NCBI GenBank assembly: GCA_017503015.1
Contig: JAFVTX010000055.1
Span: forward strand, 1-64,000
Length of the DNA: 64,000 bases
Direction of reading: 5' to 3'
From: Fibrobacter sp.
GTDB taxonomy: Bacteria > Fibrobacterota > Fibrobacteria > Fibrobacterales > Fibrobacteraceae
The notes beneath the pieces are model-generated. The model saw nothing but the letters and a program-made list of their open reading frames with translations. It was not told where the DNA came from and searched no databases. Made by a program: the position numbers and the translations under genes. Shown here piece by piece: positions 1 through 64,000 of the stretch. The stretch's first letter is position 1. Every line of letters begins with the position of its first letter.

Positions 1-302
1 ATCATGCCGATGCCACCGAAGATGCCTACGCCGAGGTAAGCAGCCCAGTTGCCCGGAGCAGCTTGAGACTTGTTCAAGATGTACATCATCAGGAGCATGC
101 CGTAAATCGTCTGCGCAATCGGCGCGCCCACGAAGATGAGCAGCGTAAACAGCGCGTTCTTACCCTTGAGATACGCCTTCTTCCAGGCCCCGATGGCCGC
201 CATGCCGGCAGTCCCGCAGCCCAGCGCAGAACCCACCGCGGCAAGGCCCAGGGCCGCCACCGCGCCGAGTTTCGCGAGCGTTAAAAGTTGAGCTTGATCC
301 AT
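1..302 (-). CDS. atpK: V-type ATP synthase subunit K, second copy (partial, runs off left edge)
   Basis: This is the start of a second proteolipid (rotor ring) gene directly downstream of another K gene. About 100 residues are visible and the 3' end lies outside the window. The first hairpin reads LAKLGAVAALGLAAVGSALG, then FVGAPIAQTIYGML, and a third helix begins at GVGIFGGIGM. It is clearly a paralogue of the 321-776 gene, but has Ala where that gene has Ser just before the conserved Gln (IAQT against ISQT). The ATG at 302-300 has GAGG 8-12 bases upstream. The spacing to the upstream K gene is 18 bp, so the two are probably co-transcribed. Subunit K is certain by family; whether both copies enter one ring is unknown. 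Confidence 0.9.
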   Translation of the reverse strand, partial: MDQAQLLTLAKLGAVAALGLAAVGSALGCGTAGMAAIGAWKKAYLKGKNALFTLLIFVGAPIAQTIYGMLLMMYILNKSQAAPGNWAAYLGVGIFGGIGM

Positions 303-320
303 ACGTGTTACCTCGCTGGA

Positions 321-776
321 TTAGAGCACCATCATGGAGAACACGAGAACGAACAGGGCCACGGTTTCCACGATACCGAGCACCATCAGGTAGTTCACCA
401 TGCCCTTGCCGGTTTCACCGAGGGCGTCGCAGGCCACGGCCGCGGACTTGCCCTGGTACCAGGCAGAAGCCATCATGCCAAGCCCGCCGAAGATACCGGC
501 ACCGAGGCAGCCGCCCCAGTTGGTAAAGCCGGATTCAGCAGCCTTGCTCAGGATGAAGTTCATGAGCAACATGCCGTAAATCGTCTGGGAAATCGGGGCA
601 CCCACGAACACCAGCAAGGTGAAGAGAGCGCTCTTGCCCTGGGCATAAGCCTTCTTCCACATGGTGATGGCGGACATACCAGCCGTTCCGCAACCAAGGG
701 CGGAGCCCATAGCCGCAATGCCAAGCGCAGCTGCAGCACCCATTTTAGCGAGAGTAACCATTGTATTCGGTTCCAT
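321..776 (-). CDS. atpK: V-type ATP synthase subunit K (proteolipid)
   Basis: A 151-residue membrane proteolipid of the double-hairpin (four-helix) V-type kind. It forms the ion-carrying rotor ring. Helices lie at about 7-30, 50-76, 88-110 and 126-150. The carboxylate that carries the ion is Glu137 in IVETVAL of helix 4. Helix 2 has Gln64 (ISQT) and helix 3 ends with Gln108 (YQGKSAA). By alignment by eye, Ser63, Gln64, Gln108 and Glu137 sit where the Na+ ligands Thr64, Gln65, Gln110 and Glu139 are in Enterococcus hirae NtpK, so Na+ coupling is possible; this is inference. The start ATG has GAGGAAAA upstream. It follows subunit I and precedes a second K gene. Confidence 0.95.
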   Translation of the reverse strand: MEPNTMVTLAKMGAAAALGIAAMGSALGCGTAGMSAITMWKKAYAQGKSALFTLLVFVGAPISQTIYGMLLMNFILSKAAESGFTNWGGCLGAGIFGGLGMMASAWYQGKSAAVACDALGETGKGMVNYLMVLGIVETVALFVLVFSMMVL

Positions 777-815
777 TGTTTTTTCCTCATTAAGTAGCGG
801 GAATCATCCCTTGGT

Positions 816-2744
816 TTAATTTTTCTGCTTGGCGAAGGGCGCGAACGCAAATCCGCTCCATTCCTGGCCAAGTCCATTTGAAAATTCGAGTGTATTCAGA
901 CGTACCGCGTGGACCGCGACGCCCATGACCGCAAGCGCGATGTTCAGGCCATGCACGAAGAGCAGCAAGAAGGCTGCACCGGCAATACCGACAGCGGAGC
1001 CGAACAGCGGCGAAAGCATGTCGTTGAACGCTTCGGCAATGGCCGCACCGGACATGCCCACAGCAAACAGACGGATGTAACTGATCACGTCGGTAAAGCT
1101 GTTCACCACGTCAAGCACGAGCATCGGGATGCTGATGAAGTCCTGCTTGAGCCTCTTGGGCGGCACCGTAAAGAGCACCAGAAGCACCGCTTCCACGATG
1201 AACATCGGGATGACGAACTTCGGCATGTCGATACCGAGCACCATCTGGCAGGCCAGGAAGAACATCACCCAGCAGCCGATGAGCCAGCCCACCTGCGCCA
1301 TGAACGTGGAGTCCTTGCGCTTGATGCGCACGCACACGTTCCAGATATGAGCGATACTCAGGTGGACCACGGCGATGCAGAAGCAGAACAGCTGGATATG
1401 TTGCATCTGGGAGGCACCCGCCGCCTTGGGCACGAAGCTTTCGGGCAGCAGCGTAATCGACTGGGCGAAGGCCTTGTAGGCTTCGAACTTCGCAGGGTCA
1501 GTCGGTGCGCTCGTGCGGATCCAGAGCATCGCGTTCTTCAGCGGTTCAGGCAACCAGCCGTAGTTGGTGATGTCCAGGTAATATGTCCACCCCGCAAGCG
1601 CCGGAGAAAGTCCAAGGAAGCTTGCGTTGATGACACCCCACACGATGGTGGCGATGCTCATGAGGTAGATAAAGTGGAAACCAGCAGGGTTCGCCTTCGG
1701 CATCTTTTTGCGGGCAAAAAGCGCCAAACCGAGGAAGAGCAACCCGTAAGCGGTATCCCCCACGATCATCGCAAAGAAGATGCTGAAGAAGCAAAGGAAC
1801 ACGCTCGACACATCCACTTCCTTGTACCCCGGCGAAATGCCGATGATGTCGTAAAGGAACTGCATGGGACGGCTGAGCTTGCTGTAGGTCAACAGCGTCG
1901 GGATATCGTCGCCGTCGGCTGGGTCATCCACCAGGAGGCCCCAGCCGTGCTCGCGGGCGGCCTTCTCGAGTTCGCCCACGCGCGGTGCGGGGCAGAAGCC
2001 CTGCACGGCGGCGACGTTCTTGTCGCCCACCATCGAGGCTTCGGCTTCGACCATGCGGTAGTCGTCACCCACTTCGAGGAGCTTGTCCTCGATAGATTCC
2101 CTGACGCCCGAAAGTTCACCCAGGCGTTTCTCGACGCGGGCAAGCGTTTCCTTGGCTTTCGCTTCCATTTCGCGGTATTCGGCAAGCGACTTCTGCGGCA
2201 TCGTGAGTTCGGTGAAGTTGCCCTTCACGGCGACAGGGGCTTCTCCCCTGCTCACGACAGCCACGTACTTGCCGTTTTCATCCTGGCCGAATTCCTCGAT
2301 GGAACCTTCGCCATCGAGTTCGAACGGGATTTTACCGTCATGGAGCTGGTACAGTTTGACATAGATACCCTTCGCCTGCAAGGCTGCAGCCGTTGCGGGG
2401 TTCAGGTTCTTGAACATGGAAAGTTTAGTGAGTTCCTCTTCGGCCTGTTCCTTGTCGATTTCCGCCTGCTTGCTTTCGGCAACCAGGTTCTGGATTTCTT
2501 CGATAAGGCTTGCGGCCGGAGCGGCTTCCTTCACGGGAGTCACACCCTTCGGGGCCTTCTCGGGCACCACTTCCAAGGCCTTCTGCACGCGGTTCATTTC
2601 GCCGCGGGCCTTGTTCAACTTGGCGCCTGCAGCCGCCTGCAAGGGCGTGAGGTGCAAAATTTCAAGCGTACGGAGCGCCTGGAGCGTTTCCTCAACTGCA
2701 CTTGCAACCGTCAGCACCGTCACTTTCTTCATAGGAGTAATCAT
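816..2744 (-). CDS. atpI: V-type ATP synthase subunit I (a-type membrane stator)
   Basis: A 642-residue protein of normal length for subunit I. The N-terminal half (about 1-300) is cytoplasmic and rich in charged coiled-coil segments. The C-terminal half has several hydrophobic helices from about residue 310 (VFLCFFSIFFAMIVGDTAYG) to 625. The segment SFTDVISYIRLFAVGMSG near residue 540 holds the conserved Arg that faces the K-ring carboxylate. It forms the ion half-channels with the K ring. The start ATG overlaps the stop of subunit D (ATGA) and has AAGGAGG 7 bases upstream, indicating translational coupling. Confidence is high from the membrane half; the cytoplasmic half diverges as usual for this family. 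Confidence 0.95.
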   Translation of the reverse strand: MITPMKKVTVLTVASAVEETLQALRTLEILHLTPLQAAAGAKLNKARGEMNRVQKALEVVPEKAPKGVTPVKEAAPAASLIEEIQNLVAESKQAEIDKEQAEEELTKLSMFKNLNPATAAALQAKGIYVKLYQLHDGKIPFELDGEGSIEEFGQDENGKYVAVVSRGEAPVAVKGNFTELTMPQKSLAEYREMEAKAKETLARVEKRLGELSGVRESIEDKLLEVGDDYRMVEAEASMVGDKNVAAVQGFCPAPRVGELEKAAREHGWGLLVDDPADGDDIPTLLTYSKLSRPMQFLYDIIGISPGYKEVDVSSVFLCFFSIFFAMIVGDTAYGLLFLGLALFARKKMPKANPAGFHFIYLMSIATIVWGVINASFLGLSPALAGWTYYLDITNYGWLPEPLKNAMLWIRTSAPTDPAKFEAYKAFAQSITLLPESFVPKAAGASQMQHIQLFCFCIAVVHLSIAHIWNVCVRIKRKDSTFMAQVGWLIGCWVMFFLACQMVLGIDMPKFVIPMFIVEAVLLVLFTVPPKRLKQDFISIPMLVLDVVNSFTDVISYIRLFAVGMSGAAIAEAFNDMLSPLFGSAVGIAGAAFLLLFVHGLNIALAVMGVAVHAVRLNTLEFSNGLGQEWSGFAFAPFAKQKN

Positions 2745-3373
2745 GCGGCGGCCTCCTTCGCGAGTGCATCCTGGGCAGCGGTACGGGCGGTGGCCTTACC
2801 CTTCGCAAGCTTGCTGCGGGCAACGCCGGACGTCTGCTGGTCGCCCAGGAAGATGTTGATGACGCGGATATTTTCCTTCGCTTCGGGAATCTTCACCTTT
2901 TCGAACAGGTTCACGCGCTGGCTCGTGGTACGCAGTTCCTTCGAGAGGAGCTCGTATTGCTTTTCGAGCACGCGGCGTTCCAGACGCAGCGAAATCAGGC
3001 CCTGAAGGCTTCTGATACCGTCGTCTAGCCACACGGGCGTGGTGAAGAAATCCGGAATGGCGATATTAAAGTCTACCCCGTCATATGTCGGAATCTTCAC
3101 GCCGGCGATGTTACCTTCGCCCTGGCGCACTTCCTTCACCGACAGGTACTTTGACCATTCGATGGGTTCGGCAAACAGCGAAATCCAAGAAGCCATGCTC
3201 TTGCGGAGCTTGTCCTCCTCTTCTCGCTTTGCCATCACCCTCTCCTGGAGCGTGCGCATTTCCATCTGCAGCTGCTGCTTTTTCAACAGCAACGTCGGCA
3301 GATAGCGCTGGAAGCGCTTCAATGCGTCGCGTTCCGCCTTGAGGGCGTTTTTAGTTAACTTGACCTTCGCCAT
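2741..3373 (-). CDS. atpD: V-type ATP synthase subunit D (central stalk)
   Basis: A 210-residue, mostly helical protein that fits subunit D, the rotor shaft inside the A3B3 head. The N-terminus KLTKNALKAERDALKRFQRY and the C-terminal helix that ends in a family-typical pattern around RVNLFEKVKIPEAKENIRVI support the call. An Ala/Lys-rich tail follows (about 190-210). The ATG lies one base after the stop of subunit B, whose last codons supply AAGGGG as the ribosome binding site. Its own stop overlaps the start of subunit I by 4 bp. No separate subunit F gene, the usual partner of D, is present in this operon. Confidence 0.93.
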   Translation of the reverse strand: MAKVKLTKNALKAERDALKRFQRYLPTLLLKKQQLQMEMRTLQERVMAKREEEDKLRKSMASWISLFAEPIEWSKYLSVKEVRQGEGNIAGVKIPTYDGVDFNIAIPDFFTTPVWLDDGIRSLQGLISLRLERRVLEKQYELLSKELRTTSQRVNLFEKVKIPEAKENIRVINIFLGDQQTSGVARSKLAKGKATARTAAQDALAKEAAA

Positions 3374-3374
3374 A

Positions 3375-4676
3375 TTACCCCTTCTTGGGCCAATATTCGT
3401 TGATCATCTTGGTCGGAATACCGGTTTCTTCAGGAGCGAAGCAGTCGGCAAGGATTTCCCAGCCAAGGTCCAAGGCACGTTCCAGCGGAATGTTCACGGA
3501 GAGGTCCATCATTTCCTTTTCGAAACGCTGGCCATACTTCAACAGTTTCTGGTCCCAGTTACTCATGTTGAAGCCCATGGACTGCTTTTCCAAAGTTTCC
3601 TTGTAGCTTGCGTACAGCTGAATCATGGTGTTCATGATGGTACGGTGGTCGCTACGGGTCTTACCGTTCACCTGCTGTTTCAAGCGGCTCAAAGAACCGA
3701 ACGGTTCGATACGGCCCTTACGCAGGTAGAACTGACCTTCGGTAATGTAACCGGTGTTGTCCGGAACCGGGTGGGTCACGTCGTCGCCCGGCATGGTCGT
3801 CACAGCAAGAATGGTGATAGAACCGGCGTCGGTAAAGTCCACAGCCTTTTCGTAACGGCTCGCCAACTGAGAGTAAAGGTCGCCAGGATAACCACGGTTC
3901 GACGGAATCTGTTCCATCGTAATGGCGATTTCCTTCATGGCGTCTGCAAAGTTCGTCATGTCGGTGAGGAGCACGAGCACGTTCTTGCCTTCGGTGGCGA
4001 ACTTTTCAGCCACAGCGAGGGATGCATCCGGCACGAGCAAGCATTCCACGATCGGGTCGGAGGCGGTGTGCATGAACATCACCGTACGGCTCAAGGCACC
4101 GTTCTTTTCGAGGAAGTCCTTCAGGTACAGGTAGTCATCGTGCTTCAGGCCCATGCCGCCGAGGATAATCACATCCACTTCGGCCTGCAAGGCAATGCGG
4201 GCCAAGAGTTCGTTGTAGGGTTCACCGGCGATAGAGAAAATCGGGAGCTTCTGCGAAACCACGAGCGTGTTGAACACGTCGATCATCGGGATACCCGTAC
4301 GCACCATCGTCTTCGGGATGATACGCTTGGCGGGGTTCACGGAAGGGCCGCCGATAGTAATGCGTTCGCCATCCACTTCGGGACCGTTGTCGCGGGGCTT
4401 GCCTGCACCGTTAAACACGCGGCCAAGCAAGGCTTCGCTGTACGGGACCTTCATCGGTTCGCCAAGGAAGCGCACTTCGGAGTCGGTGGAAATACCGCGG
4501 GCACCTGCGAACACCTGCAAGTCCACCATGTCGCCGTCAATACGGATCACGCGGGCAAGTGATGTTCCGAACGAACTTGTCACCTGGGCAAGTTCCTGGT
4601 TTGCTACACCTTCGGCGCGGAGCGTAATCACGGAACCGGCGATGCGTTCAATACGATGGTATGCCACATTATGCAT
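3375..4676 (-). CDS. atpB: V-type ATP synthase subunit B
   Basis: A 433-residue non-catalytic nucleotide-binding subunit of the A3B3 head. Landmarks are [11 protein letters not shown] near 85-95, [20 protein letters not shown] near 150, and a degraded P-loop, as expected of B subunits. [25 protein letters not shown] near 230-260 is the family signature region. The start ATG overlaps the end of subunit A by 8 bp and is preceded by AAGGAGG, so A and B are translationally coupled, as expected for subunits needed in equal numbers. Confidence 0.96.
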
Positions 4677-6426
4677 TAGCGGAAACCTCCTTCACGGAAG
4701 CAAAAATACTTTGTTCAAGGTCCTTGAATTCCTGGGAATCGAACTTGACACGGTTCCAGTCCTTCGTCGACTGAGTGAGCTTGAGGAAGAACGTACGGGC
4801 GACGTCCTTTTCGCTGAACTTCATCGGGGTCTTGAGGATGGTGTAAACCTTGTCGAACACGTACTTCTGGCGTTCGGCGGAGCAGGCGGCGTCGATTTCG
4901 TTATAGGCGTCCTGCTGCAGGTAAACGGAGTCCAGGTATTCGGACTTCAGATAAATCACGAAGTCGTCAATCGAGGTACCTTCTTCACCCACCACCTTCA
5001 TCATGTTGTTCACATCCACGCCGCTTGCGAGGATGTGACGGGCTTCGGCAACCTTCTTGCTGTCGATGATGCCTTCGTACTTGGACCAGGAATCCAGCGG
5101 GTGGATTGCCGGGAAGCGGCGCTGGTCGGAACGTTCACGGCTAAGGCCGAGGAATGCGCCCACCACCTTCAAGGTAGCCTGGGTCACCGGTTCTTCGAAG
5201 TTACCACCTGCAGGCGATACGGAACCGCAAATCGTCACGGAACCGGTAGAGCCGTCCTTGAGGCGAACCACGCCACCGCGTTCATAGAAGGCGGCAATCA
5301 CAGATTCGAGGTAAGCCGGGAAGGCTTCTTCGCCCGGAATTTCTTCCAGACGGCCGCTCATTTCACGCAGAGCCTGTGCCCAACGGGAAGTCGAGTCAGC
5401 CAACAGGAGCACGTTCAGGCCCATCTGGCGGTAGTATTCGGCGAGAGTCACGCCCGTATAGACGGAAGCTTCACGGGCAGCCACCGGCATCGAAGACGTG
5501 TTACAAATAATCAGCGTACGTTCCATGAGGGACTTGCCGGTACGCGGGTCAATCAGTTCAGGGAATTCGCGGAGGGTTTCCACCACTTCACCTGCACGTT
5601 CACCGCAAGCGGCCAAGATCACGATATCCACGTCGGCGTAGCGGCTCATGAGCTGCTGGAGCACCGTCTTGCCGGCACCGAAGGGGCCCGGCGTACAGAA
5701 CGTACCGCCCTGCATCACGGGGAAGAACGTATCGATAATGCGCTGCTGCATGGTGAGGGGCTTGCTCGGGCGCAGGCGTTCTTCGTAGGCCTTGATCGGC
5801 ATCTTCACCGGCCAGGTCTGCACCATGCTCACGTCCTGGGTTTCGCCCTTGTCGTTCTTGAGCTTTGCGACAACAGTTTCTACAGTGAATTCGCCAGCGG
5901 CAGAGACCGATTCCACAGTCCACTTGCCCAGCAGGCGGAACGGCACCATGATGCGGTGCGTGAACACGCCTTCGGGCACGGTGCCCAGCGTATCGCCCGC
6001 GACCACCACATCGCCCACCTTCGCGACCGGGGTAAACGCCCACTTCTTGTCGCGGGGGAGCGCCTTCAAGTACTTACCGCGCTGCAGGAAGAAGCCGCAT
6101 TCTTCGGCAAGCTTCGGGAGCGGGTTCTGCAGACCGTCAAAGACCTGGGTCAAGAGGCCGGGGCCAAGTTCTACGGACAAAAGTTCGCCGGTGAATTCCA
6201 CCTCGTCACCCGTCTTTAAGCCCGTGGTGTCTTCGAACACCTGGAGTTCGGCGTAGTCACCGCGGATACGGATGACTTCGCTCTTGAGGGGGATGACTTC
6301 GGACTTGCCGTCCTTGTTTTTCTGAGTAAGCTTGGCATACGCCACTTCGTTCTGGGACACGGCGCTTTCGAACTTGACGCGAATCAGGTTACCGTTGACG
6401 CCGATGATTTTTCCGATACTAGCCAT
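4669..6426 (-). CDS. atpA: V-type ATP synthase subunit A (catalytic)
   Basis: The catalytic subunit, 585 residues from the chosen ATG at 6426. It has the Walker A motif [11 protein letters not shown], the catalytic-Glu region [12 protein letters not shown], and [32 protein letters not shown] (split here for reading: ADSTSRW, then [15 protein letters not shown]), as well as the inserted non-homologous region before the P-loop typical of A subunits. An in-frame ATG seven codons upstream (6447) was not chosen because GGAGG lies between the two, 10 bases before 6426, and would be inside the longer version. It couples ATP hydrolysis or synthesis to rotor turning. Confidence 0.96.
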
Positions 6427-6443
6427 TGAAAATGGACCTCCGG

Positions 6444-7001
6444 TCATTCCTGTGCCGCCGCAGAGGCGTATGCAGGATCGTTTGCATTAATAACATTCAA
6501 CACGGCAGCGTCGCCCGCTTGTTCGGAGAGGCGCGCCCAACGTTCACAAATCTTCAGTTTGATCGCATAAGCGTAAACATGCTTGACGGTACCCTCGCCC
6601 ACTCCCGCGAGCGAGTCCACAAGCCAGAAACGGGCCTTGTCGATATCCTGCTCTTTTTCCATAGGATTCGACTTGGCAAACGCATCTTGAATCATCTTGG
6701 CAAAAGCGACATCGTAACCCGGGAAGGACTTTTCCGTAAAACGGATATCGGGCCCCCATGCGCTTGCACGGAGCCTGCCCGAAACGTTCTTCATCTGGAT
6801 TTCGTGGGCCTTGTAGGCGCGCACGAACTCGTCGTCGCACTCTTCGCATTCACCGTCATCCAGAAGCGCGTCCAGAGCCGCAAGTTCCGGCTCGGACAGC
6901 ACGCCGATGCAGCGGTGGCGAAAATCTTCCATACTGAGCGGGGCTGGATCGCCGAACTCAATCATCGGAAGAGATGCCATCAAGTAAGAAGGACTGCTCA
7001 T
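6444..7001 (-). CDS. DUF2764-like protein of V-ATPase operon
   Basis: A 185-residue soluble protein between subunits E and A. In the V-ATPase operons of Bacteroidota, Chlamydiae and spirochaetes, a poorly conserved DUF2764 protein sits at exactly this position, where other operons encode subunit C, F or G; that is known of the family. Here the protein begins SSPSYLMASLPMIEFGDP, which resembles DUF2764 N-termini, and is otherwise acidic and helical with no motif I recognise. It seems shorter than many family members. The ATG at 7001 was preferred over a TTG one codon upstream. A structural role linking rotor and K ring, replacing subunit C, is inference from position only. Confidence 0.7.
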   Translation of the reverse strand: MSSPSYLMASLPMIEFGDPAPLSMEDFRHRCIGVLSEPELAALDALLDDGECEECDDEFVRAYKAHEIQMKNVSGRLRASAWGPDIRFTEKSFPGYDVAFAKMIQDAFAKSNPMEKEQDIDKARFWLVDSLAGVGEGTVKHVYAYAIKLKICERWARLSEQAGDAAVLNVINANDPAYASAAAQE

Positions 7002-7013
7002 CAAGTACCCGCG

Positions 7014-7616
7014 TTACTTCGCCTGTGCGGCAGCGTTTACCACTCTGGCAAGTTGCGGACGGAGCAGGGCCGAAAGAGCGTCGGCCATTGCAGCTTCTGT
7101 AAATTCGTGGGTGACCTTGCCGCCATCGAGCTTGATGCGGAAGCCGAACTTGACACCCTTGTCGCTTTCGACCTTGACGCCGGCGGAAAGCTGCTTCTTG
7201 AACTCGCCCATCACGAAGGAGCTGAGCTTACGGGCATCGGCGTCGGAGAAATCCACCTCGATGTCGGAGGTATAGGACTTGGCTACCGTGAGGAGCATGC
7301 TCTTGACGGTGGATTCGTCCAGGGACTTCTCCACCTCGAGGTTCAACAGGTCCATAATCATCTTTTCGAGATTCTTGCCTACCGAAAGCAAAAGGTCGCG
7401 AGCGGACTGTTCAAGAGTGCGTTCGCTACGTTCCGTGAACGCTTCGGCGTCCTTGTCGGCCTTTTCCAGACGGGCGGACGCTTCGGCCTCGGCAGCCTTC
7501 ACGATATCGGCCGCCTTTTCCTTGGCCTTGGCAATGATAGCCGCCGCCTCGTTTTCTGCTTTATCGACAGCATCTTTCTGGATGCGTTCCATAAGGTATT
7601 GCAAGTCTTCTGCCAT
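7014..7616 (-). CDS. atpE: V-type ATP synthase subunit E (peripheral stalk)
   Basis: A 200-residue, strongly helical protein. The first half is a long charged coiled coil (about 5-110, rich in Ala, Glu and Lys, for example AAAIIAKAKEKAADIVKAAE), and the C-terminal half is globular, the plan of subunit E. It would form the peripheral stalk that holds the A3B3 head still. The start at 7616 has TTGGAG 8-13 bases upstream; an in-frame ATG four codons earlier lacks a ribosome binding site and would contain that sequence. It is the first gene of the operon, so the promoter and leader just upstream (7617-7720) control all eight genes. Confidence 0.9.
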   Translation of the reverse strand: MAEDLQYLMERIQKDAVDKAENEAAAIIAKAKEKAADIVKAAEAEASARLEKADKDAEAFTERSERTLEQSARDLLLSVGKNLEKMIMDLLNLEVEKSLDESTVKSMLLTVAKSYTSDIEVDFSDADARKLSSFVMGEFKKQLSAGVKVESDKGVKFGFRIKLDGGKVTHEFTEAAMADALSALLRPQLARVVNAAAQAK

Positions 7617-7643
7617 ATATATCTCCAATTACATATAAACGCT

Positions 7644-7669
7644 AAAAATGCCCCAAAAAAGGCATTTTT
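7644..7669 (-). terminator. Hairpin in the leader of the V-ATPase operon (possible attenuator)
   Basis: AAAAATGCC (7644-7652) pairs with GGCATTTTT (7661-7669) around an 8-base loop. On the minus strand the stem ends in a run of T and lies 27 bases before the start of atpE. It therefore looks like an intrinsic terminator placed between promoter and first gene. It could attenuate the operon or stop transcription coming from the plus strand; the sequence alone cannot separate these. Confidence 0.45.
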
Positions 7670-7685
7670 GGTCTTTGCTGTTAGG

Positions 7686-7716
7686 AATATACAAGTAAAT
7701 TTCGAAAAAAGTCCAA
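7686..7716 (-). promoter_or_regulatory. Candidate promoter of the V-ATPase operon
   Basis: On the minus strand, TATATT (7691-7686) could be the -10 box and TTGGAC (7716-7711) the -35 box, with a long 19-base spacer. It lies just upstream of the leader hairpin and in a zone of A-tracts (7701-7760) that would act like an UP element. The promoter rules of this phylum are poorly known, so this is a weak call. Confidence 0.3.
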
Positions 7717-7967
7717 AAAAATGGCAAAAAAAGCGAAAAAAAATTTTTTCCTGCAAAAAACGGGGAAAAAACAGGACAAAACGGCGATAAATTGCCGTAA
7801 AAGACCGTTTGTAAATCGCTTTTTACATTATTTGACGGGGGACGCCTCCCCCTCGGCCGAGCCGCGCTCGACCTACCCCCTCCCCTAGGGGTTTTACCCC
7901 TAAAACCCCTAAGCGACCGCTCGCTCGACATCTTGGGTGACGAATTCTCCGGTAACTCGCTCGCTCC

Positions 7968-8214
7968 CACCTAAAGGTGGCCATGTACACTAAGGCAACG
8001 AATTGCCATGGCAATTCTAGTCGCCAAGTGTCCAAAGGTCGCAACCGCCCCAGTTTAATAACTGGGGCTTTGTTGCTCACAGAAGCGACCGCTCGCTCAC
8101 ACCTAAAGGTGGCCATGTACACTAAGGCAACGAATTGCCATGGCAATTCTAGTTGCCAAATGTCCAAAGTTCGCAACCACGCCTCGTTAATACGAGGCGT
8201 TTATTACTCACAGA
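7968..8214 (+). repeat. Tandem 132-bp-period repeat with palindromes and covarying hairpin
   Basis: Two units start at 7968 and 8100. Each has, in order: CACCTAAAGGTG (small hairpin), a conserved 20-base piece, the perfect 18-bp palindrome GAATTGCCATGGCAATTC (8000-8017 and 8132-8149), a moderately conserved piece, then a 9-bp stem with loop TAAT, and finally TTTRTTRCTCACAGA or close to it. The stems are GCCCCAGTT/AACTGGGGC (8047-8068) in the first unit and ACGCCTCGT/ACGAGGCGT (8179-8200) in the second: different letters, same length, same loop, perfect pairing. The T-rich tail after each stem on the plus strand is terminator-like. The first 53 bases of the two units are identical. Function unknown. 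Confidence 0.85.
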
Positions 8215-8221
8215 TGGGGGC

Positions 8222-9631
8222 TCACCGGTTTTCGAGAAGTTTCTGCACATATTGTGCATAGGCCTGCAAACTCGGATCTCTCGCACCCATCAGCAGAATC
8301 GTGTCGCCGGGCTGGGCGTATTCCACCATTTTCTTGGCGCATTCGGTGCGGTCGGCGATGTAGATGGCTTCACAGCCCTTGAGCAGGAGGTCATCGGCAA
8401 GGTCACCGGCGCTGATGTCGCGGGTGACGGTGCCGCCGGCGTAATAGATTTCGCTGAAGAACATCACGTCGTTTTCACGGTCGTCGTCAAAGTCCTTGGG
8501 GCGAAGCGTCTTGGCGATAAATTCCACAAGGTCTTTGCGCAAGAATCTCGTGGGGCCAAAGCCGTGAGGCTGGAACCAGGCGATGACGCGGCCCTCGGTA
8601 AAGTCCTGGGCGCTCCTAATGCTGGCGGCAATCTTTGCCGGATTATGCGCGAAGTCATCCACCAGAGTCACGCCGTTGAAAGTCCCTAAAATCTGGTGGC
8701 GACGGAACACGCCGGGGAATGTCGCAAGGGCGTCGGCGCAAGTATGTAGCGTTACCCCTGCGCGGAGGGCGGCAGCCGTTGCGGCCAGGGCATTTTCCAT
8801 ATTGTGCTTGCCCGGGAGCGGCACCACGAACTTCACGAGTTCTGCATTGTGGCGCACGCGGAACTGAATGGACGTGCCGACTGACTTGAAGTCCGTGCCC
8901 TGCACGCCTACGTAATTTTCAAAGCCAAAATCGAATTCGCGACCGGCGCTGAACTTCTTGGCCAGCGGATGCGCATCGTTTACAATCAGAATCTTGCCGT
9001 TATCGAGAATGTTGTGGCTGAACTTAAGGAAGATTTCCTGGAGTTCGCTCAATTCCTTGTGATCCTTGTCCACATTCAGAATCAGGCCGATTTCGGGTTC
9101 GTAGCGCACCAGCGTTCCATCGCTTTCGTCCGCTTCGACCACGAGCCATTCACCCTTACCGGACACGGCGTTACCGATCTTGCCTTCTTTCTGCAAGTTC
9201 ACGAGGCCCGCCCCCGTCATGACCGACGGCTGGAGGCCCGCATATTGCAGAATGTGGTAAATCATGGCGGTCACGGTGGACTTTCCGCTGGTGCCCGAAA
9301 CGGCGATGGTCTTCGCCTCTTTCGAAATCTTCGCGAGCATTTCGCTGCGGTGCATTACCGGGATTCCCAGTTCCTTGGCGCGCTTGAGGTCCGGATTCGA
9401 ATCTTCGATGGCGGTACTCACCACCACTGCAGAGAGGCCCGCGACAACGCCCGAGCCGTCTTGCGGAAAGCACTTGACGCCACATTCTTCGAGCTGAGTC
9501 ATCACAAGCGGCTTTTCTGCCGCACCGAACTGGCGGTCCGAACCGCTAATAGAAACACCCTTGCCAACCAAATACTGGGCGATGGCACTCATGCCCACGC
9601 CCGCAACACCGATAAAAAAGTAAGATTCCAT
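8222..9631 (-). CDS. Mur ligase of the MurC/Mpl family
   Basis: A 469-residue ligase of the family that adds L-Ala (MurC) or recycled tripeptide (Mpl) to UDP-MurNAc in the cytoplasm. The N-terminal Rossmann motif is GVAGVGMSAIAQYL, the central P-loop GTSGKSTVTAM, and the adenine-side motifs are KHNMENALAA, FRRHQILG and DDFAHNPAKIAAS. Two key places differ from textbook MurC: the P-loop has Ser-Gly-Lys-Ser instead of His-Gly-Lys-Thr, and DDFAHNP has Asn where the usual motif has His. DDFAH is closer to Mpl than to MurC. It may be a paralogue with a different amino-acid or nucleotide-sugar substrate. It stands alone, with no mur cluster beside it. No clear ribosome binding site is seen before the ATG. 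Confidence 0.8.
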   Translation of the reverse strand: MESYFFIGVAGVGMSAIAQYLVGKGVSISGSDRQFGAAEKPLVMTQLEECGVKCFPQDGSGVVAGLSAVVVSTAIEDSNPDLKRAKELGIPVMHRSEMLAKISKEAKTIAVSGTSGKSTVTAMIYHILQYAGLQPSVMTGAGLVNLQKEGKIGNAVSGKGEWLVVEADESDGTLVRYEPEIGLILNVDKDHKELSELQEIFLKFSHNILDNGKILIVNDAHPLAKKFSAGREFDFGFENYVGVQGTDFKSVGTSIQFRVRHNAELVKFVVPLPGKHNMENALAATAAALRAGVTLHTCADALATFPGVFRRHQILGTFNGVTLVDDFAHNPAKIAASIRSAQDFTEGRVIAWFQPHGFGPTRFLRKDLVEFIAKTLRPKDFDDDRENDVMFFSEIYYAGGTVTRDISAGDLADDLLLKGCEAIYIADRTECAKKMVEYAQPGDTILLMGARDPSLQAYAQYVQKLLENR

Positions 9632-9677
9632 GGCAAATAATGTAGAAATTAACTATTAATAAAAAATTAAGCAAGAA

Positions 9678-9712
9678 GATCCTTCGACTCGTTTCACTCG
9701 TTCAGGATGACA
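9678..9712. repeat. TGTCAT-type interspersed repeat (intergenic copy)
   Basis: On the minus strand it begins TGTCATCCTGAA and ends CGAAGGATC, with CGAGTGAAACGAG between (a short hairpin). The same boundaries occur at 33032, 38356, 46612, 57883, 59052 and, less well kept, 51217. It abuts a 7-bp-periodic array. Confidence 0.75.
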
Positions 9713-9713
9713 C

Positions 9714-9755
9714 ACTTACAATTTCACATTACACATTACACACTACACACCTCCT
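9714..9755. repeat. Heptad-periodic array (ATTACAC type)
   Basis: Six consecutive 7-base words: ACTTACA, ATTTCAC, ATTACAC, ATTACAC, ACTACAC, ACCTCCT. The period is exact and the words drift. It lies in the spacer before the polyamine genes. Confidence 0.75.
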
Positions 9756-9817
9756 CCCCTCCCCCATTTTTTTATATTAATACCACCACAAACACCTTTA
9801 CGAGGAAAAAACAAAAA

Positions 9818-11092
9818 ATGGCAAGAGCATTGATTATCGGTTGTGGCGCTGTCGCCACGGTTGCTATCAAGAAGTGCTGCACGGCAAGCGAAGTTTTCAG
9901 CGAAATCTGCATCGCTAGCCGCCACCGCGAAAACTGCGAGAAGCTGGCACAGGAACTGCGCCCGAACACGAAGACGGTCATCACGACTGCCGCCGTGGAT
10001 GCGGACAAGGCCGAAAATGTCTCTAAGCTCATCAAGGAATACAAGCCCGACCTGGTGATGAACATCGCGCTCCCGTACCAGGATCTCGCCATCATGGACG
10101 CTTGCCTCGAATGCGGCGTGAACTACATGGACACGGCGAACTACGAGCCCGAAAACATCGACGACCCCGAGTGGCGCAAGGTCTACGACAAGCGCGTGAA
10201 GGAACAGGGCTTCAGCGCCTACTTCGACTACAGCTGGCAGTGGGCTTACAAGGAAAAGTTTGAAAAGGCGGGCCTCACGGCACTGCTCGGTTCCGGCTTT
10301 GACCCGGGTGTTTCCCAGGCCTACTGCGCCTACGCCCTCAAGCACCAGTTCGATACCATCGAAGAAATCGACATTCTCGACTGCAACGGCGGCGATCACG
10401 GCTACAAGTTTGCGACGAACTTCAACCCCGAAATCAACCTGCGCGAAGTTTCCGCTCCGGGCAGCTACTGGGACACCGACGCAAACGGCAAGGGCCACTG
10501 GGTTGAAATCCCGGCCATGAGCATCAAGCGCGAATACGTGTTTGACGAAGTGGGCAAGAAGGACATGTACCTGCTGCACCACGAAGAAATCGAATCGCTG
10601 GCCCAGAACATTCCGGGCGTCAAGCGCATCCGCTTCTTCATGACGTTCGGTCAGAGCTACCTGGACCACATGCGCTGCCTCGAAGACGTGGGCATGCTCA
10701 GCACCCAGCCTATCAAGTTCCAGGGCCAGGAAATCGTGCCTATCCAGTTCCTGAAGGCTCTCCTCCCGGACCCGGCAAGCCTTGGCCCCCGTACCGTGGG
10801 CAAGACCAACATCGGTTGCATCTTCAAGGGTACCAAGGACGGCAAGCCGAAGACTTACTATTTGTACAACGTTTGCGACCACCAGGAATGCTACAAGGAA
10901 CTGGGCAGCCAGGCGATTGCCTACACGACTGGAGTGCCTGCCATGTGCGGCGCCATGATGGTGCTCACCGGCAAGTGGAACAAGCCAGGCGTGCATACCG
11001 TGGAAGAATTTGACCCGGATCCGTTCATGGAAGCCCTCACCAAGTACGGCCTCCCGTGGAAGGAAAACTTCAACCCTGTTCTCGTTGACTAG
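9818..11092 (+). CDS. Carboxynorspermidine dehydrogenase-like, saccharopine dehydrogenase family
   Basis: A 424-residue NAD(P)H-dependent enzyme with the N-terminal dinucleotide motif ALIIGCGAVATVAIKKC and a conserved family core (YQDLAIMDACLECGVNYMDTANYE, here read as two blocks; SGFDPGVSQAYCAYA). In the alternative polyamine route, such enzymes join putrescine or diaminopropane with aspartate semialdehyde to give carboxy(nor)spermidine, which a separate decarboxylase then converts. Its immediate neighbour is arginine decarboxylase, 14 bp downstream, which supports the polyamine role over lysine metabolism. The carboxynorspermidine decarboxylase gene is not in this window. The ATG at 9818 follows CGAGGA; longer in-frame starts run into the upstream repeat array and were rejected. 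Confidence 0.85.
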   Translation: MARALIIGCGAVATVAIKKCCTASEVFSEICIASRHRENCEKLAQELRPNTKTVITTAAVDADKAENVSKLIKEYKPDLVMNIALPYQDLAIMDACLECGVNYMDTANYEPENIDDPEWRKVYDKRVKEQGFSAYFDYSWQWAYKEKFEKAGLTALLGSGFDPGVSQAYCAYALKHQFDTIEEIDILDCNGGDHGYKFATNFNPEINLREVSAPGSYWDTDANGKGHWVEIPAMSIKREYVFDEVGKKDMYLLHHEEIESLAQNIPGVKRIRFFMTFGQSYLDHMRCLEDVGMLSTQPIKFQGQEIVPIQFLKALLPDPASLGPRTVGKTNIGCIFKGTKDGKPKTYYLYNVCDHQECYKELGSQAIAYTTGVPAMCGAMMVLTGKWNKPGVHTVEEFDPDPFMEALTKYGLPWKENFNPVLVD

Positions 11093-11106
11093 AGAGACTC
11101 AGAGCA

Positions 11107-13005
11107 ATGAAAAAATGGCGCATTGACGATTCCCGCGACTTGTACAACGTCAAGGGTTGGGGCGTGAACTTCTTCGACATCAACGAGAAGGGCCACGCAA
11201 CGGTTCACCCGCTCAAGGAAGGCGGTCCGGATATCGACCTGTACGACCTGGTGCAGGAACTTTCGCTCCGCGACGTCTCCACCCCGATGCTGCTTCGTTT
11301 CCCGGATATCCTAGACAGCCGCATCGAGAAGATCAACGAGTGCTTCAACAAGTCCCGCAAGGAATACGGCTTCAAGGGCAGCTACTACAGCATTTTCCCC
11401 ATCAAGGTGAACCAGCAGCGCGCGGTCCTTGAAGAGGTGGTGCGCCACGGCAAAAAGTTCAACATCGGTCTCGAGGCCGGTTCCAAGCCCGAACTCCACG
11501 CGGTGCTTGCCAACATGGACAACCCCGACGCCCTCATCATCTGCAACGGCTACAAGGACGAAGACTTCATCGAGCTCGCCCTCCTCGCACAGAAGATGGG
11601 CAAGAAAATTTTCATCGTGGTTGAGAAGATGAACGAACTCCACCTGGTGGTGGAACTTTCCCGCCGTATCGGGGTGCGCCCCAACATCGGCATCCGCATC
11701 AAGCTGGCAAGTTCCGGCAGCGGCAAGTGGGAAGAATCCGGCGGATACCACAGCAAGTTCGGCCTCAACAGTTCCGAACTCCTGGAAGCGCTGGACTACA
11801 TCAAGGAAGAGAAAATGGAAGACTGCATGAAGCTCATCCATTTCCACCTGGGTAGCCAGATCACGCATATCCGTAACATCAAGAACGGCCTTCGCGAAAT
11901 TTCGCAGTTCTACATCCAGATTCGCAAGATGGGCATGAACCTGGAATTCGTCGATGTGGGCGGCGGCCTCGGCGTGGATTACGACGGCACCCGCAGCACT
12001 AACGCGAGCTCCGTGAACTACTCCATCCAGGAATACGCCAACGACGTGGTGTACGCGCTTTACGAAGCCTGCGAAGAGGTGAACCTCCCGCACCCGAACA
12101 TCATCGCGGAATCGGGCCGAGCCCTTTCGGCCCACCATTCCATTCTGGTGTTCAACATTCTGGAAACCGCGAGCCAGGCCTTCTTCGACGACGAGGAACA
12201 TGAGATTGGAGACGACGCTCCCGACGCCCTGAAAGACCTCTACGGAATTTACAAGGGACTTTCCCCCAAGAACCTGCTGGAAAGCTGGCACGATGCCATG
12301 CAGCTGAACGACGACGTGCTGAGCGGTTTCAAGGTGGGCGACTACGACCTGCCCACCCGCGCCATGAGCGAACGCCTGTTCTGGAGCATCGCCCGCGAGG
12401 TGAACCAGATTGCGTCCGAGCTGCGCCACCCGCCTTACGAACTGGCGGAACTCCCGCGCCTTTTGGCCGAAAAATACTTCGGCAACTTCAGCTTGTTCCA
12501 GAGCCTGCCCGACAGCTGGGCCATCGACCAGATTTTCCCGGTGATGCCAATCCAGCGTCTGGACGAAGAACCTACGGTAGAAACCACCATCCAGGATGTG
12601 ACCTGCGACTCTGACGGAAAGATTGCGCTCTTTATCCGTGGCGGCGACGTGAGCCACACGCTCCCGCTCCACAAGCTCAAGAAGAACGAGCCCTACTACA
12701 TCGCGGTGTACCTCGTGGGGGCCTACCAGGAAATCCTCGGCGACCTGCACAACCTCTTCGGTGACACGAACGCCGTCCACATCGTCTGTAACGACCAGGG
12801 CGGCTACGAAATCGAGAAGGTCATTGACGGCGAATCCGTGGAAGACGTGCTGGATTACGTAAGCTTTAGCGACAAGGCCCTGGTGCGTAACATGGAAAAC
12901 TGGGTGACCCGCTCTGTGAAGGAAGGGAAGATCAGCCTGCAAGAAGGCAAGGAATTCCTGAACATCTACCGCAGCGGCCTGTACGGGTACACGTATCTGG
13001 AGTAA
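11107..13005 (+). CDS. speA: Biosynthetic arginine decarboxylase
   Basis: A 632-residue PLP enzyme of fold type III, the usual length for SpeA. It makes agmatine from arginine, the first step to putrescine. The PLP lysine is Lys100 in FPIKVNQQR. Other landmarks are GLEAGSKPEL, HFHLGSQITHIRNIK, VDVGGGLGVDYDG (phosphate-binding glycines), and IIAESGRALSAHHS. It is co-transcribed with the carboxynorspermidine dehydrogenase-like gene 14 bp upstream, so the pair would supply both halves of a spermidine route. Agmatine-to-putrescine enzymes are not seen here. Confidence 0.95.
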   Translation: MKKWRIDDSRDLYNVKGWGVNFFDINEKGHATVHPLKEGGPDIDLYDLVQELSLRDVSTPMLLRFPDILDSRIEKINECFNKSRKEYGFKGSYYSIFPIKVNQQRAVLEEVVRHGKKFNIGLEAGSKPELHAVLANMDNPDALIICNGYKDEDFIELALLAQKMGKKIFIVVEKMNELHLVVELSRRIGVRPNIGIRIKLASSGSGKWEESGGYHSKFGLNSSELLEALDYIKEEKMEDCMKLIHFHLGSQITHIRNIKNGLREISQFYIQIRKMGMNLEFVDVGGGLGVDYDGTRSTNASSVNYSIQEYANDVVYALYEACEEVNLPHPNIIAESGRALSAHHSILVFNILETASQAFFDDEEHEIGDDAPDALKDLYGIYKGLSPKNLLESWHDAMQLNDDVLSGFKVGDYDLPTRAMSERLFWSIAREVNQIASELRHPPYELAELPRLLAEKYFGNFSLFQSLPDSWAIDQIFPVMPIQRLDEEPTVETTIQDVTCDSDGKIALFIRGGDVSHTLPLHKLKKNEPYYIAVYLVGAYQEILGDLHNLFGDTNAVHIVCNDQGGYEIEKVIDGESVEDVLDYVSFSDKALVRNMENWVTRSVKEGKISLQEGKEFLNIYRSGLYGYTYLE

Positions 13006-13058
13006 TTCGGATTTCGGAATTATTTGGCTAGAAAAATAATTCCTAATTCATAATTCAA
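13005..13058. repeat. Heptad-like array (ATTCGGA and AATTCNN types)
   Basis: After the speA stop, ATTCGGA and TTTCGGA are followed, after a break, by AATTCCT, AATTCAT and AATTCAA at exact 7-base steps. The word ATTCGGA is the same one that forms a perfect four-copy array inside the Omp85 gene at 50741. Confidence 0.6.
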
Positions 13059-13081
13059 AAAGATCCTTTCTTAATTTTTAC

Positions 13082-13140
13082 TATAATTACGAATGGGTAA
13101 AGAGGTGTGAAAGGGATGTTCCCGAGAATTTTCTCGGGAA
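13082..13140 (+). promoter_or_regulatory. Candidate -10 box and 22-bp palindrome before the pectinase gene
   Basis: TATAAT at 13082-13087 is a perfect -10 box, but no good -35 box is placed at 16-18 bases. Downstream, at 13119-13140, lies the inverted repeat TTCCCGAGAA/TTCTCGGGAA with a 2-base centre, ending 12 bases before the ATG. It could be an operator or a hairpin that covers the ribosome binding site. Confidence 0.45.
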
Positions 13141-13152
13141 AAGGTTGGGTAA

Positions 13153-15732
13153 ATGAAACACACCGTTCTAGCTATTCTTGGCCTCGTCGCAGCGTCTATG
13201 GCTGCGACATACACTCCACCGTCTACGGCCGTAAGCAAAATAAACAGTTACCGCAGCTATTCGGAACTGACTAGTGCCGCCAGTGGCATGGATATAGACC
13301 AGTACGCCTACAACATGACCACATGGCAAATCAGTAACGGCGGGTTCTACAAGGCCATGGCCGACAAGTACAAAAGCCCTTACTCCAGTGGAAACAAGTC
13401 GGAATGGCGCAGCAAGGATGGCAAAGACCTGGGGACCATTGACAACAATGCCACCATCCAGGAAATGCGCCTGCTGGCGGTCCGCTACAAGGAGACGACC
13501 AATTCTACGTACAAGTCGGCATTCAAGTCCAGCTTCAATAAAGCCGTCCATTTCTTGCTTGACATGCAACGTTCTAGCGGTGGCTTTCCGCAAGTTTGGC
13601 CTAAACGCGGAAATTATTCGGACCATATTACCCTGAACGACAATGCCATGGTCCGAACTATGGTCACCATGATGGATATCGCAAATAGCAGTTCCCCCTT
13701 TGATAGCGATATTATTGACAATGCCACACGGGCAAAAATGCAAGCGGCTCTTGATAAAGCCATAGACTACCTGATTCGAGCCCAAATCATCAACAACGGC
13801 TCCCCCACCGTTTGGTGTGCCCAGCACGACACCGTCAATTACGCACCCCGCCCGGCCCGCGCATACGAACTGGAATCCAAGTCCGGCAGTGAATCCGCCG
13901 GAGTGGCCTGGTTCTTGATGAACTGGCCCAAGCAGACTCCTGCCGTGCAAAACGCCGTCAAGAGCGCTATCAACTGGTACAAGAAAACCAAGGTGACCGG
14001 ACTTTATTTCAACAAGAGTGCCGGAACCTTTGATGTAAAAGACGGTAATGTCCTATGGTACCGTTTTTACGAAGTGGACAACGACAATTATTTCTTCTGT
14101 GACCGCGATGGTGCAAGCACCAAAACGCAGGATTTTACCAAAATTAGCGAAGAACGTCGCACAGGTTACCAATGGGCCGGAGACTATGGATCCGCACTTC
14201 TAAAAGCGGAATCCGCCTACCTTTCTGCCATCAATGGAATTTCTATTCCCGAAGAATACGGTCCGAATGCAGGCTCTGGCAGCACCAGCAGTAGCAGTAG
14301 TTCGACTGAAACAGCCATCCCAGTAAGCCAAAAAAAATCCTTCGATTTTGTCGTAGGCGTTGATGGAGATTTCAAGGCAGCCATGGCGGCCGCATCGGCC
14401 GCAAAACCCACTGAAAGCAATAGGTTTATCATCTTCTTCCCCGACGGTGAATACAACATCGGTTCAGTCACTGGCAACGAAAACCAGATGACCGAATTCA
14501 AGACCAGCTACGTCTCCTTTATCGGCCAAAGCGCCGAAAAAACCATTCTCTACAACAAGTCAAGCGAAGAAGGCATCAGCACAACCGCCACCCTTTACCT
14601 GCATGGGAGCGGAATCTACATGCAAGACATGACTATCCTGAACAAGGCAATCTACGGAAACGAGGCCAACTGCGGGAGCGCCTGCCGGCATGTCACCATC
14701 ATGCAGCAGGGTGACAAGTTCATCTACAAGAACGTGAAGCTGCTTAGCGGACAAGACACCTACTACACCAAGATTAGTGGAGGCGTCGGACGTGCCTACT
14801 GGGACGGCGGCCATATCGAGGGAACGGTTGACTTTATCTGCGGAGATGGCGACATCTATTTTGATAGAACCGAACTGGTGATGCGTCGCAAAAGTGGATA
14901 CCTTACCGCCGCGGCCACCACCACCCAATGGGGTTACGTATTCAATGGAGCCGTAATCAGCACAAGCGACGCAAGCTTTAACAATTCTTTCTACCTGGGT
15001 CGATCCTGGAAAACAGCAAAGACAGTATTCCTGAATTCCTCCATGCTGGCCTTGCCCAATGCCGAAGGCTGGGGACCGGACATGAACTCCGCCCCACAGG
15101 TATTCGGCGAGTACAACAGCAAGGATGGCAATGGAAACGCTGTCAACACAAGCCAGCGCAAAACGTACTTTAACGGAGGCAAGGACGCCTCAACCGCAAC
15201 AACGCTCAAGACCGTCTGGAACGAAAGTGACGCAAAGGACTACACCCTTGCAAACATCCTGGGTGGCTCCGACAGCTGGACTCCCGAAAAGTATTCCGCC
15301 CAAGTCAAGGCCCCCACCGTATCCCTGGATGCAACCACTAAAACCATCACCTGGAATGCCGACGGTGCAGCCCTCTGCTGGGCCATATTCAAGAACGGGA
15401 CCTTCGAGACCCTCACTACAGAAAATCAATACACCTTCAAATCTATTTCTGATAAAGATGTCATCACCGTCCGTGCCGCCAATTCCATGGGAGGTCTTGG
15501 AAATGCCGCTACAGCTTTACCGGCAAATGAAACGAGAATTACTCCCACAGTTCAAAAGAACCATTTTCAGTACACCTCGAGCATAAGAGCAAGGCTCTTT
15601 ACGGTTAACGGGAAACTGCTCCGGGAAAGCCTCGGCTCACCCGTAAGCACTCACGGTTTAAACCGTGGCATCTATCTTCTGCAAATAGAAAACGGGAATA
15701 TCCGCAAGCAGCAGCTGATTCAGGTACGCTAG
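13153..15732 (+). CDS. Secreted pectate lyase (PL10) - pectinesterase (CE8) fusion
   Basis: An 859-residue exported pectin-degrading enzyme. A signal peptide (about 1-18, cleavage near ASMA/ATYT) is followed by a PL10-type pectate lyase region (about 25-365; SGGFPQVW, HITLNDNAM, GYQWAGDYG), a Ser-rich linker (about 374-388), and a CE8 pectin methylesterase (about 396-720). The CE8 part has the expected catalytic set: GQDT with Asp535, GTVDFICG with Asp560, and LGRSW with Arg617. The last 50 residues (ARLFTVNGKLLRES, then RGIYLLQIENG) look like a C-terminal sorting domain of the type IX secretion kind common in Fibrobacter glycanases. Demethylation by CE8 makes substrate for the lyase, so the fusion is functionally coherent. 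Its stop shares CTAG with the stop of convergent thiD. Confidence 0.9.
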   Translation: MKHTVLAILGLVAASMAATYTPPSTAVSKINSYRSYSELTSAASGMDIDQYAYNMTTWQISNGGFYKAMADKYKSPYSSGNKSEWRSKDGKDLGTIDNNATIQEMRLLAVRYKETTNSTYKSAFKSSFNKAVHFLLDMQRSSGGFPQVWPKRGNYSDHITLNDNAMVRTMVTMMDIANSSSPFDSDIIDNATRAKMQAALDKAIDYLIRAQIINNGSPTVWCAQHDTVNYAPRPARAYELESKSGSESAGVAWFLMNWPKQTPAVQNAVKSAINWYKKTKVTGLYFNKSAGTFDVKDGNVLWYRFYEVDNDNYFFCDRDGASTKTQDFTKISEERRTGYQWAGDYGSALLKAESAYLSAINGISIPEEYGPNAGSGSTSSSSSSTETAIPVSQKKSFDFVVGVDGDFKAAMAAASAAKPTESNRFIIFFPDGEYNIGSVTGNENQMTEFKTSYVSFIGQSAEKTILYNKSSEEGISTTATLYLHGSGIYMQDMTILNKAIYGNEANCGSACRHVTIMQQGDKFIYKNVKLLSGQDTYYTKISGGVGRAYWDGGHIEGTVDFICGDGDIYFDRTELVMRRKSGYLTAAATTTQWGYVFNGAVISTSDASFNNSFYLGRSWKTAKTVFLNSSMLALPNAEGWGPDMNSAPQVFGEYNSKDGNGNAVNTSQRKTYFNGGKDASTATTLKTVWNESDAKDYTLANILGGSDSWTPEKYSAQVKAPTVSLDATTKTITWNADGAALCWAIFKNGTFETLTTENQYTFKSISDKDVITVRAANSMGGLGNAATALPANETRITPTVQKNHFQYTSSIRARLFTVNGKLLRESLGSPVSTHGLNRGIYLLQIENGNIRKQQLIQVR

Positions 15733-16475
15733 AGCAAACCGCCCAGGCGGCCTTCACCAGTCTGTAAAAACTGATTCATATAGTCTTTAGCCGCCTGGCA
15801 GGCGTCGGGCAGGCTTTTGCCCAAAGCAATATTGGCAAGGATTGCCGACGAAAGATGGCAGCCCGTGCCGTGCTTGTCCACACCCTGGAGACGGGGTGAA
15901 GCAAACTTGAACTGTCCTTCGGCGGTCCAGAGGGTATCCACCGCATCGTTCCCCTGGGAATGCCCGCCCTTCAGAAGCAAGTCAAAATCCTTGCCCAGCG
16001 TGATCTCGTCCCGAGACGCCGAAAGGCCAAACCCGAAAAGGGCGAACTCGTCTTGATTTGGCGTAATCAGGTCCAGGCGTTTCATGATGGGCACAAAGTC
16101 GTCTTGGTCCATGTTCCGCAAAAAACGATAGCCCGCACTGGCACTGGCCACCGGGTCCCACAAGATGAAGGCGTCTGGCGACTTTTCCCGAACGAAATCC
16201 ACTATTCTGCCCAGGTTCTTGGCGTGCTCCACCATGCCTATCTTTACGTACTTGAAGGTATAGGACTTGAACAGGGTGGAAAGTTGTGCCTCGATACGGT
16301 CCCAGATGACCCAGCCAGGCGTTACGAACTCGTTTTCGTTCTGCTCCGTCATGGCGGTGCACACGGCCTCGCCATAGACCCCGAAATGGGCCATGGTCAT
16401 TACATCGGCGAGGATTCCCGCACCTGCAGAGCCGTCGAAACCGGCAATCGTGAGCGCCCTTGTCAATTTCTCCAT
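15729..16475 (-). CDS. thiD: Hydroxymethylpyrimidine/phosphomethylpyrimidine kinase
   Basis: A 248-residue kinase of the ribokinase-like fold, making HMP pyrophosphate for thiamine. It begins LTRALTIAGFDGSAGAGILAD, the ThiD substrate site, and ends with the anion-hole motif HGTGCHLSSAILANIALG. The segment ILWDPVASASAGY is the usual VLDPVM region. The ATG at 16475 was taken as the start since the family begins a few residues before the first strand; upstream ATGs at 16490 and 16508 cannot be excluded. No other thi gene is beside it. It converges on the pectinase gene with a 4-bp overlap in which one CTAG supplies both stop codons. Confidence 0.9.
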   Translation of the reverse strand: MEKLTRALTIAGFDGSAGAGILADVMTMAHFGVYGEAVCTAMTEQNENEFVTPGWVIWDRIEAQLSTLFKSYTFKYVKIGMVEHAKNLGRIVDFVREKSPDAFILWDPVASASAGYRFLRNMDQDDFVPIMKRLDLITPNQDEFALFGFGLSASRDEITLGKDFDLLLKGGHSQGNDAVDTLWTAEGQFKFASPRLQGVDKHGTGCHLSSAILANIALGKSLPDACQAAKDYMNQFLQTGEGRLGGLL

Positions 16476-16567
16476 ACGGTTTCTAAAATACATAAAAATC
16501 GCAGGCAAAACTGTTTTTCGCCTGCAAAATATCTACATTTCACTTGTCATTTTTAAAGGAATTGAAA

Positions 16568-17602
16568 ATGCCCCGTTTACGCGTTTTAGTTTTGATGGGC
16601 GGCCCCTCCACAGAGCACGATGTTTCCGTAGTGAGTGGCACCGGCGTGGTCCGCGCTATGGATCCCGAAAAGTATAACATCCACCCCGTATTGATTGACA
16701 AGGACGGCACCTGGCACTGGTCCGCAAGGGAGCTCTCCCCTTACCAGAAAGACAACTTCTCCGTCAATTATTTCCGCTCCCTGGAAGGCTCCGCCGCCGT
16801 GACCAAAAAATCTCCGGCCCTTTCGGAACTGCCCTCGGCAGATATCGCCTTTTTGGCCCTTCACGGCAAATGGGGCGAAGACGGACACATCCAGGCATTG
16901 CTTGAAAACTGGGGCATCCCCTACACCGGTTGTGGCCTTTTGGCTTCTGCACTTGCCATGGACAAGATCAAGTCCAAGGAAATCTACAAGGCAAACGGAG
17001 TCCCCACGCCCCCCTACCGCGTGATTTTCAAGCACGACTTCAACGGCGACACTTTGGTTAGCGTCTCCGACGAACTTGGATTCCCCCTGGTCATCAAGGA
17101 CCCTCTGGGCGGCTCCAGCATCGGTATCGGCATCGCCAAAGATTTGGACGAGGCCGGCAAGATTGCAACGGATCTGTTCAAGGATTCCGACCGCCTGCTC
17201 TGCGAAAAATTCATCGCCGGCGAAGAAGCCAGCTGTGGGTACATTGAAGGTGAAAAACCCCTGCCGCCTACCGAAATGCGCATGACCACCCGCGAGTATT
17301 TTGACTTCGAAGCCAAGTACAACGGCGAATGCCAGGAGGTGACACCGGCCGAATTCAAACCCGAACTCACCGCCCGTATCCAGGAACTGGTGAAGAACGC
17401 CCACTACGCCCTGGGCGGTGCCGGCTACAGCCGTACCGACGTGCGTATCGACAAGGACGGGAACCTGTGGGCCATCGAGACCAACACCTTGCCCGGCATG
17501 ACTCCCACGTCTCTGCTCCCGCAACAGGCGGCCTGCAACGGCATCACCTACTCCAGTCTCATCGACCTGATTATTGACAAGAGCCTTACTATCAGAAAGT
17601 AA
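16568..17602 (+). CDS. ddl: D-alanine--D-alanine ligase
   Basis: A 344-residue ATP-grasp ligase that makes the D-Ala-D-Ala end of peptidoglycan precursors. Landmarks are VLMGGPSTEHDVSVVSG at the N-terminus, LHGKWGEDGHIQALLE, YTGCGLLASALAMDK, PLVIKDPLGGSSIGI, and the C-terminal IETNTLPGMTPTSLLPQ. The ATG at 16568 has AAGGA 8 bases upstream; an in-frame ATG eight codons earlier has none. It is the first of a plus-strand group that includes tsaB, separated by 116 bp made almost wholly of heptad arrays. Confidence 0.96.
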   Translation: MPRLRVLVLMGGPSTEHDVSVVSGTGVVRAMDPEKYNIHPVLIDKDGTWHWSARELSPYQKDNFSVNYFRSLEGSAAVTKKSPALSELPSADIAFLALHGKWGEDGHIQALLENWGIPYTGCGLLASALAMDKIKSKEIYKANGVPTPPYRVIFKHDFNGDTLVSVSDELGFPLVIKDPLGGSSIGIGIAKDLDEAGKIATDLFKDSDRLLCEKFIAGEEASCGYIEGEKPLPPTEMRMTTREYFDFEAKYNGECQEVTPAEFKPELTARIQELVKNAHYALGGAGYSRTDVRIDKDGNLWAIETNTLPGMTPTSLLPQQAACNGITYSSLIDLIIDKSLTIRK

Positions 17603-17605
17603 ATG

Positions 17606-17661
17606 AGTTGTGAGTTGTGAGTTATGAGGTTCAAGGTTCGAGGCGCGAGGCGCGAGGTTGA
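17606..17661. repeat. Heptad-periodic array (AGTTGTG / AGGCGCG type)
   Basis: Eight words in register: AGTTGTG twice, AGTTATG, AGGTTCA, AGGTTCG, AGGCGCG twice, AGGTTGA. It begins three bases after the ddl stop codon. Confidence 0.8.
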
Positions 17662-17670
17662 GCTTTCCCC

Positions 17671-17718
17671 ATTACACACCTCACATTCCACATCCCACAT
17701 TACACACATCACACCCCC
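17671..17718. repeat. Heptad-periodic array (ATTACAC type) running into the tsaB start
   Basis: Words in register: ATTACAC, ACCTCAC, ATTCCAC, ATCCCAC, ATTACAC, ACATCAC, then ACCCCC directly before the ATG of tsaB. It is the same word family as the array at 9714. Confidence 0.8.
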
Positions 17719-18360
17719 ATGTCCTTTGACCTCTTTGTAGACACCTCCCGAAAGGGAATTTCCATAGCCATCGCAGGAAAATCCGACGATGGGACTTGCG
17801 GGGCATTCTATAAAGAGATTGTGGACCCTGAAGCCCGGGGCGAGACCCTCAGCAGGAACCTGGACAACTTGCTGGAACAAAGCGGCATCGCCCTCCAAGA
17901 TATCGGCCGGGTCATGGTGACTCTCGGGCCGGGCTCTTTTAGCGGGCTCAGGACCGGCGTGGCCTTTTGCCAGGGAATCTGCTTCAGCGGAGCCCGCAAA
18001 CTCTACGGAGTATCAACGCTAGAGGCTTTGGAATGCTTTTCCGAGGCCCCCGACACAGCCGTCGTGGTAAAGGCTCGTAAAGATTACTGGTACCTGCGGC
18101 TCTGCGGTCAGGAGTCCTTCGATTCTACGGAAGAGGTCATCGCAAAACTCCGTGCGAGAGAACCCAAGTTCGTCGTGGTTGACGCTACCGCCCGTGACGA
18201 CGTCCGCTTAACAGAATTTTTTACTGCCAAGGGTGTGAAAACCTTTCTCGACGACGGCAATCCCCTAAGCCTCTGGGCCAAGCTTTTCGAGAAACATCAA
18301 CCGTCCCTGATTCAAGAAGCTAACTACATCCAGCCTTCCTATTTCGAGAAGGGACACTAA
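17719..18360 (+). CDS. tsaB: tRNA N6-threonylcarbamoyladenosine modification protein TsaB
   Basis: A 213-residue protein of the ASKHA fold, the TsaD paralogue needed for t6A37 in ANN-reading tRNAs. The N-terminal strand FDLFVDTSRKGISIAI and the family segment VTLGPGSFSGLRTGVAFCQGI support the call. No Shine-Dalgarno sequence precedes the ATG: the 20 bases before it are C/A-rich heptad repeat. The following gene starts with a RimI-like acetyltransferase domain, and tsaB-rimI adjacency is common in bacteria. Confidence 0.92.
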   Translation: MSFDLFVDTSRKGISIAIAGKSDDGTCGAFYKEIVDPEARGETLSRNLDNLLEQSGIALQDIGRVMVTLGPGSFSGLRTGVAFCQGICFSGARKLYGVSTLEALECFSEAPDTAVVVKARKDYWYLRLCGQESFDSTEEVIAKLRAREPKFVVVDATARDDVRLTEFFTAKGVKTFLDDGNPLSLWAKLFEKHQPSLIQEANYIQPSYFEKGH

Positions 18361-18378
18361 GCTTTAACGGGGTTTACC

Positions 18379-19680
18379 ATGCCAATACGCCCCATGACCG
18401 AAGCAGACCTCCCCCATGTTTTAGCCCTGCAGTCGGCCCTCGCCTTCCAAAACTGGAACGAGAAACAATTTCTCTCCGAACTTCGCGCAAACTACGCCCT
18501 CTGTCTGGTGGACGAAGAAAACGGAGCTTTCGCCGGTTATGCCATTTTCCACCTGATGGAATCCGACTCAGAGCTTTTGACCATCGCCGTAGCTCCAGAA
18601 TTTCAACGACAGGGAATCGCATCGGCATTCCTGTGCCATGGTCTGGGCAAATTGAATCAAGATAAAGGCGACCACTGCTTTCTGGAAGTCCGCGAAGGGA
18701 ATACAAGTGCAAAAGCCCTTTACGAAAAACACGGATTCCAGCCGTACGGGAAGCGGGAGCGCTATTACGACGACGGTGAAACGGCTATATTGTACAAGTG
18801 GAAGATCTGCGCCAAGGAATTCAACATGCTATTGAAAAAAGACAAGCGAATCAAGAAGACATCAAAAAAATTTTTCGGCTTTGCCATAGCCGTTGCCTTT
18901 TTACTGGTGCTGTGTTTTTACTTGATTATGACCTGCAGCGGTAAGTGGCTTGTCCAACTAGATGAATTCAAGCACGTAAAATGGGTAGTCTTACTAGATG
19001 GCCAAGGCCAGGACATGGAGCGCAACGACATGGCCGCAAAACTATTGCGGGAACACAGGGTCGATTCGGTATTGATTCTTGGACGTCGTATTTACCGAGA
19101 CCACTACAATACGGATTACTATGCCGAAGATCTGATGAAACAAGGAAACATTGACAGTAGCACCGTTTTTTTAGCCCGACACAATGACGCCTCCACAATT
19201 GAAGAAGCCTATACAATTATCCCCTGGCTCAAAAAAAGAAACGCCGACACGGTATTGCTGGTAACGGCCACCGCTGCAACAAAACGCGCCGCCAGGATAT
19301 TCAACACCCTCGCCGGCGGCAAGCCTCACTTTATCGCTACTGACGGAGTTTCTGATTACTTCGTACCTGATGCATGGTATTCTAACCGGGAATCCATGAA
19401 AATCTGGGCAAAAGAATGGGGGGCCCTTCTGCTTTCTCATTTTGACCTGTGGAATATAGACACCATCGGGGTAGCGGACTCCGTGTACCTTGCACCTATT
19501 CGTTCCCTAACCGAAGAGCGAAGGGTTGATTTTATCGACTTGCAGAAGATGCTTCCCAGCGTCAAGCGAAAAATCGACACGCTGAGCACGCCACAACCCG
19601 CAGATACGACGGCCACACAATCCAAAGACACAACCACCGCCGGCAAAGATTCTCAAGCAGCAACCACAACGGCCAAGTAA
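18379..19680 (+). CDS. RimI-like N-acetyltransferase fused in frame to a membrane DUF218 (YdcF/SanA-like) domain
   Basis: A single 433-codon frame joins two unrelated domains. Residues 1-145 are a GNAT acetyltransferase like RimI (LTIAVAPEFQRQGIASAFL, acetyl-CoA loop; EVREGNTSAKALYEKHGF). A basic stretch, one membrane helix (about 165-187) and a DUF218 domain (about 195-375; VVLLDGQGQDMERNDMAAKLL, DSVLILGRR, TVLLVTATAATKRAARIF) follow, then a Thr/Ala/Lys-rich tail. An internal ATG at 18826 lies exactly at the junction with AAGGA 7 bases upstream, so the DUF218 part (284 residues) may also be made alone. No stop codon separates the two. RimI would acetylate ribosomal protein S18; DUF218 proteins act at the envelope, so a joint function is unclear. 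Confidence 0.75.
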   Translation: MPIRPMTEADLPHVLALQSALAFQNWNEKQFLSELRANYALCLVDEENGAFAGYAIFHLMESDSELLTIAVAPEFQRQGIASAFLCHGLGKLNQDKGDHCFLEVREGNTSAKALYEKHGFQPYGKRERYYDDGETAILYKWKICAKEFNMLLKKDKRIKKTSKKFFGFAIAVAFLLVLCFYLIMTCSGKWLVQLDEFKHVKWVVLLDGQGQDMERNDMAAKLLREHRVDSVLILGRRIYRDHYNTDYYAEDLMKQGNIDSSTVFLARHNDASTIEEAYTIIPWLKKRNADTVLLVTATAATKRAARIFNTLAGGKPHFIATDGVSDYFVPDAWYSNRESMKIWAKEWGALLLSHFDLWNIDTIGVADSVYLAPIRSLTEERRVDFIDLQKMLPSVKRKIDTLSTPQPADTTATQSKDTTTAGKDSQAATTTAK

Positions 19681-19692
19681 AGCCGAGACACA

Positions 19693-19734
19693 AGTCCCTA
19701 GCCCCTAGATCCTAGCCCCTAAATCCTAGCCCCT
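19693..19734. repeat. Heptad-periodic array (AGCCCCT / A[GA]ATCCT type)
   Basis: Six words in register: AGTCCCT, AGCCCCT, AGATCCT, AGCCCCT, AAATCCT, AGCCCCT. It contains CTAG three times. Confidence 0.8.
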
Positions 19735-19740
19735 AAAAAC

Positions 19741-19770
19741 AAAAACTCCCCGCCGGGGTTACCGGCAGGG
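19741..19770 (-). terminator. Rho-independent terminator of gap
   Basis: Read on the minus strand, CCCTGCCGG pairs with CCGGCGGGG (nine pairs, one G-T) around a short TAAC loop and is followed by AGTTTTTG. It lies 75-104 bases after the gap stop codon. Confidence 0.75.
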
Positions 19771-19844
19771 AATTTGAAAGATTCTTTAGCGGAAGTGCGG
19801 ATATCTGATTATTGCGTCCGCACTACTAGCGCCGTGTAGAAATC

Positions 19845-20882
<1,038 letters not shown>

Positions 20883-20977
20883 CTACCCAGTAGGTAAGTG
20901 CGTTCTTGGCTCCAAATTTACTAAAATTACACCGTTTAAGTAAGGTAGTTTTGAAAAAAATATTCATTAAAAAAGAT

Positions 20978-23900
20978 ATGAAGCCCCTAAAAAGAAGCCT
21001 CTGGTCCATAGGCCTTGTTCTATTGTTACAGATTTTGGCCTCCTGCGCCGGTAACGGCGAGCCCCTGACCGAAACAAGCCCCAAAAGTGCACCGGACGAA
21101 AAGGCCAAACCGGCCCCCACAGACGCCTTTTACGACGACGCCCCTGCATCCTCCGAGACACAAGACCCTGAACGCAGGTCGACAAGCGCCACTGCCCTGG
21201 ATTCCAAGGGCTACCGTTTCAAGAATCCCGGTGGCGACTGGTCCATGATCGGCGGCGAAGACGGAGCCCCCTACGAATTCTACAACGCCCGCACCGGCCG
21301 GAGGGCGGTACTCCGGGAAGTGACCCTTGCCGAAGGCGAACCCATGAACCTGATGGACCGGGCCCGCATCGAGATGCAGAGTTTTGAGTCTAGCGGCAAA
21401 AAGGCGAGCCATGCCGAAACCTACCCCGAAGAGGCCTTCGGCGCCACGGGAGCCTTCTTCGATATCGTAGGCAAGCGTTATGACACACCTTACGAGGCGG
21501 TAGGCCTTGTCACGGGAAGCGGGAACCGCATCTACACCCTCACCCTATCGGCTTCGGACAACTTGCCCCCAGCAGGCGGCCTGAAAGAGGAATGGCGGGA
21601 ATTTTTCGCCAGTTTCGAACTGAAAGAAATCCAGCGGGAAGAGGGCCCGGAGCTTTCTCCGGAGCACCTGCAGGACTACACCTCCGAGGCCCTGGGCTAC
21701 CGCTGGGCGGTAAAGGACACCCTCTGGCATTTCTGGAACGGCATTTCCAAGCAGAACAACGACCCGGACCTGGTACTCACCAACAAGGACGAAGACGTTT
21801 CCTTCTTTATCTACGGAGCCATTGTGCCCGCCGAAGAGGTTTCCTCCCAGGACCTGTTCAAGGTACTGCTGGTTCGACTTGGCGTGGACCCGAACGAGCC
21901 CAGCCTAGAAAGCAGGCGGGTCAAGGTTGGAGACCGCTACGCTCAGGAGTTCACCCTCACCCATACGGTAAACCGCTTTGACTTCAGTTACAAGGGCCGG
22001 TTCTTCTACGAAGACGGCCGTGGCATTTTGGCCGTAGCCTGGACCCAAGGGATCAACAAGAAGAAATACGGCAAGGTCATGGACAATGCCATTGAAGGGG
22101 TAACTGTCGGAGCCAAGCCCGAACAGGCCAGCGATGCCGAATCCGCCAAGAAGCAGGCCAAGTTCAACGCCGCCGTCATGAGCCAGGTGGGAATTCTACG
22201 GTTGCTGGAAGACCAGCCCCTGGTAGCCCTCAGTTACTTCGAACGGGCCAACAAGATGGACCCGGAAGAACCCCTGTACCTGATCAACTGCGGGTTCGTC
22301 TATCAGCTCAAGGAACTCTATGGCCCTGGCATCAGCCACTTCGAAAGCGAGATGGAACTGGTCCGCAAGAACGGCAAGCTGCTTTCTATTCTGGGAGAAA
22401 TGTACGAGGCGGTATTCGACTACGGCCGGGCCCGTGAATGTGCCGAAGGGGCCCTGCAGTACACCCCAAACAACCCGGAATACGTCATCAACCTGAGTGA
22501 CGCCCTGTGGGGCCTTGGCCAGCGGCACCAATCCCTGATCGTGGTGCAGAGGCTCTACGACACCCAGCCCAGCAGCCGCCTGGGAGTTTACCTCGCCAAG
22601 ACCTACATGGGGCTTGACCAGTACGCCGAAGCGGTGGATATCCTGTACGGCGTGCGGGGAAGATTCGGCATGAGCAAGGAACTGGGCGAAACCCTGATGG
22701 ATGCCCTGATGTTCCTGGGACGCTACGAAGAAGCACGGGCCATCAGCGAAGAGACCCTCGCCAAGGCGCAGAACGACTACAAGATTTGGACCATGCACGG
22801 GAAAATCCTTTTCTACTCCCGCAACTACCGGGAAGCGGAAAAGGCCCTGACTAAGGCGCTTTCCCTGAAGCCCGACAACGAAGACGCCAAGAGTTTCCTC
22901 AGCGCCACCAAGGCGTTTTTGGGCAAGGCGGACAACCGCACCCTGCAAAAGCCTATTGCCCCCATCGAAAAACGCACTGACGACCTGAAGAGCCTGCTTT
23001 CACCCACCGCAAAGAAAGCCGCCGTGGATGGGGACTTCCCCGCCGTGGTCCATTACAGCAAGGAACTGCTCAAGGCCGAAAAGAACGAGCCCTGGGTCCG
23101 GAGCGAAGAGATGCTCATGGAAATCCTGGACATTCGCGGGGCAGCCATCTACAGGGAATTCACCTTCGACTTTTTGCCGGGCTACGACCGAATTTACCTG
23201 AACGCCCTTGAAGTCTATGACTCCACCTGGACACTGAAACAGAAGGCCAGCCTCTCCGGAGCCTACATCACCTACGCCACAGAAATCGGCGGCGGAAACG
23301 AATCCCAGACCGCACACTTCCCCTTGCAGGAACTGGCCCCCGGTGACTTTATATACCTGCAGTTCAGCCGGACCGCCATCGAGACCAAGGGCATGATTCC
23401 CTACACCGATTACGTGAGCAGCCGGGATATTCCCGTGGGACAGTCCATTTTCCGCATCTACGCCGACACCAGCCGCTTTACTACCGAAGAATACGGCACA
23501 CTTGAACGGAACAACATCCAGGGCGGTCGGGAATGGAAAATCGAGAATCCCGTGGTGGTCCGCAAGGAAATGTACATGCCCGTCTATCGCGATTTCGGTT
23601 CGGGCCTGATGCTTACAGGCAAGCAGGAATGGAAAGACGTGGGCGACGATTACCAGAACCTGATACAGCACCAGTTCAAGCAAGCCGTCAGCGTGCGGGA
23701 AAAGGCCTTCGAAGTCCGGGGCAACAAGATCGGCGACGAGGCCGTAAAGGCCATCGTGCGGTTCGTGCGCCACGACATCCGCTACCGCGATGTCCGCTTC
23801 GGCGGTCACAGCCTGATTCCCCAGACCGCCGAAGTGACGCTCAAGGAGCGTCGTGGCGACTGCAAGGACATGGCGCTCCTGCTCAAGGAAATGCTTGCGG

Positions 23901-24784
23901 CCATCGGAGTCAAGAGTTACCTCTCCGCCATCCACCTCACCGAAGAAGGCTTCGAGCACCTGCCCACCATCCAGCAGTTCAACCACATGATCCTCTACAT
24001 CCCCAAACAGGACAAGGTCAGCGAGATGTGGGTGGACGCCACCGACAAGACGGGCAACGACCGCCCCGTTCCCCTGGACATGGAAGGCAAGGTAGCCCTG
24101 ATTATCGACGGCGACAACAGCCACGTGGTCACCACACCCATCCTGGAAGACAATCAGGAACACCAGATTGCCATAGACCACCGCCTGTTCATCGGCGAGA
24201 ACGGAGCCTGTGAATTCCGCGACTCCGTAACCCTGCAGGGCAAGTTTGCCAGTTCCATCCGTAACCGTTTCTTCGGTCGCGAAACCAAGGAACAGGAACA
24301 ACTGATGGAAAACTTCCTCTCCGAAGGCGTGCCCGACGTAAGCATCGGAAACATCCGCATCGAAAATCTGGACGCCTTCAACAAGCCCCTGATTCTTGTG
24401 ACCACTTACGCCTCCAAGGGTTACTTCGGCCAGGGCGCCTCCGAACTCAAAGGGCGCTTCCCCAACGTGTGGGAACGGAGCCTCTTCAAGCTCCCGAAGG
24501 TCTCCAAGCGCCACCACCCCATCCGCATGCCTCACGAGACCCAGTTCAGCTATCACCTGACCGTCAAGGCGCCTAGCGGCAAATCCGTAGGCATCACGGG
24601 ACCGAAGCCACTGAATAGAGCCCCCGATTACGTGAGCTTTGAGAAGGCTGAAGCTACAAGCGGCGAAACGGGTATCAAGTGGACCACCTTCGCCCTGTAC
24701 GCCGACCCCAGCGAATACGAAAAAATCCGCGAAGAATGGAACTACCTGCTCAGCGAGACAAGCCCGCTGATCGTGGTGAAATAA
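20978..24784 (+). CDS. Large TPR lipoprotein with DUF3857/transglutaminase-like domain
   Basis: A 1268-residue lipoprotein. The signal peptide ends in the lipobox LASC (Cys about 24). The N-terminal half has two related beta-rich modules, then TPR-like helices from about 400 to 660. The C-terminal half has a DUF3857-like beta region and a transglutaminase-like core with the full triad: Cys in RRGDCKDMALLLKEML, His in QQFNHMILY and Asp in WVDATDKT. Such proteins probably sit on the periplasmic side of an outer membrane; whether the core is a protease, a cross-linker or only a fold is unknown. It is single-gene, divergent from gap and convergent with the motor-like operon, 4 bp from that operon's last stop. 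Confidence 0.75.
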   Translation: MKPLKRSLWSIGLVLLLQILASCAGNGEPLTETSPKSAPDEKAKPAPTDAFYDDAPASSETQDPERRSTSATALDSKGYRFKNPGGDWSMIGGEDGAPYEFYNARTGRRAVLREVTLAEGEPMNLMDRARIEMQSFESSGKKASHAETYPEEAFGATGAFFDIVGKRYDTPYEAVGLVTGSGNRIYTLTLSASDNLPPAGGLKEEWREFFASFELKEIQREEGPELSPEHLQDYTSEALGYRWAVKDTLWHFWNGISKQNNDPDLVLTNKDEDVSFFIYGAIVPAEEVSSQDLFKVLLVRLGVDPNEPSLESRRVKVGDRYAQEFTLTHTVNRFDFSYKGRFFYEDGRGILAVAWTQGINKKKYGKVMDNAIEGVTVGAKPEQASDAESAKKQAKFNAAVMSQVGILRLLEDQPLVALSYFERANKMDPEEPLYLINCGFVYQLKELYGPGISHFESEMELVRKNGKLLSILGEMYEAVFDYGRARECAEGALQYTPNNPEYVINLSDALWGLGQRHQSLIVVQRLYDTQPSSRLGVYLAKTYMGLDQYAEAVDILYGVRGRFGMSKELGETLMDALMFLGRYEEARAISEETLAKAQNDYKIWTMHGKILFYSRNYREAEKALTKALSLKPDNEDAKSFLSATKAFLGKADNRTLQKPIAPIEKRTDDLKSLLSPTAKKAAVDGDFPAVVHYSKELLKAEKNEPWVRSEEMLMEILDIRGAAIYREFTFDFLPGYDRIYLNALEVYDSTWTLKQKASLSGAYITYATEIGGGNESQTAHFPLQELAPGDFIYLQFSRTAIETKGMIPYTDYVSSRDIPVGQSIFRIYADTSRFTTEEYGTLERNNIQGGREWKIENPVVVRKEMYMPVYRDFGSGLMLTGKQEWKDVGDDYQNLIQHQFKQAVSVREKAFEVRGNKIGDEAVKAIVRFVRHDIRYRDVRFGGHSLIPQTAEVTLKERRGDCKDMALLLKEMLAAIGVKSYLSAIHLTEEGFEHLPTIQQFNHMILYIPKQDKVSEMWVDATDKTGNDRPVPLDMEGKVALIIDGDNSHVVTTPILEDNQEHQIAIDHRLFIGENGACEFRDSVTLQGKFASSIRNRFFGRETKEQEQLMENFLSEGVPDVSIGNIRIENLDAFNKPLILVTTYASKGYFGQGASELKGRFPNVWERSLFKLPKVSKRHHPIRMPHETQFSYHLTVKAPSGKSVGITGPKPLNRAPDYVSFEKAEATSGETGIKWTTFALYADPSEYEKIREEWNYLLSETSPLIVVK

Positions 24785-24788
24785 AAAA

Positions 24789-25442
24789 CTATTTCTTGTC
24801 TTGAGGAACCAGCCGTTCCACTACGCGGAACAGCTCATTATAAATTTCCAGGAAGTCCTCAATCCAGATGGGGTCCCTTTCTCCGACGATATGCATCGTC
24901 TCTTCCAGGGTATGCTGGGCGTTATAAGGTCCGACCAGCGAACCCTCGGGCAACGCGCCGCTCCTGTAGGCCTGTGCCGCCGAAACGCGGGCACGGAAAC
25001 TACGACGGAGTCGGGTAATGAGGGAGCTACGCAGGGCCAGCAGTTCTTCGTAAGCCTCCTGGAAATTTCCAGCAGCTATGGACTGCTCCGCCAATTTCAG
25101 ACGACGACCGATGGATTCACGCTCCATGGGCGGCACCAGCATACCCTTGGCAGCGAGAGTACCCCGAATCTGGGCAATTGTCTTTTCCAGAAAATCCTTG
25201 CCCCAAAAGCACATAGGAGCGGCTGCATTTTCGGCAACCCTGTTTTCTCGAATCTTGTGGGCCGAAAGCCAACGATCTAGCTTGTCCAGCACGATTCCCG
25301 CCTCGGGAGTGCGCTCTATGGCCAGATAGTCCTGGGCACGGGAAAGTAGGTTTTCCGCATAGACCATCCGCCAATGAGGGAACTTTCCGCTCTTGCGGAG
25401 AGCATCCATGTTCTGGCGGATTGTGTCTAGACGTTCCTGCAT
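24789..25442 (-). CDS. Uncharacterised helical protein, last gene of ZorAB-like operon
   Basis: A 217-residue soluble protein with no motif I recognise. It is rich in Arg, Glu, Leu and Ala and reads as helical hairpins (YAENLLSRAQDYLAIERTPEA, AEQSIAAGNFQEAYEELLALR), similar in style to TPR but not clear repeats. It has no signal peptide or membrane helix, so it is probably cytoplasmic. It starts 17 bp after the OmpA/MotB-like gene, so it is likely co-transcribed and could be a cytoplasmic partner of the predicted membrane motor; that is inference from position. Confidence 0.6.
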   Translation of the reverse strand: MQERLDTIRQNMDALRKSGKFPHWRMVYAENLLSRAQDYLAIERTPEAGIVLDKLDRWLSAHKIRENRVAENAAAPMCFWGKDFLEKTIAQIRGTLAAKGMLVPPMERESIGRRLKLAEQSIAAGNFQEAYEELLALRSSLITRLRRSFRARVSAAQAYRSGALPEGSLVGPYNAQHTLEETMHIVGERDPIWIEDFLEIYNELFRVVERLVPQDKK

Positions 25443-25459
25443 GCTTTACCGACCAACCT

Positions 25460-26098
25460 CTACTTCTTTTCTGTCATCTGGAGCGGGGTCACGCCAATTT
25501 CCACACGACGGTTCAAGCTGCGGTGTTCCTCGCTATCGTTAGGATACTTAGGCTGGTGCTCGCCAAAGCCTGCCGCAAAGAGGCGCTCCGGCGGGAACCC
25601 CTGGGCCACAAGAGCCTTGACCACGCTCACCGCACGTTCCGTAGAAAGGTTCCAGTTAGAAAAATTCGGGGAGTTTTTCACCGGCAAGTCGTCGGTAAAG
25701 CCGCTCACCATGATTACATCGCCCGGAGCCATGGCGTCCAAAAGTCCCTTGCTGATTCCTTCAATGACCTTGATACCTTCGGCAGTCAGGTTCGCCCCGT
25801 TGATGGGGAAAAGGAAACTGGCCTGAATCTGGATCTTGCCGTCTTCGAGAGCTATAAGCCCCTGCTCGATAGAGGACTTGAGGCTCTGGGAAAGGAGCGC
25901 GTTGCGTTCTGCCGCAATTTTACGCATTTCCTCCTGGCAAGAGAGCACTTCCTCTTCGGTACGGGTCAGGTCTTCCGCTTTCTGCTCCTTCAACGTGGCC
26001 ATGGCCACGAAGGCAAGGATAAACAGGGACACCAGGGCCACGCCCAGGTCCGTGTAGGCCATCCAGGGATTGTGATTGTCTTCGCGACGAAATCCCAT
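25460..26098 (-). CDS. MotB/OmpA-like membrane protein (ZorB-like)
   Basis: A 212-residue protein with one N-terminal membrane helix (about 13-34) and a C-terminal OmpA domain (about 100-208). The helix starts AYTDLGVALVSLFIL, with Asp17 where MotB and ZorB have the proton- or sodium-accepting Asp. The OmpA part has SGFTDDLPV, NLSTERAVSVVKAL and NRRVEIGV, which include the Asp and Arg used to hold peptidoglycan diaminopimelate. This is the plan of a stator B subunit. The start follows GGAGGG at the end of the upstream MotA/ZorA-like gene, 3 bp away, so the two are coupled. No flagellar genes are near and TolR/ExbD lack the OmpA domain, so a ZorB-like or novel stator is the best reading. Confidence 0.8.
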   Translation of the reverse strand: MGFRREDNHNPWMAYTDLGVALVSLFILAFVAMATLKEQKAEDLTRTEEEVLSCQEEMRKIAAERNALLSQSLKSSIEQGLIALEDGKIQIQASFLFPINGANLTAEGIKVIEGISKGLLDAMAPGDVIMVSGFTDDLPVKNSPNFSNWNLSTERAVSVVKALVAQGFPPERLFAAGFGEHQPKYPNDSEEHRSLNRRVEIGVTPLQMTEKK

Positions 26099-26101
26099 CT
26101 A

Positions 26102-27676
26102 CTAGCCCTCCACCTTAGGCTGCTCGGCCTTGTGGTTTGCACGCTGGACCTGTTCCATGACTTCCAGCAAGATTTCCTGGGTCTTGACGGCGTTTTCCAT
26201 AAGCACTTCGGAGGCCCGTTCGTGGAAAGCTTCCAAGGACTGGTTCAGATGTTCCACAAAGTTGTCTTCTTCCTCGTGCTCGGCGGTGTCGCCAGAAAGT
26301 TTTTCCAGAATGGTTTCCAAACCTGCGCGGAGCATTTCCAGGTTGGCGCTGAGTTCGCTCTGGTTCACCCGCATCAGTTCGGCGGTCTCCACCAGGTTTC
26401 CACCCAGGGCGTCGGTAGCTTCCTTCTCCTTGACCACCCGGTTGTCGATGCTTTCGGTAAGGGCCTTCTGGGCCTCCAGCAGCACGGCAGAAGATTCCGA
26501 AAGTTTCTGGAAGGCACCCAGAATGTCGGAAGAAAGGGCCGAAAGCTTTTCGGAAACGGACTTGCTGAGTTCGGCGGAACCCGCCTGGGCCTTTTCGGCC
26601 ACCTGGAGCGCCACCATCTTGAGGGTTTCCAAGCCCTCTTTCTGGGACTGCACTCCGGCAGAGGCTTCCGTTGAAAGTTTGTCCATAAAGGTCTTCCACT
26701 GTTCCGAAGACTGTTTTACCTGGTCGGCCACGGCACTTGCGATGTTCTTCGAAGAAGCGTTCATGGCGTTTTCCGTCGCGCTGGCTACGGCACCGAGTTT
26801 TTCGTCCAGCTTGGTAGAAATCGAACCCATCGCTTTTTCAGTTGTGCTGGCCACAGCGCCAAGCTTTTCGTCCAATTTCGCAGAAACGGAATTCATGGAG
26901 TTGGACACCGCACTTTCCAGAGATTCCACAGTCTTTGCAAGCCCCTGCTGCACAGAGGCGGCCACGGCAGACAGATTCTTCTCCACCGACTGGAACAGGC
27001 GTTCCAGTTCCGTCTTTTCCATATCGGTGGCAGAAGCGGCAGCGTCTTCGCCCTGCAATTCAAGAGTGAGGCTGTCCAGACGGGCCAAGAAGCGCTCCCT
27101 GGCACCGAGCAGCAGACTACGGCTCGCGTTCAGCACCAAGGCCGCAAAGAGACCGCAAAGGCTGGTCCCGAAAATGCCCTTCATGTTCTGGAATAGCACC
27201 TGGATGGTATCAAGAGTCCCCTGGGTCGTGGAGTTATCGATAGCACCGCCGGCTGTCGCCACAGAATACATAAGGCCAAAGAACGTACCCATCAGGCCGA
27301 GCAAAATCACCGTACCGCTGGAACTGCGGGGGGCGGGCAGGCCCGTACTGTTAGAAAGAACCTCGTAGGCGATAGGCGAATCGATTCGGATACCCTTCTC
27401 TACCAGATGGCGGGCCATTTCCAGGCGGCGAGCCACCACGCCGTCACCGCTCACCCTGAAACCCCTGCCGCTTTCGCAGGCGGCAATCTGTTCCTCTTCG
27501 GCGCTAATCTTGCGGGCCGCGGCCATAGACATGAACTGCTCCGCCAGGAACACCACGAAAATGGCGGCCATGATAATCCAGCCGAACAGCGGGGCGCCAA
27601 AGTACATGGCTCCGCAGGCAAGGGCACCAAAGCCCACCAGGGTAAGCAGGAGAATGGAATTGAAAGCGTTCTTCAT
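26102..27676 (-). CDS. MotA/TolQ/ExbB-type channel protein with long coiled-coil tail (ZorA-like)
   Basis: A 524-residue protein. Four membrane helices are visible at about 8-27, 30-50, 118-140 and 168-190; the last two hold the family core LLGLMGTFFGLMYSV and FGTSLCGLFAALVLN. Residues from about 195 to 500 are a long coiled coil of Ala, Glu, Ser and Lys with degenerate internal repeats (KLDEKLGAVAS occurs twice). This combination of MotA-like channel and long cytoplasmic tail is the hallmark of ZorA in Zorya anti-phage systems. Its start overlaps the stop of the upstream 299-residue gene by 4 bp. No ZorC, ZorD helicase or ZorE nuclease is present, so it may be a different motor-driven system. 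Confidence 0.8.
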   Translation of the reverse strand: MKNAFNSILLLTLVGFGALACGAMYFGAPLFGWIIMAAIFVVFLAEQFMSMAAARKISAEEEQIAACESGRGFRVSGDGVVARRLEMARHLVEKGIRIDSPIAYEVLSNSTGLPAPRSSSGTVILLGLMGTFFGLMYSVATAGGAIDNSTTQGTLDTIQVLFQNMKGIFGTSLCGLFAALVLNASRSLLLGARERFLARLDSLTLELQGEDAAASATDMEKTELERLFQSVEKNLSAVAASVQQGLAKTVESLESAVSNSMNSVSAKLDEKLGAVASTTEKAMGSISTKLDEKLGAVASATENAMNASSKNIASAVADQVKQSSEQWKTFMDKLSTEASAGVQSQKEGLETLKMVALQVAEKAQAGSAELSKSVSEKLSALSSDILGAFQKLSESSAVLLEAQKALTESIDNRVVKEKEATDALGGNLVETAELMRVNQSELSANLEMLRAGLETILEKLSGDTAEHEEEDNFVEHLNQSLEAFHERASEVLMENAVKTQEILLEVMEQVQRANHKAEQPKVEG

Positions 27677-28572
27677 CGTTCACCTTTTGTTTCAAATAAA
27701 TTCAATTGACCGCGGTTGAACCCGCGCAAGAACAGGGACCACTTGTCGCGGTACCAGTCGATTACCTGGAGCGTGAGGCCCCGAGCGTAATCGCAAAAAT
27801 CATCGGTAAAGGCCAAAAAGCCATTTTCGTAGGCGTAGTGCGGATTCCAGAGCCTGCCCACGTTGCGGGCACAGCCTGCCGCCGTGCGGTAATACTTGGG
27901 CGCCCCCTTCACATTGAAGGCGGCGGCAAAGCGTTTTTTCGCCAGGGTGTTCAGGGAACTGCGCAAAGAGGTCACCAGGGCGTTTTCCTTTTCGCGAAGG
28001 CCTTCTTCCAGACAGGGCAAGAGCTTGCTCACCGCATCCACGGCGCTTTCGCCATGCCAGTACTTGCAAAGCTTTTCCTGCAACTGCATCACGCGACCGT
28101 GCATACGCACGAACAAGGGCTCGGCATCGCTTACCAGCAGGTGGATGGTCGCCGAATAGAAGGCGTTGATGTCTTGCTTGTTGTTCTTGACCGCAAGGCA
28201 CCAGCCGTTCTCGTCGTGATGCAAAAAGTCGCCACCCTCCAAAAGCAGCCGCAAAACCTCGTCGGTAGAAAAGCGTTGCATCCACTTGGCGCGGAACTCG
28301 TCGTAAAGCTTGCTCGCATCGGCCACAATCTGGGGGAAAGAAGACTCGCAGAGTTTCCAGGCGGTGGCACTGTAGCTTATCAGTTCGGAGCTGGAAACAG
28401 CCTCTTCCCTATTGTTCAAAAGGGCGTCCAGGTGCTCGAAAAGCACAATGGACCAGGTCACCATCATGGACTGTGAAAGGGTCGCCACCATGGCAGGGTG
28501 ATCGGCATGCACCGACAAGTGCATACTTGTCCCCGTCATCTTGCGAATAGAGCGGCGAAAAGAATCTTCCAC
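27673..28572 (-). CDS. Uncharacterised protein of the ZorAB-like operon
   Basis: A 299-residue protein with a GTG start that follows AAGGGG. I do not recognise the family. It is helical, with no signal peptide, membrane helix or clear catalytic motif. Many aromatic and Cys/His residues are scattered through it (FLHHDENGWCL, YYRTAAGCARN, WNPHYAYENGF). It overlaps the MotA/ZorA-like gene by 4 bp, so equal expression with the channel is likely. In Zorya operons the genes that decide the effector type are also unrelated accessory proteins, and this is a candidate for that role; position is the only evidence. Confidence 0.6.
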   Translation of the reverse strand: MEDSFRRSIRKMTGTSMHLSVHADHPAMVATLSQSMMVTWSIVLFEHLDALLNNREEAVSSSELISYSATAWKLCESSFPQIVADASKLYDEFRAKWMQRFSTDEVLRLLLEGGDFLHHDENGWCLAVKNNKQDINAFYSATIHLLVSDAEPLFVRMHGRVMQLQEKLCKYWHGESAVDAVSKLLPCLEEGLREKENALVTSLRSSLNTLAKKRFAAAFNVKGAPKYYRTAAGCARNVGRLWNPHYAYENGFLAFTDDFCDYARGLTLQVIDWYRDKWSLFLRGFNRGQLNLFETKGER

Positions 28573-28582
28573 TGGCTACCCC

Positions 28583-29302
28583 TTAAAATCCCGTTTCAAT
28601 CCTCTGCCATACGCTACGGCTCACCCGCTTGCGGTTGCCCGCCAGCTCTTCGGATTCCTTGCGCACGTCGGATTCCAGATTGCCTTTAATCAGAGCCAAA
28701 TCACCCTGAAAATCCCCGCCTGCCTCAAGGAACAGGCCGTAGACATTGTTGTAAATCTTGCTGTCCAAGGATATCACCTTGCCACCCCGGACAGAAAGGG
28801 CAAACCGGTTCCGGTTGAAATCGCAATGGGACAATACAAGCTCGGGCACGTCATCTACCCACAGGCCATAGTAGTTGTTCACAAAACGCACGTTCTCGAA
28901 AACCCCACGGGTGCGGAACACGGAATTGCGGAAGGCGTTTTCTACCATCAGGTTCTTGATTTCAAAAGAGCCACTGCCCGAAATGATATGCAGGCCGTTC
29001 CAGCTTTCGCTGGAGTCCGCACTCCTGAACACGATAGGCTTGGCCTCTGTACCCCGGATGTCCACCGGGCCCCGGAGCATCAGCTTGGCGTATTCGCCCA
29101 TAAGGACCGTGACCCCAGGTTCCACGGCAAAAGTATCCGTAGACGACAGCACCACGCCCTGCTCCAGGATATAGGGGCTGTCCTTCTCCTGCAAAAGGAG
29201 CTTGCCGTTTTCCACCTGCGGAAACGGCATCTCCCCCGCGAGGGCCGCCACAAAGGTTGCCAAAAGCAACAAGCCTATTTTACTTGGCCTGGTCAATTTC
29301 AC
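28583..29302 (-). CDS. Secreted parallel beta-helix protein
   Basis: A 239-residue protein with a signal peptide (IGLLLLATFVAALAGE) and then strands repeating about every 22-25 residues (VDIRGTEAKPIVFRSA, FEIKNLMVENAFRNS, FENVRFVNNYYGLWVD, LVLSHCDFNRNRFALSV), typical of right-handed parallel beta-helices. No catalytic residues of a lyase or glycanase are evident. The start is uncertain: GTG at 29302 touches GAGGG directly, while a TTG at 29296 has better spacing. It overlaps the upstream lipoprotein gene by about 20 bp and lies 10 bp before the next gene, so it belongs to the operon and places an extracytoplasmic protein beside the channel pair. Confidence 0.7.
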   Translation of the reverse strand: MKLTRPSKIGLLLLATFVAALAGEMPFPQVENGKLLLQEKDSPYILEQGVVLSSTDTFAVEPGVTVLMGEYAKLMLRGPVDIRGTEAKPIVFRSADSSESWNGLHIISGSGSFEIKNLMVENAFRNSVFRTRGVFENVRFVNNYYGLWVDDVPELVLSHCDFNRNRFALSVRGGKVISLDSKIYNNVYGLFLEAGGDFQGDLALIKGNLESDVRKESEELAGNRKRVSRSVWQRIETGF

Positions 29303-30122
29303 CCCTCAGCTTGATTTTCTGGATAATGTGCATGTTGGGCAACAACTGGGCGGCAATCACATCGTTCACGTCGATGTGTCCCGAAATCTCCAGATTGCCG
29401 GACTGCACCACCCCGTGGGTAATGTCAAACAGGATAGAGCCCGAGCCCACGATAAAGCCCTTGCTCTCCATACGCACGTTGGCGGTAGTGTCCGGAATTT
29501 CCTTGTACTTGATGTTCATGCCGATTTTTGCCATCTGCACGCCGTCGTGCACGAAAACATCCTCCAGCTTGAAGGCCTTGTAGACCGTAGTCATGGCGCC
29601 GTTACCCGGGATCTCCACGGAACGTTCCCACACATCACCCAACTTCACGGGGCTGCCGGGCAGCACAGGCTGGATCTTCATGAACACCTTCATCAGGTTC
29701 AGCTCCTCGGTGCCTGGCTGCAGGGCCTGATCCTCTACGGAGGGGTCGCTCATGGAACCGTCACCCATCATCTTGAACTGGAAATGCTGGGACGCCAGGT
29801 ACTTTTCAATGTAGCGGAACTCCTCGACGGAACGCTTGTCGCTCTTGTAGTCCACCGTATCGATTTTCATCTCGAAACGGGCGGAACCGTTGTCGAATGC
29901 CACCGTCTGGCTCAGGGTGGACTGGGCATTCAGGCGTGTCTCCATGGACTCGGGAGCCTCATGGGTGGAATCCTCAGAAGCGAACACGTTGAGGCTCGCT
30001 TCCAGGGTGAATTTCTGGACCGGGGCATTCTGGGTGTTGAAGGCCAAAGAAACGCTATTGCTATCGCAAGAACAAAGCCACAGGAGCGCCGTGGACAGAA
30101 CCGAAAATTTTACAAAATTCAT
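29280..30122 (-). CDS. Uncharacterised lipoprotein, first gene of ZorAB-like operon
   Basis: A 280-residue protein with a signal peptide ending LWLCSC, a near-consensus lipobox. The mature part is beta-rich and has phrases typical of periplasmic domains that come in pairs (LGDVWERSVEIPGNG, VRMESKGFIVGSGSILFDITHG). I do not recognise a named family with confidence. It is upstream of, and overlaps, the beta-helix gene. A 139-bp spacer with heptad arrays separates it from tadA, so a promoter for the six-gene operon is likely to lie there. Confidence 0.65.
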   Translation of the reverse strand: MNFVKFSVLSTALLWLCSCDSNSVSLAFNTQNAPVQKFTLEASLNVFASEDSTHEAPESMETRLNAQSTLSQTVAFDNGSARFEMKIDTVDYKSDKRSVEEFRYIEKYLASQHFQFKMMGDGSMSDPSVEDQALQPGTEELNLMKVFMKIQPVLPGSPVKLGDVWERSVEIPGNGAMTTVYKAFKLEDVFVHDGVQMAKIGMNIKYKEIPDTTANVRMESKGFIVGSGSILFDITHGVVQSGNLEISGHIDVNDVIAAQLLPNMHIIQKIKLRGEIDQAK

Positions 30123-30140
30123 ATCATGAATGTAGCAAAT

Positions 30141-30186
30141 AGTTACTAGTTACGCCCTGCGGGCAAGTTACTAGTTGCTAGAAATT
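30141..30186. repeat. Heptad-periodic array (AGTTACT type)
   Basis: AGTTACT, AGTTACG, then a short hairpin-forming CCCTGCGGGCA, then AGTTACT, AGTTGCT, AGAAATT. The hairpin interrupts an otherwise regular 7-base period. Confidence 0.7.
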
Positions 30187-30223
30187 TGGGTTTCTAGGCG
30201 TCTACACTATCATTTATTATGCG

Positions 30224-30258
30224 AAAACTCAGAACCAGAAACTCAGAACTCATAACTG
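30224..30258. repeat. Heptad-periodic array (AGAACTC type)
   Basis: AAAACTC, AGAACCA, GAAACTC, AGAACTC, ATAACTG in register, ending at the tadA stop codon. Confidence 0.7.
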
Positions 30259-30261
30259 AGC

Positions 30262-30762
30262 CTAAGGCTCCCTACCCTTATTGCCGCTGTCGCCCTTTTC
30301 TAAGCGCATTTTCTGAAAAAAAGCCTTCAAAAGGCCAAGGCATTCGTCGGCTAAGACTCCGCCAGTCACCCCGACTTCACGCTTTAAGGCATTCCCCGAA
30401 ATCACATCCACCGTGGTGCCGCAACCGCCAAACCGTGTGTCCGGCGAACCGTACACCACTCGGGAAACCCGGCTGTTCAAGATGGCTCCCGCGCACATGG
30501 GGCACGGCTCTAGAGTTACATACAAAGTAGCGCTATCCAGGCGCCAGTTATCTAATTTACTTGATGCGGTCCCAACAGCCAGTATTTCCGCATGAGCAGT
30601 GGCGTCTTTCAACATTTCCACCTGGTTGTGGCCCTTCCCTATAACCACACCGTCCTTCACAATGACGCAACCGATGGGGATTTCCCCCTCGTCAAAGGCG
30701 CGCTCCGCCTCGCGAAGCGCCATGCGCATGAATTTTTCGTCATCAGTCATCGGAGTTTCCAT
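30262..30762 (-). CDS. tadA: tRNA-specific adenosine deaminase
   Basis: A 166-residue zinc deaminase that converts A34 to inosine in tRNA-Arg(ACG). It carries the zinc and catalytic motif HAEILA and the pair PCPMCAGAI, plus the TadA-typical GCVIVKDGVVIGKGHN and SRVVYGSPDTRFGGCGT. A second ATG at 30750 could be the true start. The stop TAG is inside a 5-bp hairpin, GAGCC/GGCTC, that touches the neighbouring heptad array. It begins 6 bp after the upstream secreted-protein gene, so it may be read with it. Confidence 0.93.
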   Translation of the reverse strand: METPMTDDEKFMRMALREAERAFDEGEIPIGCVIVKDGVVIGKGHNQVEMLKDATAHAEILAVGTASSKLDNWRLDSATLYVTLEPCPMCAGAILNSRVSRVVYGSPDTRFGGCGTTVDVISGNALKREVGVTGGVLADECLGLLKAFFQKMRLEKGDSGNKGREP

Positions 30763-30768
30763 ATAAAA

Positions 30769-31944
30769 CTATTTCTCAGAAGCGAAAGTTCCCAAAATCT
30801 TGAAAGCGGAAAGTTTAGATATAGCCTTCACGTGAGCAGTTTCGGCATCGCGGCCCACGCCCTGGGGCTGTTCCACAAGTTCCTTGCTTGCACAGCTGAA
30901 CTTCACCGTCGCCCGTGAGGTGGTAAGGGTCTTTGCGGAATTGTCCTTGTCACTGAATTCAAGCGTAACGGAAAGTTCCGGTAGCCCGGCCTGGTCGGCA
31001 ATGGTAAGACCCGCATCCGTCAAAAATTTCTGAAGGGCCCCACATTCGGTGGCAGTTCCCTTGCAAGAGAGGCGGTAAGCCACACCTGTCTTTTTTGCGC
31101 CATAGGTCACGTTCACGTTCTGGAGAGCCGACTGACGCACAAACTTGAAGTTCATGTCGGCATGGACAGTCACATCGCCGCTGGGCTTAAGATTCTTGAT
31201 TTTTTTCAAGTTGAAATTCACCACACCCTTGGCATCCGTCTTGGCCACAGCCACATTCTTGCCATCCTGGGTCAAGGCCACTGGGAAATTGGCGATAGGA
31301 CCTGCAAAATCGGTCACTATTACACGCAAGTTGCCATCTTTTTCTCCGGTTTCAAGTTTCACGGTCTGCATGGACGAAATCAGGAATTCCGTCAGCTCTC
31401 CCATGGTGGTTTCCAGTTGCAACTCCTTAGGAACGGCCTGCACAAAGGAAAGGGCTTCCAGCTGGTCGTTATACTGACCCGCCAGCTTTTCCAGTTGGAT
31501 CATGTCCGCTTCCATCTTGCGGTAATCACGGTCCAGCATGTCCAGGCGAATCAGGGAATCCTTGGACTTCATCTGGACCTTTATCTGGTTCAAGTACAAC
31601 AAAATCTTGGAGGCCAACTGGTCCAAATCCACCGTTACCGTGGACTGGAACATGCCATTCTGTTTGGGACCAGGAACAATCTTGGCTCCCTTCAGCAGCA
31701 CATTCGTAGAAACGGTCTTTTTGCTGTCCGTGGTCTTTTCGATGGAACCATCCGCTTTTTCCGAGACGCGGGTTTCCATCTCGGAATCCACCTTGGCGCC
31801 AATCTGCATGGCCGCCCCTTCCAGGGCCTTCTTGTCGGCATCCTTCTGAGACACGTTAGAGGTGGCAGTATAAGTGACCAGGTTAGCGGCAATGGAAAGA
31901 GAGGCCGTAAGCATTACTGCAAAAAAAACTTTTATCATATTCAT
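30769..31944 (-). CDS. Secreted protein, LPP20-like N-terminal region
   Basis: A 391-residue exported protein with signal peptide FFAVMLTASLSIAAN. The N-terminal part (DADKKALEGAAMQIGAKVDSE) looks like the LPP20/DUF-type fold in which an Ala-rich helix precedes strands with alternating hydrophobics. A central helical region (about 120-190) and an Ig-like segment (about 205-260; GPIANFPVALTQDGKNVAVAKTDAKG in two blocks) follow. The C-terminal part repeats features of the N-terminal one, including two Cys (YRLSCKGTATECG). Role unknown. It is one of a run of envelope proteins on this strand. Confidence 0.65.
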   Translation of the reverse strand: MNMIKVFFAVMLTASLSIAANLVTYTATSNVSQKDADKKALEGAAMQIGAKVDSEMETRVSEKADGSIEKTTDSKKTVSTNVLLKGAKIVPGPKQNGMFQSTVTVDLDQLASKILLYLNQIKVQMKSKDSLIRLDMLDRDYRKMEADMIQLEKLAGQYNDQLEALSFVQAVPKELQLETTMGELTEFLISSMQTVKLETGEKDGNLRVIVTDFAGPIANFPVALTQDGKNVAVAKTDAKGVVNFNLKKIKNLKPSGDVTVHADMNFKFVRQSALQNVNVTYGAKKTGVAYRLSCKGTATECGALQKFLTDAGLTIADQAGLPELSVTLEFSDKDNSAKTLTTSRATVKFSCASKELVEQPQGVGRDAETAHVKAISKLSAFKILGTFASEK

Positions 31945-31968
31945 CTTCTATTTCTGGGTTAAAAGGGC

Positions 31969-32023
31969 AGGATTTAGGATCTAGGATTTAGTTCTAATCT
32001 CTAGATCCTAGTCTCTAGCCCCT
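31969..32023. repeat. Heptad-periodic array (AGGATTT / AGATCCT type)
   Basis: AGGATTT, AGGATCT, AGGATTT, AGTTCTA, ATCTCT (one base short), AGATCCT, AGTCTCT, AGCCCCT. The second half is close to the reverse complement of the first, so the array could fold back. Confidence 0.75.
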
Positions 32024-32029
32024 ACAATT

Positions 32030-33001
32030 CTACTGGATTTCCATAATAATCAGCTTCTTGGTAATGTTCTGCTTGCGGACCTTGGCAAGGCCCGACAGGG
32101 ATTCCACGAATTCTCCATAGACCATCTGGGCATCCTCGTACTTGTCGGGGTCCACATAGACCATCAGGTCGTAAGTGTTCCGGCTCATGGAAACCACCTG
32201 CATCTTGTTGAATTTTTTGCGGACCTGCAGGGACACGATATTGGAAATCTCTTCGGCCTGGTCGTCGGTGAATTCTCCGGTCAGGTGGGCCACCACCTTG
32301 TACTGTACGCCTTTTTCCAGTTCGGCCACTATGCGGTCACGAATCTTGTTTTCGAGAGATACAATGGCCTGTTCCATGGCCTTTTGCACCAAGGCCCGCT
32401 GGGAATCGTCGCCATTGTTCGGCAAGCGCACAGATTCGCTGGCCAACAGGTTCGCCGTAGAGGCTTCGCTGGCATTCAGGTCGATAACGATGTCCTTTTC
32501 CTGGATGCTCCCGGCATAAGTGATGTTGATGTCCGCACCTACAGAAAGCCCCGCCACATAGGAAAGGTCTTCGTCGTTTCCGGCGATGTCGTTCTGGAGT
32601 TGCACCACCTCGTCCAACTGGGCCTGACTTTCAAGACTTACAACGGTATAGCCCCGGCTGGTCAGGTAGGCGTTAATCACTTCCATGGCGGTTTTTGCCA
32701 GAGGATTCCGTCGAATCACGTCAATGGAACCGGCCATCTTTCCCGAAATTGCCGGAGACACAAGCACAGTGGGCGTTGTCTTGAAGGTCGCGCTAGAAAC
32801 CTGAATGGAAGGTGCAGCTGCAGGTTCTGCCACCGCGGTCTCTGCAGAAGCAGAAGACTTGGGATAGTTTGCCGTTTCCTGGTTCAGGTCTGCATAGCCC
32901 TCTTTGGCGCGGGCACGTGCCGGGTCATTATCTACGGGAGGGTTGCTGGCGCAGGCCGCAAGGAGTGCCGCAGAAATCGAAATGAGCAACAGTTTTTTCA
33001 T
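32030..33001 (-). CDS. Uncharacterised lipoprotein
   Basis: A 323-residue lipoprotein with signal peptide ending LLAAC (lipobox). A Pro/Ala/Ser-rich linker spans about 25-65. The rest has alternating strands and helices (TPTVLVSPAISG, AMEVINAYLTSRGYTVVSLE, ADINITYAGSI), which recalls curli-assembly CsgG-like or DUF6175-type proteins that bind in the periplasm, but I cannot assign a family with certainty. The start has AAGGAA 8 bases upstream. Neighbours are also exported proteins, with heptad or TGTCAT repeats in the spacers on both sides. Confidence 0.65.
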   Translation of the reverse strand: MKKLLLISISAALLAACASNPPVDNDPARARAKEGYADLNQETANYPKSSASAETAVAEPAAAPSIQVSSATFKTTPTVLVSPAISGKMAGSIDVIRRNPLAKTAMEVINAYLTSRGYTVVSLESQAQLDEVVQLQNDIAGNDEDLSYVAGLSVGADINITYAGSIQEKDIVIDLNASEASTANLLASESVRLPNNGDDSQRALVQKAMEQAIVSLENKIRDRIVAELEKGVQYKVVAHLTGEFTDDQAEEISNIVSLQVRKKFNKMQVVSMSRNTYDLMVYVDPDKYEDAQMVYGEFVESLSGLAKVRKQNITKKLIIMEIQ

Positions 33002-33031
33002 ATTCTCGTTCCTTCTTTTTAAACTTTTCCA

Positions 33032-33072
33032 GATCCTTCGACTACGTGCTTCGCACTTCGCTCAGGATGACA
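33032..33072. repeat. TGTCAT-type interspersed repeat (intergenic copy)
   Basis: On the minus strand it begins TGTCATCCTGAGCGAAG and ends GTCGAAGGATC. It lies between two lipoprotein genes and is the longest intergenic copy here (41 bp). Confidence 0.8.
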
Positions 33073-33081
33073 CAGGGAGGA

Positions 33082-34614
33082 TTACTCATGCGTTATGCCT
33101 CCGCTCTGCTTGAGGCGTTCGTATTCCTGGTCAGGCGGCACAATGGAATTCCTGGCCTTTCCGCCGGGGTGGTTAGCCACCATGCAGTAAACTTCGTAGG
33201 TCTTTTTCGCCCTAAAAATCTTGCCGTTCTTGAGAGTCGCCACCACCTCAAAATCCGCAATCTTGTTACGTTCGATGGTCACAGGCACCTCGTAGGCAAG
33301 GCTTGTCAAGTCGTTTGCATCAAATGTCTTGAAAGGCTTACCGTTGCGCAGCACCACCAGGGACTTGAGCTGTCCCAGATCACCCGCCGTAATACCGGCC
33401 AAGTTAAACTTCAAATTGGTAGAGAGCTCCGTTGCGGGCAAGTCCAAATGGATCCGCTCATTGCGACCGCCAGCCACAGAAACCTTGAGATTTAGGTCTT
33501 TGCCGTCGGCAGCAGCGTTAGCGGCGGTAGACTTGGCCGCCGTTGTATCCTGTGCCTCCGCTGACGCTTCAGGACCGAGCGCAGGCATGGGAGCGTATTC
33601 CGTGACCCACATAAAGCAGGGCAGTTCCACGTCGCCGTCGCTACAGCCCACCAAAAACCTCTTGGTACCGTAGGCGGAATCGCCCCAGGTAAGGGTCTTC
33701 TGGTAAATGCCGTTTTCGGGAACGGTGTCGCGCTCACCCCACACCGTAACGATGGTTCCTGGAGTCACACGGGCCTGCAACATCGCGCTGGGCACAAAAA
33801 CACTGTCGGCAATGGCCGTCGCCTTGAACTGCAGATTCTTTTCAAAGTTCCGCTGGCGTTCACCATAGGACTTGTCGAAGGTGTTCATGGACTTTTCAAG
33901 AATTTCCGTATTCAGGGCGGCACCGCCGTCTTCGGCCTTGGCGATGGAATCGATGGCTACTGCCAGGGCTTCCGTACCAGAAGATTCCAGCTTCAGCACC
34001 TTGGAATCCCCTTGGTCATCCACCAAAATCGTCTGGTTCTTGACGATGGAAGTCGCTTTACCCTTGGGAGTTGTCACTTCCACCTTACCCTCTTTCAAGG
34101 AGGCCACCGTCTTGCCCTGGACCTCCCCCACAAAGCCTGCCGTACCGCGAATAGCCACCGTAGCCGTACCGGTCTTGAAATAGATCTCTGCCTGTTCCTG
34201 TTTCTGGATGTCGAAATGGACCTTGCCCGAATGGATGTCCAGGAATATGAGCTTCTTCACGTTGTCCTGGAGTTCCGCCTGGAAGGTGACATTGGAGCTC
34301 TCGGGCACACGTAAGGCAGAACCGTCGGTCATGTTCACAATCAGTTCCGATTCTAGGGCTGTTCGCACGTGATCGTTTTCCACCACAGTTTTACCAACCC
34401 TGAGTTGCGTCCAGGAATCAGACTTTTCCCGTTCCACCGAGCCGATGACACTACGGACCTTTGCCTTCAAGAGAGCGTTTTCGGGAACGGCTTCTTCGGC
34501 AGGGGCATTTGCCGCCACGTCCTTGGGAGCGGGCTTCGGAGATTCATCGCTCTTACAGGCCGTAAGGGCGAGAACTGAAAACAAAAAACAGCCTATTCTT
34601 ACACGCATTCTCAT
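33082..34614 (-). CDS. FecR-domain lipoprotein
   Basis: A 510-residue lipoprotein (lipobox LTAC near residue 20). Residues about 50-200 match a FecR domain: KVRSVIGSVEREKSD, ELIVNMTDGSALRVPESSNV, GKVHFDIQKQ, FYKTGTATVAIRGTAGFVG-like text. FecR domains bind other proteins or sugars at the envelope, and here no sigma factor or TonB receptor is adjacent, so the iron-signalling role is unlikely. The C-terminal half is beta-rich with an Ala-rich linker (about 345-375). It lies 15 bp downstream of a FISUMP gene, so it may be co-transcribed. Confidence 0.75.
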   Translation of the reverse strand: MRMRVRIGCFLFSVLALTACKSDESPKPAPKDVAANAPAEEAVPENALLKAKVRSVIGSVEREKSDSWTQLRVGKTVVENDHVRTALESELIVNMTDGSALRVPESSNVTFQAELQDNVKKLIFLDIHSGKVHFDIQKQEQAEIYFKTGTATVAIRGTAGFVGEVQGKTVASLKEGKVEVTTPKGKATSIVKNQTILVDDQGDSKVLKLESSGTEALAVAIDSIAKAEDGGAALNTEILEKSMNTFDKSYGERQRNFEKNLQFKATAIADSVFVPSAMLQARVTPGTIVTVWGERDTVPENGIYQKTLTWGDSAYGTKRFLVGCSDGDVELPCFMWVTEYAPMPALGPEASAEAQDTTAAKSTAANAAADGKDLNLKVSVAGGRNERIHLDLPATELSTNLKFNLAGITAGDLGQLKSLVVLRNGKPFKTFDANDLTSLAYEVPVTIERNKIADFEVVATLKNGKIFRAKKTYEVYCMVANHPGGKARNSIVPPDQEYERLKQSGGITHE

Positions 34615-34629
34615 ATTTTCAAATCCAGT

Positions 34630-37623
34630 CTAATCACCATCTAATGTATAGTTCTTCACACAACGGACGGAGAGGCCATTGCCAAATAGCACCCCACCAT
34701 TATTATCATCGTTCTGATCCCAACTTACAGCCATATCTCGCATATATCCCATCGAAACAATAAAAAAGGGCAATATGTACGCATAAGCTTCACTACCATT
34801 TCTTATATCCGGTGTCCAATAGCCAGCAATTTGACTTGGAATATAATACGCTCCATTTGCAGTACGATATCCTGTCGGTAAAGCCCCAAAGCCCAACAAA
34901 TCCCTAGCATTTTTCCAGTCAGCAAAACCTAAATCCATCGCAAAACCCATTGCCATTATCGCATCTTTTGTTCCCCCAGATTCACCATTAAATGTTCCCA
35001 AAATACTCGTCCACTCGTCTTTTGAAGGGATATGCCAACCGTGAGGACAAATCCCTTGATGCTGATCTTGAATCAAATTACTGGCACCACTACCCCAACT
35101 CTGATTGAAATCAACGGCAGCATACCACGAATACAATCGGCCTCCAATTCTACAATTATCCGGGTTGTCGTCCCAACACCAGGAATTACCCTTCATGTTT
35201 GTAGTGGTATTGCTATCTGCATAGCGTAAATTTTCAGCCATCCATTCTTTGCCATCAATCACAATCGTCTTATATACATTTCCATCACGATCATCAAGCA
35301 ATGTTCCATAGGTGATTTCCGAAGGTTTATGCTTTTCGAGATGTATTTGAAAGTTTTCCCATGTATAATCGTAGATATCAGCCCGCTTCCAACCATTTTC
35401 AGTACATATCCAATCAACCGTATTACTTCCTATCGTTTCAATATCAAATAGAGTCTCATGCAGATTACTATAAGAGCACACTCCTGGAATATCATCGGGA
35501 GAAATATAGGTAACCATCCAATATGTATAGTTTGTTGCGCAAACATATACAGAATCCCCAAGTACTTGAAGCACACCGGCACGTTGGTCCGTACAAGCCT
35601 GACAAAAATTCCTAGAGCGGCACTGCAATTCTTCCTCTGTATTTGCATAACGCCATTCTCCAGCATTGCATACAAAATAGCGATCGTCAACACTTCCCTT
35701 AATCATTTGCCCCTCAGTTTCACAATCAACACCAAAAGTATTACTTGCGATAGTATAGTCATCCGCTTCCCAGCAATATTCGGTCTCAACATAATGTTCA
35801 TCATAAAAATCTATGCCATTTGCATTCATAGGTTTTTCACCATCATTGTGGTAACGGCATGTATAATAGGCATCGCTATCCCCCTCATAAAGAGGCTGCT
35901 TATGTATTTTTTTTCCTTCATTGATAGAAACGCAGGCCATTCCTAAATCGGATTCAAGTAACCATCCTACGCGCCAAAATCCAAGATTCTGTTCATAAAC
36001 ATAAACGTTGGTAGTAAATTTACCCCTACGGACCGTTCCTTCCTCAGCAGGATACTCCCAAAAATGCGTATCGGCATAGTATGCATTGCGCGGAACCCAC
36101 TGTCGATTTTCACAGACTACGTAAGGCTCATTTCCAGTTTTATTAATCTTATTGAACAATACGTTTTTTGATGTATCCGCTTCAATTACTTCGGTACACA
36201 AACCATAATAACCCTCAGCCTCCGTCATCTCACGCCATTTTTCTATGGCGGCATCATAGACATACCTGACTGCCGTATTTATGTCACCATTCTTGATCTG
36301 CCCGTCAGTTCCTGCCGCCCAGCCGTAGGTATCCTTCTCCAGGTCCGTAGCCCTGCGCCACATATAGCCCACTTTTGCAGAATCAACACAGACATAACGG
36401 TACGTGGATTCCGCCAAGCGTTCCGCTCCGGCAGCCACCACCTTATCAACATTGTCCTTATCGCACGTCGGTAGGCCATATTCCTTGGTCCAGAAGGAAC
36501 GGATATACTTCTCGAAATTCGGCACCATTGATGACAGGCCCCAATCTTCCACATTGGCACGTATCGTTTCGAGCCTACCCGTGGCATCGGCATTTTCTGC
36601 CCAGTCTGCAATTTTCGCCTTGGCAGAAACATCGTCCCAGGAACCATCCTTTTCAATGTCGGTGGCAACATCTGTCAAAAGTTTTGTCAGGTCGGCAACT
36701 CCACGATTTCCCTGGAACATTACCGAAAATGCCAAAAGTGCCGCATCTCCTTCGCTGGAGCCGGCAATGTTCAGATCCTCAGAGCTAAAGAAATCCTTGG
36801 AATTGATGTTCAGTAGGCCAAAAATTTCCTTTTCGGCAGAATCCTTCGCCGCGGCAACCTTCATCTTCTTGTTTTTTACCAGATAGACAACACGGTGGTA
36901 TTCCAAGTGAGTCAGCAGGTTGATGTTTACGATGCCGCCATCCCTTTTTCTCACGTCGGTCAGTGCATAAAGAGTCAGAGGAGCTTCAGAATTTCCGCCA
37001 GAAACTTCGTTTCTGTAGTATCCTTCTGCGTGGAGTTCCACGTACTGGCTCACCATCATGCGGGCATTCAGCTTGAACTGACCGTCATCGCTCTGAATCT
37101 TGGATTCAAAGGTGTTTCCCGTCTGGTTCAGGGTACGGCCACTTTCCAGTTCAATGACGGTCACCTTGTAGCCATTGATAAAAGGTCCTTTCTGAGAATA
37201 GCCGCTAACCCCTTCCAAAGAAGTCGCCACTTTTTCGGAATCCAAGACAACATCGTCATTTTCTGATGAATCCGGAAGGATTCCATTCTTACCGTTAGAA
37301 CCGTTCTTACCGTTAAGCACCACACCAACGGAATCACCGTCACAAACGATCTTGAGGCCGGAACTGTCTTTCAACATCTCGGTACTACAACCGCCACCTC
37401 GCTCCATGGTAGCAAACCATTTCTCATCGGCGCACACACGGATAATGCCTTCGGACTTAACGAACAGCTGTTCACCCTCGTTCTTGATGGTGCAAGGAGG
37501 CAAATCTTCTACCGTAGAATAAACAGCAAGGGTATTATTGCCGTTAATGTCGTCACCAAGGTCGGTATCACTACACGATACCGACAATAAAGCCAGCAGG
37601 ATTAGACATACGACATATCTCAT
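34630..37623 (-). CDS. Very large FISUMP-domain lipoprotein
   Basis: A 997-residue lipoprotein (lipobox LSVSC). It has a short collagen-like stretch (NGKNGSNGKNG near 120-135), a conserved N-terminal module (YSQKGPFINGYKVTVIEL, DGGIVNINLLTHLEYHRV), a middle with several repeats of the form Cys-x-Gly/Arg-x-Trp (CENRQWVPRN, CNAGEWRYANTEEEL, CTENGWKRADI), and a C-terminal FISUMP domain (about 775-990; VYKTIVIDGKEWMAENLRY, RLYSWYAA, CPHGWHIPSKDEWTSI, SVRCVK). FISUMP is the major paralogous domain of Fibrobacter; its function is not known, but it resembles cell-surface ligand-binding lectin folds. The C-terminal two-thirds is clearly richer in A+T than the N-terminal third, with a break near 36,290. 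It starts one base after the previous FISUMP gene. Confidence 0.85.
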   Translation of the reverse strand: MRYVVCLILLALLSVSCSDTDLGDDINGNNTLAVYSTVEDLPPCTIKNEGEQLFVKSEGIIRVCADEKWFATMERGGGCSTEMLKDSSGLKIVCDGDSVGVVLNGKNGSNGKNGILPDSSENDDVVLDSEKVATSLEGVSGYSQKGPFINGYKVTVIELESGRTLNQTGNTFESKIQSDDGQFKLNARMMVSQYVELHAEGYYRNEVSGGNSEAPLTLYALTDVRKRDGGIVNINLLTHLEYHRVVYLVKNKKMKVAAAKDSAEKEIFGLLNINSKDFFSSEDLNIAGSSEGDAALLAFSVMFQGNRGVADLTKLLTDVATDIEKDGSWDDVSAKAKIADWAENADATGRLETIRANVEDWGLSSMVPNFEKYIRSFWTKEYGLPTCDKDNVDKVVAAGAERLAESTYRYVCVDSAKVGYMWRRATDLEKDTYGWAAGTDGQIKNGDINTAVRYVYDAAIEKWREMTEAEGYYGLCTEVIEADTSKNVLFNKINKTGNEPYVVCENRQWVPRNAYYADTHFWEYPAEEGTVRRGKFTTNVYVYEQNLGFWRVGWLLESDLGMACVSINEGKKIHKQPLYEGDSDAYYTCRYHNDGEKPMNANGIDFYDEHYVETEYCWEADDYTIASNTFGVDCETEGQMIKGSVDDRYFVCNAGEWRYANTEEELQCRSRNFCQACTDQRAGVLQVLGDSVYVCATNYTYWMVTYISPDDIPGVCSYSNLHETLFDIETIGSNTVDWICTENGWKRADIYDYTWENFQIHLEKHKPSEITYGTLLDDRDGNVYKTIVIDGKEWMAENLRYADSNTTTNMKGNSWCWDDNPDNCRIGGRLYSWYAAVDFNQSWGSGASNLIQDQHQGICPHGWHIPSKDEWTSILGTFNGESGGTKDAIMAMGFAMDLGFADWKNARDLLGFGALPTGYRTANGAYYIPSQIAGYWTPDIRNGSEAYAYILPFFIVSMGYMRDMAVSWDQNDDNNGGVLFGNGLSVRCVKNYTLDGD

Positions 37624-37624
37624 G

Positions 37625-38410
37625 TTACTTGTCCTTTATACAACGCACCGACAAGAACGATTCGTCTTCCTGAGGAAGCGAGGCCGAAAAGTCCTGTCTA
37701 TCTCCGCTCAGGTACAAACTCATATGTTCTCCCATCACACTTTCAGTCTTGGTCCACCAGTAACCGACCTTACCTACAAAAAGGCAATCACCGCTGTCAC
37801 AAAATCCTCCCGGCAAGGCCGAGAATTTCAGCTTGTTGTCCCCGTTCTCACCAATCCAGCCCGTGGTTGTCTTGAAATGAGCTCCCGCTTCGTCTTCTGG
37901 TGAGGCAGAGTAGGTCTGCAAGTCAATGTAATCCGCAGAGGCCGGCAAACGCCATCCCGTAGGGCAGGCTTGTTCGGCTGCGGGATAGTCGTAAAGCCGT
38001 CCATATTTCTCGCAATTCGCCGGATCATCATCAAAGCACTTGCTGTGTCCAGCTGCGGGTTCATAATTCAGGTTTTCCGCCATCCAGCAATTCTCATGAA
38101 TAACCACGGTGGCATAAGTCACTCCACCACGTTCCATACCGTCACAAGAAGCGTCTTTCTCTTCAGCTGAACTAGAAGATTCTTCAGCAAAACTTGACGA
38201 CGAAACTCCGTTTTCATCGGTGGAACTAGAAGATTCCTCTTCGGCGGAACTGCTTTCGATAGAGGCGGTACCACCCTCCATCAGGTCGATGTCGTAGTTA
38301 TCGTAAAGAGTGCAACCAGACAGAAGCAGAAGGGAAAGCGCGGACATCAGTAAAAGATTCTTCGACTTCGCTTCGCTACGCTCGGAATGACACACTGTTA
38401 AATTCTTCAT
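37625..38410 (-). CDS. FISUMP-domain lipoprotein with repeat-derived signal peptide segment
   Basis: A 261-residue lipoprotein. The signal peptide is odd: after MKNLT come residues VCHSERSEAKSKN, encoded by a TGTCAT-type repeat, then the hydrophobic core and lipobox LLSGC. A Ser/Glu-rich linker (about 45-80) leads to a FISUMP domain (about 95-258; VIHENCWMAENLNYEP, GRLYDYPAAEQACPTGWRLP, FLSVRCIKDK). The ATG at 38410 follows GGGGGTG; an ATG 21 codons downstream would skip the repeat but leave almost no basic n-region. It is followed after one base by the 997-residue FISUMP gene. Confidence 0.82.
   Translation of the reverse strand: MKNLTVCHSERSEAKSKNLLLMSALSLLLLSGCTLYDNYDIDLMEGGTASIESSSAEEESSSSTDENGVSSSSFAEESSSSAEEKDASCDGMERGGVTYATVVIHENCWMAENLNYEPAAGHSKCFDDDPANCEKYGRLYDYPAAEQACPTGWRLPASADYIDLQTYSASPEDEAGAHFKTTTGWIGENGDNKLKFSALPGGFCDSGDCLFVGKVGYWWTKTESVMGEHMSLYLSGDRQDFSASLPQEDESFLSVRCIKDK
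38356..38392 (-). repeat. TGTCAT-type repeat inside a signal peptide
   Basis: Minus strand, begins TGTCATTCCGAGCGTAGCG and ends GTCGAAGAATC. It is wholly inside the coding sequence of the 37625-38410 lipoprotein and adds about 12 codons without a frameshift. Confidence 0.8.
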
Positions 38411-38420
38411 AGTCACCCCC

Positions 38421-40202
38421 CTACATCTCCCAGAACAGCGTGATATAGCCGCCCTGCCCAAGGTTCGTCACAAAGTCATGTCCCAACTCTATACCCAGGT
38501 TCCCAAAGCTGTAGAAAAGGCCCGTACGGAACTGCATCCATTCCTCGGAATCACTTTCGGGAATGGCGATAACGGCAGTTTCACGCAAGCCGAAGTTGTT
38601 GTAGTCAAAGTGGAACTGCCCCACGGGAGCCACATAGACGCGCTGGAGTTTTCCGTCACCGAGGCCAGCCCCCACATAGACGCCTGCACCCAGAGAAATA
38701 CGGCTCTCGCCCAAGTCGCCAAACCCGTAAGCAAGTCTTAGAGTTGCCACCAGGTCAGGCATAATCATCAGCGCATTTTCATCCAATTCAAAAGCCTTGT
38801 AATTCTTGTCACTAAACTGGGCAAAGGCCGCAGTGATACCTACCCAAGGCGAAATATGAGCACCCCGGCGTTTTTCCAGTTCGGCAACCTTCGCGGCCTG
38901 TTCTGCCGCGTAGATGCTGTCCAGAACAGCCTCGTCTTCTTCGGGTCCAAAATCCACTCCGTCGTTATTGCCCTGGTTTTCCCAAATCCAGCGACCATTC
39001 ATGGAGGTGGCCTTTTCCTTGTACTCCACGGAACCCTTGAAGGTCTGGGGCTTGCCCCGTTTCATGACCACGGGTTCACCATCGACACTGACACGCCCCT
39101 TCTCAAACTTGATACGGACATTACTCTCGCTTGCAGGACCGCCACTAATACGGCTGTGGAACAACTTGACCCCGTTCAGGTAGTAGGCGCTGCGCACCGG
39201 CCTCGCAATATCCATGTAAATCACCGGAGCTGCGGTGGTGTCGGTCTTGTAAACCGCCAGGGAGCCGTTCTTGGCAAGTTCGGCATTCAATGCCTGGAGT
39301 TTTTCCAGGAAGAAAGGCGCAAAGCCCTCCCCATCCTGGCGGACCACCATCTCGCGACAGGTCTCGCCCCACTTCTGGGCGATTTCAAAGGAATGCTTGC
39401 GGTGGTTGGGCTCGTATTGAAGGGTAAAGTCGTAATTGGCCTGGAAACCACTGCTCAAGGGTTCCAAGAAAACGCCGCCCTGCAGGTTCAAGAACTGATC
39501 CTTGCTCTGGGCAAAACTGTAAAGGGCCTCTGTGCAGGCCTCAATCTGCAACTTGCGGTCTTCCAGGCCACGGGCCATTTCCATGTGACCAAGACGAACC
39601 TCGCCGGTAACCCGCATATAGCGTTCTTCAAAGGCAGGGAGCTCCACCCGGTAGAAAGTCCAGCACTCATCCCCCATCACGTCGTTGATACTGATGGTAG
39701 CGCACTGGTCGTTTTTCTTGGCAATCTGGCTCGCTTCCAGGAGCAGAGAGTCTAGGCCCTCGTTCTTGCCTTGTAGCGACTTCTTCAATTTTTCAAGTTC
39801 CGCCTCCCGCTGGTGGAATACCGCAGGGTCCTGCACAAAGATAGAGGCAGACTGTGCGCCCTGGGGCTCGGCAGGAGCCTTCGCAGGTTCAACAGGAGCC
39901 GTTGCAACCGCAGGTTGCGGGGCAGCTGCCTGAGCAGGTTCCGCGACGGTTGCTTCCACAGGTGTCTCGGCAGGCGCGGGTTCTACGGATTCAGCAGGGG
40001 CCGGCGTCTCGGCTGCAGGTTCCGCTGCCGCTTCGGCGACAGGTTCTACGGATGATTCTGCAGGGGCGGCCTCGGCTTGAGCGGATTCTACAACGGATTC
40101 TTCAGCAGGCGGCGTCTGGGCAGGTAATGCCTCCCCTTCTGCGGCCAAAACGGACACGGTCATTGCGCACAATAACGCGATGGATTTATGCAAACAGTTC
40201 AT
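38421..40202 (-). CDS. Exported protein with Ala/Glu/Pro-rich region and outer-membrane-like C-terminus
   Basis: A 593-residue protein with signal peptide SIALLCAMTVSVLAAEG. Residues about 25-125 are a low-complexity spacer of Pro, Ala, Glu and Val, suited to spanning the periplasm or peptidoglycan. The middle (about 130-420) is helical then beta-rich. The last 180 residues read as alternating amphipathic strands (GISLGAGVYVGAG-like, APVGQFHFDYNN, GLFYSFGNLGIELGHD) and end in ITLFWEM with a terminal aromatic, as in outer-membrane barrels. The ATG at 40202 was chosen for the signal peptide; the frame stays open upstream but there codes nothing recognisable. Promoter-like boxes lie at 40244-40272. 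Confidence 0.7.
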   Translation of the reverse strand: MNCLHKSIALLCAMTVSVLAAEGEALPAQTPPAEESVVESAQAEAAPAESSVEPVAEAAAEPAAETPAPAESVEPAPAETPVEATVAEPAQAAAPQPAVATAPVEPAKAPAEPQGAQSASIFVQDPAVFHQREAELEKLKKSLQGKNEGLDSLLLEASQIAKKNDQCATISINDVMGDECWTFYRVELPAFEERYMRVTGEVRLGHMEMARGLEDRKLQIEACTEALYSFAQSKDQFLNLQGGVFLEPLSSGFQANYDFTLQYEPNHRKHSFEIAQKWGETCREMVVRQDGEGFAPFFLEKLQALNAELAKNGSLAVYKTDTTAAPVIYMDIARPVRSAYYLNGVKLFHSRISGGPASESNVRIKFEKGRVSVDGEPVVMKRGKPQTFKGSVEYKEKATSMNGRWIWENQGNNDGVDFGPEEDEAVLDSIYAAEQAAKVAELEKRRGAHISPWVGITAAFAQFSDKNYKAFELDENALMIMPDLVATLRLAYGFGDLGESRISLGAGVYVGAGLGDGKLQRVYVAPVGQFHFDYNNFGLRETAVIAIPESDSEEWMQFRTGLFYSFGNLGIELGHDFVTNLGQGGYITLFWEM

Positions 40203-40243
40203 TTTCTTAGTCTTGTGCAAGGACGTTAAACTTCTATTCAGAA

Positions 40244-40272
40244 TGTATAATTTTTTCTTACATTTGTCACAA
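40244..40272 (-). promoter_or_regulatory. Candidate promoter of the 40202 gene
   Basis: Minus strand: -35 TTGTGA (40272-40267), 17-base spacer, -10 TATACA (40249-40244), about 42 bases before the start codon. Both boxes match four of six consensus bases. Confidence 0.4.
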
Positions 40273-40368
40273 ATTAAAACAAGCCCCACACACAAATGTG
40301 CTCTAGAATACATTTTTGCTTTTTTTTGTTCGTCAAAAGCACCGAAATGTTTGGCAAATTGAGGAAAA

Positions 40369-43275
40369 TCACACGCCAGAAGACGCGTTTTCAACAAATT
40401 CGCGGGCCTGTGACTTCCACAGGGCCATAAACGACTTGATGCTTGCCCGATTGTACCTGTCGCTATCGTAGTCGAACATGAGAGCAAAACGATCTCTTGC
40501 GTCCAAAATTTCCAGGTCAAAGATGCTCTGATTTTTGGCTTTGGGGCGCTTGATTTCAAGCCTACGCTTAATGAGGGAACTTCCGCCACTCGCATTGCGG
40601 ATGTTCCCCTGATAAAGGACGCACAGGCTGTCATGGGGTCGGTTTTGATTCTTGTAAAGAGTGTATTGGCAAGTCGGATTGGCAATGTTCTGCTGCACCT
40701 GGCGGTGGACCTCCCGCAGAAAATCAAGATCCCCCAACGAAGCATCGGCACCCACCGGAAGCGAAGAATAAAGGGCTCCCACCGCCCTGGATTCCCGCAC
40801 ATCGTCCCTGTCCCTGTAAATCCAGTTTATCAGGACATTGCGGGCCTGATTGTAGCGGGCCATGGCCTTCAAGGTGACCGCGATAAAGAATGCGCTTAGG
40901 CCAATCTTGACCTGGGCACAGAAGGATTCTAACCTGGTGCGTTCAAGCTCCAATTCCGAAATCATTATATCTTCGGACAAATCCGAAGACTCGGAATCTG
41001 TCTTGGGGCAACAATCCCACGTTCCCGTGCCGAACAAGGCATCAAAGCGCTCCAGGGCGGCACGGAATTCCGGAGAATTGGGCAAATCTAGGCGCTTTAA
41101 CAGAATTTCCTCGTAGCCATCGTCTTCTGGCTTACCGCCGTCATAAAGCCTTTCCACATCCCGTAAAAAAGCGTGGATGGAGGTTCCGTCAAAAACGATG
41201 TGATGGAAATCGGTAAAGAGGAACGCCCCCTTTTCGGTCTTGAAAATCCTTATGCGGAAAAGCCTGTCCTTAAGCAGGTCAAAGGAGCAAACCAGGGCTT
41301 CTTTCAACTTGACAAATTCTGCTTCAGAAATTTGCTCTACCGGGATGGCCACGTCTCCGATTTTCACATCACCAATCCGCTGAAAAATCTCCCCATTCGC
41401 CGTCTTTTCAAAGCGGGTAAGCAAAGCCCTGTGGCTAAGCACCGCCTGTGAAAGGGCCGAACCAAGCCGTTCCAAGTCCACGGATTCTTTCAGGGCGAAC
41501 AACGCGTAGATGTTATACATGGTGGAATCCACCGCACGCTGCTGGAAATTCCATATATACTGCTGGGTGGGAAGCAGCGGGTAAATTCCTGCCGCCGGCG
41601 AAGTGACGGGCTTTTCCGCAGAAACCGACAACTTCCGCTTCTGCCAAAGTGCCGCTATTTTCCGGGGGGTTCGTCCCGAATACACGTCGGACATTTCCAG
41701 CCCAGCCATGTTTGAGGCGACAATGGCCTCCATAGTCGTGATGGAAGATCCTCCCAAGGCAAAAAAGTCGTCGTCGGCTCCCACGTAGGCTACATCCAAT
41801 ACCGTCTTGAACGCAGCACACAAGCGTTTTTCGCCATCTGTTTCAGGGGCACTGTAGGGAGCGTGAGACGCCTCTTCGGCAGGGCACTGCAGGGCGAGCT
41901 TGTCCAGCTTTCCGTTGCTGTTTCTGGGGACACTGTCCAAGTGCACAAAATGGTTGGGCAGCATGTAATGGGGCAAAAATCTGGAAAGTTCCGCAAAGAC
42001 AGATTCATAGTCGATATCCACATCGTCGGTATAGTAGGCGCAAATGGTCGCCTTGCCCGAAGCATCCTTGAAAATCTTGACGCACGCCCAAGAAAGTCCC
42101 AGCACCCTCCTGAGTGCCGATTCAATCTCGCCGGGTTCTACACGGTTCCCGTCAATCTTTACCATGTCATTCTTGCGGCCTACAATCACCATGTTCCCGT
42201 CAGGGAGCTCCCGTACCATATCGCCGGTGTAAATCCAGCCTTCCCTGAAGGTTTCTGCTGATTCGGCCGGCATGTTCACATAGCAGCGGACATAAGGGTT
42301 TTTCACCCGCAACTCTCCCTCACAAACATCCACCTCCATGCCGCCATAGGGCTTGCCGATGGGCGTGTTTTCGTAGGAGCGGTCTATCTTGAAGGCCGTG
42401 GGCATGGAACCAGTTTCGCTCATGCCGTACATGGCGTAAAGTTCCACATTTTCCAGATAAAGGTCGCGGATAATTTCTGCCGCCACGATTATCCGGCAGA
42501 CACTGGGCGGAAACTCCTTGAAAAGCTTTATGTAGGTGGGCGTAACAAAAAGGGTGGTTATCCCCTGCTCCGCCATATAGTTCTGCATTACAACCGGGTT
42601 CTTGGAAACGGCATAAGGAACCACCGCAACCGAGGCTCCGGAGCTCACCGCCCAGGCAAAAAGGAAAAAGGCCGGCAGATAATTCAAGGACGCAATGACT
42701 GCCACCCTGTGCCCAGGTTCCACCATTTTTTCGCCGGATGCGTTCCGCACGTTGGTAGGCACCATCAGCTCTACGGAGCCGTATTCATGGAGAATCCCCT
42801 TGGGATGCCCCGTAGAGCCCGAAGTATAGACGAAAAAAGCACCGTCGTGCAAATTTCTGGGGCGGCACCTGCCCAAAGTCCCAGAAGTAGCGGAACCCGA
42901 GGCCCTCTCACCGAAAATCCTTTCAAGAAGGGCATCGTCAAGGACAAGCCTGGGCTTCAAATCTTCACGGATGAACTTTTCCCGCTCAACAGGCTCCCCC
43001 GTCTCGATTCCTGCAAAGACGGCCCCCGCTTTCCAGACCCCGAGAAGGCAGGCGTAATGGAATGCGCTCCTGGAAATTTTTACAAGAACCACCTCTTCGG
43101 CACCCACGTTTTCCCTTTCGAGGTAATCAAGTACCCGCCCCGAAAGGGCGTCTAGTTCGGCGTAGGTAAGGGACTTTTCCGCGTCCGACACGGCAACGGC
43201 ATCGGGCATTCGCTCCACATTCTCGAAAAAAGCTTTAAAAAAGTCCATCATGGGGTGTTTTATGAATTTTTGCAC
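40369..43275 (-). CDS. NRPS-like protein, adenylation - carrier - condensation (A-T-C)
   Basis: A 968-residue single-module synthetase. The adenylation domain (about 10-480) has FFVYTSGSTGHPKGI, YAMYGMSETGS, YTGDMVRELPDGNMVIVGRK and NSNGKLDK. A carrier domain follows with DFFALGGSS, phosphopantetheine on Ser511. The condensation domain (about 550-960) has the intact motif HHIVFDG (His691, His692, Asp696). There is no thioesterase or reductase. The start is taken as GTG 43275, which has GGAGG 9 bases upstream; the ATGs at 43251 and 43248 lack one, and the longer open frame overlaps the divergent gene. A-T-C order with the condensation domain last implies that the loaded acyl group is passed to a free or downstream amine. 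It is divergent from a MATE-HATPase gene 61 bp away, the likely exporter of its product. Substrate not predictable by eye. Confidence 0.85.
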   Translation of the reverse strand: MQKFIKHPMMDFFKAFFENVERMPDAVAVSDAEKSLTYAELDALSGRVLDYLERENVGAEEVVLVKISRSAFHYACLLGVWKAGAVFAGIETGEPVEREKFIREDLKPRLVLDDALLERIFGERASGSATSGTLGRCRPRNLHDGAFFVYTSGSTGHPKGILHEYGSVELMVPTNVRNASGEKMVEPGHRVAVIASLNYLPAFFLFAWAVSSGASVAVVPYAVSKNPVVMQNYMAEQGITTLFVTPTYIKLFKEFPPSVCRIIVAAEIIRDLYLENVELYAMYGMSETGSMPTAFKIDRSYENTPIGKPYGGMEVDVCEGELRVKNPYVRCYVNMPAESAETFREGWIYTGDMVRELPDGNMVIVGRKNDMVKIDGNRVEPGEIESALRRVLGLSWACVKIFKDASGKATICAYYTDDVDIDYESVFAELSRFLPHYMLPNHFVHLDSVPRNSNGKLDKLALQCPAEEASHAPYSAPETDGEKRLCAAFKTVLDVAYVGADDDFFALGGSSITTMEAIVASNMAGLEMSDVYSGRTPRKIAALWQKRKLSVSAEKPVTSPAAGIYPLLPTQQYIWNFQQRAVDSTMYNIYALFALKESVDLERLGSALSQAVLSHRALLTRFEKTANGEIFQRIGDVKIGDVAIPVEQISEAEFVKLKEALVCSFDLLKDRLFRIRIFKTEKGAFLFTDFHHIVFDGTSIHAFLRDVERLYDGGKPEDDGYEEILLKRLDLPNSPEFRAALERFDALFGTGTWDCCPKTDSESSDLSEDIMISELELERTRLESFCAQVKIGLSAFFIAVTLKAMARYNQARNVLINWIYRDRDDVRESRAVGALYSSLPVGADASLGDLDFLREVHRQVQQNIANPTCQYTLYKNQNRPHDSLCVLYQGNIRNASGGSSLIKRRLEIKRPKAKNQSIFDLEILDARDRFALMFDYDSDRYNRASIKSFMALWKSQAREFVENASSGV

Positions 43276-43336
43276 CAGGGAACACCTCCGAAAATAATAA
43301 TTTGATGTTATCGAGAGTAACGATTCTGCGACATTT

Positions 43337-45046
43337 ATGAGCCGTAACAAGATTTTTTGCGAAGAAAGATTCAAGACCCTGCTGGGAGCCTCCACCGTAG
43401 GCATGATCATTCCCATCGTGGTCATTCTTTCCAATGCGGCCATTGTCGGAAACGTACTTGACGAAAGGGCCCTGTCTGCCTGGAATGTCTTTACCCCCCT
43501 GCTCAATTTCTTTATCGGGATTGCCGATATCGTAAGTATCGGCACCTGCTATGTCTACACCTACAAGATAGGCGAAACGGACAAGTCGGGAGCGGACAAG
43601 GTCTTTGGGCAGAGCCTCCTGGTTTCTGTAGTGCTTTCGGCCATTACCTACTTCGCTTCCGGCGCCTGTTTCGAAATTTACCTGAACTACCTTAACCTAA
43701 GTCCAGAAATCACCCAGTACGCACAAGACTGTTTCTGCTACTACCGGTACGTGCTGATGCTCTACCCCGTCTATTTTTTGCTTTCGGACATGGTGCTCAT
43801 GGACGGGGACGCGGCCTGCAGTTACCTTTCAAATGTGCTTCTGCTCGTCGGGGGCATTACCGTTTCCGTCGCGGCATGCACGAACATGGGAATCTCCGGC
43901 ATCGGCGTCGGGGCACTGGTCGGCACCCTAGGGGCCATACTTGCCCTGTGCCTTCATTTCTTTCGCAAGTCCAACTCCCTCAGGCCCAGATTCCATTTCA
44001 GCTTCAAGCTCCTCGCCGTCACCCTGAAATACAGCATTGTCGATGCAAGCCTCTACCTGCTTGTGGGGCTACAGACCTTTATCCTGAACAAGTACGTTAT
44101 TTTCAACTATGGCGAATTCAACCTGCCGGTACTGACGCTCGTGACAAGCGTTATCCAGTTGACCATCATCTTTGACGGAATCGGCCAGGCCATGACGCCC
44201 CTTGCCAACGTTTACCATGGTGAAAAGAATCCCGAGGGCGTGCGGAAGGTCATGAAAATTTCCATAAAGGCCGCACTGGCAGAAGGGCTGATCTTCACCC
44301 TGATTCTAGCCATTTTCGCCCCAATGATTCCCAGCGCCTTCAATATCGAATCTCCCCTATTGCAGGAACTTTCCACCAAGGCCCTCTGGATGGTCTGCCC
44401 TACCCTGTGTTGCACTGCCCTGCTTTTCCTTTTCACCTCCTATTTCTTGGTGCGACAGTCCATCGGCCACAGCCTTACCATCTGCGCTCTCAAGGATTTG
44501 CTGATGCCTGTCCTATGCGTGTTTGCCTTCGGGGCTATGCTTGGCTTTTCGGGCGTGTGGGTGGGGCTTTCCCTGGCACCGTTTCTTACCCTCATCATTG
44601 GCACACTGCTGTCCCTGTTACGTTTCAAGGGAAAGAAATTCCCCTTGTTCCTGGATGAATCCGAAAAGCACCATTATTCCTTTGACTTCGTGGTCACCAC
44701 TGAGAATACCATGAGCATCCAACAGAAAGTCCGGGAAATCCTGACCCAGGAAGGCGTTTCAAGCAAGAACATCACCAAGGCCCTGCTGATCATAGAAGAG
44801 ATTTACATGTTCCTGATAGACTACAATGCACCCAAGGTTCTCTTGTCCGAACTCACCATTGTTGTAGGCAAGCACGTGCAGATGATTTTCAGGGACAACG
44901 GAAAGATTTTCGACATCACGAGCGAAATAAGCGCCACCTCTTCTTTCCGGGGGTTTGTCCTGAAAAACATCATGATAAACCAGGAAGACAAGAAAAACAT
45001 AACCACCACGAGCTACAACCGGAATTTTATTATATTACCCCTGTAA
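43337..45046 (+). CDS. MATE-family transporter fused to RsbW-like HATPase domain
   Basis: A 569-residue fusion. Residues 1-445 are a 12-helix MATE exporter (STVGMIIPIVVILSNAAIVG, NFFIGIADIVSIGTCY). Residues about 455-569 are a soluble domain like anti-sigma kinases of the RsbW/SpoIIAB kind: an N-box-like ALLIIEEIYMFLIDYN, a G1-like FRDNGKIFD and a C-terminal strand NRNFIILPL. In the N-box the usual Asn is replaced within EEIYMFLIDYN, so ATP binding should be checked. The gene is followed 22 bp later by a SpoIIE-type phosphatase, and divergent from the NRPS-like gene. The kinase-like domain could sense or gate the transporter through a phosphorylated partner; no STAS anti-anti-sigma gene is nearby. 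Confidence 0.82.
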   Translation: MSRNKIFCEERFKTLLGASTVGMIIPIVVILSNAAIVGNVLDERALSAWNVFTPLLNFFIGIADIVSIGTCYVYTYKIGETDKSGADKVFGQSLLVSVVLSAITYFASGACFEIYLNYLNLSPEITQYAQDCFCYYRYVLMLYPVYFLLSDMVLMDGDAACSYLSNVLLLVGGITVSVAACTNMGISGIGVGALVGTLGAILALCLHFFRKSNSLRPRFHFSFKLLAVTLKYSIVDASLYLLVGLQTFILNKYVIFNYGEFNLPVLTLVTSVIQLTIIFDGIGQAMTPLANVYHGEKNPEGVRKVMKISIKAALAEGLIFTLILAIFAPMIPSAFNIESPLLQELSTKALWMVCPTLCCTALLFLFTSYFLVRQSIGHSLTICALKDLLMPVLCVFAFGAMLGFSGVWVGLSLAPFLTLIIGTLLSLLRFKGKKFPLFLDESEKHHYSFDFVVTTENTMSIQQKVREILTQEGVSSKNITKALLIIEEIYMFLIDYNAPKVLLSELTIVVGKHVQMIFRDNGKIFDITSEISATSSFRGFVLKNIMINQEDKKNITTTSYNRNFIILPL

Positions 45047-45068
45047 GCAGTTAGATTATGGACTTGGT

Positions 45069-46520
45069 ATGGCCCACAAAAAAATAAAATTCAGTGAATC
45101 CACCCAGGCGTTGTTCGAAGAAAACGAATGGAAGGCCAACAACCTCATTGCAGGTTCTTTCGGCATCTTGGCGTTTATCTACCTCGTCATCGCCATCTGC
45201 TCCATTACCGGCGTCTTCGATGTTCCCGCCACGTGGGGGATTTTCTTCTTTGGGCTACAGACCGCCTTGTTTATCGCCATGATGTTTGCCATCAGGCGCC
45301 TGAACCAAAAGAAGTTTACCAAGTACGTGGGCCTCGTGGCTCTACTTTTGGCCATCAGCCTCTACACGGTCATCTACTCCTACGGCGTGGAGCTCCTGTT
45401 TGCCATTCCCATCGTGCTGAGCTGCCGCTACTACCTGAAAAAAGTGACCCTGAACGTATCGATAGTGACAACTATCGCCTATATCGTTTCTAAGTTCCTG
45501 TCTTCTATTTACGGGCTTCCGGACATCAACATGGTCTCCTTTGTTCCAGGAACCATCATTACCATCACCAGCACCATGGACGCGGCCATTGCCGACGCCA
45601 TCAGCCAGCTGCAAGGGGAAGCCCTGCACCAATTCCTGGTGGACTACAACATCAACAACTTCTTCTACTGTATCGACAGTAACCTGGTGTTCCTCTTGGC
45701 CATCATCTATGTCTGCTACAACACCACAAAGCGGATGCAGACCATGGTGCTTATCCAGGCGGACATTTCCAGCAAGAAGGCCGCCGTGGAATCGGAACTG
45801 AAGATGGGGAACTCTATCCAGATAAGCATGCTCCCCCACAATTTCCCCTCATCGGAATCCGTAGAAATCTTTGCTACCATGGACCCTGCTAAAGAGGTGG
45901 GCGGTGACTTTTACGACTTCTTCTTTATCGACAAGACCCATGTGGGTATCGTCGTGGCCGACGTTTCGGGCAAAGGCGTCCCTGCGGCCCTCTTCATGGT
46001 GATTACCAAGACCCTCATCAAGGACCAGGCCAAGCTGGGGCTGTCTCCCGAAAAGGTGTTCACCAAGGTGAACCACTCCCTGAGCAAGAGCGACGACGAG
46101 GGAATGTTCGTGACGGCATGGTTCGGTGTTTTGGACATGGAAACGGGTGTCTTGAATTATTCAAATGCAGGACACAACCCTCCCCTGATTTGTATCGGAG
46201 GCAAGGATTTCCAGTTCTTGCGTTCTCCCAAACGCAAGTTGCCCCTGGCTGCCATGGATAAAGTCGAATACTACCAGGAAAGTATCACCCTCTCGGCAGG
46301 CGACAGCATTTTCCTCTATACCGATGGCGTTACCGAGGCCTGTCACCAGAAGGATTTCTACGGCGAGACACGCCTGACGGAATACCTGAACAAGAACCGC
46401 GACACCGATTTGGAAGGTGTTCTGCACGGGCTCAAGGCGGAGCTGGACGCTTTTGCCGATGGCGAACCGCAATACGACGACATCACTATGCTGATGATGA
46501 AATATAAGGGAAGGGGCTAG
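45069..46520 (+). CDS. Membrane-bound SpoIIE/RsbU-type PP2C phosphatase
   Basis: A 483-residue protein. Six membrane helices occupy about 20-215, followed by a short coiled linker and a PP2C domain (about 245-480). The metal and core motifs are present: AKEVGGDFYDFFFID, VGIVVADVSGKGVPAALFM, FVTAWFGVLDMETGVLNYSNAGHNPPL (two blocks), IFLYTDGVTEA and QYDDITMLMM. Such phosphatases remove phosphate from STAS-domain antagonists that are phosphorylated by RsbW-like kinases. The kinase-like partner here is probably the C-terminal domain of the MATE fusion directly upstream. The N-terminal membrane part has no sensor domain I recognise. Confidence 0.9.
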   Translation: MAHKKIKFSESTQALFEENEWKANNLIAGSFGILAFIYLVIAICSITGVFDVPATWGIFFFGLQTALFIAMMFAIRRLNQKKFTKYVGLVALLLAISLYTVIYSYGVELLFAIPIVLSCRYYLKKVTLNVSIVTTIAYIVSKFLSSIYGLPDINMVSFVPGTIITITSTMDAAIADAISQLQGEALHQFLVDYNINNFFYCIDSNLVFLLAIIYVCYNTTKRMQTMVLIQADISSKKAAVESELKMGNSIQISMLPHNFPSSESVEIFATMDPAKEVGGDFYDFFFIDKTHVGIVVADVSGKGVPAALFMVITKTLIKDQAKLGLSPEKVFTKVNHSLSKSDDEGMFVTAWFGVLDMETGVLNYSNAGHNPPLICIGGKDFQFLRSPKRKLPLAAMDKVEYYQESITLSAGDSIFLYTDGVTEACHQKDFYGETRLTEYLNKNRDTDLEGVLHGLKAELDAFADGEPQYDDITMLMMKYKGRG

Positions 46521-46588
46521 GGCCTAGGATTTAGGGACTAGTAATGAGTTGTGGGTTGTGAGTTGTGAGTTGTGAGGCGTGATGGTTA
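46519..46588. repeat. Heptad-periodic array (AGGATTT to AGTTGTG types)
   Basis: Ten words in register starting inside the stop codon of the phosphatase gene: AGGGCCT, AGGATTT, AGGGACT, AGTAATG, AGTTGTG, GGTTGTG, AGTTGTG, AGTTGTG, AGGCGTG, ATGGTTA. It joins two word types that occur separately at 31969 and 17606. Confidence 0.82.
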
Positions 46589-46611
46589 CAAGAGGTTCGA
46601 GGCACGAGCAT

Positions 46612-46637
46612 TGTCATCCTCGCGCAGGCGAGGATCC
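46612..46637. repeat. TGTCAT-type interspersed repeat (short intergenic copy)
   Basis: Begins TGTCATCCTCGC and ends GCGAGGATCC; ATCCTCGC/GCGAGGAT pair around GCAG. It follows directly on a heptad array, as at 9678. Confidence 0.75.
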
Positions 46638-46704
46638 GCTTGAGGAAACAAGAGTTAAGTTTTAGTTTGTAAAATTAAAAATCAGGGAACTAGGATAGTC
46701 AAAA

Positions 46705-48366
46705 ATGTCAAACAAGAGAGAAAACTGGGGTTCCAAGCTGGGAGTAATCCTCGCCGTGGCAGGTTCTGCCGTCGGACTCGGCAACTTTTTACGCTTTCCC
46801 GTGCAGGCGGCCACCAACGGCGGCGGAGCTTTCATCATCCCCTACCTTATCGCCTTCTTGCTTTTGGGCATTCCTCTTTCATGGATGGAATGGACCCTTG
46901 GCCGTGCGGCAGGACTCCACCATCACGGTACCGCACCGGGTGGATTCCACTACATTCTCGGTAAAAAGCCCTGGGCAAAGCACCTGGGTTCCTTGGGACT
47001 TTTACCCCCGCTGTTCATCAGCTTCTACTATGTCTTTATCCAGTCCTGGATTCTGGCCTTCACCTACTATTCCGCCACTGGAAAGCTCATGGAAGTTGTG
47101 GCTGGCGGCTACGAACCCATGAAGGAATTCTTCGGCAACTACATCATGCTGAACACCAAGGTAGGCCCCATTCCTGCCGCCATACTGTTCTTCTTGATTA
47201 CCTTCGCCTGCAACATGGGGCTTTTGTCCTTCGGCGTACGCAAAGGTATCGAGCGGGTAAACAAGGTGACCATGCCCATCCTCCTCATCATGGGCATTAT
47301 CCTGGTGGTACGCGTACTTACCGTAAGCGATATCGGCAAGGGCCTTGCCTTCGTGTGGAACCCGAACTTCTCTGAAATGCTCAACCCCGCCGTGTGGCTT
47401 GCGGCGTCGGGCCAGGTGTTCTTCACCATGAGCCTTGGCATGGGTATCGTGTTCTGCTACGCCAGTTACCTGAAACCCAAGGAAGACCTAGTGCTTTCGT
47501 CCCTGACCGCCGGCGCTACCAACGGATTTGCCGAAATTATTTTGGGCGGCACCATCGTGATTCCCATGGCGGTGCTCATCGCCGGCAACAACATCGAGGA
47601 ATGCGCCAAGCTGGGCACCTTCGGTCTCGGTTTCCAGACCATGCCCTTCGTGTTCGGGCAGCTTCCCTTTGGCGGATTTTTCCAGACCCTCTGGTTTGCC
47701 ATGCTCTTTATCGCAGGCGTCACCAGCGCCATTTCCATCATTCAGCCCCTGATCAGCTTCTGCGAAGACGACCTGAAGTTCCACCGCAAAAAGGCCATCG
47801 CCGCCACAGGAACCGTGACCTTCCTGGGTAGCCTGGTGGGCATCTTCGGCCTTGCCGCCGGTGCCGTCGATGAACTGGACTTCTGGGGCGGTAGTTTCTT
47901 GCTGGTGGTGCTCGGCACCATCCAAGCGTTCATTTTTGCCTTTGTGCTGGGTCGCCGCAAGTCCGAGACCATCGGCGAAGACGGCAAACCCGAAAACGAA
48001 GCCTTTGCCCTGATGAACGACGGCGCGGCCCTAAAGCTCCCCCGCTTTTTCCGCCCTATCATCATGTACGTGTGCCCGATTTACCTTGCCATCGTGCTTG
48101 TAGCATGGATGATCCACGACGGCATGGGCGTGTTGCTGCTGAGCAATGTGGCCGCCGATGCACGAGTCACCTTCCTTGGCCAGGAATTCTCCCAGATTGG
48201 CTTTACCTGGGGCGTGCGCGGATTCCTGCTTGCGCTGGTAATCCTTTTGAATATTGCCATCTACTTTGCCTGGAGGCAGGGTGGTACTGCAAGACTCACC
48301 ACCATCTTGCATAAACAGACCAAGTCTGTGGGCCGAGCCGGTGAACACGACGAAGAGGAGGCATAA
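46705..48366 (+). CDS. Sodium-dependent amino-acid transporter (NSS/SNF family)
   Basis: A 553-residue LeuT-fold transporter of about 12 helices. The N-terminus RENWGSKLGVILAVAGSAVGLGNFLRFP is the family signature, with the NxxRF-like sodium and substrate site in helix 1; FITFACNMGLLSFGVRKGIERVNK-type text and SFFLTMSLGMG-like helix 6 regions support the call. Likely substrate is a neutral amino acid. The last codons (GAGGAGGCATAA) provide a strong ribosome binding site for a 33-residue membrane protein, and RidA follows, giving a small amino-acid uptake and handling operon. Confidence 0.93.
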   Translation: MSNKRENWGSKLGVILAVAGSAVGLGNFLRFPVQAATNGGGAFIIPYLIAFLLLGIPLSWMEWTLGRAAGLHHHGTAPGGFHYILGKKPWAKHLGSLGLLPPLFISFYYVFIQSWILAFTYYSATGKLMEVVAGGYEPMKEFFGNYIMLNTKVGPIPAAILFFLITFACNMGLLSFGVRKGIERVNKVTMPILLIMGIILVVRVLTVSDIGKGLAFVWNPNFSEMLNPAVWLAASGQVFFTMSLGMGIVFCYASYLKPKEDLVLSSLTAGATNGFAEIILGGTIVIPMAVLIAGNNIEECAKLGTFGLGFQTMPFVFGQLPFGGFFQTLWFAMLFIAGVTSAISIIQPLISFCEDDLKFHRKKAIAATGTVTFLGSLVGIFGLAAGAVDELDFWGGSFLLVVLGTIQAFIFAFVLGRRKSETIGEDGKPENEAFALMNDGAALKLPRFFRPIIMYVCPIYLAIVLVAWMIHDGMGVLLLSNVAADARVTFLGQEFSQIGFTWGVRGFLLALVILLNIAIYFAWRQGGTARLTTILHKQTKSVGRAGEHDEEEA

Positions 48367-48368
48367 CC

Positions 48369-48470
48369 ATGGAATTTTCTACAAGCGGACTAGTTTTTAT
48401 GGTAGCCTCCTGGGCCGCCATCATCGGACTTTGTATATTTTGTTTCGCTAAGGTCTTTAAGAAAAAATAA
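48369..48470 (+). CDS. Small membrane subunit of NSS transporter (MetS-like)
   Basis: A 33-residue protein made of one membrane helix (GLVFMVASWAAIIGLCIFCF) and a basic tail FKKK. ATG 48369 lies 7 bases after GAGGAGG and 2 bases after the transporter stop. Small subunits of this form and position are known for NSS methionine/alanine importers (MetP-MetS of Corynebacterium and relatives), where the subunit is required for transport. The match is by length, topology and position. Confidence 0.8.
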   Translation: MEFSTSGLVFMVASWAAIIGLCIFCFAKVFKKK

Positions 48471-48496
48471 CTGACGAGAATTTGAAGGAGAGAACC

Positions 48497-49006
48497 GTGA
48501 AGGACATTCAAGAGAAAGTATCTGAACTAGGCCTGACCCTGCCCCAATGCCCGGCCCCGCTGGCGGCCTACATTCCCGCCACCCGCTATGGCGATACCAT
48601 CGTGGTCTCTGGGCAGTTGCCCTCCATCAACGGAGACTTCTCCAACTTCTGCGGCACGGTGCCTACGGACATTTCCGTAGAAAAGGCTACCGAAGCGGCA
48701 CAGATTTGCCTAATGAACAACATCGCCGCCGCCATAACGCTCCTGGAAAGTGACGAGACCCTGATGCTGGTGCAGATGCAGGGCTTTGTGCAGTCTGCAA
48801 GCGACTTCCACGAGCAGCCCGCCGTGCTGAACGGGGCCTCCGAGCTGGCCGTACGCATCTTGGGTGAAAACGGCAAGCATGCCCGCACCGCCGTAGGCGT
48901 TGCCGCACTACCAAAAAATGCAGCCGTCGAAATCAGCTGCACGTTCCAAGCCATCCGCAAGGCAATCAGTTACAGCGGACGGTATCATTGGATTGAGAAG
49001 AAATAG
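48497..49006 (+). CDS. ridA: RidA/YjgF-family protein
   Basis: A 169-residue protein of the RidA (YjgF/UK114) family; active members hydrolyse reactive enamine/imine intermediates of amino-acid metabolism. Landmarks are YGDTIVVSGQLPS, NNIAAAITLLESD and ARTAVGVAALPKNAAVEI; Arg in ARTAV aligns with the catalytic Arg of E. coli RidA. It is longer than typical RidA (about 130) because of an N-terminal helix, like the COG0251 subgroup. The GTG at 48497 has AAGGAG 6 bases upstream; a TTG five codons before would include that site. It ends directly against convergent ppa. Confidence 0.88.
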   Translation: MKDIQEKVSELGLTLPQCPAPLAAYIPATRYGDTIVVSGQLPSINGDFSNFCGTVPTDISVEKATEAAQICLMNNIAAAITLLESDETLMLVQMQGFVQSASDFHEQPAVLNGASELAVRILGENGKHARTAVGVAALPKNAAVEISCTFQAIRKAISYSGRYHWIEKK

Positions 49007-49597
49007 TTATATCAACTCTTCCGGAGGCAGGTGGTCGCCGCTTTCGGGTTCCTGGTAGCAGGTTTCCGGAACCTGGACCTGCATCTGGAAGTAGGCCCTG
49101 TGGGCCGCAATCACCCGTTCACGGGCGAATTCCGCGTTCTGCCAGTCCCCGATCTGCACGTCCTTGCCTTCCAGTTCCTTGTAGTTCTGGAAAAAGTTCT
49201 TGGTAATGCGGAGGAACATCTGGTCCACGTCGGTAATGTCCTTGATGGGGCGCGGGTTGAAGACCGGCACTCCCAGAACCTTGTAGTCCTTCTTGCCGCC
49301 GTCGGTCATGTCCAGTGCTCCAATCACGCGGCAGGTACAAACAGAACCCGTCATCATGGAGGCGGGGCTGTAAATCAGCATATCCAGGGCATCGCCGTCG
49401 TCGGCCTTGGTGCTGGGGATAAATCCGTAAGTGCAAGGATAGCTCATGGAGCTGAGCAGACAGCGGTCCAGGCGGAACACGTGCAGGCGCTCGTCATATT
49501 CGTACTTGAGGTTGGTGTCCTTGCCGATTTCCACCACGCAGTCCACTTCGTAGGGGTACTTGCGTCCGATGGGGAGATCGAGATAATTAATAGCCAT
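49007..49597 (-). CDS. ppa: Inorganic pyrophosphatase
   Basis: A 196-residue family I soluble pyrophosphatase. It hydrolyses PPi from biosynthetic reactions. Active-site text includes EIGKDTNLKYEYDERLHVFRLDR (in two blocks, with the Lys, Glu and Arg that bind PPi), YPCTYGFIPST, and the metal motif DDGDALDMLIYSP, which has Ala where the usual signature has Pro. The start has GGAG 7 bases upstream. It converges on ridA with no spacer, so the two transcripts must overlap or stop elsewhere. Confidence 0.94.
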   Translation of the reverse strand: MAINYLDLPIGRKYPYEVDCVVEIGKDTNLKYEYDERLHVFRLDRCLLSSMSYPCTYGFIPSTKADDGDALDMLIYSPASMMTGSVCTCRVIGALDMTDGGKKDYKVLGVPVFNPRPIKDITDVDQMFLRITKNFFQNYKELEGKDVQIGDWQNAEFARERVIAAHRAYFQMQVQVPETCYQEPESGDHLPPEELI

Positions 49598-49706
49598 TTA
49601 TACTCCAAGGGGCCCACCTTGAGCCCAATTCTTGTTTCTTTTCAATTTTGTAACGCAAATTTAGCATTTATCTGAAAAGATGTAAAGGCGCAAAAGGCCA
49701 AGACAT

Positions 49707-51092
<1,386 letters not shown>

Positions 51093-51163
51093 CGATGTAA
51101 ATGTAGAATTTAGGGAAGGTCCCCGTGATTCTATCGGGGCGTCGCCCCTCCAGAATGACAGCG

Positions 51164-51201
51164 GGGATGACAAAGTGTGGCGCAGGGATGACAAAGTGTG
51201 G
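51164..51201. repeat. 21-bp-period direct repeat pair
   Basis: GGGATGACAAAGTGTGG at 51164-51180 and 51185-51201, identical over 17 bases, in the spacer between the Omp85 and ABC transporter genes. The spacer also has the hairpin CCCCGTGAT...GGGGCGTCGCCCC (51121-51150). Confidence 0.7.
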
Positions 51202-51213
51202 TGAATTGTTCAC

Positions 51214-52920
51214 CTAGATTCCGGGGCGTAGCCCGGAATGACGCAGGAGTCGGTTCCGGCGACGAGACGGGTCCAGGCGTTTCTGCATGGCCGTGAGCAC
51301 CCGTGTCAAGAACCAGGCAATGGCAAAATAGATGATTGCCGTCGTGACCAGCGGGAAAAACGCCTCATAAGTGCGGCTACGGATAATGTCGGAAGCCTTG
51401 GTCAAATCCTGAATGGCGATGTAACCCACAATCGAAGTCATCTTCACCAGCGAAATGAACTCGCCCTGGAACACCGGCAAAAAGTGTCTGGCCGCCTGGG
51501 GCAACACGATCTTGAAGAAAGCACGGGGTTTCGTGTAACCCAGGGCAAGGGCCGCTTCCATCTGCCCCTTGTCCACCGCCTCGATTCCCGTGCGCATCAT
51601 CTCGGAAACATAGGCCCCGAAGTTCATGCCAAAACCAATGACAGCTACCCAGACTCCATCGATTCCCGTACGAGCAAACACCACATAGAACAGAATCATC
51701 AGGAGCACCACCGAAGGGGTCCCCTGCAAAATGCGGATGTAGATAATGGCGATGGCATCTACAATTCTAATCTTAGAAAGGCGCATCAGGCAAATCAGGA
51801 ATCCAAGAACCGTACCGAGCAATGCCGACAGTATGGAAATGTACACAGTCACCCAGATGCCATTTGTCACCAGTTTCCAGCGGGATTCCATGACGAAAGT
51901 CCGCACAAAACTGGACTTCAACGACGTAATCAGGCCTTCTTCGACAATGGCGGCAGAGTCGCTTGCCGCACCGTTTTTCGCAGGCGACAACACATTCTTT
52001 TCATCCAGAATCTGCACTGCCATCACGCATTCCGACACATAGAACGAATTGGACAGGAAATTCTTTTCCTTGAACGCCGGGGTTGTACTCAACGTTGCCA
52101 CCGCAAAATCATACATTCCCGTTTCGACACCGAGAATAACCGATTCAAACGCGACATCGTGAACTTCAAGACCATACCCCATCTCTGCAAAAATCCGGGC
52201 CATCAAGTCCATCTCGTAACCGACAACTTTACCGTCCTTAATGTATTCAAACGGCGGATTGATGGCACTCGTCGCCATCTTGAAAGTCGGCTTTCCCTCT
52301 TTTGCCTTCGGGAAATCCACGACCTTTCTCGTTTCGTCGTGTCCCAGCCACAGGTTGTCAATCGAATCCAGAAGGCCCGATGCACGGTACTTTTCGATAT
52401 AGGTGTTCAACTCGTCACGAAGACTGCGTCCCTTCTCCTTTTTGGGGAATACCGCCACGATATCCATGGGTTCGAAACCCGCATGGATATAGCCAAGATT
52501 CGGGTTTTCCAAAGCCGCATAACGAATCACCGGTTCGTCGTTGATAAAGCCGTCCAACTTACCGTTCGCCACAAGGTAGGCCATGTCCGGCGTAGATTTG
52601 TAATAGTCTATTTTCGCCTTTGGGAGAAGGCGCCGCGTTTCCTTGTCAACGAAAACGAAACCCGTCTGCATACCGAGTTTCAGATTCTCGTTTTTGTTCA
52701 TCTCGGCTATGGAACTGTACTTGAGCTTCTTGTCCCTGAACTGGGGCGGCACGTCCTTCAAGTCAACTGCCGACGTAGTGTCCATGACTTTTTCACCTTC
52801 GTCACGGACCGAGACGGTACTGGGGGAATCGTTCAATAGGTCCGTGGAACGAATCGGCTTTTCGGGTTCGTTACAGCCCAAAAGGATCAGGCAGGCAAGG
52901 AATAAAAATCTCAGAAGCAT
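51214..52920 (-). CDS. Amino-acid ABC transporter: substrate-binding lobes fused to permease
   Basis: A 568-residue lipoprotein fusion (lipobox LLGC). Residues about 60-205 look like the second lobe and tail of a family 3 solute-binding protein (LKLGMQTGF, STPDMAYLVANGKLDGFINDE, SGLLDSIDNLWLG). Residues about 210-325 look like its first lobe (ATSAINPPFEYIKDGKVVGYE, FDFAVATLSTTPAFKEK-type text). The order is thus the reverse of normal. The permease (about 350-550) has the EAA-loop MEAALALGYTKPRAFFKIVLPQA. The last nine residues, HSGLRPGI plus stop, come from a repeat at 51217. It pairs with the ATPase gene 12 bp upstream. Polar amino acid (Gln/Glu class) uptake is likely. Confidence 0.82.
   Translation of the reverse strand: MLLRFLFLACLILLGCNEPEKPIRSTDLLNDSPSTVSVRDEGEKVMDTTSAVDLKDVPPQFRDKKLKYSSIAEMNKNENLKLGMQTGFVFVDKETRRLLPKAKIDYYKSTPDMAYLVANGKLDGFINDEPVIRYAALENPNLGYIHAGFEPMDIVAVFPKKEKGRSLRDELNTYIEKYRASGLLDSIDNLWLGHDETRKVVDFPKAKEGKPTFKMATSAINPPFEYIKDGKVVGYEMDLMARIFAEMGYGLEVHDVAFESVILGVETGMYDFAVATLSTTPAFKEKNFLSNSFYVSECVMAVQILDEKNVLSPAKNGAASDSAAIVEEGLITSLKSSFVRTFVMESRWKLVTNGIWVTVYISILSALLGTVLGFLICLMRLSKIRIVDAIAIIYIRILQGTPSVVLLMILFYVVFARTGIDGVWVAVIGFGMNFGAYVSEMMRTGIEAVDKGQMEAALALGYTKPRAFFKIVLPQAARHFLPVFQGEFISLVKMTSIVGYIAIQDLTKASDIIRSRTYEAFFPLVTTAIIYFAIAWFLTRVLTAMQKRLDPSRRRNRLLRHSGLRPGI
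51217..51244 (-). repeat. TGTCAT-related repeat forming the end of the ABC permease gene
   Basis: Minus strand CGTCATTCCGGGCTACGCCC, ending GGAATC. It is palindromic (ATTCCGGGC/GCCCCGGAAT) and supplies the last codons; the stop TAG follows in CTAG. Confidence 0.65.
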
Positions 52921-52932
52921 CTTTGTCCTCCC

Positions 52933-54015
52933 CTACCTGATACGCAGTTCCACGGTGTTCTTGCCACCGGAATAATTGTGAACAATGGTGTTTGTAGCCA
53001 GTTCCAAAAATTTGCGGGAGACTCCATCCATGCCGTCTTGCGGATTTAAGGCCTCGCCTCCATATTCAACCTTCATCACCAGGCCGTCACTTTCGCCGGA
53101 ATATTCCATGACCATGTGGATTTCTTCTGTTACAGAAAGCCTATTCAAAATGGACTGGGCCACCATTTCTTCAAAGGCGAAGAGCATGTTTCTTGACATT
53201 CTCTTGGAAACCTGGTTCTTCTCTGCGAAAGCATAAAGTCTGTTCACCATCCCCATATAATCAAAGGTCGAAGGCAAGATTACCTCTTCGAAAACCTTAA
53301 GACGTCTTATGAACTGACGAGTCCTGTCCTTTTGCGGATTGTCAAATATCTGCTCGGGAGTCCCTTCCTCGTAGATGACACCCTGGTCCATATAAAAGAC
53401 GCGGGTAGAAATATCCCGGGCAAATTTCATTTCGTGAGTAACGATGAGCATCGTCAGTCCTTGCTTTGCAAGGTTACGGATAACCGCAAGGACCTCCCCC
53501 ACCATGGTGGGGTCCAAGGCACTGGTGGGCTCGTCGAACAGTACAATTTCAGGGTCCATGGCCAAGGTACGGGCAATAGCCGCACGCTGTTTCTGCCCAC
53601 CGGAAAGTTCTTCGGGCAAATTCAGGGCCTTGTCCGCAAGGCCTACCGTATGGAGGAGCGCCATGGCCTTCTCATAGGCTTCTTTCTTTGAACGGTGGAG
53701 TAGGTCCACCTGGGCCACCATGATATTTTCGAGAACGGTCAAATGGTTGAAAAGGTTAAAGCTCTGGAAAACCATGCCCATCTTGCGACGGAGCGACGGA
53801 ACATCTGCCGAAGGTGCCGTAATGGACTTGCCGTCAATCAGAATTTCCCCCGCAGTCGGATCTTCCAAGCGGTTGATACAGCGAAGGAACGTGGACTTGC
53901 CTGTACCCGAAGGGCCGATAATAGAAATAATGTCGCCCTTTTCAATTTCGGCATTCACGTCCAGCAGCGGCGTGGCATTAGGGAATACTTTTTTCAGGTG
54001 ACGGATTGAAATCAT
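52933..54015 (-). CDS. Amino-acid ABC transporter ATPase fused to RsbW-like HATPase domain
   Basis: A 360-residue protein, about 115 longer than normal GlnQ-type ATPases. Residues 1-240 are a complete ABC ATPase: Walker [12 protein letters not shown], signature [16 protein letters not shown], Walker B with DEPTSALDP, and [10 protein letters not shown]. The extension (about 245-360) resembles the anti-sigma kinase fold: an N-box-like [15 protein letters not shown], a G1-like [10 protein letters not shown], and a final strand KNTVELRIR. It shares this architecture with the MATE fusion at 43337. Start ATG follows GAGGG. It is upstream of, and coupled with, the binding-protein/permease gene. Confidence 0.85.
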
Positions 54016-54061
54016 AATCCCTCGACAATTTCACTTTTCGATGAAAATATAAATAATGACA

Positions 54062-54082
54062 AGGGAGGGCTCTCCCCTCCCT
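54062..54082 (-). terminator. Hairpin after the DUF1015 gene
   Basis: AGGGAGGG (54062-54069) pairs with CCCTCCCT (54075-54082) around five bases, 27 bases after the stop at 54109. The minus strand continues TTGTCATTATTTATATTTTC, a poor T-run, so termination may be partial. Confidence 0.5.
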
Positions 54083-54108
54083 AAAACTTATCCGACATGT
54101 GTCAATGA

Positions 54109-55950
54109 TTAATCCAGCGAATGGACCAACAGACCGTCGCGGAGCTTGGGTTCAAACCAGGTGCTCTTCGGCGGCATGATTTCGCCAGCGTCGGCGATGT
54201 TCATGAGCTGATCGAGAGTCGTCGGATACATCGCGAAGGCGCAGGCGCATTCACCGCTGTCAACGCGCTTCACGAGTTCGCCGAGACCGCGGATGCCACC
54301 GACGAAGTCGATGCGCTTTGACGTACGCGGGTCGTCGATGTCGAAGAGCGGCTTCAAGATAAGCTTCTGGAGGAGAGCCACGTCGAGGCTGTCGACCGGA
54401 CCGAGGTTCTTGAGGTATTCAGCCTTGAACGTGCAAGCGTACCACTTGCCACCCATATAGAAGTTCACCTGGTTCTGCTTTTCGGGGCTCTGCATCTTGT
54501 CGAGTTCGGCAATGTCGAACACCTTCTTCATTTCGTCCATGAGCTGTTCCGGAGTACGGCCGTTCAGGTCCTTGAGCACACGGTTGTAGTCGAGGATCTT
54601 GAGCTGGGTGCTCGGGAAGAGGATGGCGAGGAAACGGTTGTATTCTTCGTCACCGGTGTTGTTCGGGTTCTGTTCGGCGCGGTAGCTGGCGGCGCGAGCA
54701 CCGGCAGCACTGCGGTGATGACCGTCGGCAATGTAACTCACCGGAACGGCTTCGAAAGACTTGCGGATAGCTTCGATTTCGGCGTCATCGTCGATAATCC
54801 AAACCGTATGGCCGAATCCGTCGCCCTTGCTTACGAAGTCATACACGGGCTTACGCTTGGTAACGGCACCGAACACGTCGAACTGGCCCTGGTCGCGGTA
54901 AGTCAAAAACACCGGACCAGTGTTGGCGTTGGTGGCCAGCACATGACGGAGGCGGTCTTCTTCCTTATCGGCACGAGTGAGTTCGTGCTTCTTGATAATG
55001 CCGTTGAAGTAGTCGGCAGCGGGAACGCAGCAGACGAGGCCGTACTGTTCGCGACCGTTCATGGTCTGGCGGTAAACATAGAGGCAAGGCTTCTTGTCGT
55101 AAGCGATCACACCGTCGGCAATCATCTTGTCCAGGTTTTCGCGAGCATGGGCATAGACCTTCGGGTCGTAGGCGTCCACAGAATCGGGCAGTTCCAGTTC
55201 CGCGCGGGTCACGCGCAAATAGGAATGCGGGAGTCCTTCGGCCATGGCCTTCGCTTCGGCGCGGTTCATCACGTCGTACGGGAGGGCGGAAATCGTTTCG
55301 GCTTCGGCCGGGTTTACCGGGCGCAGCGCCTTGAACGGATAGATGTGCATCATAGGGTGTTTTCCTTTGTGAGCTTCTTTAATTAAAGCCTCGTCTTCGG
55401 CAATCAAGTTCTGGATATAGCTGGTCTTGCCCGCCATCCATTTTTTCTTGCGATAATTTACAATAAAATAGGCCAGTACAAAAAATATTGCCCCGCCGAT
55501 GGCGGCTACGATGGTAATACCCACCATAAAAGCGGCTAGATGGCCCGCCGCATCGTGCCAAAGGTGAGTTATGACAGAAATAAAATTCTTAAAGGACAGC
55601 CCCTCAAATTCCGAAAGGAAATCGAAATTGATTTTTTCAGGCTTCAACAGCTTGCAACCGATGGCGTAGCCCGCCGGGTAAAAGAATCCGAACTGGGTGA
55701 GCGGGTTTGCCACGAAGGAAGCCACGATTCCGGGGACCTTCGGGAGCCTGAACACGGCGCAAAACGCCACCGTAAGGATAATCGCTATGCCGATAGTGGG
55801 CCAAATCCCAATAAACACACCCGCTGCTACTGACCAGGCTACCTTCAGGGCATCCTGCCTTTTCGGGAACATGCGGTTGTAATAGATGCGGCTGAGCCTC
55901 TTGTACTTGGACTCGTTCTTGTCTATGGGTTTGTGCCTAAAATGAATCAT
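54109..55950 (-). CDS. DUF2062 membrane domain joined in frame to DUF1015 protein
   Basis: A 613-codon frame with two parts. Residues 1-175 are a DUF2062-like membrane domain (VAWSVAAGVFIGIWPTIGIA, FVANPLTQFGFFYPAGYAIG; further helix about 140-165). Residues 200-613 are a complete DUF1015 protein (MHIYPFKALRPV, ADGHHRSAAGARAA, DYNRVLKDLNG), a family often linked to serine/sugar metabolism but uncharacterised. The junction has ATGATG at 55353-55348 with AAGGA 10 bases upstream, so the DUF1015 protein (414 residues, its normal size) is probably made from its own start, while a readthrough fusion is also possible since no stop lies between. Confidence 0.78.
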   Translation of the reverse strand: MIHFRHKPIDKNESKYKRLSRIYYNRMFPKRQDALKVAWSVAAGVFIGIWPTIGIAIILTVAFCAVFRLPKVPGIVASFVANPLTQFGFFYPAGYAIGCKLLKPEKINFDFLSEFEGLSFKNFISVITHLWHDAAGHLAAFMVGITIVAAIGGAIFFVLAYFIVNYRKKKWMAGKTSYIQNLIAEDEALIKEAHKGKHPMMHIYPFKALRPVNPAEAETISALPYDVMNRAEAKAMAEGLPHSYLRVTRAELELPDSVDAYDPKVYAHARENLDKMIADGVIAYDKKPCLYVYRQTMNGREQYGLVCCVPAADYFNGIIKKHELTRADKEEDRLRHVLATNANTGPVFLTYRDQGQFDVFGAVTKRKPVYDFVSKGDGFGHTVWIIDDDAEIEAIRKSFEAVPVSYIADGHHRSAAGARAASYRAEQNPNNTGDEEYNRFLAILFPSTQLKILDYNRVLKDLNGRTPEQLMDEMKKVFDIAELDKMQSPEKQNQVNFYMGGKWYACTFKAEYLKNLGPVDSLDVALLQKLILKPLFDIDDPRTSKRIDFVGGIRGLGELVKRVDSGECACAFAMYPTTLDQLMNIADAGEIMPPKSTWFEPKLRDGLLVHSLD

Positions 55951-55973
55951 CGCGGGGGCAAATATAGAAAAAT

Positions 55974-56035
55974 AGTGGCTAGAATCTAGGGGTAGGATCT
56001 AGAAGCTAGTATCTAGGGGCTAGATCTAAGGGTTG
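55974..56035. repeat. Heptad-periodic array (AGNATCT type)
   Basis: AGTGGCT, AGAATCT, AGGGGT (one short), AGGATCT, AGAAGCT, AGTATCT, AGGGGCT, AGATCTA, AGGGTTG. A second array-like stretch with GCTCATCGCTCACT follows to about 56100, before the GreA start. Confidence 0.75.
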
Positions 56036-56120
56036 TGAGGTCACACACCGCTCATCGCTCACTACTACCATCCCGAGCCTCGGACCTCGAACCCCGTGCC
56101 TTTTTATATATTTTAAATCT

Positions 56121-56588
56121 ATGAAGCATTTGATTTCCAAAGAAGGCTTTGAAAAACTGAAGGCGGAATGGGAGCACCTCAAGTACGAGGAGCGCCCCGC
56201 CATGATCAACCAGGTGCAGGCCGCCGCTGCCGAAGGAGACCGTAGCGAAAATGCCGCCTACACCTACGGTCGCATGCGGGTCCGGGAAATCGACCGCCGC
56301 CTGCGGGAACTGGACCGCATTCTGGACGGCGCCCAGGTGGTAGAAACCCAGGCCCCTACCGATGGCACCATCAAGTTCGGCGCTACCATCAAGATGAAAG
56401 ATATCAAGACCAAGCGGGAGCGTACCTACAGTATTGTAGGGGAAAAGGAAATCGACCCGCTGCAGGGCCGTATCAGCATGAAGTCCCCTATCGGCGAAGC
56501 CCTCATGGGCAAAAAGCAGGGCGACCAGGTACAAGTGCAAGCCCCAAAGGGAGTGATTACCTACGAAATCGTTGAGGTCAAGTATTAA
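56121..56588 (+). CDS. greA: Transcription elongation factor GreA/GreB
   Basis: A 155-residue factor that helps stalled RNA polymerase cleave its transcript. The N-terminal coiled coil has the tip residues in EGDRSENAAYTYGR (the acidic pair Asp and Glu), and the C-terminal FKBP-like part has GRISMKSPIGEALMGKKQGDQV. ENAAYTYGR is closer to GreB than to GreA; a name of GreB is possible. No ribosome binding site precedes the ATG. Single gene, flanked on both sides by heptad arrays. Confidence 0.93.
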   Translation: MKHLISKEGFEKLKAEWEHLKYEERPAMINQVQAAAAEGDRSENAAYTYGRMRVREIDRRLRELDRILDGAQVVETQAPTDGTIKFGATIKMKDIKTKRERTYSIVGEKEIDPLQGRISMKSPIGEALMGKKQGDQVQVQAPKGVITYEIVEVKY

Positions 56589-56590
56589 CA

Positions 56591-56624
56591 AGTTACTAGT
56601 TCTAAGTTCTGAGTTACTAGAGGA
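56591..56624. repeat. Heptad-periodic array (AGTTACT type)
   Basis: AGTTACT, AGTTCTA, AGTTCTG, AGTTACT in register, starting 3 bases after the GreA stop. Confidence 0.72.
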
Positions 56625-56692
56625 ATTTCGGCTAAGAAATATGATTTCTAAACCGCAAAAGCTACAAACAGAAATAATATTTTTCTCAATAA

Positions 56693-56727
56693 ATAACTAG
56701 GAACTAGTAACTATAAACTATGAACTT
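56693..56727. repeat. Heptad-periodic array (NTAACTA type)
   Basis: ATAACTA, GGAACTA, GTAACTA, TAAACTA, TGAACTT in register, ending 14 bases before the tatD start. CTAG and ACTA words recur. Confidence 0.72.
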
Positions 56728-56741
56728 GCCGAAGGCATACC

Positions 56742-57548
56742 ATGTTCATCGACACCCATTGCCATATTGATTCCTACGAGCGGCACTCCGGCGAAAGCCT
56801 GAGTTCACTGCTGGAGCGGCTCCCCCACGATGCCGACCCGAAGGTCGCCCTGCCCGAGGCATTCATCCACGTGGCTTGCGACCCCAAGGACTTTGAATAT
56901 GCACGGGAACTTTCGGAAAAATACCCGAATGTCTATGCCGCCTACGGAATCCACCCGGAATATGTTCTGACGGAAACCGCCGAAGACGAAGCCCGAATGA
57001 TGGAATTCCTGAAGCACCCCAAGTGCGTCGCCTGCGGGGAGTTCGGGCTGGACAACCATTACGATTTGGAACATCGGGCAGAACAGGTCAAATTGTTTGA
57101 ACGGCACCTGCAACTAGGCATAGAAAGCGGCAAACCCTTGGTGCTCCACCTGCGGGAAGCGGACGAAGACGCCCTAGCAGTGCTTCGCAATGCAGACCTG
57201 CAAGGCAGAAATGTCCATGTCCACTGCTTTACGGGAACGCCGGAATTCGCAGGGCAACTCCTGGAACTCGGGGCTAGTAAAAATTCCAGCTTTTTTGTGG
57301 GCTTTACGGGAATTGTCACCTTCAAGAACGCCCAGAACGTGCGGGACGCCGCCGCTCTAGTCCCCCTCGACCAGATGCTCCTGGAAACGGACAGCCCCTA
57401 CATGGCCCCCATTCCCTACCGCGGGAAAAATTGCCATTCGGGATACATTCCCTACATTGCCGAAAAACTGGCCGAAGTCAAGAACGTCTCCATAGAAGAA
57501 ATCTACAAGCGCTGTCGCGAAAATACAAGACGCTGTTACGGGATTTAA
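56742..57548 (+). CDS. TatD-family metal-dependent hydrolase
   Basis: A 268-residue TIM-barrel hydrolase. The metal ligands of TatD proteins are visible: IDTHCHID at the N-terminus, GEFGLDNH (Glu), LVLHLREADEDAL, VHVHCFTGTPEFA, and LLETDSPYMAPIPYRG at the end. TatD members are DNA 3' exonucleases or D-aminoacyl-tRNA deacylase-like enzymes; the exact substrate is not certain. Start ATG has GAAGG 6 bases upstream. It converges on hemC with 24 bp between. Confidence 0.9.
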   Translation: MFIDTHCHIDSYERHSGESLSSLLERLPHDADPKVALPEAFIHVACDPKDFEYARELSEKYPNVYAAYGIHPEYVLTETAEDEARMMEFLKHPKCVACGEFGLDNHYDLEHRAEQVKLFERHLQLGIESGKPLVLHLREADEDALAVLRNADLQGRNVHVHCFTGTPEFAGQLLELGASKNSSFFVGFTGIVTFKNAQNVRDAAALVPLDQMLLETDSPYMAPIPYRGKNCHSGYIPYIAEKLAEVKNVSIEEIYKRCRENTRRCYGI

Positions 57549-57572
57549 TTAGAGCAGCTGACTCTTAATCGC

Positions 57573-58580
57573 TTAGAACTGCTGGCGGATTTTGTCGGCT
57601 AGGGATTCGCCCTGGGCGTTGAACCAATCGTCGCCTGCCGTTGCGGGAATTTCCGTTTGAATATTGGCCTGCAATAGTTTCTGCGAGGATTCCTGCCAGT
57701 AGATGCCACGCATTTTTAGGACGGCGGGACCCGCATCGCCATTTCCGCTGAGAATTTCGGCGTGGCTTGCCACCGGGAACTGGCAGCCCGCATTCAGAGC
57801 CTTCAAAAAGGACATTTCGGCAAGAGCGATGCCGAAGGTTTCGGGATGGTTGACGGCAGCGAGAAGGGGAAGAAGTTCGGGACTGGATCCTTCGTCGCTA
57901 CGCTCCTCAGGATGACATGATAGAGAGCGTTCCTCGCAATGACACTTGTCAGACAGAGTCTCGATAGCAAGAATTCCCTGGCCGGAAGCGGGCAAGACCT
58001 GCTCTACGCTGAAATATTCCGTCACCTGTTCTGCAAGGCCCATACGCTTGAGACCTGCAGCCGCAAGGACCACACCGTCCAATTCCGCAAGTTTTGCAAG
58101 GCGGGTCTGAATGTTCCCGCGGATAGGAACGTACTCCAGGTCCGGCCGGAGAGCCTTCAGCTGAACCACCCGGCGGATACTGCCCGTACCGACGCGGGCA
58201 CCTGCAGGCAGGTCCATAAACTTGATGCCCTTTGCACCGCCCTTCGAAACAAAAGCATCACGAGGGTCTTCCCGCTCCAGCACAGCGGCAAGCTTGAATT
58301 CTGGCAGCACCTGGGCAGGCATGTCCTTGAGGCTGTGGACGGCAATGTCCGCACGGCCCTCCAAAAGTGCCACTTCCAGTTCCTTGATAAAGACGCCCTT
58401 GCCACCAAAGCTTGCAAGGGACTTGTCCAGACGGCGGTCCCCTTCGGTGGTCATGGAGACCAGTTCGTAATTCACGTCTTCGCCCAAGGCTTTAGCGCAG
58501 GCGACCAGGCGGTCCGCCACCAGGCGGGTCTGGGTCATGGCAAGTTCACTCTTGCGGGTGGCTATGCGAATGGTTTTCAC
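57573..58580 (-). CDS. hemC: Porphobilinogen deaminase with repeat-derived insertion
   Basis: A 335-residue enzyme that joins four porphobilinogens to hydroxymethylbilane. It has IRIATRKSELAMTQTRLVAD, HSLKDMPAQVLPEF, DAFVSKGGAKG, and the cofactor Cys in LNAGCQFPVASHAE. Between IETLSDK and ELLPLLAAVNH the normal protein has a short loop; here about 22 extra residues (CHCEERS, then CHPEERSDEGSS) come from two head-to-tail TGTCAT-type repeats at about 57883-57948. This accounts for the excess over the usual 310 residues. The start is GTG 58580, overlapping the hemA stop (GTGA) with GGAGG 7 bases upstream. Confidence 0.93.
   Translation of the reverse strand: MKTIRIATRKSELAMTQTRLVADRLVACAKALGEDVNYELVSMTTEGDRRLDKSLASFGGKGVFIKELEVALLEGRADIAVHSLKDMPAQVLPEFKLAAVLEREDPRDAFVSKGGAKGIKFMDLPAGARVGTGSIRRVVQLKALRPDLEYVPIRGNIQTRLAKLAELDGVVLAAAGLKRMGLAEQVTEYFSVEQVLPASGQGILAIETLSDKCHCEERSLSCHPEERSDEGSSPELLPLLAAVNHPETFGIALAEMSFLKALNAGCQFPVASHAEILSGNGDAGPAVLKMRGIYWQESSQKLLQANIQTEIPATAGDDWFNAQGESLADKIRQQF
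57883..57948 (-). repeat. Double TGTCAT-type repeat inside hemC
   Basis: Minus strand: TGTCATTGCGAGGAACGC, then TGTCATCCTGAGGAGCGTAG continuing to GAAGGATCC. Both units are in frame and add about 22 codons. Confidence 0.82.
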
Positions 58581-59899
58581 AGGTTGGCCTCCAGGCATTT
58601 CAGGAACACCTTCACGTCTTCGGGACTGTTAGAATCCTTCACCTTGTACAAGAAATCGTTGGCCATCTTCTTGGCGAAACGCTCGTACATCATGGCGATT
58701 TTCTTTGCGGAGGCTTCGTCCAGGTTAGGGAGCGAGGCCAGCAGCTTTCCGGACTCTTCCCCAGCGGTCTTGACCATCTTATCGGCCAGCACATGAATGC
58801 CCTTCGCCACCTCGTCCATACGGCACCAGGAGAGGAATTCTTCCAAACCCTCTTGCAAAATCTTTTGGGCGGCGTCCAGTTCCGCCATGCGGAGCCTGCG
58901 ATTCTCGGAGACGATTTTTTCCAGGTCGTCCACGCACACATACTGCACATTGGGCAGGTCGCCGATGGAAGGTTCGGCATTGCGGGGGCTGCCCAGGTCG
59001 ATGACGAGGCGCTGGGGCTCGTTTTCGGATGACGACGTTTTTGCGAGGGGAGATCCCCGCCTTGGTTCGACTTCGCTCACCACAGGTTGCGGGGATGACA
59101 AAGAAAGGGGTGCTGCGTCTTTTAAAGCACGAACGAATTCATCCCTTGTCACAATAGGTTCCTGGCAGGCGCTGCACAGAATAACCACGTCGCAGTCCGA
59201 AAGCACCTTGTAACGGTCCTCGAAAGGCACCGGCGTCAACACGTCGGCAAACTTCTGGGCATTGGCAAAGGTCTTGCTGCTGGCGTAAATGTGGGTAGTA
59301 TTCTCTTGCACATACTTGAGCATCAGGGAACCCATCTCCCCAAGGCCAACGATATAGACCGTCTTGTTTTCCAAATCCCCGAAGGTCTTTTGCACCTGTT
59401 TCATGGCAAGAAACGGGATATTGCAAGACAGCTTGCTCAGGTTGGTTTCGGTCTTGATGCGCTTGGTGGTGTGAATGGCCTCTTGAAAGAGCTTGTTCAG
59501 GACAATTCCCGTGCCGTGAAGCTGGTGAGCCGTCTCGTAGGCACGACCAATCTGGTGTAGAATCTGGTCTTCGCCCATGGCCACGCTGTCCAGGCCCGCA
59601 CACACGTTCATCACATGCCTAGCCACGTCATCGCCTTCCTTGTAGTAGAAGTACGATGCGTAACTGCCGTAATCTTGGTGAACCAGGCCACACACATACT
59701 GCACGAGGTCTCTCTCGCAAAGAGGCCTGTCGCTTGCCACGTAAATTTCGGTGCGGTTACAGGTGGCAAGAATCAATAACTCGTCAAAGGGGGATTCTTG
59801 CAGCGCCCAGGTCTTGATATCCATGGGGATATAAAATTTTTCACGGATGGCAATCTCTGCCACCTTGTGGTTCATTCCAGCCATGTAAACCTTACGCAC
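58577..59899 (-). CDS. hemA: Glutamyl-tRNA reductase with repeat-derived insertion
   Basis: A 440-residue enzyme making glutamate-1-semialdehyde for tetrapyrroles. It has GMNHKVAEIAIREKF, LLILATCNRTEIY with the catalytic Cys, DSVAMGEDQILHQI and VYIVGLGEMGSLMLKYV. In the NADPH domain, between ALKDA and PQRLVIDLGSPRNAEP, about 30 extra residues (SSPQPVVSEVEPRRGSPL and flanks) are encoded by a TGTCAT-type repeat at 59052-59100. The start GTG 59899 has AGGTGG 9 bases upstream; an ATG at 59884 is the alternative. It follows lpxC directly and overlaps hemC. Heme or corrinoid synthesis is implied. Confidence 0.93.
   Translation of the reverse strand: MRKVYMAGMNHKVAEIAIREKFYIPMDIKTWALQESPFDELLILATCNRTEIYVASDRPLCERDLVQYVCGLVHQDYGSYASYFYYKEGDDVARHVMNVCAGLDSVAMGEDQILHQIGRAYETAHQLHGTGIVLNKLFQEAIHTTKRIKTETNLSKLSCNIPFLAMKQVQKTFGDLENKTVYIVGLGEMGSLMLKYVQENTTHIYASSKTFANAQKFADVLTPVPFEDRYKVLSDCDVVILCSACQEPIVTRDEFVRALKDAAPLSLSSPQPVVSEVEPRRGSPLAKTSSSENEPQRLVIDLGSPRNAEPSIGDLPNVQYVCVDDLEKIVSENRRLRMAELDAAQKILQEGLEEFLSWCRMDEVAKGIHVLADKMVKTAGEESGKLLASLPNLDEASAKKIAMMYERFAKKMANDFLYKVKDSNSPEDVKVFLKCLEANL
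59052..59100 (-). repeat. TGTCAT-type repeat inside hemA
   Basis: Minus strand begins TGTCATCCCCGCAACC and ends GGCGGGGATC; GATCCCCGC/GCGGGGAT are inverted ends of a 49-bp unit. In frame within hemA. Confidence 0.82.
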
Positions 59900-59902
59900 C
59901 AA

Positions 59903-60808
59903 TCAAACCACCTTTTGCAAATAGGGCAAAACCACTTCCAGAATCTGACGGTGGCTTGCGTGGCCGCCGTTCAGAATTTCCACACGGATCCTTGGCAGTG
60001 CCGGGAAGGCAAATGTCAAGTCCCCCACCAAATCTAGAATTTTGTGGAGGGCGGGTTCTTCGGCCACCCGATAACCGCTCTCTTCCCCCGAGCTTTTCAG
60101 CAATAGGCCGCAAGAGGAATCCACCCCTTCCAAAAGGCCGTTCTGCCGTGCCAGTTCGTAATCCCGCTCCGTAATAAAGGTACGGGCCTGAAAAACGCGG
60201 TATAGGTCTTCTGCGGAATAAACGGACACATTAGCACAGGAACTGAACTCACCTGGATAATCCGGCCGCTCCAAGCGGTATTCCACCTCGAAGGTTTCCG
60301 CGGGGCTTACGCGCACATGGCCGTATGCAGGAGCTTCCGGGGCGTTCCGCAAGTCCCACTGGAGATTAACAGGGGCGTCGTAAAAAAGGGTTTCTTCGGG
60401 AACACCGACCTCGCGGCGCAAGGCCAAGAAAAACGGCAGGGCGGAACCATCCATCAGGGGGACTTCGGGCACAGAACTTGCGTCACCTTCCACAGGCACA
60501 TCCACCACAAAACTGCGCCCCGGCCACATCAAGAATACCGGCGCCAAATGCTCCGGCGTAGAGAGCGCAAGCCCGCCGCACTTGTCATTTATGCCGCCTG
60601 CCACAGCGGTCCTGTAGATGGCCGTGCGCCGCGACTCAAATTCCAGCGCATCAAAAACCTTGACCTGACTCGTACTGTAAAAAAATTTGCCACCCACCCG
60701 CCATTCTACGCACGAAGACTTCTGCGAATCTCTTTTGAGAATTTCCACAGCTACGGAAGCTTCGGCATAACTCAAACTGCAAGATTTAAAAGAAAGCTTG
60801 CCGGACAT
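59903..60808 (-). CDS. lpxC: Divergent UDP-3-O-acyl-N-acetylglucosamine deacetylase
   Basis: A 301-residue protein matching LpxC, the zinc deacetylase that commits the cell to lipid A. Conserved places are STPEHLAPVFL (first zinc His), EVPLMDGSALPF, ARTFITERDYELARQNGLLEGVDSS, ALHKILDLVGDLTF (second His and Asp ligand) and GGHASHRQ (catalytic His). The usual Asn-rich loop and several other positions are altered, so it is diverged but has its full active site. The ATG follows the FISUMP gene stop directly. LpxD lies two genes upstream, in agreement with the lipid A role. Confidence 0.85.
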   Translation of the reverse strand: MSGKLSFKSCSLSYAEASVAVEILKRDSQKSSCVEWRVGGKFFYSTSQVKVFDALEFESRRTAIYRTAVAGGINDKCGGLALSTPEHLAPVFLMWPGRSFVVDVPVEGDASSVPEVPLMDGSALPFFLALRREVGVPEETLFYDAPVNLQWDLRNAPEAPAYGHVRVSPAETFEVEYRLERPDYPGEFSSCANVSVYSAEDLYRVFQARTFITERDYELARQNGLLEGVDSSCGLLLKSSGEESGYRVAEEPALHKILDLVGDLTFAFPALPRIRVEILNGGHASHRQILEVVLPYLQKVV

Positions 60809-62428
60809 TTACATTTCCGTCGTCTTTACCCATTCTTGTCCATTGCAAGAATAGGCATAAATCACAGTTCCAGCATTCTTTGTACTACAAATTGCACCCA
60901 GTGCATAACTTATTTCATCAAGCGAATAATACCATTTTTTGTCATAACACAATACATTCACAGTTCCATTGACACCTGTTGTATATGGAGTCCAAAAAAA
61001 TTCTTCTTTTTCGCCTTGATTGTCTTCTGTACATTCCCCTTTTTTTGAAATAATATAGGTTTCAACAGCATCCGCCTCTGTTGATTCATTCCACCGACCT
61101 TCTTTACAAGTATAACTGAATCCTTGATTTGGACCATCAGGAATGGTTACAATCTTACCGTCTAATTCTGTATCGCAGGGTGTTCCAACGTTGATTTCTT
61201 GCCAGATTCCTTTATAACACATTGAATTAATTTCTTGAGATATCAAATAGTCTTCTATACCATCATGAAAATAAAAAAATGCAAGTAACATTTCTTCTTG
61301 ATTGTCTTTTGTACATGCACCCATTTGTTCCGTCGAAATAAAATCTATTAGCTCTTCCTTTGTCGGCGAGCGCCACTCCCCACTAGCACATGTAAAGTAA
61401 TAGTTTTTCCCATTCTCCTCATTTCTGTAATAGCTTGTTTTTCCTTCAATATCAGAATTGCAAACGCCAATTAAAAGTTCAAAAGCATTACGCCTTCTCC
61501 ATGACCCATTATCACAAACAATGGAATCTCCATCAACCACTTCAACAGTCTTATTACGAGATTTATTGCAATAATCACCTACTGAATACTCTAGATTAAT
61601 ACAACGGATGGAAAAACTTTCCATTCCATCTCCCCAAAATGCATTCACTTCTATTGTATCAGAATCAAAAGACATTTTATATTGAAAATATGGTGCAGTT
61701 TTAAAGGTGTTATTTTTGTCCCAAGCCCAGAAACGGGTGTCATCGTGTACAAAAATTCCCTCATCCCAGCGACTTCCAGCAGGCAATGCCGAAAAACGAA
61801 AATCGTCTTTTCCAACTGCTACGGCTGTTCGCATTCCTATAACTGTACCTTTTGAAGGCCATCCATCCTTTGCCTTAAGGCTTTTCCCAACCCCTTCTCC
61901 ACCATTATTTGCCTTTACATATTCAAATAAAGTATTCCACTGCGTTTCAGATGGGATGACCCAACCCGTCGGGCACAAATCATCATTCAACAAAACATCA
62001 TGCCCATTATTTTTGGAACCCGGATAGAGTCTTCCGTACTTATCGCAATAAACACCTGCATCATCTTGCGGGCAAACACTTTCGTTAGTAATGTAATTTA
62101 GATTCTGCGCCATCCATAGTTGCTTTCCTATAACAACTTGCTTGTAGACTTGTTTATCCCTATTATCAACAAAGGTTTCACCAACATTCCAATCAAATTC
62201 CTCTTCAAGAGACTTTGAACTGCTTGAGATTATTTCTGAACTAGAGGAATGGTCTTTTTTTGAATTTGAAGATGTATCCTTTTTTGAATCTGAGGAAATT
62301 TCTTTCTCTATTTCCCCACTTAGTTCATCGTCATTTGAGCTTGTGCTACTAGAACTGCTACATGCTTCAAGGAAAAAAATGGCGAAAAGCACAACAAGTC
62401 CAAGCACAGATTTCCATCTGAAGTTCAT
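60809..62428 (-). CDS. FISUMP-domain lipoprotein inside the lpxD-lpxC cluster
   Basis: A 539-residue lipoprotein (signal peptide ending LEACS). A Ser/Lys/Asp-rich linker (about 25-75) leads to the FISUMP domain (about 80-290; KQVVIGKQLWMAQNLNY, KYGRLYPGSKN, CPTGWVIPSETQWNTLF, FSIRCINL), followed by repeated Cys-Trp modules (CDNGSWRRRNAFE, CASGEWRSPTKEE, CKEGRWNESTEAD, CNGQEWVKT). The module order is the reverse of the 34630-37623 protein. It is clearly richer in A+T than lpxC and lpxD on either side, so it is probably inserted or recently spread by paralogy. Start ATG follows AGAGGTG. Confidence 0.85.
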   Translation of the reverse strand: MNFRWKSVLGLVVLFAIFFLEACSSSSSTSSNDDELSGEIEKEISSDSKKDTSSNSKKDHSSSSEIISSSSKSLEEEFDWNVGETFVDNRDKQVYKQVVIGKQLWMAQNLNYITNESVCPQDDAGVYCDKYGRLYPGSKNNGHDVLLNDDLCPTGWVIPSETQWNTLFEYVKANNGGEGVGKSLKAKDGWPSKGTVIGMRTAVAVGKDDFRFSALPAGSRWDEGIFVHDDTRFWAWDKNNTFKTAPYFQYKMSFDSDTIEVNAFWGDGMESFSIRCINLEYSVGDYCNKSRNKTVEVVDGDSIVCDNGSWRRRNAFELLIGVCNSDIEGKTSYYRNEENGKNYYFTCASGEWRSPTKEELIDFISTEQMGACTKDNQEEMLLAFFYFHDGIEDYLISQEINSMCYKGIWQEINVGTPCDTELDGKIVTIPDGPNQGFSYTCKEGRWNESTEADAVETYIISKKGECTEDNQGEKEEFFWTPYTTGVNGTVNVLCYDKKWYYSLDEISYALGAICSTKNAGTVIYAYSCNGQEWVKTTEM

Positions 62429-62439
62429 TTTCACCTCTT

Positions 62440-63480
62440 TCACTTTTTCCCGAGTTGTTTCAGGCGAACCATGCAACGGCGCCACAGGTCTATTTCCAGA
62501 GCGGGGAATCCAGAAACGGTCTTGCCGTCGGGCACATTGCGGGTCACTCCCGCCTTGGCCGCCACCCTCACATTCTTGCCGATGGTAATGTGGTCCGCCA
62601 CCTTGGCGGCCCCCGCAAATTCGGAACCGTCCCCAACGGTAACGGAGCCCGCCAGCGCCGACTGTGACGCCATAAACACGTGGTTCCCTACCTTGCAGTT
62701 GTGGGCGATTTCGACCATAGAGTCAAAATGGCTGTCGTTTCCGATGGAGGTTGGAGCCAAAAAGCCTGCCGCCACCACGGTATTGGCGCCAAAGCTGCAG
62801 CGATCCCCTATGCGGACCCCCGCCAAGTGGGGAATCATGCGACGCTTGCCCTGATATTCGTAAAAACCGAAACCTCGGGAGCCTATAACCGCTCCCGCCT
62901 GAAAGATACAGTCTTCGCCAATCTTTACATGGGGGTAAATAGTCACGGAAGATTCTAGAACGCAGTTCGCGCCCAGTTCTGCACCGGCCATCACCACGCA
63001 GTGGGGGCCGATACGGCAACCTTTACCGACTATGCCCTCCACCACCGCCGTGGGGTGAATCCGGGCGGCACCGTTCATACCATCGGCATTACATCCGTCA
63101 GCCCCATCGCAAGCAAAGCGCTTCAAGAATTCCACTATGGCATGGTGAGGATTTTCCACAGGCATTAAAGCACGGACCTTCGGGAGCCTAGCCTTCAACA
63201 CCGTCAGGGATTCTGGGCCGGCAGCCAGCGAAGCAGGCACAAACAAAAGCCCCGCCTGGACCTGTCCGAGAACGGAGTCCGAAAATCCGGGCACGTTGGT
63301 GTCGCTCTTGAAATTGTCCCCCACCCAGAAACTCACGTCGGACGCTCCCGCCGTTTCCAGAGGCGCAAAACCCGTCAGTTCAAAATCTTCGTATCCGGCA
63401 AAGTCCGTACCCGAAAACGGCTGCGTCAAACCTTCGGCACTGAGCCATTCCCGTACTGTAGAAAACAACACCGGTTTCAT
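62440..63480 (-). CDS. lpxD: UDP-3-O-acylglucosamine N-acyltransferase
   Basis: A 346-residue hexapeptide-repeat acyltransferase of lipid A synthesis, adding the second hydroxyacyl chain. An N-terminal uridine-binding domain (about 1-110) is followed by left-handed beta-helix repeats (VVEGIVGKGCRIGPHCVVMAGAELG in blocks) and the catalytic His in MVEIAHNCKVGNHVFMASQSALAG. The ATG overlaps the stop of the DAGK-like gene by one base (TGATG), so they are coupled. The stop lies 11 bases before the FISUMP start. Confidence 0.93.
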   Translation of the reverse strand: MKPVLFSTVREWLSAEGLTQPFSGTDFAGYEDFELTGFAPLETAGASDVSFWVGDNFKSDTNVPGFSDSVLGQVQAGLLFVPASLAAGPESLTVLKARLPKVRALMPVENPHHAIVEFLKRFACDGADGCNADGMNGAARIHPTAVVEGIVGKGCRIGPHCVVMAGAELGANCVLESSVTIYPHVKIGEDCIFQAGAVIGSRGFGFYEYQGKRRMIPHLAGVRIGDRCSFGANTVVAAGFLAPTSIGNDSHFDSMVEIAHNCKVGNHVFMASQSALAGSVTVGDGSEFAGAAKVADHITIGKNVRVAAKAGVTRNVPDGKTVSGFPALEIDLWRRCMVRLKQLGKK

Positions 63481-64000
63481 CAGGGGTCCAAAGCCAGCAT
63501 GTTCACCTGGGCGGCATACTCGATGGTCACGGTTTCTCCCGCCTTGCCGCTCAAATCCTCGCCGTCCAGCTGCAGGAACTCGTCTTTATCCAGACGGAGC
63601 TCCACGGACTTGACCTTCCTGGACTGGAGGAAATACTTCTTGTAGATAAACCCGATTAGCGGGATGTTCCCGATGGCGATGGCCATCAAGAAATTGTGCA
63701 TGTTGGGAACGTCCACCACTTCCAACAGACCGTCCGCCATGTTGGACCGGAAAAAGGGATTGGCCCCGCTGGCAAAGCTGGGAATGTTTCCAACGATCAC
63801 CGTCCTGTGGCCGGAAACATCCACCTGGTGTTTTTCCCCCGCTGCATCCACATAGGCCAAAGAGCCCGACTTGAGCATGTAATCCCTGTCGGCAAAGAAC
63901 CGCTTCACGTAATGGAGCTTGTTGGCCACTACGGAATTGGAGGCGATAGCTCCCGTGGCACGGTCCAGGTTGAAATCGTGGGCAATTCGGGCATCGATTC
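63480..64000 (-). CDS. Diacylglycerol/lipid kinase-like protein (partial, start outside window)
   Basis: The C-terminal part of a protein whose start lies beyond the right edge. Visible text IDARIAHDFN, VIVGNIPSFASGANPF, DGLLEVVDV, and ELRLDKDEFLQLDGEDL matches the accessory part of DAGK-type lipid kinases (Asn-Ile-Pro loop, DG-x-L-V, Gln-x-Asp-Gly-Glu). About 173 residues are seen. The catalytic GGDGT-type motif is not in the window. Its stop overlaps the lpxD start, which suggests envelope-lipid work, such as recycling diacylglycerol. Confidence 0.75.
   Translation of the reverse strand, partial: IDARIAHDFNLDRATGAIASNSVVANKLHYVKRFFADRDYMLKSGSLAYVDAAGEKHQVDVSGHRTVIVGNIPSFASGANPFFRSNMADGLLEVVDVPNMHNFLMAIAIGNIPLIGFIYKKYFLQSRKVKSVELRLDKDEFLQLDGEDLSGKAGETVTIEYAAQVNMLALDP

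Follow-up and report, generated by a model that had tools for sequence, protein, structure and literature searches.

The locus raises the question of what a complete GlnQ-type amino-acid ABC ATPase carries at its C-terminus, and whether this extension ties transport to partner switching, a circuit known from textbooks as a means of sigma-factor control. The window, i.e. the whole analysed stretch of 64,000 nucleotides from a Fibrobacter sp., belongs to a genome of 2.96 Mb (74 contigs, 99.9% complete), the nearest relatives of which, among a named collection, were rumen Fibrobacter MAGs.

The ABC importer and its permuted substrate-binding domain

The importer is encoded by two genes, for which the following features were annotated:

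52933-54015, minus strand: GlnQ-type ATPase with C-terminal extension, 360 aa
53302-54015, minus strand: GlnQ-type ABC ATPase domain, residues 1-238 (Pfam ABC_tran 7.8e-38, NCBIfam GlnQ 1.2e-84)
52936-53301, minus strand: C-terminal RsbW-like domain, residues about 239-360, predicted pseudokinase with its ATP motifs lost (AF2, Foldseek, hhalign)
51214-52920, minus strand: partner subunit, 568 aa, with apparent lipoprotein signal, permuted amino-acid substrate-binding domain (SBD) and permease (Pfam SBP_bac_3, BPD_transp_1)
51994-52734, minus strand: circularly permuted SBD, second lobe followed by first lobe (native versus rotated PDB alignments)

The ATPase domain was complete, with Walker A and Walker B motifs, signature and H-loop (THEM) all found, and shares its operon with the cognate permease and SBD, the gene of the partner subunit following that of the ATPase after 12 nt. 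Upstream of the ATPase gene, DUF2062 and DUF1015 were found fused in one 613-aa protein (54109-55950, minus strand).

In native order, the SBD of the partner subunit matched solved substrate-binding proteins as two swapped halves, and after rotation in silico it aligned end to end with a better E value (5tuj, from 6.5e-16 to 8.1e-19). By these alignments, the SBD is judged to be circularly permuted. Its best native-order match was the tandem SBD1-SBD2 of GlnP (6h30), and the location of this match across the junction of the two domains suggests that the permutation may have arisen through tandem-SBD duplication and loss of the ends. The permutation pattern was general in the importer family, with one to five permuted SBDs ahead of the permease in relatives; four or five in tandem precede one permease at loci L047 (631-5280) and L045 (2096-5995). 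Permease, ATPase and pseudo-RsbW domain were located on a single open frame in 30/80 loci, and entire importers encoded in one frame (about 900-1170 aa; either a single SBD or two) were seen at L043 (4153-7077), L044 (4246-7077), L046 (3589-7077) and L190 (7153-9885).

Fold and ATP site of the ATPase extension

Searched as a single sequence against Pfam, NCBIfam and the PDB, and as a profile against the PDB, the extension returned chance matches only, among them DUF3581, FabI, alpha-catenin and PriS, and the ABC protein of the window gave no HATPase_c_2 match in a single-sequence Pfam search. Recognition of an RsbW fold needed a family alignment, a structure and profiles of true RsbW proteins. 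An AlphaFold2 model was computed from a 38-member family alignment (pLDDT 94.4; order beta-alpha-alpha-beta-beta-alpha-beta-beta) and compared with the PDB using Foldseek. Ranks 1-16 were all RsbW, SpoIIAB or UsfX proteins (best E 3.5e-6, TM about 0.73), with the RsbU-RsbW protein Rv1364c at rank 16, and each of the 15 matches with E <= 0.001 was UsfX, SpoIIAB or RsbW. Comparison of the extension profile with true RsbW by hhalign gave 97.6%. HATPase_c_2, the sole Pfam family with several matching members among the 38 extensions, was found in 8/38 as a separate domain (best E 0.0011). A kinase-only profile, built from 26 true RsbW sequences of the same neighbourhoods as the ABC genes, matched 96/100 ABC extensions at E<1 and 41 at <1e-3 (best 2.5e-9). 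On the model, the extension is assigned the RsbW/SpoIIAB fold. The preliminary description had read the protein as an ABC ATPase with an RsbW-like C-terminal domain; the motifs that it cited do lie towards the C-terminus, and its reading of the fold was supported by the predicted structure, the profile-profile comparison and the Pfam signal in relatives. The other folds that it had considered, NIL and ACT, had no Pfam match in the ABC protein of the window or in its 38-member family; by Foldseek, NIL was absent and ACT appeared first at rank 43 with a non-significant E of 0.25.

The ATP site was compared column by column with that of the true kinases. The N-box Glu was kept in 100% and the G1 Gly in 95% of ABC extensions, and the N-box Asn (Mg/ATP) was present in 6% and the G1 Asp in 0%, versus 100% of true kinases for both. 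ATP lid and G2 were deleted, the columns of the lid Arg and of the first G2 glycine being gaps in 100% of ABC extensions; the true RsbW proteins of the same clusters retain N-box Glu/Asn, G1 Asp/Gly and G2 glycines at 96-100%. Judged by these motifs, the RsbW-like domain of the ABC family is a pseudokinase whose ATP site was lost. Of the anti-sigma kinase fold proposed earlier, the RsbW fold thus stood and the kinase did not, since a domain devoid of ATP-binding motifs is not a kinase. The contrary reading, that an active serine kinase (a true RsbW) was fused to the transporter, could draw on the invariant N-box Glu and on MATE copies, e.g. at L162, which still have most ATP-site motifs; for the ABC domain, it was rejected on the loss of N-box Asn, G1 Asp, lid and G2, and is considered highly improbable.

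The decayed ATP motifs might equally be taken for those of a vestigial remnant without function. However, the extension was open and conserved in 103/103 homologues examined, with invariant residues, and its dN/dS was about 0.04-0.54 and <1 in every close-relative comparison. These values indicate that the extension is under purifying selection and is not an artefact; a vestigial domain was rejected on selection and conservation and is given next to no credence. Somewhat less improbable, though still very doubtful, is a small-molecule sensor, in which an amino acid or nucleotide would occupy the remodelled former ATP pocket and cause trans-inhibition: the invariant N-box Glu and a conserved GGxxFDP segment line the old pocket, but ATP lid, G2 and Mg-binding Asn are gone, and the STAS clustering described below would be left unexplained.

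Transporters with RsbW-like domains and partner-switch genes

On the other strand of the window, the following features were annotated:

43337-45046, plus strand: MATE transporter, 569 aa, with RsbW-like C-terminal domain (Pfam MatE 1.8e-16)
44648-45043, plus strand: RsbW-like C-terminal domain of the MATE transporter (AF2, Foldseek, hhalign)
45069-46520, plus strand: SpoIIE-type PP2C phosphatase with hydrophobic N-terminal region (Pfam SpoIIE 1.2e-46, residues 289-479)

The MATE gene is located about 8 kb from the ABC gene, with the SpoIIE-type phosphatase gene directly 3' of it (the pair at 6.4-9.6 kb from the ABC gene). It adjoins a large NRPS-like ORF (40369-43545, minus strand; adenylation, carrier and condensation-like parts by reading), and the SpoIIE gene is followed by a gene for an SNF (sodium:neurotransmitter-type) symporter (46705-48366, plus strand). 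The AF2 model of the MATE C-terminal domain (pLDDT 86) was matched by RsbW, SpoIIAB or UsfX at Foldseek ranks 1-16 (best E 8.4e-7), and hhalign against true RsbW gave 97.1%; the appendage that the preliminary description had ascribed to both ABC ATPase and MATE was hereby confirmed by structure. Fibrobacter homologues of the MATE extension were all located on open frames of 573-597 aa, and some Clostridia MATE fusions exceeded the Pfam cut-off for HATPase_c_2.

A search for the domain on other transporters in relatives yielded a third family, SDF (Na+:dicarboxylate) symporters with an N-terminal RsbW-like domain, in Clostridia and one Spirochaete (Pfam SDF 1e-55 to 1e-87). RsbW-SDF genes were present in 24/80 loci, often directly adjoining the ABC gene. 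The kinase-only profile matched 19/19 MATE and 27/27 SDF domains at E<1. RsbW-like domains sit on three unrelated transporters, at the C-terminus of an ABC ATPase, the C-terminus of MATE and the N-terminus of SDF. In the genome of the window, the other PF13581 matches were ordinary histidine kinases (C52, C73:68211) or chance, so that no transporter fusion was found there beyond ABC and MATE.

In a tree of the domains, ABC extensions (100/100), SDF domains (27/27) and kinases (25/26) formed separate clades, and the MATE domains formed one clade with a single intruder; separate clades per transporter are what a single origin of each fusion, followed by its spread with the transporter, would produce. 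The ABC extension is a single-copy feature of the genome of the window and was found in 22/101 related genomes; homologues of the whole architecture were common in Clostridia and also occurred in Spirochaetes and Synergistales, and an even draw from the class of Sporofaciens musculi gave the extension in 10/291 genomes.

For the analysis of gene neighbourhoods, 80 ABC-extension loci were fetched without regard to their neighbours. At least one kind of partner gene was present in 45/80 (STAS 29, SDF-RsbW 24, PP2C 17, RsbW kinase 16, MATE-RsbW 10), and three or more kinds were found together in 14/80. A control set comprised 69 GlnQ-like ATPases from 17 genomes. Of the 22 genes with the extension, 9 had a STAS gene no farther than 7.5 kb away and 11 had one within 10 kb; of the 47 that lack it, none did at either distance (Fisher P 9e-6 for 7.5 kb, kinship ignored). 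Counted by genome, STAS lay near the extension gene in 9/17, versus 0.39 expected under uniform placement with kinship ignored. In a separate even draw of Clostridia, STAS, PP2C-kinase or RsbW was found near 5/13 loci. At L190, genes for STAS, a 5TMR-SpoIIE-RsbW kinase, RsbW-SDF and an SBD-permease-ATPase-pseudoRsbW importer follow each other on the same strand, their ends overlapping or only a short way apart. STAS, RsbW kinase and PP2C phosphatase were all present at L190, L035/L173, L050, L094 and L183, and the phospho-serine motif (SSAGLR-type) was retained in 43/43 STAS proteins.

STAS was also found fused to an APH (aminoglycoside/choline-kinase-like) domain adjoining the transporter cluster at L033 (1709-2926), L046 (2068-3228), L082 (987-2198) and L183 (1493-2719). 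L183, from a Synergistales MAG, holds one gene run (1-8932) of PP2C, RsbW, STAS-APH, five separate SBD genes, permease and ATPase, and the RsbW-like domain on this ATPase is less degenerate. A C-terminal STAS domain is carried at L082 (11218-12594, minus strand) by a protein that reads as methyltransferase-like.

No STAS or RsbW gene was found beside the importer in the window, nor within 6 kb in a single one of the seven named Fibrobacter loci. The partner-switching pieces are present in the genome of the window but apart from each other: two true RsbW genes, each adjoining a STAS gene, were found on other contigs, and were the next-best matches after the extension itself when the ABC-extension alignment was searched against this genome (weak E of 0.17 and 1.2). 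A transporter resembling an SNF symporter (L107, 2184-3296, minus strand) is encoded beside one of the two pairs. Since the Fibrobacter importer loci have no partner gene nearby, STAS docking there is proposed by analogy with other phyla. A general device coupling transport to partner switching had been suggested from the window; the third transporter family and the clustering with STAS, RsbW and SpoIIE speak for it, whereas the importer of the window itself has no STAS nearby, and the gene neighbourhoods from which we infer the coupling belong mostly to other phyla.

The absence of an ATP site from the RsbW copy of the importer suggests that a phosphorylation switch which controls genes elsewhere may here act directly on transport. 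The pseudo-RsbW of the ABC family is most likely a docking and regulatory module, and the transporters would be partner-switch effectors whose pseudo-RsbW docks a STAS protein (probability roughly 0.55). In the proposed circuit, a membrane SpoIIE sensor phosphatase would dephosphorylate an RsbV-like STAS protein, which in its unphosphorylated form would quit the true RsbW kinase and bind the transporters at their pseudo-RsbW domain, with an effect on transport; once rephosphorylated by RsbW, it would be released. In such a circuit, the transporter would stand where the sigma factor does in Bacillus. In the organism of the window, the SpoIIE encoded beside MATE would be a likely component, as would both RsbW-STAS pairs on the other contigs. 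The wider version, in which one STAS protein set by SpoIIE and RsbW docks to the pseudo-RsbW of ABC importer, symporter and MATE in gut bacteria, for non-transcriptional co-control, is given even odds. The surface that SpoIIAB presents to SpoIIAA includes the ATP lid, which speaks against docking: with the lid deleted, the docking mode of the pseudo-RsbW would have to differ from that of SpoIIAB-SpoIIAA.

Two further explanations bear on the same neighbourhoods. The extension might serve the ATPase itself, as a built-in domain for dimerisation or allostery similar to the MalK regulatory or MetN C2/NIL domain: the RsbW fold, dimeric by nature, would hold both ATPases together and tune the cycle without a STAS partner. 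RsbW and SpoIIAB are dimers, ABC ATPases act as dimers, and the Fibrobacter loci without nearby STAS, like the roughly half of all loci that show no partner gene, fit this explanation, but it accounts neither for the occurrence of this fold on MATE and SDF nor for the clustering with STAS, RsbW and SpoIIE; it is regarded as possible, at perhaps one chance in a few. A membrane-tethered anti-sigma factor, by which a transporter would signal to transcription through transport-dependent sigma sequestration, agrees with the sigma-bound RsbW relatives 8jzt and 1l0o among the top structural matches. Against it, a scan of ten ORFs at L190 found no sigma factor, and as anchors for a sigma factor, three different transporters in each cluster would be a strange choice; it is deemed very unlikely.

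If STAS docking to the transporters holds, it would provide a post-translational switch by which amino-acid import, symport and export are coordinated in gut bacteria, and would assign a function to a domain for which Pfam gives no confident match on ABC and SDF proteins.

Comparison with known systems

No description of transporter-RsbW fusions was found in the literature searched, which covered few subscription papers; parts and circuit logic are already known, and their use on transporters appears to be new. With the RsbW/SpoIIAB/UsfX kinases (HATPase_c_2; 8ih8, 8jzt, 1tid, 6m37), the domains described here share the predicted fold, the strand and helix order, the N-box Glu and a neighbourhood with STAS and SpoIIE. 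They differ in being fused to transporters, in the loss of N-box Asn, G1 Asp, lid and G2 from the ABC copies, and in that no sigma factor was seen among the ten ORFs of L190. MetN, with its C-terminal NIL/ACT-like C2 domain, and MalK likewise bear a regulatory-looking C-terminal domain on an importer ATPase, whereas the fold found here matches anti-sigma kinases, with ACT only at Foldseek rank 43 (E 0.25). GlnPQ-type importers have in common with the present family the GlnQ-type ATPase and the single or tandem SBDs fused to the permease, but not the permuted SBD, the extra pseudo-RsbW or the one-frame importers of 30/80 loci. Circular permutation was described for Tp0684 (MglB-2), a sugar-binding protein of treponemes and Gram-positives (PMC4990184); unlike this type I/cluster B sugar-binding lipoprotein, the SBD of the partner subunit is a permuted amino-acid-binding domain fused to a permease. 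Partner switching with a STAS hub exists outside sigma control in SypA/SypE (PMC10120452; reviewed in PMC8256260) and SiaB-SiaC (PDB 6kko). These systems share with the proposed circuit the STAS hub, the RsbW-like kinase and the PP2C phosphatase, and differ from it in the output, which here would be a transporter with its own pseudo-RsbW.
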